Of a stretch of 22,174 bases of DNA, positions 1 through 22,174 are shown piece after piece (position 1 is the stretch's first letter; every line of letters begins with the position of its first letter). The DNA comes from a virus. The stretch is taken from positions 1 through 22,174 of IMG/VR virus record IMGVR_UViG_3300036831_000111; one strand, given 5' to 3'. The notes beneath the pieces were generated by a model. That model was not told the DNA's origin. It saw nothing but the letters and a program-made list of their open reading frames with translations, and searched no databases. The position numbers and the translations under genes are program-made.

Positions 1-363
1 GGTGCCGACGATGGCGAGGGCCACCGGGGCAAGGGCGGCACCGACTTCGACGCCGAGACTGATCAGGATGGGCAGGAAGGCAGCCATCGCCCCGGACACC
101 CCGGCGGACAATCCCTTCATGAGGGAAGATCCGCCTTCCTTGCCCTTTTTGTCCATGTTGTCTTTGACCTTGGTGCCGACGCCCTTGTCGATCTCGGCCG
201 CCGCCGACTCGCCCGCCTTCTCCGCCGACTTGTCCAGCTCTTCGAACTTCAGGCCCTTGGTCTGCTCGTCGAGCGCCTTCTTGATCTCCTCGCGCAGGCC
301 GGGCGTGAACTTGGACAGGTCGGCGAACACCTGCACGAACGCCCGCCCCAGAACCCCAGCCAT
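1..363 (-). CDS. Tape measure protein, N-terminal part (runs off the left edge)
   Basis: The first 121 residues are visible; the frame is open to the window edge, so the gene is truncated by the window and not broken. It starts at an ATG 3 nt after the stop of the tail assembly chaperone gene. The N-terminus (MAGVLGRAFVQVFADLSKF) followed by a charged helical stretch (residues 20-80, rich in Lys, Glu and Ala) and then a long hydrophobic Gly/Ala stretch (about 84-120) is typical of tape measure proteins of actinophages. Such proteins set tail length and help DNA passage. Position directly after chaperone-type genes supports the call. Only the first part can be judged, so lytic or peptidase domains further on are unknown. 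Confidence 0.8.
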   Translation of the reverse strand, partial: MAGVLGRAFVQVFADLSKFTPGLREEIKKALDEQTKGLKFEELDKSAEKAGESAAAEIDKGVGTKVKDNMDKKGKEGGSSLMKGLSAGVSGAMAAFLPILISLGVEVGAALAPVALAIVGT

Positions 364-366
364 GAC

Positions 367-936
367 TCAGGATCCTACGGGTGCCGGGGGCTGCGCCTGC
401 CCCATCAGGGCCGCGAACGCATCCTGCGCGGCGCGCTCGTCGTACATCTCCTCCGTGGTGACACCCTCCACCCCGATCGGCGGAAGCCGCAGGTCGATGT
501 CGAACTTGTTGCGCTCCGTCTCGTCCATCGTCCGTACACAGATCACGTAGATGGCGTTCAGCGCCGCCGCCAGGGACACTCGCCCCAGGTCGACGCCGAG
601 CCTGGTCAGCTCCCCGCCGATGATGTGCCACGACGCCCCCGACGACCGGATCAGCCGGTCCGCCTCCCACCACGGCCGCCCGGCCGCCGCCGTCAGCAAC
701 TCCCGCGACCGGGCGACGATCTCCTCCGCGCTCGTCGCGCCGTCGAGCAGCAGGTCGGTGATCCGTTCCTCCGCGTCTCCGTCCATCAGGCCGGGGATCA
801 GCGGCAGGGGCGTGTCCTCGTCGAGGATGGCGAGGAACCAGTCCCCCGCCGGGCAGGGAGGGACCGTGAAGGTTTCCCCGCCCAGGTCCACATCGAGAGC
901 CCAGATGCGGAGCGCGGCGAGGGCGTCAGCGGCCAT
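367..936 (-). CDS. Tail assembly chaperone-like protein
   Basis: The protein has 189 residues. I chose the ATG at 936, which begins at a typical chaperone N-terminus (MAADALAALRIWALDVDLGG); it overlaps the end of the upstream membrane-protein gene by 11 nt. The pattern of an early PAGDWFLAIL segment, a PGLMDGDAEERITDLLLDG segment, GRPWWEADRLI and a late DETERNKFDIDLRLPP segment matches my recollection of actinophage tail assembly chaperones. These coat the tape measure during tail tube polymerisation. It lies immediately upstream of the tape measure gene, the usual place. No good Shine-Dalgarno is visible, so it probably depends on translational coupling to the overlapping upstream gene. I found no canonical slippery heptamer that would make it a frameshift product. 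Confidence 0.7.
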   Translation of the reverse strand: MAADALAALRIWALDVDLGGETFTVPPCPAGDWFLAILDEDTPLPLIPGLMDGDAEERITDLLLDGATSAEEIVARSRELLTAAAGRPWWEADRLIRSSGASWHIIGGELTRLGVDLGRVSLAAALNAIYVICVRTMDETERNKFDIDLRLPPIGVEGVTTEEMYDERAAQDAFAALMGQAQPPAPVGS

Positions 937-1411
937 TACTGCGGCCGGGCGTGAACCGGACCGCGTCCGACGGCAACTCGCCGCAGTGGTGCTGGGTGCG
1001 GCCGAACACGTGGCCATGCGAGCACATCGGCTCACCTCCGTACGGGCTGAGCCGGGACGCCATGTAGTAGCCCCGGCTTACAAGCTCCCGCTGAAGGTCC
1101 TGACTGCTGGCGTTCTTGATCCCTGGACCAACCGGCCGGTCCAGGCCAAGAGCGGCGCGCTTGGCCATTCGTACGCCCTGGTCGAAGGCCTCCTTGCGGA
1201 GGTGGTCGTGCCGCCAGAAGTGGAACGGCAGCCACACCGCGAGGATCACATACGCGGCCAGCTGGAACGGCCAGGGCACGTACTGGGCGATGTACTCCGT
1301 CCACGGGATCGTGCCCGCAGGCTCCCAGATCCCGGCAACGACCTCCATGACGATCGCGACCAGGGTGATCCCGAGGAACACGACCGTCCAGACGATCCGA
1401 GCCCGCTTCAC
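926..1411 (-). CDS. Two-pass membrane protein between tail chaperone genes
   Basis: The protein has 161 residues. The GTG start overlaps the stop of the upstream gene as GTGA, so translation is probably coupled. Two hydrophobic segments (about residues 7-28 and 47-66) predict two membrane helices. A basic, soluble C-terminal half follows. Near the C-terminus Cys130, His132, His134, His141, His142 and Cys143 form a cluster that could bind a metal. Function is not recognised. Two short transmembrane helices would fit a holin or a superinfection-related membrane protein, but the roughly 95-residue soluble tail and the position inside the tail chaperone pair are unusual for a holin. It is the only predicted membrane protein among the tail genes visible here. 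Confidence 0.7.
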   Translation of the reverse strand: MKRARIVWTVVFLGITLVAIVMEVVAGIWEPAGTIPWTEYIAQYVPWPFQLAAYVILAVWLPFHFWRHDHLRKEAFDQGVRMAKRAALGLDRPVGPGIKNASSQDLQRELVSRGYYMASRLSPYGGEPMCSHGHVFGRTQHHCGELPSDAVRFTPGRSNGR

Positions 1412-1773
1412 CGCCGCCGCCGGACCGGCGCCGCCGCCTTCTTGGTGGGGGTCGCCTGGCCGTTGAACTTCTCGCCCGCCACGCGGATCGAGGTGAAGAC
1501 CGCCTCGGCGGTCACGTCGCCGTCGATCATCGCCTCGTCGAGCCAGTCCTTGTCGGCGTCCCTGACGACCATGCCCTCAACGACCTTGCCGAGGGTGCCC
1601 AGGTTGCGGATGAGGCGGTCGCGCAGCTCAGGTGACAACTCCTTGCCATCGTTTTCGATCATGGCCGGGAGTCCCCGGCTCACCCGGGCCAGCACGACCA
1701 GGGCACCGTCAGTCGGCTTGCGCATCTCGATGTCGCGGCCCCCGAGCGGGACCATCACCGTCAACTCGGCCAT
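1408..1773 (-). CDS. Probable tail assembly chaperone (first of pair)
   Basis: The protein has 121 residues. The ATG start shares one base with the upstream stop (TGATG). The sequence begins MAELTVMVPLGGRDIEMRKPTDGAL, then contains a helical middle and a segment VVRDADKDWLDEAMIDGDV, and ends in a basic Lys/Arg/Ala tail. The form GR-x-I-x-M-x-x-PT near the N-terminus, and an acidic DxDWLxxxMxxG segment later, resemble the first tail assembly chaperone of actinophages. Two genes downstream is a second chaperone-like protein and then the tape measure. The assignment is by pattern memory and is less certain than that of the second protein. An internal copy of a dispersed AT-rich motif (1647-1665) lies in this gene and encodes the residues AMIEND. 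Confidence 0.55.
   Translation of the reverse strand: MAELTVMVPLGGRDIEMRKPTDGALVVLARVSRGLPAMIENDGKELSPELRDRLIRNLGTLGKVVEGMVVRDADKDWLDEAMIDGDVTAEAVFTSIRVAGEKFNGQATPTKKAAAPVRRRR
1647..1665 (+). repeat. Dispersed motif site 1: CATCGTTTTCGATCATGGC
   Basis: This 19-nt sequence recurs exactly at 18944-18962. Its core TCGTTTTCGATC recurs at 11723 (plus) and on the minus strand within 12329-12343. The core has dyad arms ATCG/CGAT around TTTT. It lies within the coding region of the chaperone-like gene and uses AT-rich codons that are rare for the window. Confidence 0.7.
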
Positions 1774-2666
1774 CAGGACATCCCCTTGAGGTGCGCCCAC
1801 GACTTCATGGCGACCGCCACCTTGTGGTTGGCACCGACGTGGGGTTCGGTCGTCCAGTCCTTCGCGATGGCCCACAGGTCGAGGTCACGGCTATCGGCGT
1901 CGTCCGGCGTGGGGGTCGGCTGAGGTGCGGGCTGCGCCTTCGGCACCCAGAAGTAGGCGTCGCCCTGCTGCCGCCGCAGCGCCCACCAGTCGGAGCCCTT
2001 CAGGTACCAGCGGCCGTTCTTGCCCCAGGCGGGGCTCCACGAGTTGTCCCCGCCGACCAGCAGTACGCCCGTTCCGTTGCCGGGGGCATCGGAGGTCACG
2101 ATCTCATCGACGACCAGCTCGTGCCCGCCCGCCAGACCTGAGGCGACGTCGACCTTGAGCAGGCCCGACGGCGGGGCGTCGAACATCGAGTTGTACCAGG
2201 GGATGCCGGTGATGCCGGGCGCCTTCATCAGCGCCTGGAGCGACGAGTCGAGGTCGAGGGCCGCCTGGTAGCCGGAGGCGACGCCCGCCTTGACGGCCAT
2301 CTTCGACGAGGTGAGGCCGTCGGAGCCGGTGTCGTCCGGCTCCCACGTGCCCGGGTAGTCGTCGTTGGCGGTGTTGTCGCGGTACCAGTTCAGCGCGCCG
2401 GGCTCGTCGGGGGTGTACCGCGGCCAGTTCGGCATGTCGCCGGTGAAGAACGGCTCGTGGTAGGCGCACGAGCAGGCCGCGTTGCCGGTGCACGCACCAA
2501 TCCGGCCCTGGTCGATGATGCCGAGGAACTGCCGGTGCAGCACCGACGTGACCGGAGTGGCCGTCGGCTGCACCGCGTAAGCCTTGGACCGGCTGTCGAG
2601 GTAGACGTGTCGGCCGAGCATCGGGTGCATCGGCAGCCGCTCGCGGTAGATGCTGATGACGCTCAC
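1773..2666 (-). CDS. Papain-like (C1A-type) cysteine peptidase in the tail gene cluster
   Basis: The protein has 297 residues. The GTG start overlaps the upstream stop as GTGA. It carries the papain-family catalytic pattern: Gln53 and Cys59 in DQGRIGACTGNA (same six-residue spacing as Gln19 and Cys25 of papain), His182 in GGHELVVDEI, and Asn208 in DNSWSPAWGKNGRWYL, which mirrors the NSWGxxWGxxG block of C1A peptidases. There is no signal peptide and no obvious pro-region, so it should be cytoplasmic or virion-bound. After about residue 243 there is a Pro/Gln-rich linker and a short helical C-terminal segment (about 258-297). It lies between a small connector-region protein and the tail chaperones, suggesting processing of a tail component or action at host entry. 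The fold call is confident; the target is unknown. Confidence 0.75.
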   Translation of the reverse strand: MSVISIYRERLPMHPMLGRHVYLDSRSKAYAVQPTATPVTSVLHRQFLGIIDQGRIGACTGNAACSCAYHEPFFTGDMPNWPRYTPDEPGALNWYRDNTANDDYPGTWEPDDTGSDGLTSSKMAVKAGVASGYQAALDLDSSLQALMKAPGITGIPWYNSMFDAPPSGLLKVDVASGLAGGHELVVDEIVTSDAPGNGTGVLLVGGDNSWSPAWGKNGRWYLKGSDWWALRRQQGDAYFWVPKAQPAPQPTPTPDDADSRDLDLWAIAKDWTTEPHVGANHKVAVAMKSWAHLKGMS

Positions 2667-2869
2667 TCGGCCACCTCGACTTCAACGGCCGAGACGAGCC
2701 GGGCGGCCGGGACGGCCAGGCAGATACGCTGGTTGGGTCCCACCTTGAACACGAGCGTGTCGGCCACGGCCTCCACCCTCGCATCGGCCGGGACGGTTGC
2801 GGAGGCAATCGGCATGTCGCCGTCGGGCTTCCAGGTCCCTTCCTGCCAGCTCACCTTGAGCTTCTTCAC
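2663..2869 (-). CDS. Small hypothetical protein of the tail region
   Basis: The protein has 68 residues. The start is GTG (GTG AAG AAG CTC), placed just after a strong ribosome binding site (AGGAGGAGGAAACA). The sequence is mostly short beta-like stretches (LKVSWQEGTW, RVEAVADTLVFKV, ICLAVPAARLVSAVEVEVAE) with no recognisable motif. Its stop overlaps the GTG of the papain-like peptidase gene, so the two may be co-translated. It may be a small tail or neck component or a partner of the peptidase. I do not recognise the family. Confidence 0.65.
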   Translation of the reverse strand: MKKLKVSWQEGTWKPDGDMPIASATVPADARVEAVADTLVFKVGPNQRICLAVPAARLVSAVEVEVAE

Positions 2870-2891
2870 TGTTTCCTCCTCCTACGTACTT

Positions 2892-3344
2892 CTACGTATC
2901 TCCGCCGCTGGTGGCGTCTGCCGCCGCTGCGGACTGCATACGGTAGCCCTCGGCTGTGGCGACCTCGCGTAGCGCGTCCCGCATCCACGGGCGTCCCCGC
3001 CGGGCGGGCTGCGACACCCACTTACGCACCATCGGCTGGCCGTGCCAGACGAACGCGAGGGCCTTCTTCTTCGTCGGGTAGATGACGACCGGGCGGCGTC
3101 CCTCGTGTACGGGCAGGGCGTATTTGACGCGGTTGTAGACCTCGCCGGTGACCTTCGTTTCGGACTGCTTGACCTTGAACTGGTGGGCGGCTCGCAGGTT
3201 GCCGGTGTCGACCGGCGTCAGCACCTTGGCCCGGTTGAGAACCTTCAACGTCACCCGGATGACGTCCTTACCGGCCAGGTCGTGCAGGACGCCCTTGATG
3301 ACGTCCCGGTACAGGTCAACGTGGACCGACTTCACCCCGGACAT
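2892..3344 (-). CDS. HK97 gp10-like head-tail connector / tail completion protein
   Basis: The protein has 150 residues. The ATG at 3344 has a good ribosome binding site (GGAGGAGG) and overlaps the upstream 71-residue gene by 29 nt in another frame. Features typical of the HK97 gp10-like family are the helix with AKVLTPVDTGNLRAAH, a strand pair with VYNRVKYALPVHEG, and the segment AFVWHGQPMVRKWVSQPARRGRPWMRDALREV. Proteins of this family are small neck or tail-completion proteins that finish the head-tail interface. The position between the tail-terminator gene and the chaperones supports this. The C-terminal 15 residues are Ala/Ser/Thr-rich and probably disordered. Confidence 0.75.
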   Translation of the reverse strand: MSGVKSVHVDLYRDVIKGVLHDLAGKDVIRVTLKVLNRAKVLTPVDTGNLRAAHQFKVKQSETKVTGEVYNRVKYALPVHEGRRPVVIYPTKKKALAFVWHGQPMVRKWVSQPARRGRPWMRDALREVATAEGYRMQSAAAADATSGGDT

Positions 3345-3531
3345 CTGCGGCCTCCTCCGGCTGGTACGGCTGCTCGTCGGTCACGTCTCGAAGATAGCCG
3401 TTCTCCACGTGCTGCTGCGCCCAGCCCAGATCGGTGGCGTCCTGCGAGAACACGTCACCCTGGTCGAGGCCGTCGAAGCTGATGAGCACTTCGAACTTTC
3501 GCGGGGCAGTCTTCTTGCTCGTGCCGGGCAT
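3316..3531 (-). CDS. Small hypothetical neck-region protein
   Basis: The protein has 71 residues. The ATG is preceded by GGAGGGG and lies 15 nt after the stop of the tail-terminator fusion gene. The N-terminus is basic (MPGTSKKTAPRKF); the core FEVLISFDGLDQGDVFSQD and LGWAQQHVENGYLRDV looks like a small alpha/beta domain; the C-terminus is acidic. Its last 29 nt are shared with the start of the connector gene. Small proteins of this form are common among actinophage head-tail genes, but I cannot name a function. Confidence 0.6.
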   Translation of the reverse strand: MPGTSKKTAPRKFEVLISFDGLDQGDVFSQDATDLGWAQQHVENGYLRDVTDEQPYQPEEAADVRGEVGPR

Positions 3532-3546
3532 GGCCCCTCCAGGGTG

Positions 3547-5172
3547 TCAGCAGTCCCCGCACGGCGCCATCACCGAGACGGTCACCAGCAGCTTACCGCC
3601 GGTGCAGCCGCCCTCGACCGACAGCGGCGTCCATTCGCCGACGGCGCGGCGCTGCGTCGGCCGCCAGCAGCACGCCGCCGCCCGGCGCATCAGCGTCTGG
3701 TGCTGCATCTGCGTCGTGAACCCCGACTGCCAGTCCGCGGTACTCGGCGGGTCAATGTTGTCGAGGGTGTCGCCTGAATCCGACCAGGGCATGCAGAACG
3801 AGACACCCATCTCCAGCACGACCGCGTAGGCGAGCGGCCCGCACGGCAGCCACGTGTTGTCTTCCGCCGGGAAGCTGTCCCAGCTCGGGTAGATGTTGGC
3901 AACGCGGATCCAGGCCAGCCCTGCACAGCATTCGTCGATGTTGGGGCCGATCAGCGGGCTGGTCTCCTGCCCGACGCGGAGCTGCACGTAGCGGGGCGGC
4001 GTCGGCAGGGTCGACAGCTGCTCCATGAAGCAGGTCATCAACTCCTCGGCGACCGGCGTGCCGATCAGGTCGGTGGGGCCGATGGTGGGCAAGCTGAACA
4101 CGGCCGTCATCCCCGCTGTAGCAGTGAAGTTCGCGGACAGGGTCACCGTTTGCGCCCCCGCCGACAGTGTCGCACTCATCGAGCCGGTGGCCGTGAGCCC
4201 TGATGTCAGGCCCACCTCGCGGGTCAGCGCGGCGCCCAGGCTGCCGGTCGCGGTCAGTGCGGCGCCCGTATTCACCTGCCGGGTAAGTCCGGCCATGAGG
4301 CTGCCGGTGGCGGTGAGACCGGCGGCGAGCAGCTGCTCACGGGTCAGGCCGACGCTCAGGGTTCCGGTGGCGGTGAGACCGGCGGCGAGGTTGACCTGCC
4401 GGGTCAGGGCCGCCGACAGGCTGCCTGTGCCGGTCAGGGCCGCCGACATGTCGACGATCGCGGCGCCGGACGCGGCCCTGATCTCTACGGCAGCCGCCAC
4501 CCAGTTGAACAGGGCGCCGCCGCCCGGGCGGATGTCGTCCCATGTGACCGTGGGCGAGGTGGAGGTGTTCTTGAACTCGGTTTCGTAGCCGCCGTTGACG
4601 CCGCTGGCCGGGTTGAACAGGTCGGTTATTTCTGCCCAGCCGGTCGACGTGCCGGGGGTGATGTTCGCGGTGTTCTTGTCGGCGGAGACGATCGCCCAGA
4701 CTTCGGACGTGGCGGCGGGCGCGCCGGACAGCGTCAGGGAGGCCGGGTTGGGTGTGGTGAAGCCGCTGGACTGCGAGTTGGTGCCGGTAACGCCGGTCGG
4801 GGTCGACGTGTCGTATCCGGTGTAGGCGGCTACGGCGACGCCGACGACGCTCATGTTGCGGCCGTTGAACGACACGGTGAGGGTGCCGCTGGCCCCGGTG
4901 ATCACCGGGGCCGTGAAGATGCCGACGTAGGTGGCGAAGGAGCTGGTGACGGTTTGCCGGATCAGCGGAGTAACGGTCACCCCGGTGGACGATGTGACCG
5001 TCATGTCGGTGGCGCTGGGGGCGCTGGCGCTGTTCTCCGTGGCCATCACGCCGATGACCATGAACGAGCTGTTCAAGGTCGAAAACGAACTGGAGACGAA
5101 GTTCGCGGTGCCCTGATTGCTGCCGGTCGTCGAGTTGATCTGGCCGAGCAGGTCGGATCGGCTGAGGGGCAT
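3547..5172 (-). CDS. Fusion: beta-rich N-terminal domain, five 20-residue repeats, tail-terminator-like C-terminus
   Basis: The protein has 541 residues in three parts. Residues 1-236 are Ser/Thr/Gly-rich and strongly beta-like, resembling Ig-like or lectin-like beta-sandwich domains of virion decoration or fibre proteins. Residues 242-341 are five tandem 20-residue repeats with the core LTATGSLxAALTR, and a degenerate sixth follows to about 360. Residues 362-541 resemble actinophage tail terminator or head-closure proteins: DECCAGLAWIRVANIYPS, a PCGPLAYAVVLEMGVSFCMPW segment, paired cysteines (CC at 415-416 and 501-502) and a C-terminal GGCTGG. That domain is usually encoded alone, so the N-terminal 360 residues look like an added surface-exposed extension. 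The ATG has an AAAGGATG ribosome binding site. The frame is intact through all parts. Function of the added part is inference. Confidence 0.65.
   Translation of the reverse strand: MPLSRSDLLGQINSTTGSNQGTANFVSSSFSTLNSSFMVIGVMATENSASAPSATDMTVTSSTGVTVTPLIRQTVTSSFATYVGIFTAPVITGASGTLTVSFNGRNMSVVGVAVAAYTGYDTSTPTGVTGTNSQSSGFTTPNPASLTLSGAPAATSEVWAIVSADKNTANITPGTSTGWAEITDLFNPASGVNGGYETEFKNTSTSPTVTWDDIRPGGGALFNWVAAAVEIRAASGAAIVDMSAALTGTGSLSAALTRQVNLAAGLTATGTLSVGLTREQLLAAGLTATGSLMAGLTRQVNTGAALTATGSLGAALTREVGLTSGLTATGSMSATLSAGAQTVTLSANFTATAGMTAVFSLPTIGPTDLIGTPVAEELMTCFMEQLSTLPTPPRYVQLRVGQETSPLIGPNIDECCAGLAWIRVANIYPSWDSFPAEDNTWLPCGPLAYAVVLEMGVSFCMPWSDSGDTLDNIDPPSTADWQSGFTTQMQHQTLMRRAAACCWRPTQRRAVGEWTPLSVEGGCTGGKLLVTVSVMAPCGDC
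4150..4449 (-). repeat. Five tandem 60-bp coding repeats
   Basis: Five in-frame 60-bp units encode 20-residue repeats such as LAAGLTATGSLMAGLTRQVN (residues 242-341 of the repeat-bearing fusion protein). Units two and three are the most alike, and the DNA phrase cggtggcggtgagaccggcggcgag is repeated almost unchanged. The amino-acid period is exact with no indel, pointing to duplication within the gene. The Thr/Ser content would suit exposed, possibly glycosylated, beta-solenoid or stalk structure. Confidence 0.85.
5079..5088 (-). repeat. Dispersed motif site 2: TCGTTTTCGA
   Basis: Exact 10-nt core on the minus strand, inside the repeat-bearing fusion gene (residues SSFST). The extension differs (CC instead of TC after the core). 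Confidence 0.5.
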
Positions 5173-5184
5173 GCCCTACATCCT

Positions 5185-5583
5185 TTACTGCATGGTCAGC
5201 GTGAGCTGGCCCGCGAGGATGCGCAGCGTGTCACCCAGGTTGGTGGTCTTATTAGCGGTCGCCGCCCCCCACCACCAGCGGAACGGGGTGCCCGCGCTGT
5301 CCCAGATCTCGACGCCGACGGTTGTGGCGGCGGGCATGTTGGTGAACACGATGTCGGCGCTGTTCGCGGTGCTGGTGGTGCCGGACGCGGCCGGGAAGGC
5401 GGCGGACTGCGCGGCGTACGTGGAGCCGCCGCCGTTGGTCACCTCGGTACCGGCAGCGGAGTCGGAGCCGTTAGCCGTCATCAGCCGCACCATCAACGGC
5501 AGGGTCGGCGCGGTCGCCGGGGTGTTGCCGGTGAGGAAGTTGAGGACGCGGGCCTCTGCGCCGTCGGTCAGGTTGTCTGCCAT
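5185..5583 (-). CDS. Phage tail-fibre-like small structural protein
   Basis: The protein has 132 residues and starts MADNLTDGAEARVLNFLTG. Then follow LPLMVRLMTANGSD..GTEV, an AAFPAASG segment, DIVFTNMPAATTVGVEIWDSAGTPFRWWWGA and a final GDTLRILAGQLTLTM. This arrangement is the one I know from small proteins labelled phage tail fibre protein in many phages: a compact beta-sandwich of about 120-130 residues. The ATG is 8 nt after the adaptor stop with a GAGG site. It precedes the repeat-bearing fusion by 12 nt, and both are beta-rich, so they may be exterior or decoration proteins of the neck or head. The name reflects family similarity and not a proven tail location. Confidence 0.65.
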   Translation of the reverse strand: MADNLTDGAEARVLNFLTGNTPATAPTLPLMVRLMTANGSDSAAGTEVTNGGGSTYAAQSAAFPAASGTTSTANSADIVFTNMPAATTVGVEIWDSAGTPFRWWWGAATANKTTNLGDTLRILAGQLTLTMQ

Positions 5584-5591
5584 CTGCTACC

Positions 5592-6407
5592 TCACGGCCA
5601 CGTGGTGATGCGGTTCGGGGACTGGTCCATCGAGAACACCTTGGGCGACTGGGTAAGGCGGTTCGGGTTGAACTGCACGACCAGCTGGTCAACTTCGTTG
5701 AGGCCGGTCAGTCCCCGGTCGAGGTAGGTGGTGACGGCGGGGAACTGCACGGAGACGCCCTGGCGGGTCAGGGACTGCATGCGCTGCGGGAGGCGGCACG
5801 GCTGCCCGGCGATCGCCTTGCCGATCTCGCAGGCGAGGATCCCGGCGGCGTCAAGGGCTTCCGTCGGGACGGCGCGGCCGAACACGCCGGTGACGACGAA
5901 GGTGCCGGTAATCCCGGCGCCGGGGTTCTTGTTGAGGTCCTGGCACTGCGGCCAGCAGGCCCCGTCTGTGCGGACGAGCAGGAACCCGTTGTCGATGCGG
6001 TAGGCGCTCGGGTCGACGGTGGCGTTGTCGATCACGACGGAGGTGATCGAGACGATCTTGGGCAGCTCGATTTCGCAGCTGGCGCCGCAGCAGTTGATGC
6101 CCGCACATCCGGCGTTGTGCCATACCCCGTTCTGGATGTACAGCGGGTAGTAGCTGTTGCCCTCGTCGGTGCCCCACGGGTTGATCAGGTTCACGGGGTA
6201 CACCTGGTACAGCGGCGGCAGGAGCGGGGCGTTGCACGGCCTGAGCGTGAGCGTGACCGTCCCGAACTGGCGGCCGGTCAGGGTGTAGAGGGTGAAGGCG
6301 GACAGGCGCAGCGCGAGGGCTTTCTGGTCGGCGGACAGCGCCGCCCAGGTCGTCGAGCAATAGGCCGGGTCAGGAATGGTCCAGCCGTCCGGTACCGCGC
6401 TGACCAT
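5592..6407 (-). CDS. Head-tail adaptor-like protein
   Basis: The protein has 271 residues. The helical segment ADQKALALRLSAFTLYTLTG followed by RQFGTVTLTLRPC matches the N-terminus of actinophage head-to-tail adaptors (gp6/gp15-like connectors). The C-terminus (GLTGLNEVDQLVVQFNPNRLTQSPKVFSMDQ) matches the family's VDxFVxxxNP and late Pro/Asp segment. Such proteins form the ring between portal and stopper. The middle has a dense cysteine group (CAGINCCGASC) and a further CWPQC, which suggests disulphide or metal stabilisation. A probable purine-rich ribosome binding site (AAGGGGGGCGAG) precedes the ATG. It lies downstream of the putative tail tube gene and not directly after the capsid gene, which is not the usual order. 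Confidence 0.7.
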   Translation of the reverse strand: MVSAVPDGWTIPDPAYCSTTWAALSADQKALALRLSAFTLYTLTGRQFGTVTLTLRPCNAPLLPPLYQVYPVNLINPWGTDEGNSYYPLYIQNGVWHNAGCAGINCCGASCEIELPKIVSITSVVIDNATVDPSAYRIDNGFLLVRTDGACWPQCQDLNKNPGAGITGTFVVTGVFGRAVPTEALDAAGILACEIGKAIAGQPCRLPQRMQSLTRQGVSVQFPAVTTYLDRGLTGLNEVDQLVVQFNPNRLTQSPKVFSMDQSPNRITTWP

Positions 6408-6427
6408 CTCGCCCCCCTTCGCGGAGC

Positions 6428-6453
6428 GGGGGCCGACCGGACGGTCGGCCCCC
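6428..6453. terminator. Perfect 12-bp hairpin between tail tube and adaptor genes
   Basis: GGGGGCCGACCG and CGGTCGGCCCCC form a perfect 12-bp stem with a 2-nt gap. A short T run (TTT) follows on the plus strand; on the minus strand, the direction of the flanking genes, the stem is followed by GCTCC and not by U residues. It may be a partial attenuator or mRNA-stabilising structure between two minus-strand virion genes, or a plus-strand terminator that protects against antisense transcription. Confidence 0.55.
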
Positions 6454-6485
6454 TTTATCCGTACGGCCCTGGTGCGGCCCGGTAG

Positions 6486-7178
6486 TCAGCTCGCGCAGCC
6501 GCACGAGGCGGCCGGAGGCGCAAGGTAGGTCCACTGGAGATGCCGGTGGGTGTCGTTCGGCAGCGCGACCAGCAGCTTCTCGGAGACGCCGGTGGTCATG
6601 TTGGCGAGGACGTTCTTCGGGCCGGTGCCCCAGTTGGTGCCTTGCTTGGTGCGGCCTGCCACGGTGAACGACACCGCACCGTTTTCGATCTTGAGGTCGC
6701 CGACGGTCCCCTCGATCACGTTCGGCAGCAGGAAGTACCCGTACGGCACCACCGACGACGTGCCGATCGTGACGCACTGCGCGGCCGACATGTTCGTCCA
6801 CACTTCCAGGCCGAACGCCCCGGCAGCGTAGTTGCTGGTGCGCGTCTGGAAGCCGACCGCCGACGGCGAGGCCGCGTCGTTGAGCACCAGCGTGGAGCCT
6901 GTTACCAGGTTGAACAGCTCCGGGTCGACGTTGCAGAAGGTAATCGTGACCTGGATCCACTTCAGCTGCTTCGGGGACTTCTCATTGACGCAGATCAGAC
7001 CGGCCGCGTTCACGACGATGATCTCCGTGCCCGACTCGACCTGATCCTGCATCTCCACCGAAACGAAGCCGGTCGAGACGGCCGACACGCAGGAACCCAC
7101 CTTGGGGGTGCCGCACGAGTCGATGGCCTGGACCCGCATGGTCGTGCCCTGAATGGGGGCCTGACACACGGCCGTCAT
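6486..7178 (-). CDS. Probable major tail (tube) protein
   Basis: The protein has 230 residues. The pattern MRVQAIDSCGTPKVG, then GFVSVEMQDQVESGTEI, LICVNEKSPKQLKWIQVTI, TFCNVDPELFNLVTGSTLV, FGLEVWTNMSA, GYFLLPNVIEGTVGD and a terminal HRHLQW with CGC fits the major tail proteins of actinophages as I recall them. These polymerise into the tail tube around the tape measure. Several cysteines (for example in DSCG, GSC, ICV, TFC, QC and the terminal CGCA) suggest stabilising bonds. The stop of the preceding gene lies inside the ribosome binding site (AAGGAGTAG). It is unusual that this gene precedes the adaptor and terminator genes instead of following them. Confidence 0.65.
   Translation of the reverse strand: MTAVCQAPIQGTTMRVQAIDSCGTPKVGSCVSAVSTGFVSVEMQDQVESGTEIIVVNAAGLICVNEKSPKQLKWIQVTITFCNVDPELFNLVTGSTLVLNDAASPSAVGFQTRTSNYAAGAFGLEVWTNMSAAQCVTIGTSSVVPYGYFLLPNVIEGTVGDLKIENGAVSFTVAGRTKQGTNWGTGPKNVLANMTTGVSEKLLVALPNDTHRHLQWTYLAPPAASCGCAS
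6679..6690 (+). repeat. Dispersed motif site 3: CCGTTTTCGATC (one mismatch)
   Basis: Shares CGTTTTCGATC with the other sites; the first base of the core is C instead of T. It lies inside the putative tail tube gene (residues KIENG on the coding strand). Confidence 0.45.
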
Positions 7179-7181
7179 CTG

Positions 7182-7469
7182 CTACTCCTTCGTGGCCTTG
7201 CCGGGCCGCTGCTTGCGGACCGGCGGCGTGCTCGGGTCTCCGTCGTCGTCGACCAGCTCCTCCTCGGAGGGCCAGCGGTCGGCACGGTCGGCGTTGAAAT
7301 CGTCGGCCACGTCCTGCGGCACCCGGAAGGACAGGGCCGCGTCGTGCTCGCCGCGCTGCGCAACGACGACTGAGTCGTCGTAGCCCTTGTCCCGGGCCAG
7401 CTCCAGCAGGCGCGTGGCGGTTTCGCCTTCCGGCTCGTGCCGGTTGATGATCACTACTGCGTTGTCCAT
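7182..7469 (-). CDS. Small acidic hypothetical protein of the capsid region
   Basis: The protein has 95 residues. The ATG has a GAGGAG site and begins 11 nt after the upstream stop. The N-terminal half (MDNAVVIINRHEPEGETATRLLELARDKGYDDSVVVAQ) looks like a small alpha/beta fold; the C-terminal half is acidic (PSEEELVDDDGDPS) and ends in a basic tail (VRKQRPGKATKE). It sits between a structural protein and the putative tail tube protein, so a minor head or neck role is plausible. I do not recognise the family. Confidence 0.6.
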   Translation of the reverse strand: MDNAVVIINRHEPEGETATRLLELARDKGYDDSVVVAQRGEHDAALSFRVPQDVADDFNADRADRWPSEEELVDDDGDPSTPPVRKQRPGKATKE

Positions 7470-7480
7470 GATCCAGCTCC

Positions 7481-8413
7481 TCAGTACAGCGTTCCAGCGG
7501 TCGTGGTACCGGTACCCCGCGTCATGCTGTCCAACTCGACGAGCACGAAGAACGCCACGCAGTCCACGGTGATCGCGTACGCCTGCTGGGCGGTCGTCTG
7601 CCAGGCGTTACCCGACCGGTCGAATGTGCGTTCCGGCGGGCTCACGAACACCCGGTCGTCACGCCAGATCGTCGTCGCTCCGGTAGCGACCAGGTAGGCG
7701 GTGCCGAGGGCGGGGGTGACCGTGTCGTCGGTCGGCTTGTGGCCGGTGTAGCCGCGGCCGAAGGACCACACGTTGCCCATCGGCGTGTACTGCACGCCGG
7801 TCAGCCCGCGCGCCGCCCGCTGCGGAAGCGGCATCATCTGCCGCTCCACCAGGTACGGCGTGACCAGCGGTCGGGCGTGGATGATGCCCGGGTAGCTGTA
7901 CTGGGCCAGCGCGTCCTCCAGCAGGCCGACACCGTATTCGATGGTGACGGCCGTCCCCGGCGTCGGCGTGACGTCGAGAATCCCGGAGCCGCCGTTCAGC
8001 TCCGCCCGCTGGAGTGCGGGCTGCACGTCGGCGTTGCCGCCCCAGAATGCCTGCTCGGCGACGTACTGCGCGTTGTCGCCGAGCCGGATCCGGACACGCC
8101 GCTCAACCTCGGCAGCGTCGTACGGAAACGCGCCCGCCTTCAGCCCGGCCACGACCTGGAACGGCAGGCCGATGGCCGTCCCGTCGCAGGCGTCGAGCGT
8201 GGACCCGGCGGTGATGGTCGGGTTGGAGCAGGACGCCGCCGCGAGCAAGTGAGCCTGCCCGCAGTGCTCCTCCAGGTACTGCACCCCGCCGACGTCGCCG
8301 TGATCCGGCATCGGGAACGGGCCGTTGGCGGCCGAGAACAGGCCGTACCGGATGTTGCCGACCGCAGGCTGCGGCACATAGGCCGGGCCGGTCATCGGCG
8401 TAAGAGTCGCCAT
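7481..8413 (-). CDS. Virion structural protein of unknown role, next to the capsid gene
   Basis: The protein has 310 residues. The ATG at 8413 has a clear ribosome binding site (GGGAGGAAA). No signal peptide or membrane helix is seen. The first 60 residues are Pro/Gly-rich (MATLTPMTGPAYVPQPAVGNIRYGLFSAANG). Later segments are alpha/beta (DAAEVERRVRIRLGDNAQYVAEQAFWGG and GVGLLEDALAQYSYPGIIHARPLVTPYLVER), and the C-terminal third is beta-like (TPALGTAYLVATGATTIWRDDRVFV, YAITVDCVAFFVLVELD). Position directly after the major capsid gene and the lack of enzyme motifs point to a head protein, perhaps a minor capsid or second shell protein. Parts recall HK97-type capsid helices, but this is not strong enough to name it. 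Confidence 0.55.
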   Translation of the reverse strand: MATLTPMTGPAYVPQPAVGNIRYGLFSAANGPFPMPDHGDVGGVQYLEEHCGQAHLLAAASCSNPTITAGSTLDACDGTAIGLPFQVVAGLKAGAFPYDAAEVERRVRIRLGDNAQYVAEQAFWGGNADVQPALQRAELNGGSGILDVTPTPGTAVTIEYGVGLLEDALAQYSYPGIIHARPLVTPYLVERQMMPLPQRAARGLTGVQYTPMGNVWSFGRGYTGHKPTDDTVTPALGTAYLVATGATTIWRDDRVFVSPPERTFDRSGNAWQTTAQQAYAITVDCVAFFVLVELDSMTRGTGTTTAGTLY

Positions 8414-8441
8414 CGGGTTTCCTCCCTTCCCGCAGGTGGGT

Positions 8442-8503
8442 TCCCTGGCCGCTTCGAGCGTTGCGCCCCTTGCGGTAGCGCCGCCTGTTCTCGCGGCCAG
8501 GGA
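8442..8503. other. Structured intergenic element between capsid gene and next gene
   Basis: TCCCTGGCCGC (8442-8452) and GCGGCCAGGGA (8493-8503) are perfect 11-bp inverted repeats. They enclose about 40 nt which themselves contain GCGC-rich complementary stretches. The transcript of the minus-strand operon would fold into a stable branched structure that lies before the ribosome binding site of the 310-residue protein. It may limit read-through or protect the abundant capsid mRNA at its 3' end. There is no U tract, so it is not a classic intrinsic terminator. Confidence 0.5.
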
Positions 8504-8510
8504 GTCTCGG

Positions 8511-10397
8511 TTACGGGTTGGTCGGGAACAGGCCCTGCGTGACGATGGTGGACTGCGCGTTCAGCGCGTACGCCGCCGCACCGTCCGGGATCAGACCGCC
8601 GCCGAGGCCACCGATGGTGTACACCCGGCTGTCGAAGCAGGTCTTCGCGGCGAGGATGCCCTGTTCGGTGAAGAGCTGGGTGGTCTTGTTCTGCGCCAGC
8701 AGCGTGGAGTCGTACACGGTGTCGAGGGTGATGATGTCGGCGTTGCCGCGCACCCACGTACCGGCCGCATACACCAGCATCTGAAGAGCGTGAGGCCAGT
8801 CCTGGACGAAGTTGTTGCTGGTCGGGTCGGTGCCGAACTGCTGCCACTGCGACGGGGCGCCGCCCGGGTACGCGGCCCAGTAGAACGCGTCCTGCCAGTC
8901 GTACACGTACTGGACGCGGGCGCCGCGCGCCGCGAGCCAGTCGTTGATCTTCTGGGTGGTAACGGCGAACTGGTCGACGCCTGCATCCCCGTCGTAGAAC
9001 GACCGGCGGGTGACGTCGGCCCGGATCCAGGACTGCACCCAGTACGGCAGCACGACCTCCAGGGTGGAGGAGAGCTGCATCCGCTGGCGGTACTTGTAGT
9101 CGGTGATCGCCACGTCGAGGGCGCTCAGCAGCGTGGAGACGACCGAGTGGTCGGTGTACCAGGTGGTGCCCGCGCCGGGGGTGTGGCTGGCCACGTTGCT
9201 CGGCAGGGTCAGCGCGGTCGAGCCGGTGACCAGCGCGTTGATCATGAACTGGTTGATCTTGTGCGTGTGGGCGACCATCGCGCCCCGCACGAACCGGGCA
9301 ATCAGCTCCGGGTAGCCGCGCAGCTGAAGAAGGTCCGCCTGGATCGCCAGGCCGTCCGCGTCGAGCCGGGTGTCCGTGAACGACGGGCACGGCACGCTCA
9401 TCGTCGGCTTCGTAACACCGGAGATGATGTTCGCCTCGGTGTAGTGGAAGAACCCGGCGCCCGAGTAGATCGACGAGAAGTCCGGGCCGGTCGTGTACTT
9501 GATGCCGCCCCGCGAAACGTTGATCTCCGGAATATCGAGCAGGCCGTCCGAGGACTCCAGCTCACACAGGTCGTAGATGACCTCGGACGGGGCGCACCAG
9601 CCCGTGCCCGCCGCCGTCAGCGAGTTGGGCGCCGCGCTGTTCTGCGCCGCACGCCGCTTGATGTCCAGCGACGCAAGCAGGGAGCCGCCCGGCAGTCGCT
9701 TCTCGGAGGCCGCGTAGTCGATGACCGGCGTCGCGTCGTCCGCGAGGCCACCCGACGCGGTCAGCTCCTTCGGGTAGTCGAGCTTGAACTGCGCAATCCC
9801 GTCGCGCCGGGAACCGCCGCCGCCGCCGAACGCCGAATACTGGAGGAACTTCTTCTCGACCGCCGCGCCGACCTTGTTCCAGTCGAGCTCTTCGCCGGTC
9901 GGGTAGTCGGAGTTGCTGGCCCCGGCGAGGATGACGGCCGGGGTTTGCCGGGGCACCTGGTCGGCCGGTACGGCGGGGACGGTCCGGGAGGCCACGGCAG
10001 CAACACCGGGCGCAGCGGGCTTCGCCGCCGCCGTGGTCGCCGTGGGGGCCTCCGGGGTTTGCTCGCCGTCGGCGGGCGTGCCCTCCGCCGTGTCCGGCTC
10101 GGCGGTGTCCGCGTCGTCCGACTCGTCTTCCTCGCCGAGGCTGTCAGTGAGGGCGGCGAACGCTCCAGCGGCGCCGCTGCGGCGACTGCGCTCCGCGTCC
10201 ACGCCCTTGACGATGGTGGTCAGCTCGCGAATGGTCTCGATGTCGTCGGACGACACGTCGGCGACATCCATGTCCGCGTACCGGGCTGCGGCTTCACGGG
10301 CCTGCGAGCGAATCGAGGTCAGGTCTTCCGTCGACATCGTGGCGAAGGCGTACTTGCCGTCGTCGGTCGTCGGAACCTGGAAAGGCAGGTTCGGCAC
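8511..10397 (-). CDS. Major capsid protein (HK97-type) with long N-terminal scaffold-like region
   Basis: The protein has 628 residues. The GTG start follows GTGAAGAGAG. Residues 1-90 are charged and helical. Residues 90-150 are an acidic then Ala/Pro-rich linker. From about 155 the body begins (TPAVILAGASNSDYPTGEELD), with segments typical of actinophage HK97-fold capsids such as TGWCAPSEVIYDLCELESSDGLLD, PCPSFTDTRLDADGLAI, FMINALVTGSTALTL and LEVVLPYWVQSWIRADVTRRSF. The N-terminal region is probably a delta domain that drives assembly and is cut off by the maturation protease. The length is about twice that of HK97 gp5, in line with the long extension. The gene is divergent from the glycosyltransferase gene and is separated from the protease by about 7 kb, so it needs its own promoter. 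Confidence 0.85.
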   Translation of the reverse strand: MPNLPFQVPTTDDGKYAFATMSTEDLTSIRSQAREAAARYADMDVADVSSDDIETIRELTTIVKGVDAERSRRSGAAGAFAALTDSLGEEDESDDADTAEPDTAEGTPADGEQTPEAPTATTAAAKPAAPGVAAVASRTVPAVPADQVPRQTPAVILAGASNSDYPTGEELDWNKVGAAVEKKFLQYSAFGGGGGSRRDGIAQFKLDYPKELTASGGLADDATPVIDYAASEKRLPGGSLLASLDIKRRAAQNSAAPNSLTAAGTGWCAPSEVIYDLCELESSDGLLDIPEINVSRGGIKYTTGPDFSSIYSGAGFFHYTEANIISGVTKPTMSVPCPSFTDTRLDADGLAIQADLLQLRGYPELIARFVRGAMVAHTHKINQFMINALVTGSTALTLPSNVASHTPGAGTTWYTDHSVVSTLLSALDVAITDYKYRQRMQLSSTLEVVLPYWVQSWIRADVTRRSFYDGDAGVDQFAVTTQKINDWLAARGARVQYVYDWQDAFYWAAYPGGAPSQWQQFGTDPTSNNFVQDWPHALQMLVYAAGTWVRGNADIITLDTVYDSTLLAQNKTTQLFTEQGILAAKTCFDSRVYTIGGLGGGLIPDGAAAYALNAQSTIVTQGLFPTNP

Positions 10398-10460
10398 TGC
10401 GGGCTCTCTTCACTTCGAGCGCTCAGCCGGACCGTGGCAGCACTGATGCACCTGCCCGGG

Positions 10461-10466
10461 ATCATA
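10461..10466 (-). promoter_or_regulatory. Possible -10 element for the major capsid gene
   Basis: The 106-nt intergenic region between the divergent capsid and glycosyltransferase genes contains TATGAT on the minus strand, 64 nt before the GTG start of the capsid gene. No convincing -35 hexamer is found 17-18 nt upstream (TCCGTG/CTCCGT). An independent promoter is expected because the upstream protease operon ends in a terminator and opposite-strand genes intervene. Assignment rests on one hexamer and context. Confidence 0.35.
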
Positions 10467-10471
10467 GCCGG

Positions 10472-10477
10472 TACTCT
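10472..10477 (+). promoter_or_regulatory. Possible -10 element for the glycosyltransferase cassette
   Basis: TACTCT lies 32 nt before the ATG of the glycosyltransferase gene, and a strong ribosome binding site (GGAGGAGGAGG) follows. The form TANNCT and its distance to the start match three other cargo-gene leaders in this window (TATGCT, TAGACT, TAGCCT at 33-37 nt). The AGACAGACC box of those leaders is absent here. No clear -35 is seen. Confidence 0.35.
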
Positions 10478-10503
10478 CCGATTCACGGAGGAGGAGGCCG
10501 TAT

Positions 10504-12333
10504 ATGAATTCAGACGAAGAGCACTTCACGCCCGAGGCTGTAGAGGAATCGGTACGCCTGGCCGACGTCTTCCGGGCGCGCGAAAATCTGAGCGCTGCCC
10601 TGGACACCCCCGCCTGGCAGCCCGAGACGCCCGGCGCGTGGGACCCGCGCGCCGGGGAAAAGGTGTGCATCGGCACGCCGCACCTAGACAACCCGGGCTG
10701 GAACTACGTCGAGTCGCTGATACGGGTAGCCGCCTACGACAAGGCCCACGGCAACCACCTGCTGCACAACTCGGGCCTGATGAACAACGGCGCATACGCC
10801 CCGGTGTGGGGCCGGTCGATGGAGCTGTCGCACGCCCGCAACACGGCGGCAGCCGCATTCCTGGCCTCCGACGCCGACTGGCTGCTGTGGTGGGACTCCG
10901 ACATCGGCGCCGAACAGGACGCCCTGGAGAAGCTGCTCGCCGCCGCCGACCCGGAAACGGCACCGATCGTCGGCGGGCTGTGCTTCATCGAGGGCGACTA
11001 CTCCCACGACTTCCGGGGCGGACTGCGCTCCAGCCTGGCGCCGACGCTGTACGACTGGGCGTGGATCGAGCCGAAGTCAGGCATGCCCGGCGCCTACAAG
11101 CTGGTCACCCGGCAGGAATGGCCACCCGATCAGGTGTCCCGAGTCGGCGCAACCGGCTGCGGACTGCTTCTTACCCACCGGTCCGTGTACGAGAAGATCG
11201 CCGCCTGGCTTCAGGAGCAGGACGCGCCGCCGCACATCTGGTTCGAACGGATCCCCGGGCCGGACGGAGAAAAGTGCGGGGAGGACATCTCGTTCTGCCT
11301 GCGAGCCCACCAGGTCGGCCTTCCTGTCCTGGTGCACACCGGCGTCACGACCACCCACCAGAAGACGGTGTGGTACGGCACGCAGGACTACGCCATGAAG
11401 CCGTTCACGCCGCCACCGATGACGGTCCGGCCGCTGCCGCCAGACCAGTGGCCGAAGCTGATGATCAACCGCAATGCCGCGCAGGAAGCCGCCCAGACGT
11501 CACCGATGCGAGACCAGCAAGTGCCGGAGGCAACCGAAGGCGTGGCAGTCATCGTGCCCGTGGCGCGCCGCGACAACGCCCGGACGTTCCTGACCTCGCT
11601 GGACGCCAGCCTCACCGAAGAGCAGAAGCGGCGCAGGCAGGTCCGGGTCTACGTGATGGCCGACGAGAGCGACGAAGACACCCCGCTCAACTGGGGATTC
11701 TGGGACAACGTCTATCCCAACATCGTTTTCGATCTTCATAGGTACCTGCGATCGATGGGCTCGTTCGCCGAGAAGGTCAACCGCGGCGAGATGATCTCGG
11801 ATGAGCCGTGGCTGTTTCTGGTCGGCGACGACGTGCGATTCCACAAGGGCTGGCTGGATCAGGCCATGCAGACCGCGCGGACCACGGGCAAGAGCGTGGT
11901 CGGCACCAACGACCTCGGGCATCCGGACGTCATCGCCGGGAAGCACGCCACGCACATGCTCATCCGCCGGGACTACGTCGAGAAGGTCGGAGCGTCGTGG
12001 GACGGCCCGGGCGTGGTCTGCCACGAGGGGTACCGGCACTGGTACGTCGACACGGAGATCGTCGAGGCGGCGAAGCGGCGCGACGAGTGGGCGCCATGCC
12101 TGGCGTCGCACGTCGAGCACCTGCATCCGTATTGGGGCAAGGCGGAAACGGACGAGGTGTACCGCATCGGCCAGGAGGCGGCGGCCACGGACGGCACGCT
12201 GTTCGGCCATCGGCTGAACGCTCAGCGCGCCGGAGGCGTCCGGCTCCGCGCCGACGATTCGCGGGCGGACGCGGACGGGTTTACTGACGGGTCGCACGGC
12301 GGTTCGCCGCGAGAATGGCTGGAGGAGTCATGA
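10504..12333 (+). CDS. Tandem two-domain glycosyltransferase (GT-A fold)
   Basis: The protein has 609 residues and two glycosyltransferase-like domains. Domain 1 (about 52-295) has the family-2-like start KVCIGTPHLDNPGWNYVESL, a nucleotide-sugar/metal DxD motif in LLWWDSDIG (Asp131-Asp133), GATGCGLLLTHRSVYEK, and GEDISFCLRAHQVG with a following His-rich VLVHTGVTTTHQ. Domain 2 (about 346-565) begins VAVIVPVARRDNARTFL, has LFLVGDDVRFHKGWL (Asp442-Asp443) and ends with HLHPYWGKAETDEVYRIG. Both halves look complete. No membrane segment is seen, so it should act in the cytoplasm on a protein, DNA or lipid-linked acceptor. The ATG has a strong ribosome binding site. It is coupled to an oxygenase and a methyltransferase. 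A dispersed AT-rich motif lies at 11721-11734. The acceptor is unknown; virion proteins are a good candidate because the gene adjoins the capsid gene. Confidence 0.82.
   Translation: MNSDEEHFTPEAVEESVRLADVFRARENLSAALDTPAWQPETPGAWDPRAGEKVCIGTPHLDNPGWNYVESLIRVAAYDKAHGNHLLHNSGLMNNGAYAPVWGRSMELSHARNTAAAAFLASDADWLLWWDSDIGAEQDALEKLLAAADPETAPIVGGLCFIEGDYSHDFRGGLRSSLAPTLYDWAWIEPKSGMPGAYKLVTRQEWPPDQVSRVGATGCGLLLTHRSVYEKIAAWLQEQDAPPHIWFERIPGPDGEKCGEDISFCLRAHQVGLPVLVHTGVTTTHQKTVWYGTQDYAMKPFTPPPMTVRPLPPDQWPKLMINRNAAQEAAQTSPMRDQQVPEATEGVAVIVPVARRDNARTFLTSLDASLTEEQKRRRQVRVYVMADESDEDTPLNWGFWDNVYPNIVFDLHRYLRSMGSFAEKVNRGEMISDEPWLFLVGDDVRFHKGWLDQAMQTARTTGKSVVGTNDLGHPDVIAGKHATHMLIRRDYVEKVGASWDGPGVVCHEGYRHWYVDTEIVEAAKRRDEWAPCLASHVEHLHPYWGKAETDEVYRIGQEAAATDGTLFGHRLNAQRAGGVRLRADDSRADADGFTDGSHGGSPREWLEES
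11721..11734 (+). repeat. Dispersed motif site 4: CATCGTTTTCGATC
   Basis: Exact 14-nt match to sites 1 and 6, here on the sense strand of the glycosyltransferase gene (residues NIVFDL), with the TTT codon for Phe where TTC is normal. Confidence 0.65.
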
Positions 12334-12343
12334 TCGAAAACGA
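12329..12343 (-). repeat. Dispersed motif site 5 at the oxygenase start codon
   Basis: The minus strand reads TCGTTTTCGATCATG, an exact 15-nt match to sites 1 and 6. It covers the ATG of the 2-oxoglutarate oxygenase gene and the overlapping stop of the glycosyltransferase gene, so a bound protein could affect transcription or an RNA-level factor translation here. Confidence 0.65.
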
Positions 12344-13016
12344 GCAGGAGTTAGACGTCAAGCTGCACCCCTTCCCGCACCTGGTCGCCGACGGCCTCTG
12401 GCATCCGGAGCTGCTGGACGCGGTGCTCGACGAGTTCCCCGGCCCAGCGCATCCCGGCTGGCGGTCGTTCGCCAATAGCACCGAACGCAAGCTTGAGGGC
12501 AGCCACCCGTCAATGTGGGGCACCGAGACCACTCACCTGCTGCGCAGCATGGCCGAGCAGGCCCCCGGCCTGGCTGAGGCATTCCACACCCCGCCGCTGT
12601 CGATGGAGCTCGTCGGCGGTGGCTACCACCTGATCGAGCCGGGCGGCTACCTGGCGATGCACGCCGACTTCAGCCGGTCGCCCCGCACCGGCCTGTACCG
12701 GTGGCTGAACATGCTGGTCTACCTCAACCACGACTGGCAGCGGGAAGAGGGCGGTCAGCTTCAGCTGTGGGACGACGACGGTCCGGCCGTCACCATCGAC
12801 CCTGAGTTCAACCGTACGGTCGTCTTCCGGACGAGCGGGTCGTCCTGGCACGGGCATCCGGTGCCGGTCGGCCTGAATCGCGTACGCCGGTCGGTCGCCG
12901 CCTACTTCTACGCCGCCGACCCGCCGCCCGGCTACCTCGGCGACCACTCCACCCGCTGGCACCCCCGTTACGACGTCTGGCACGGCGGCACCACCCCGAC
13001 CCCCGGGAGCGACTGA
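12330..13016 (+). CDS. 2-oxoglutarate/Fe(II)-dependent oxygenase (prolyl-hydroxylase-like)
   Basis: The protein has 228 residues from the ATG at 12330, which overlaps the glycosyltransferase stop (ATGA) and has GGAGGAG in front. An in-frame ATG at 12315 lacks a ribosome binding site. The double-stranded beta-helix motifs are visible: His111-x-Asp113 in GGYLAMHADFS, a distal His174 in SSWHGHP, and the 2-oxoglutarate-binding Arg in RVRRSVAAYFY (Arg187). The segment RWLNMLVYLNHDWQREEGGQLQLW is typical of the PKHD/P4H superfamily. Such enzymes hydroxylate protein side chains or small molecules. Between a glycosyltransferase and a methyltransferase it may create the hydroxyl acceptor for sugar transfer, or modify the sugar. 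The start codon lies inside a copy of the dispersed AT-rich motif (12329-12343). Confidence 0.82.
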   Translation: MIENEQELDVKLHPFPHLVADGLWHPELLDAVLDEFPGPAHPGWRSFANSTERKLEGSHPSMWGTETTHLLRSMAEQAPGLAEAFHTPPLSMELVGGGYHLIEPGGYLAMHADFSRSPRTGLYRWLNMLVYLNHDWQREEGGQLQLWDDDGPAVTIDPEFNRTVVFRTSGSSWHGHPVPVGLNRVRRSVAAYFYAADPPPGYLGDHSTRWHPRYDVWHGGTTPTPGSD

Positions 13017-13591
13017 TGCACCAGCAAGTTCTCGACTGGATCGGACAGTTTCGGACGACCGAAGATCTGGCCGTGCTGGACATCGGCGGACGGGACCTCA
13101 ACGGGTCGCCGCGCATGTTCTTCCCGAACGCGAGCCCCTATCACGTTCTCGACCTGCGCCCGGGCCCGAACGTGGACATCGTTGCCGACGCAACGAAGTG
13201 GGAGCCGGAGTTCAACTTCCCGGCAGGGGAGTTCGGCTACGACCTGGCAGTCTGCACCGAAGTCTTCGAGCACTGCGCCTGGTGGTCAGACGTCCTCAAG
13301 ACCGCGTATAAGGCGCTCCGTCCGGGCGGTTGGCTGCTGTTCACCTGCGCCGGTCCGGGCCGCCCGCCGCATTCCGGCATCGAAGCCGTGCCCGGCCTGA
13401 TGGACGGAGAGCACTACGCCAACGTCTCGCCCGAGGAAATCCGCCACGAGCTGGAGTTCCAGGGGTGGACGGAGATCGAGACGCACCTGCGGGGCACCGA
13501 CACGCAGGGCAAGGCCGTCAAGCCGAAGCCCCGCGAGGTGCTGTTCGGCGCGGCGCTGTCCCGTACGGCGGCAGGCAACCCGAACGCCTGA
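13016..13591 (+). CDS. Class I SAM-dependent methyltransferase
   Basis: The protein has 191 residues. The ATG shares one base with the oxygenase stop (TGATG). It has motif I as VLDIGGRDLNGS (residues 20-31), an acidic Asp46 after strand 2 (YHVLDLRPG), DIVADAT, motif IV-like YDLAVCTEVFEH (75-86), and LRPGGWLLFTCAGPGRPPHSG (101-121). This is the Methyltransf_11-type small-molecule or sugar methyltransferase layout, with no DNA-methylase NPPY or DPPY motif. Being coupled to the glycosyltransferase and oxygenase, it could O-methylate a transferred sugar, as in Streptomyces and mycobacterial glycans. The gene ends just before a strong bidirectional terminator. Confidence 0.82.
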   Translation: MHQQVLDWIGQFRTTEDLAVLDIGGRDLNGSPRMFFPNASPYHVLDLRPGPNVDIVADATKWEPEFNFPAGEFGYDLAVCTEVFEHCAWWSDVLKTAYKALRPGGWLLFTCAGPGRPPHSGIEAVPGLMDGEHYANVSPEEIRHELEFQGWTEIETHLRGTDTQGKAVKPKPREVLFGAALSRTAAGNPNA

Positions 13592-13600
13592 CCGCACAGC

Positions 13601-13631
13601 GAAAGGCCCCACCGAACCGGTGGGGCCTTTC
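13601..13631. terminator. Bidirectional intrinsic terminator between convergent genes
   Basis: GAAAGGCCCCACCG (13601-13614) and CGGTGGGGCCTTTC (13618-13631) form a perfect 14-bp stem with a 3-nt loop. A and T runs on both flanks give U-rich ends in either direction. It lies between the end of the methyltransferase gene (plus) and the end of the Cys-rich small protein gene (minus), ending both units. Confidence 0.85.
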
Positions 13632-13650
13632 TGCGTGTAAGGCTATCGAG

Positions 13651-13869
13651 TCACCACGAGGTGACCTTCGGAACGCAGGGGACGTAGCAGCATCCGGCCG
13701 ACGCGCCGCCGCACGTTCCTGCCTTGTGGGCAGCGCGGAGCTCGTCGTAGTAGGCGCGCATGACCTGCTCGTCGAGGTCCAGGTTACGGCGGTCCTCTTT
13801 GCGGCGGCGGTCACGCTCTCCGAGATAGACGATCTCCAGGCGACGGAACACCCAGTCGGGGAGCTTCAT
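13651..13869 (-). CDS. Small basic protein with Cys-rich tail (last gene of mini-operon)
   Basis: The protein has 72 residues. I chose the ATG that overlaps the upstream stop as ATGA. It is mostly helical and highly charged (VFRRLEIVYLGERDRRRKEDRRNLDLDEQVMRAYYDELRAAHKA), followed by a cysteine-rich tail (TCGGASAGCCYVPCVPK) with Cys53, Cys60, Cys61 and Cys65. The tail could bind zinc, although four cysteines in this spacing do not match a named finger. It is the last of four coupled minus-strand genes inside the cargo island. Function unknown. Confidence 0.6.
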   Translation of the reverse strand: MKLPDWVFRRLEIVYLGERDRRRKEDRRNLDLDEQVMRAYYDELRAAHKAGTCGGASAGCCYVPCVPKVTSW

Positions 13870-14117
13870 GCGGTCGCCTTCTTCCTGCGGATGCGCAGCT
13901 TGCGAATCGTGTGCGGGAGGGACAGTTCGGTACGGGCGCCGTCGGGCCGCCCTCCGACAATCCTGCCGCTCAGGGAAACGCAAGGTTCGCCGAGCGGCAC
14001 CTTGCAGACGGGGCAGGCACGGTAGTCGTCCGGGTAGAAAGTTGCCCGGCGAGCGGCGTCATCACGCAATGCTTCGTCGTGTGCCTGCGCAAGGACAAGC
14101 TGCTCTAGTTCAGTCAT
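13866..14117 (-). CDS. Small phage zinc-finger protein
   Basis: The protein has 83 residues. An adjacent GTG-ATG pair precedes MTEL; I take the ATG at 14117 because it is 7 nt from GAGG. The first 30 residues are helical; then comes CPVCKVPLGEPCVSLSGR with a later LPHTIRK, the CPxCxxxxGxPCxxxxG...H...R pattern of small DNA-binding-type zinc fingers common in actinophages. Ligands would be Cys36, Cys39, Cys46 and the His near residue 69. The C-terminus is very basic (RKLRIRRKKATA), which supports nucleic-acid binding. Start and stop overlap or nearly overlap both neighbours. The leader resembles a degenerate copy of the island leader box (CAGACAGAAAGAGG). Confidence 0.65.
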   Translation of the reverse strand: MTELEQLVLAQAHDEALRDDAARRATFYPDDYRACPVCKVPLGEPCVSLSGRIVGGRPDGARTELSLPHTIRKLRIRRKKATA

Positions 14118-14121
14118 CACG

Positions 14122-14331
14122 TCACCTCTTTCTGTCTGAGCGGTGCTGGCAGGCCGGGCAGATCCTGACGTGCAGCTTCTTGCCGGTGACGGAGGGCCCG
14201 TCGAAGACGATCCAGCCGCGCACCCGAAGCTTGCTGTCGGATGCCCACGCCCCTATGAGGCAGCGGTCACAGGCCTGATGCTGGCGACCGGGGTCAGCGT
14301 CTTCGACGGCGAACAGCGGCGTCCCGGTCAT
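14122..14331 (-). CDS. Small protein with two Cys pairs (zinc-ribbon-like)
   Basis: The protein has 69 residues. I chose the ATG that shares one base with the upstream stop (TGATG), and not an upstream in-frame codon inside the membrane-protein gene. Cys21-x2-Cys24 (ACDRC) and Cys58-x2-Cys61 (ICPAC) could bind one zinc in a ribbon-like fold; between them is a beta-like stretch (KLRVRGWIVFDGPSVTGKKLHVRI). The C-terminus is basic (HRSDRKR). It probably regulates or binds nucleic acid or protein, but no family name can be given. It is the second gene of the leftward mini-operon. Confidence 0.6.
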   Translation of the reverse strand: MTGTPLFAVEDADPGRQHQACDRCLIGAWASDSKLRVRGWIVFDGPSVTGKKLHVRICPACQHRSDRKR

Positions 14332-14477
14332 CAGCGCCGCCCGGCCAGGGCGTCCAGTACGGCCGCCACCATGAACGCCACCACGCAAAGCAGTGCGGCG
14401 GCAGCGATGTAGGGGCTGAGCAGCAGCACGACCAGCGCAACCGCAACCGGGTGGTGCCGGGCTACTCCGCTGTGCAT
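14331..14477 (-). CDS. Small membrane protein, first gene of leftward mini-operon
   Basis: The protein has 48 residues. The ATG follows a strong AGGAGG site in a leader shared with two other cargo genes. After a short polar N-terminus (MHSGVARHHP), residues 11-43 are hydrophobic with a Ser-Pro break near 21-22 (VAVALVVLLLSPYIAAAALLCVVAFMVAAV), giving one long or two short membrane helices, and the tail is LDALAGRR. Tiny membrane proteins at the head of phage cargo operons are often involved in exclusion or toxicity, but nothing in the sequence proves this. Its downstream partners are small Cys-containing proteins. Confidence 0.65.
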   Translation of the reverse strand: MHSGVARHHPVAVALVVLLLSPYIAAAALLCVVAFMVAAVLDALAGRR

Positions 14478-14566
14478 GGGGATACCTCCTCGGTCTGTCT
14501 GCCTACAGGCTACACCTTTCCCGCCCCGTAGCGTAGACTGTGAGCAGACAGACCGAGGAGGGCATC
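14478..14566. promoter_or_regulatory. Divergent overlapping promoters with a shared leader signature
   Basis: The 89-nt region separates two divergent small-gene units. On the plus strand TAGACT (14534-14539) is followed by AGACAGACCGAGGAGG and the ATG at 14567. On the minus strand TAGCCT (14512-14507) is followed by the same AGACAGACCGAGGAGG and the ATG at 14477. The two putative -10 hexamers lie about 22 bp apart back to back, so polymerase at one should hinder the other. No consensus -35 is seen. A third copy of the signature occurs before the gene starting at 16963. Confidence 0.6.
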
Positions 14567-14812
14567 ATGGAGCAGCAGTACCAGTGGGGCATCAAGGTCA
14601 CGATGGACTACCTGGACGGTCAGGGCAACGTGTTGCGGACCGTTTCCAGCATTCATGAGGCAGACAATGAGCAGGAAGCGCGCGCCCGGTACGAAGGCAT
14701 CGCCGACGCGCTGGCCCGGCCGGACCGCGCAGCCCCCAAATACCAGCGCTTCACCGCCGTCGCGCTGCTTCGCCGCCCGATCGGCAAGTGGACGACGAGG
14801 GCCCACTCATGA
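14567..14812 (+). CDS. Small hypothetical protein, first gene of rightward unit
   Basis: The protein has 81 residues. The ATG at 14567 lies 5 nt after AGGAGGGC; an upstream in-frame ATG at 14540 falls within the putative promoter and is rejected. The sequence starts with a beta-like segment (YQWGIKVTMDYLDGQGNVLRTVSSIHEADNEQEARARYEGIADAL) and ends in a basic part (RFTAVALLRRPIGKWTTRAHS). It may be a ferredoxin-like small fold. The stop overlaps the start of the DUF1810 gene (ATGA), so the two are coupled. I do not recognise a family. Confidence 0.65.
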   Translation: MEQQYQWGIKVTMDYLDGQGNVLRTVSSIHEADNEQEARARYEGIADALARPDRAAPKYQRFTAVALLRRPIGKWTTRAHS

Positions 14813-15510
14813 CCCACGCCATCACCCGGCCCGTCTCGCGGTTCATCGACGCGCAGCGGGCCGTCTACCCGCAGATCTTGCGGGAAATCCGGCAGGGCCG
14901 TAAGCGCACACACTGGATGTGGTTCGTGTTCCCTCAGCTCAGCCTCTTGGCGAAGAGCGAGACCGCGCGCTACTACGGGCTCGCCGACAAGGACGAGGCG
15001 CTGGCCTACCTCGACGAGCCATCGCTGCGCCTGCGGCTCGGCGAATGCACGATGGCGGTCCTCGGCCATGACCGGCTCATGTTCAGCCACCCCGACAATC
15101 GGAAGCTTCAAGCGTCGATGACCTTGTTTTCTCAGGTGGTCGTCGACCCGACAGTTCCGAATGCGGTGCTGGAGAAGTTCTACGGCGGCCAGCCTGATCA
15201 GCGCACGCTCGACATCCTGAACGGCACCTACGTGGCGCCGCCGCAGACGGCGATGGGGAGGGTGGAGGTGGGCAGGCACTGGGACAAGGGCGTCCGGAAG
15301 GCGCGGGCGGCCGTGGAGTCGGTCGGCGTCAAGATGCCCCGCGACGAGCCGATGCTCCGCGCCGAGGTCGAGTCGTACGTCAAGAGCTTCGGGCTGTCGG
15401 CCGCCGACACCAAGCGGCTGGTCGCCGTGTGGATGGTGGACCAGGATCTCGCCCGGAATGCGGGCTGGGAGTCGCACGCCGACTCCGTCTGGTACGACGA
15501 GAACCAATAG
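14809..15510 (+). CDS. DUF1810 family protein with C-terminal extension
   Basis: The protein has 233 residues. Residues about 8-150 match the DUF1810 family (COG5579): RFIDAQRAVYPQILREIRQGRKRTHWMWFVFPQL, then AYLDEPSLRLRLGECTMAVL, then a D-x-x-K/R-x-x-x-S-M-T-L-F block (DNRKLQASMTLF) and FYGGQPDQRTLDIL. The conserved KRTHWMWFVFPQ core is intact. Residues about 150-233 are an extra helical part (VESYVKSFGLSAADTKRLVAVWMVDQDLARNAGW) not usual in the family. The biochemical role of DUF1810 is not established to my knowledge. The start overlaps the upstream stop. In a phage cargo island a defence, counter-defence or nucleotide-related role can be guessed but not shown. Confidence 0.8.
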   Translation: MTHAITRPVSRFIDAQRAVYPQILREIRQGRKRTHWMWFVFPQLSLLAKSETARYYGLADKDEALAYLDEPSLRLRLGECTMAVLGHDRLMFSHPDNRKLQASMTLFSQVVVDPTVPNAVLEKFYGGQPDQRTLDILNGTYVAPPQTAMGRVEVGRHWDKGVRKARAAVESVGVKMPRDEPMLRAEVESYVKSFGLSAADTKRLVAVWMVDQDLARNAGWESHADSVWYDENQ

Positions 15511-15557
15511 TGTACGTTGCAAGCCGACAGCACTTCCGCCTACAGAGAGATCGACAC

Positions 15558-16388
15558 GTGAGAAAGTTCCTCCTCCTGCTGGCCGGACTGGCCGTGGCGT
15601 CGTTGACGCTGACGCTGGCCCGGCCCGCACTGGCCACGGAGCAGCCGACCGGGCCCAGCTTCGCAACCTGCCCCTGCCTGACCGGCTGGTACGTCAACGC
15701 CGACGAGACCGACAACCGGCCCGAGGCAACCGTGGACGGGCTGAAGTTCACCGGCAAGAACCTGATCCACCACAAGACGTCGCTCGCCCTCACCGACGTT
15801 CACGCGGGCAGCTTCACGGCCGTCGGCACTGACGACAAGGTCGTCATGAAGTACGAGACGGACTCGCCGTACACGACCATCGTGCAGACGCCCGACGGCA
15901 AGTTCTGGTCGAGCCACATCACGACCGGCCCCGGCAGCCAGGCTCAGCCGGTCGACACCCCGCACGACCTGGTGGGCATCCCGCAGCGCGGGGCTAGTGG
16001 CGGCCTCACCGAGGACACGAAGGTGGTTAGCTTCGGGGTGGGCTACTGGACTGAGACCGGCTCGACGGTCGTGTCGTCGGTGGCGTTCCACGGCGTCACG
16101 TACGACCTGAGGTGCAAGCCGCCCACCACGACGCCGCCGACCCACCCGACGACGCCGCCAACGTCCAAGCCGACCACGCCCCCGGCGACGACCAGTCCCA
16201 CGTCCGAACCGTCCCGCAGCTCGACCACGGGGGTACCCATCGACGGCGGTGCCGCAGGCGGCTCGGGTGGGGCGCTGGCCGTCACCGGCCCGTCCACCGG
16301 TGTAGTCGCGGGCATCGCCGCCGCACTCCTCGCGATCGGCGGCGCCCTGCTGCTCGTCGCACGTCGCAAGCGGAGGTTCATCGCATGA
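15558..16388 (+). CDS. Predicted sortase-anchored (LAxTG) surface protein
   Basis: The protein has 276 residues from a GTG start (GTG AGA AAG TTC). It has a signal peptide (RKFLLLLAGLAVASLTLTLARPALA, likely cut after residue 26), a beta-rich ectodomain (27-187) with Cys38, Cys40 and Cys186, a Pro/Thr-rich stalk (188-222), and a C-terminal sorting signal: LAVTG (240-244), a hydrophobic helix (247-268) and the basic tail RRKRRFIA. LAxTG is the form of motif used by class E sortases in Streptomyces, so it should be wall-anchored in the host. The ectodomain family is not recognised. The ribosome binding site is weak (AGAGAGAT). The stop overlaps the next start (ATGA). A surface protein within a phage virion gene cluster suggests host-envelope modification or receptor masking. 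Confidence 0.8.
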   Translation: MRKFLLLLAGLAVASLTLTLARPALATEQPTGPSFATCPCLTGWYVNADETDNRPEATVDGLKFTGKNLIHHKTSLALTDVHAGSFTAVGTDDKVVMKYETDSPYTTIVQTPDGKFWSSHITTGPGSQAQPVDTPHDLVGIPQRGASGGLTEDTKVVSFGVGYWTETGSTVVSSVAFHGVTYDLRCKPPTTTPPTHPTTPPTSKPTTPPATTSPTSEPSRSSTTGVPIDGGAAGGSGGALAVTGPSTGVVAGIAAALLAIGGALLLVARRKRRFIA

Positions 16389-16873
16389 TCCGGAACAAGG
16401 TAGCCGCCGCATGTGCGGCGTTCGCGCTGGTGTCCGGCGGGCTGACGCTCGCCGCCGCGCCCGCGCAGGCGGCCTACGTCTGCGCGGGCAACACCTACTG
16501 CGAGTGGCAGAACGTCGGCTATGGCGCCGGGGTCTGGCACACCAGCTTCATCAACATCTACCAGCACATCAGCGGCGGCATCACGTCCTGCCTGAACATC
16601 TCGCCTGCCACGTGGCCGAACGGGGATCAGGTCGCCGACAACGAGAGCGGCCTCATGGTCAACTTCGGGGACTCGACGTGGGCGCACTACTCGCTCGTCG
16701 TCTACAACTGGGTGAACTGCAACCCGGACGGCGCGTACACGTCGTATCCGATCAGCCAGTCCAGCCGGGTGGAACAGCCGGACCTCCGGCAGGAGAACTA
16801 CCGGGTGAACAACCCTGGCGGGATCAGGGAGTACCAGACCATCACCAGTATCGGCGTGATCCAGACCAGCTGA
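16385..16873 (+). CDS. Secreted small protein, distantly peptidase-inhibitor-I36-like
   Basis: The protein has 162 residues. A clear signal peptide (MIRNKVAAACAAFALVSGGLTLAAAPAQA) is cut near residue 29-30. The mature part begins AYVCAGNTYCEWQNVGYGAGVWH; this looks like the start of Streptomyces secreted proteins in the I36 inhibitor or beta/gamma-crystallin-like group (CPxGxxCxYxNxxYGG). Cys33, Cys39, Cys69 and Cys112 could form two disulphides. The rest is rich in Asn, Tyr, Ser and Ile and beta-like. Its start overlaps the stop of the surface-protein gene, so the two exported proteins are co-translated and probably function together. The family link is weak; secretion is well supported. A perfect hairpin follows. 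Confidence 0.7.
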   Translation: MIRNKVAAACAAFALVSGGLTLAAAPAQAAYVCAGNTYCEWQNVGYGAGVWHTSFINIYQHISGGITSCLNISPATWPNGDQVADNESGLMVNFGDSTWAHYSLVVYNWVNCNPDGAYTSYPISQSSRVEQPDLRQENYRVNNPGGIREYQTITSIGVIQTS

Positions 16874-16892
16874 CTGACCCTGGTTGTACCGC

Positions 16893-16927
16893 TACAGCCC
16901 CTTGCCCGGCTTGGGCAAGGGGCTGTA
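16893..16927 (+). terminator. Perfect hairpin, probable terminator overlapping the next promoter
   Basis: TACAGCCCCTTGCCC (16893-16907) and GGGCAAGGGGCTGTA (16913-16927) make a perfect 15-bp stem with a 5-nt loop, 19 nt after the stop of the secreted-protein gene. A U tract is missing; the hairpin runs directly into TATGCT (16926-16931), the putative -10 of the next gene, and TTGCCC in its left arm could serve as -35 (18-nt spacer). It can thus act as terminator in RNA and as promoter or operator in DNA. Confidence 0.65.
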
Positions 16928-16962
16928 TGCTGTGCGTAGACAGACCACAGGAGGAGAAGGAC
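16926..16962 (+). promoter_or_regulatory. Promoter -10 and conserved leader of the 145-residue protein gene
   Basis: TATGCT (16926-16931) is followed by GTAGACAGACC, then AGGAGGAGAAGG and the ATG at 16963. This is the third copy of the island leader signature (AGACAGACC plus AGGAGG; -10 form TANNCT at 33-37 nt from the start). The other two are in the divergent region at 14478-14566. Confidence 0.6.
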
Positions 16963-17400
16963 ATGAGCAGCGAATACACACCCGGCGACCTGGGCGTCCG
17001 TATCGCCTTCACCCGCAGCTTCGGCCTGAGTGAAGGCTCCAGGCAGGTGCACCCGACGATCGAAATCCGGGATCAGACCTCGGGCAAAACCCTGGAAATC
17101 GAGCTGACGGCGGAGCAGCTGGCGGCCGTTCTGTCCGGCTCGGAAGCGCAGGTACCGGCGTTGCGGGTCACCGGCTTCAAGGGCGTCGCGCAGTGGGGCA
17201 AGTACCACAAGTCAGTGTCGCAGGGCGTGAAAATGGCGGCCGACGACTATCGCGTCGAAGGCGACGCCATCCGTAAGCTTCCGCACGTCGCCCAGGTCAT
17301 CGCCCAGATGGAAGCCGACGGCTACACCGTCGAGCGGCCCCGCCAGAACAACGCCCGCATGTGGGTCATCATCGGCCGCCGGTACGACGACCAGCCCTGA
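16963..17400 (+). CDS. Hypothetical protein, monocistronic cargo gene
   Basis: The protein has 145 residues. The ATG is fixed by the strong purine-rich site and the shared leader. The N-terminal half is beta-like (LGVRIAFTRSFGLSEGSRQVHPTIEIRDQTSGKTLEIELTAEQLAAVLSGS), and the second half (FKGVAQWGKYHKSVSQGVKMAADDYRVEGDAIRKLPHVAQVIAQMEADGYTVERPRQNNARMWVIIGRRY) is mixed, with a basic aromatic C-terminus. No signal peptide or membrane helix. It is bounded by a hairpin on each side, forming its own unit. I do not recognise the family; the style is that of small early proteins of actinophages. Confidence 0.65.
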   Translation: MSSEYTPGDLGVRIAFTRSFGLSEGSRQVHPTIEIRDQTSGKTLEIELTAEQLAAVLSGSEAQVPALRVTGFKGVAQWGKYHKSVSQGVKMAADDYRVEGDAIRKLPHVAQVIAQMEADGYTVERPRQNNARMWVIIGRRYDDQP

Positions 17401-17407
17401 CGGCAGC

Positions 17408-17450
17408 ACAAAGGGCCCGCACCTCAGGGAAGAGGGCGCGGGCCCTTTGT
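17408..17450. terminator. Bidirectional intrinsic terminator at the island border
   Basis: ACAAAGGGCCCGC (17408-17420) and GCGGGCCCTTTGT (17438-17450) form a perfect 13-bp stem with a 17-nt loop. AAA and TTT at the ends give U-rich tails in both directions. It separates the last plus-strand cargo gene from the end of the minus-strand protease operon, and so stops virion transcription before the island. Confidence 0.8.
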
Positions 17451-17457
17451 CATGTCT

Positions 17458-17616
17458 CTAGCTGGTCTTGCGCCAGGTGGCGCCGGGCGTCTTCGCCGCA
17501 AACGCCTTAGCCTCGGTCTCCCGCACGGCCGTGAACGTCTTCACCACCTTGCCGCTGGTGTCCTTCACCTCGTAGTTGCCGAGGCCGGACCCTCCTCCAC
17601 CACAGTTGCAGCCCAT
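17458..17616 (-). CDS. Small CNC-motif protein downstream of the protease
   Basis: The protein has 52 residues, too short for many gene callers. The ATG follows GAGGAGG, 11 nt after the protease stop. It begins MGCNCGGGGSGLGNYEVKDTSGKV and ends ETEAKAFAAKTPGATWRK. I have seen this architecture (Cys-x-Cys and Gly-rich start, then a short strand pair and an EAKAFAAxxPGA helix) in small proteins beside actinophage capsid genes. The two cysteines could bind metal or form a bond in the virion. The role is unknown. Confidence 0.7.
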   Translation of the reverse strand: MGCNCGGGGSGLGNYEVKDTSGKVVKTFTAVRETEAKAFAAKTPGATWRKTS

Positions 17617-17627
17617 CGGGCCTCCTC

Positions 17628-19565
17628 CTACTCCACCAGGGCAACGAACAGGTCGCCCAGAACCTCATCGTAGTCGGCGGTGCGGTCCTCGGTGGTGGCC
17701 GCAGCGACCAGCTCACGCCATTCGGCCGCGCGTGCGTCCCGCTCAGTTGCCGCCTGCTGCTCGGCGAGCATGCCCCGGGCGATGGCGCGGCCCAGCTCTT
17801 CCGTGTCCAGGGCGGCCAGCGTGGACGGGTCTTCGTCGCCGACGCGGGGCAGCGCCCCAGCGGCGACCAGCGACAGCATCTCCTCGCCTGCTCCATCAGC
17901 GGCAGACGCGGCAAGCATGCGGGGGATGGGGAAACCCGCCGTGTTGACGTGCAGGGCGGCCACCATCTCCAGGTTGCCGCCGATACGCCGCCAGTCACCG
18001 GACAGCGGGTGGGCCCGCATGGTGCGCACCGCGGCCTCGTCGGCTTCCGGGTTCAGGGCGCCCGCCACCCAGATACCGTAAGCGTCTTCTCCGGCGCGTA
18101 CGAGGGCGCCCGCGCGGGACGTCGAGTCGTAGTGTTCTGCTGCCGCCCGGTAGCCCATGTTCGGGGAGGCGTGTCCGCCGCCGTACGTGAGCGTGCCGAC
18201 AGCGAGGCGGGAGCCGTCGGCGGTGACCGCCTCCCCCGTGTGGAAGTAGGCGTACGAGGTGAGGGACTTGGGCGGCTTTACGCAGGAGTCACCGATGCCG
18301 ACGTGGCAGGTGTCCCACACGGCGACGTGCCCGTAGACGCGGCCGTCGTCGCCGATGTGCAGCGGCGTCGGGCCGGTCAGCTTCGGGTCGTCGAACCACT
18401 CGCGCGGGGGAGCGTCGGGCGCCGAGGCGGCTCCGGCAATGAGCGAGGCCATCTTCTCTCCGGCCTTCCAGTTGTCGGGCAGGCTGCCCTCGCAGCCCTT
18501 GCGCTTGGCGATTGCGGTCAGCCGCGCCTTGAACTTCGCGTAGGGGATCTTCGGGTTGGCGCGGCCGTACGAGGAGACCGCGTCGCCGATGTCGCCGCAG
18601 GAGGCGATCGGGAACCGGCGGCCGTCGGGGTCGACAAAGTCTTCAGGGCCGAGCTTCTTGCGCACGCCCGCCTTGGTAACGTCCGGTCCGCCTGGCGCGT
18701 AGTCGCTGTCACCCCGGTAGGTGCCGCCGCCGAGGTCTCCGCCGCCCTGGCCCTGCTCGCCGTCGCCGCCGGGCGTCTCCGCCTTGCCGTCGCCGGGCTT
18801 CGCGTTCGACGGGCGGGGGAAACGCTTGCGGGCGAACTCTTCGAACTCGTCGTCGGTCATCCAGATACCGGAGCTGAACTCTTCGTCGGCGCGGTCGCCG
18901 GTGACCTTGTCCGGGTTGACCTTCTTCTTGGTGGCCATCTCCGCATCGTTTTCGATCATGGCGCTGGAGGTGGTGCCGTCGACGTTCGGGTCGGAGTCGT
19001 CGATCGGGGTCAGCTTGGCGTGCCCGGACAGCTCGGCGAATGCCGGGATGTGCACCAGCGTGGCCGAGGCGATCCGACCGGACCGGACCATCTTCAGCCG
19101 GGGCCCGTCGTACGCCTCGTCGGACATGACCGGGCCGCCGCATCCGCAGTCGCCGCCATGAGCCATCTTCGCGGCCTTCAGCTTCCCGGCCTGCGCCTTC
19201 TTCCAGGCGGTGTACGCCTTCGGCTCGGGGACGTGTTCCATCTCGGCCTGATCGAGGTCGACGGACGGGCCGATGACCTTGTTCTCGGTGAACTTCTTCG
19301 CCGCCGTCGCGGCGTTGCGTACGTCTTCGGGCCAGGAGTCGTCGTCGTAGAACTCGCCCCGGGCGGGCAGCATCCCGTCCTTCGTCTTCCCGATGCTGGC
19401 AATGTGGCCGACGATGACGGCGTTGGAGTGCCCGCCGGAGTCGGAGGCCACATATCGCAGCGGCAGGGGCAGGTCGCGGTGCGACAGGGCGCCGTCGTCG
19501 AATTGGCGGCCGTCGCCGGTCGGCTTGCCGATGACGGCGATCGGCATCTTCCAGGCGGTACCCAT
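17628..19565 (-). CDS. Capsid maturation protease, apparently with two protease-like domains
   Basis: The protein has 645 residues. The N-terminal domain (1-185) has LPLPLRYVASDSGGHSNAVIVGHI, GEFYDD, GPSVDLD (Ser101) and RIASATLVHIPAFAEL, the pattern of S78/U35-like prohead proteases. A Gly/Asp-rich, low-complexity region (190-300) follows, then a helical segment (308-372: FVDPDGRRFPIASCGDIGDAVSSYGR, FKARLTAIAKRKG). Next comes a second domain (398-552): PLHIGDDGRVYGHVAVWDTCHVG, YAYFHTGEAVTADG, VRAGEDAYGIWVAGAL, LSGDWRRIGGNLEMVAALHVNTAGFPIPR. The second block is the better conserved one in actinophages. Candidate catalytic residues are His46 with Ser101, and His466 with Ser522. The C-terminus (580-645) is a helical, acidic, scaffold-like tail. 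It should cut the capsid delta domain. Unusually, the capsid gene is not next to it. A dispersed AT-rich motif lies at 18944-18962. Confidence 0.8.
   Translation of the reverse strand: MGTAWKMPIAVIGKPTGDGRQFDDGALSHRDLPLPLRYVASDSGGHSNAVIVGHIASIGKTKDGMLPARGEFYDDDSWPEDVRNAATAAKKFTENKVIGPSVDLDQAEMEHVPEPKAYTAWKKAQAGKLKAAKMAHGGDCGCGGPVMSDEAYDGPRLKMVRSGRIASATLVHIPAFAELSGHAKLTPIDDSDPNVDGTTSSAMIENDAEMATKKKVNPDKVTGDRADEEFSSGIWMTDDEFEEFARKRFPRPSNAKPGDGKAETPGGDGEQGQGGGDLGGGTYRGDSDYAPGGPDVTKAGVRKKLGPEDFVDPDGRRFPIASCGDIGDAVSSYGRANPKIPYAKFKARLTAIAKRKGCEGSLPDNWKAGEKMASLIAGAASAPDAPPREWFDDPKLTGPTPLHIGDDGRVYGHVAVWDTCHVGIGDSCVKPPKSLTSYAYFHTGEAVTADGSRLAVGTLTYGGGHASPNMGYRAAAEHYDSTSRAGALVRAGEDAYGIWVAGALNPEADEAAVRTMRAHPLSGDWRRIGGNLEMVAALHVNTAGFPIPRMLAASAADGAGEEMLSLVAAGALPRVGDEDPSTLAALDTEELGRAIARGMLAEQQAATERDARAAEWRELVAAATTEDRTADYDEVLGDLFVALVE
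18944..18962 (+). repeat. Dispersed motif site 6: CATCGTTTTCGATCATGGC
   Basis: Exact 19-nt copy of site 1, 17.3 kb away, in the linker region of the maturation protease gene (residues AMIENDAE). The flanks differ, so this is not part of a longer duplication. Confidence 0.7.
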
Positions 19566-19601
19566 GCGGCGACCCCTCTCGTTGCCGAGAAGGATACGGC
19601 G

Positions 19602-19925
19602 TCAGGACGCCTCGGGGGACAGCTGCGGGGGTTCGACCACAGCCTGCGGCCGGGGGACGGATCCGGCGCGGCCGGTGTCGTGCCGGATCCCGGCGCGTAC
19701 GGCGGAGTCTTTCGCGGCGATCAGGCCGTTGACGGCGGTGGTGAGCTCAGGCGAGTCGGTGGTGATGAGGCCGATCAGGTCGGCGGCGGCCTCATAGAAG
19801 GGCGCCGAGTAGCCCTGGAGGACTATCGGAAGGTGGGCGTAGGTGAGCCATTGGAGGCCGTCGCGGATGCCGGGGTGACGGCCTTCGGTGACGGCGGCGG
19901 CGTGCTCGGGGGTGCCGTGTTCCAT
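19602..19925 (-). CDS. Small conserved-looking helical protein upstream of the protease
   Basis: The protein has 107 residues. I chose the ATG at 19925, which has an AAGGAGA site and follows the stop of the tiny membrane protein. The core is HPGIRDGLQWLTYAHLPIVLQGYSAPFYEAAADLIGLI, then ELTTAVNGLIAAKDSAVRAGIR. The pattern of two helices with a final LTxAxxxLxxAKDxAVRA recalls small phage proteins of the helical-hairpin kind, perhaps the Acb2/Tad1-like group that binds cyclic nucleotides, but the match is loose. The last 20 residues are Pro-rich. It sits between the minor capsid type gene and the protease, so a scaffold or head role is equally possible. Confidence 0.6.
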   Translation of the reverse strand: MEHGTPEHAAAVTEGRHPGIRDGLQWLTYAHLPIVLQGYSAPFYEAAADLIGLITTDSPELTTAVNGLIAAKDSAVRAGIRHDTGRAGSVPRPQAVVEPPQLSPEAS

Positions 19926-19936
19926 GGGGTCTCCTT

Positions 19937-20053
19937 CTAGGTCCAGAGTGCGCCGGTGGCGCCGCCGATGATGACGGCGATACCGGCGGCGATGGCGAGG
20001 GCGCCGGGCAGCATGTCGGCGATCAGTGCGACGGTGCTGAGGAGTTTCCTCAT
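19937..20053 (-). CDS. Tiny membrane protein (38 residues)
   Basis: MRKLLSTVALIADMLPGAL continues as AIAAGIAVIIGGATGALWT. It is preceded by an ideal ribosome binding site (AGGAGGTGATC) 3 nt upstream of the ATG, which is the main reason to accept so short a gene. One hydrophobic helix (about 18-36) would span the membrane, or the whole could be a signal-anchor. It lies between the 77-residue and 107-residue genes with tight spacing (11 nt to the next start). Function unknown; it could be a holin-like or exclusion peptide. Confidence 0.6.
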   Translation of the reverse strand: MRKLLSTVALIADMLPGALAIAAGIAVIIGGATGALWT

Positions 20054-20101
20054 GTCGATCACCTCCTGTCGGCTCGGAGCGTACACCTCGGTAAGGGCGG
20101 C

Positions 20102-20335
20102 CTACAAACCTTGCTGGTCGGGCAGGTCGGCCGGGTCGTCCCACGACTGGCGTGGGCGTTTCTCGATCTCCGCAACGAGGTGCTGTACGCCGAGCGGCAG
20201 TTTCTCCCACGTGGCCCCGTCTTCGCCTCCGGCAGCGGTCCAGGCGGACAGGATGCTGGCGCGCTCGTCGGGGTGCACGTCGGTGCTTCCCAGCGCCTCG
20301 CTCAAGCGATGGAACAGCTGGCCTACGGCGTTCAC
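20102..20335 (-). CDS. Small hypothetical protein coupled to the Nudix-ART gene
   Basis: The protein has 77 residues. The GTG start overlaps the upstream stop (GTGA). The sequence MNAVGQLFHRLSEALGSTDVHPDERASILSAW is helical and followed by WEKLPLGVQHLVAEIEKRPRQSWDDPADLPDQ. No metal or catalytic motif is seen. Since it is co-translated with the Nudix-ART protein it might be its partner or, if the ART is toxic in the host before packaging, a candidate immunity or chaperone protein. That suggestion rests on gene position only. Confidence 0.65.
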   Translation of the reverse strand: MNAVGQLFHRLSEALGSTDVHPDERASILSAWTAAGGEDGATWEKLPLGVQHLVAEIEKRPRQSWDDPADLPDQQGL

Positions 20336-22174
20336 CCGGGCTCCTTCTGGATGATCAGTACGGAACGGTTCAGCCAGTTGAAGGCGGGCTTACCCTTAGC
20401 GGCGACGTGGGCGGCACCGCCGCCGGGGGACATGTGGTGCGATTCGATCTCGATGCCGTCGAGGCCCTTCGCGGCGGCGTACCGGCCAGGGTCGTAGAAC
20501 GTGCTCGTTTCGTAGTAGCTGGCGCCCTTGGCCTTCGACTGCTGCGGGTTGGCGTGCGACTCTTTCGCCACCTTGTCGTACTTCTCGGTGACCGCCGTCT
20601 TCGGGATGAGCATCCGGACAACGCTGCCGCTGGTGCCGTCGGAGTACTGGGTGGCAACCCGGCGCTGGGTAGCCAGGTAGTAGCCGTTGCCGAAGATGCC
20701 CTTGCCGTAGTAGGCGGGGCCCGACCGCATTTCCTCGTTGATCTGTGCGGCCGTCTTGCCGTTGGAGCCACCCCGGGACCGGGCGGACCAGCCGCCCCCG
20801 GCTCCGGATACGCCACGCCACGCCTCGATGTAGTCGCCGGTTGCCAGGAGGCGGTCGATCTCCTTCTTGTCGACGACGGTCGGAGTGTCGTCGAAGCCCT
20901 GCTGGGCGCCGATCGCGGCAAGGCGGCCGTCGGCGGTCTTGCCGTCGTACAGCTTGCGGTCCTGCTTAATCTTCTGCCGCTGCGCGTCGAACGCCGCCTT
21001 GTCGGGGATCAGGTTCTTGCCGGTGGACTGCTTGTGCGGGTGCGGCCACGCGTTGAACGAGGCGGGCGCCTGCCGCCCGCCTGCTGGCGTGGCGAGGCGC
21101 CCCTGCCGCTTGGTAACCGGGCCGGGCCGGGCGAGCTGGCCGAGCTTGGCGCCTCCGGCGGCCGGGAACAGGCTGAGGACGTTCTGTTCCAGCTTGCCTC
21201 CGGCGAGGGGGGCGAGGAGCTTGCCGTCGGTGTCGAGCTTGCGAATCTGTGCCTCGGTCATCCACTGCGCGTCGGACGTCTCGGCCCGGGCGTGGTGGGT
21301 GGACAGGTCCGGCTTGAGCATGGCCGGGACCTGCGCAGCGATCGACGTGTACGCCCACGTGGAGCCGGGGATTGAGTTGACGTGCTCGCCGTGGACTTCG
21401 GCGTCTTTGAGGGCGTCGGCTTTGAAGCCGAGTTCTTCGATGACTTCGCGGGTGCCGCCCTGGTGGGGGGTTTCCTTCGAGTCGATGGCGCCGCCGGGGA
21501 ACTGCCATTTGCCGGGGTCGGAGATGGCGGGGCCGCGCTGCACCATCAGGTAGCGGCGTTCCCCGGTTGCCGGGTCCTGGTGCATGAGCAGCAGTCCGGC
21601 CGCCCCGTACTTGCCCCACACCTGCTTGCCGCCGGGGGTGGAGGTCCAGCCGTCGCCGCCGACACCCTTGTCCTTGGCCTGCACGAGAGTGCCCCTGAGC
21701 GGGGTCGCGTAGCGGGTCTGCCCGGCGACCGCGTTGGCCGGGGGGACGATCGGCGGGGTCGGCACATGGCCCGCCGGGGTGCCGGGCGGGGTGAAGCGGT
21801 CGATCAGCTTGCGGGCCTTGTCGGCCGACGGGCCCTTCGCGGTGGTGGCGATGAACGACAGGTCACCGAGAAGGTGGGTTTGTTCCTGGGCGTTGAGCTG
21901 ACCGAAGTCGGATCCGCGCAACGCCCCGTAGGTGGCGAGCTGGTGGGCCATGGTGTGCGACTTGCCGGACGAGTGGACGCCGTAGATGGTGTCGATGGCG
22001 GCCTGCACGTGAGGCGGCACGGTCGCCTGCACGGTCGGCGTATACCCGGACGGGGTGGGCGCCGGGGCGGCCGAGTGGAACTTCGCGTCGAAGGCCTGCT
22101 GCTGCGGGCCGGGCAGGGACTTGATCCGCTCGTCGATGGCCTCGCGGTACGTCTTGTCCAGCTTGTCGAAGTCG
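20332..22174 (-). CDS. Nudix plus ADP-ribosyltransferase-like protein in minor capsid position (5' end off the window)
   Basis: At least 613 residues are visible; the frame stays open to the right edge, so the true start is outside. Visible parts: a helical region with Pro-rich linkers (1-150), a Nudix domain (about 185-300) with a complete Nudix box (228-250: Gly228, Glu234, then REVIEELGF), a linker, and a C-terminal domain (about 440-613) resembling ADP-ribosyltransferases: WRGV (Arg453), KGIFGNGYYLAT (491-502) with a following Ala-x-x-Tyr helix, VVRMLIPK, and LDGIEIE (Glu575/Glu577), ending WLNRSVLIIQK. The RG, G-x-G-x-Y and late Glu order fits the ART superfamily. It lies upstream of the protease, where MuF-type minor capsid proteins are found, and MuF proteins often carry toxin ARTs. 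The Nudix call is confident; the ART call is good but not certain. Confidence 0.75.
   Translation of the reverse strand, partial: DFDKLDKTYREAIDERIKSLPGPQQQAFDAKFHSAAPAPTPSGYTPTVQATVPPHVQAAIDTIYGVHSSGKSHTMAHQLATYGALRGSDFGQLNAQEQTHLLGDLSFIATTAKGPSADKARKLIDRFTPPGTPAGHVPTPPIVPPANAVAGQTRYATPLRGTLVQAKDKGVGGDGWTSTPGGKQVWGKYGAAGLLLMHQDPATGERRYLMVQRGPAISDPGKWQFPGGAIDSKETPHQGGTREVIEELGFKADALKDAEVHGEHVNSIPGSTWAYTSIAAQVPAMLKPDLSTHHARAETSDAQWMTEAQIRKLDTDGKLLAPLAGGKLEQNVLSLFPAAGGAKLGQLARPGPVTKRQGRLATPAGGRQAPASFNAWPHPHKQSTGKNLIPDKAAFDAQRQKIKQDRKLYDGKTADGRLAAIGAQQGFDDTPTVVDKKEIDRLLATGDYIEAWRGVSGAGGGWSARSRGGSNGKTAAQINEEMRSGPAYYGKGIFGNGYYLATQRRVATQYSDGTSGSVVRMLIPKTAVTEKYDKVAKESHANPQQSKAKGASYYETSTFYDPGRYAAAKGLDGIEIESHHMSPGGGAAHVAAKGKPAFNWLNRSVLIIQKEPG

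What the first reader, a model, noticed from the sequence alone, without database searches (positions are those of the whole stretch)
10398..17457. A 7-kb cargo island splits the maturation protease gene from the major capsid gene
In HK97-type phages the protease, scaffold and capsid genes are normally adjacent and co-transcribed. Here a perfect bidirectional terminator ends the protease block, and about a dozen non-structural genes, mostly on the opposite strand, lie before the capsid gene. The island has modular units with their own promoters and terminators: a modification cassette, a leftward mini-operon of four tiny proteins, a DUF1810 unit, and an exported protein pair. This looks like a hot spot for acquired (moron) genes in the middle of the morphogenesis operon, and it forces the capsid gene to have a separate promoter.
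Basis: partly seen in the sequence, partly recalled or inferred. Interest (0 to 1): 0.8.

Follow-up and report, generated by a model that had tools for sequence, protein, structure and literature searches.

The report
Remodelled cargo slot before capsid gene
Between two virus-shell genes of an uncultured soil phage lies a 7-kb stretch of borrowed genes that every close relative keeps but refills differently; it sits in front of a capsid-gene promoter and leader-RNA hairpin that occur, without any island, in phages of many actinobacteria and appear to mark late genes.

Summary
The gap is real: protease (17628-19565) and capsid gene (8511-10397) are split by about a dozen non-structural genes, mostly on the opposite strand and bounded by strong hairpins. 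All 32 fetched close relatives carry such an island (about 2-7 kb; the window's is the longest), so it is fixed as a site, but 60% of it fails to align between relatives against 4% of the flanks. One gene never leaves: a glycosyltransferase divergent from the capsid gene. It is either one-domain (14 genomes, no methyltransferase) or two-domain (19 genomes, all with the methyltransferase), suggesting a modular glycan-building cassette. Most named phages lack the island.

The claim that the island forces a separate capsid promoter is not supported. Phages without an island have the same unit before the capsid gene: a -10-like box and a leader hairpin whose stem letters vary but stay paired. The hairpin is found in phages and prophages of at least eight actinobacterial genera, and in several phages also before the tail-tube, tape-measure or lysin genes. 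It was not found in Rfam. The island most likely settled at a pre-existing transcription boundary. Functions of cassette and hairpin are inferred.

The parts
17628..19565 (-). capsid maturation protease (upstream structural neighbour)
   Evidence: phrog_18402 and phrog_859; tblastn to named capsid maturation proteases
17458..17616 (-). 52-aa MGCxC mini-protein that ends the protease block
   Evidence: found in nearly all relatives with this region; similarly placed Cys-rich ORF in 19 of 22 named phages listed
17408..17450 (.). bidirectional terminator hairpin, island border
   Evidence: z -6.7/-6.8 on the two strands; hairpin of 8-32 perfect pairs at this place in 24 of 24 genomes tested
16963..17400 (+). 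cargo gene 'last', 145 aa
   Evidence: 47-52% homologs in L008, L016, L022, L028
16894..16926 (+). hairpin after secB, terminator candidate
   Evidence: z -5.7
16385..16873 (+). exported protein secB
   Evidence: signal peptide read from sequence; 38% homolog in L020
15558..16388 (+). exported protein secA with C-terminal LAVTG sorting-like signal
   Evidence: sequence; motif at residue 240 of 276
14809..15510 (+). DUF1810 protein
   Evidence: PF08837 3.7e-44; solved relative Rv1873, 2jek
14567..14812 (+). 81-aa ORF p60 upstream of DUF1810
   Evidence: homologs in L006, L011, L012
14485..14561 (.). 18-bp perfect inverted repeat around the divergent m4/p60 starts
14331..14477 (-). small ORF m4 (hydrophobic)
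   Evidence: homologs in relatives
14122..14388 (-). small ORF m3 (start uncertain)
   Evidence: homologs in nearly all relatives
13866..14120 (-). small ORF m2, zinc-finger-like
   Evidence: Phage_zn_bind_8 6.8e-07
13651..13872 (-). small ORF m1
   Evidence: window only
13601..13631 (.). bidirectional terminator hairpin between MT and m1
   Evidence: z -5.9
13016..13591 (+). methyltransferase
   Evidence: PF13489, PF08241 above cut-off
12330..13016 (+). 2OG-Fe(II) oxygenase
   Evidence: PF13640 9.5e-16; also in L005, L020, L030, L031
10504..12333 (+). two-domain GT-A glycosyltransferase, fixed capsid-proximal gene
   Evidence: PF00535 and PF13641 above cut-off; in all 33 genomes; Foldseek to two-domain glycosyltransferases
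10461..10466 (-). candidate -10 box (TATGAT) of the capsid gene
   Evidence: present in 30 genomes incl. window
10416..10454 (-). capsid-gene leader RNA hairpin
   Evidence: R1 match 56.4 bits; covariation
8511..10397 (-). major capsid (hexamer) protein
   Evidence: phrog_777 3e-124

Best explanation
The stretch is an old, site-fixed cargo slot of an uncultured, probably lytic actinophage group. It lies between a conserved bidirectional terminator that closes the protease block and a promoter-plus-leader-hairpin that opens the capsid operon. Because transcription already stops and restarts there, genes can enter on either strand without cutting an essential transcript; terminators between modules insulate them. 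Modules are gained, lost and swapped (shown by comparison). Next to the capsid gene one module stayed: a glycosyltransferase of one or two domains; the two-domain form always comes with a methyltransferase, sometimes also with a 2OG oxygenase. The likely chemistry (inferred) is that domain 1 puts a first sugar on an acceptor, probably a virion protein, domain 2 extends it, and the methyltransferase caps it; the oxygenase may hydroxylate acceptor or glycan. The leader hairpin most likely supports strong late expression (mRNA protection, translation or antitermination; not resolved).
For: Site fixed, content variable. Border hairpin in 24/24. Capsid leader: 99.2% of cells paired, covariation 0.284 against 0.163 shuffled and at most 0.10 when slid; pair 18-39 is GC in 14, CG in 8, AU in 4. 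Distant leaders: 83/96 outer pairs, permuted mean 57, maximum 71 in 20,000. Motif in 20/21 prophage loci against 0.034 expected each. TANNNT upstream in 35/36 against 2.3% background. Hits upstream of capsid genes that the models had not seen: L032 and L033, Dori. GT form and methyltransferase agree in 33/33 genomes, at least 4 changes of form.
Against: No transcript or protein data. The minimum-energy fold of the window leader is not unusually stable (z +0.82) and differs from the covarying fold (-13.4 against -15.2 kcal/mol). No -35 match. The box was looked for after the leaders had been read. Acceptor of the glycosyltransferase unknown. The 33-genome agreement includes near-copies.
Confidence: 0.78

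Rival explanations
1. Recent acquisition: the island is a moron insertion particular to this phage that displaced the capsid gene and created a need for a new promoter.
For: Most named phages have no island; the window's island is the longest seen.
Against: All 32 close relatives have an island with the same GT at the same place; the promoter-leader unit exists in phages without an island.
Confidence: 0.07
2. Fixed genome arrangement: the genes are a stable, functional part of the morphogenesis programme, not cargo.
For: GT in 33/33 genomes, small ORFs m2/m3 in most.
Against: 60% of the island does not align between relatives; sister genomes swap genes; many families in one to three genomes.
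Confidence: 0.15
3. The glycosyltransferase cassette acts on the host surface, with the exported proteins, to exclude competing phages, not on the virion.
For: secA has a signal peptide and a LAVTG sorting-like signal; TarP and RmlT (wall teichoic acid enzymes) are among lower Foldseek matches.
Against: GT looks soluble from its sequence and neighbours the capsid gene in every genome; the exported genes are not linked to it across relatives.
Confidence: 0.3
4. The leader element is a DNA site (operator or activator site) and not an RNA hairpin.
For: Short, next to the -10 box, energy not unusual.
Against: Free stem sequence with compensating changes and many G-U pairs on the mRNA strand only.
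Confidence: 0.15

Closest known systems
Virion-glycosylation genes of mycobacteriophages Che8, Corndog and Myrna (Freeman et al. 2023, as cited in PMC12363180 and PMC13313380)
   Same: phage-encoded glycosyltransferases; PMC13313380 also links a glycosyltransferase plus methyltransferase to virion glycosylation
   Different: here one gene divergent from the capsid gene, with a detachable second domain tied to the methyltransferase; acceptor not shown
Actinoplanes phage phiAsp2 protease-capsid gap (pas8-13)
   Same: six genes, all on the opposite strand, between protease homolog and capsid gene
   Different: capsid only about 40% identical; no match to the window's cargo genes at the cut-off used
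Rosebush-type structural module (cluster B mycobacteriophages, Gordonia and Microbacterium phages)
   Same: protease, Cys-rich mini-protein, leader, hexamer protein, pentamer protein in one order
   Different: no island
Collagen hydroxylysine galactosyltransferase COLGALT1 / LH3 and chondroitin polymerase K4CP
   Same: two glycosyltransferase domains in one chain; hydroxylation by a 2OG enzyme before glycosylation in the collagen case (general knowledge)
   Different: sequence identity 8-14%, whole-chain TM about 0.2-0.26, model pLDDT 69.5
HK022 put and lambda nut RNA (from memory)
   Same: RNA hairpins near the 5' end of phage transcripts
   Different: no shared sequence tested; no antitermination test

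Membership tests
HK97-type structural module, phrog_777 capsid group | capsid and maturation protease of the family on one strand | tested here: met
HK97-type structural module, phrog_777 capsid group | protease and capsid genes next to each other | tested here: not met
   7.1-kb island
Moron/cargo locus | content differs between close relatives at one site | tested here: met
Moron/cargo locus | units carry their own promoter and terminator | tested here: inconclusive
   hairpins present; no promoter consensus
Phage virion-glycosylation cassette | glycosyltransferase domains | tested here: met
Phage virion-glycosylation cassette | sugar on capsid or tail proteins | not testable with these tools
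   needs mass spectrometry
Structured leader RNA | conserved pairing with compensatory changes | tested here: met
Structured leader RNA | known Rfam family | tested here: not met
   only four sub-threshold matches in the window, none at the leader
put/nut antitermination RNA | makes RNA polymerase read through terminators | not testable with these tools
   single copy in the window clade, several late leaders in named phages; activity needs an experiment

The most novel reading that the evidence does not exclude
A family of leader RNA hairpins marks late transcription units (capsid, tail tube, tape measure, lysin) across phages of many actinobacteria and is recognised by a dedicated factor or by RNA polymerase itself, giving a late-gene regulon controlled at the RNA level, for example by put-like antitermination.
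Probability: 0.3. Interest if true: 0.82.

Novelty: new variant of a known kind. Interest (0 to 1): 0.62.

Why it matters
It shows where a phage can accept new genes in the middle of its shell-building operon without harm: at a place where transcription already ends and restarts. The detachable second glycosyltransferase domain, tied to a methyltransferase, makes stepwise phage glycan building testable. The leader hairpin, absent from Rfam as searched here and present in cultured phages of Gordonia, Mycobacterium and others, gives a concrete handle on how these phages switch on late genes.

Tried and rejected
Sigma-70/T-run scan: no sites in 9000-19000, uninformative at 68% GC. Megablast to phages: only a 142-bp match. 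Rfam matches mir-4716, mir-3138 and IRES_Bip are below gathering scores; the miRNA ones fall on the 14485-14561 inverted repeat. Genome contigs with the window capsid alone: no relative; an alignment found 21 loci. R1 did not recognise most named leaders, which led to the general model R2. Weaker R2 matches are mostly chance; extra matches in phiSAJS1 and Laurie were not assigned to late genes. Integrase/resolvase search negative. PADLOC hits to the 2OG enzyme and methyltransferase are generic domains and not taken as defence. Freeman et al. 2023 itself is not held; no paper on a capsid leader RNA was found.

Full report
What is there. The window is a 22,174-base virus record, 68% GC. The structural genes run on the minus strand. 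The protease gene (17628-19565) and the capsid gene (8511-10397) are separated by about 7 kb that holds a glycosyltransferase, a 2OG-Fe(II) oxygenase and a methyltransferase on the plus strand, four tiny ORFs on the minus strand, and p60, DUF1810, two exported proteins and one more gene on the plus strand. The 52-aa gene next to the protease belongs to the structural side: a Cys-rich mini-protein stands there in 19 of 22 named phages listed.

Is the gap unusual? Yes. In 22 of 24 named phages with this capsid family only a few ORFs on the same strand stand between the two genes. phiAsp2 has six reverse genes there and TPA2 one. Among prophages of actinobacteria several gaps of 1.6-3.7 kb occur, some with predicted reverse ORFs (ORF calls are heuristic).

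Is it a hot spot? Partly. Thirty close relatives were fetched by capsid protein (best-segment identity 61-83%; three further loci at about 40%) and two more by the leader motif. All 32 and the window have an island, with the glycosyltransferase divergent from the capsid gene. The distance from protease to capsid is 3.1-7.2 kb in 29 genomes, median 3.7; it is shorter in the two added later. Across 276 pairs of genomes the median unaligned share is 60% in the island and 4% in the flanks. Two sister genomes, L007 and L025, mostly 93-98% identical, differ by a DUF1810 gene replaced by an unrelated 358 bp and by a 353-bp indel. On the capsid tree DUF1810 needs at least 10 changes, 2OG 5, glycosyltransferase form 4. 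So the site is fixed and one gene is fixed; the rest turns over.

The cassette. The glycosyltransferase is 315-375 aa long in 14 genomes, none with the methyltransferase, and 551-612 aa in 19 genomes, all with it (Fisher p 1e-9 without correction for kinship). The window protein matches PF00535 in its first half and PF13641 in its second, both above cut-off; the model (pLDDT 69.5) matches two-domain glycosyltransferases such as chondroitin polymerase and collagen galactosyltransferase, at low whole-chain TM. Stepwise addition and capping of a sugar on a virion protein is inferred; papers held here report virion glycosylation in other actinophages (PMC12363180, PMC13313380). That the oxygenase hydroxylates the acceptor is a guess from the collagen analogy.

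The capsid promoter and leader. The region between glycosyltransferase and capsid gene is strongly conserved. A TATGAT box lies at 10461-10466 and a hairpin at 10416-10454, so the RNA probably starts just before the stem (inferred). In 26 distinct leaders 99.2% of cells pair, with compensatory changes. A pattern scan found phages with capsid only 34-37% identical that carry two tandem hairpins with new stem letters and the same loop. On 20 diverse copies the covariation score is 0.446 against 0.245 shuffled and 0.134 at most when slid. The model found the capsid leader in L032 and L033, which it had not seen (E 0.0016 and 0.0038). In 24 records of 47-94 kb it gives one copy in the window group and two tandem copies in the others, apart from weak matches.

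A wider family. Named phages and prophages have a related form: outer stem, GCU, GGC, a loop ending in GG, GCC, G, outer stem. The outer stem pairs in 83 of 96 cells; permuted arms give 57 on average and never more than 71. The core motif lies in the capsid leader of 20 of 21 prophage loci against 0.034 expected each, and of 11 of 24 named phages against 0.021. A TANNNT box lies upstream in 35 of 36 (background 2.3%). Hosts include Streptomyces, Micromonospora, Actinoplanes, Microbispora, Nocardia, Rhodococcus, Gordonia and Tsukamurella. A second model also marks leaders of the tail-tube gene (Bakery, Verity, Tiamoceli, NTR1, and the likely tail-tube gene of prophages L127 and L132), the tape measure (Bakery, Margaery) and lysin A (Verity). 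In these further leaders and that of Dori 37 of 44 cells pair (permutation p 0.013). That the window's form and this form are one family is an inference from position, loop and fold; no single model found both well.

What follows. The capsid gene appears to have its own start whether or not an island is present, so the island did not force it. More likely the existing stop-and-restart made the place safe for cargo; the terminator after the 52-aa gene is kept in 24 of 24 genomes tested. The phages are probably lytic: no tyrosine integrase or resolvase in 19 relatives, though these records may be incomplete.

Limits. No expression data exist. The minimum-energy fold of the window leader is unremarkable and the covarying fold is 1.8 kcal/mol less stable, so the case rests on covariation. 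Whether the hairpin protects RNA, aids translation, binds a factor or acts in antitermination is open.

Noticed in passing
W01 14965, W03 18321 and 37828, W11 17957, W13 24061, L132 17484, L127 18214: The leader hairpin also stands before tail-tube, tape-measure or lysin genes of named phages and prophages; a late-gene family.
   Followed up: partly
window 20332-22032: A NUDIX domain (PF00293, 8e-13) lies inside a 566-aa structural-block protein upstream of the protease.
   Followed up: no
window 14485-14561: An 18-bp perfect inverted repeat surrounds the divergent starts of m4 and p60; both genes carry the same AGACAGACCGAGGAGG leader, and a similar one precedes the gene at 16963.
   Followed up: no
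window 17408-17450 and relatives: The loop of the terminator after the 52-aa gene reads CTCTTCCC in some relatives and its reverse complement in others, as if it flips.
   Followed up: no
window 15558-16388: secA looks like a sortase-anchored surface protein (LAVTG then hydrophobic and basic tail) encoded by a probably lytic phage.
   Followed up: no
L150 (Dori 8370-8570): The leader hairpin at 8434-8463 lies inside the annotated capsid gene (start 8393); the true start is probably further downstream.
   Followed up: no
L023: The most distant close relative (61% capsid identity) lacks the hairpin motif but has TTGACA-N17-TAGACG before its capsid gene.
   Followed up: no
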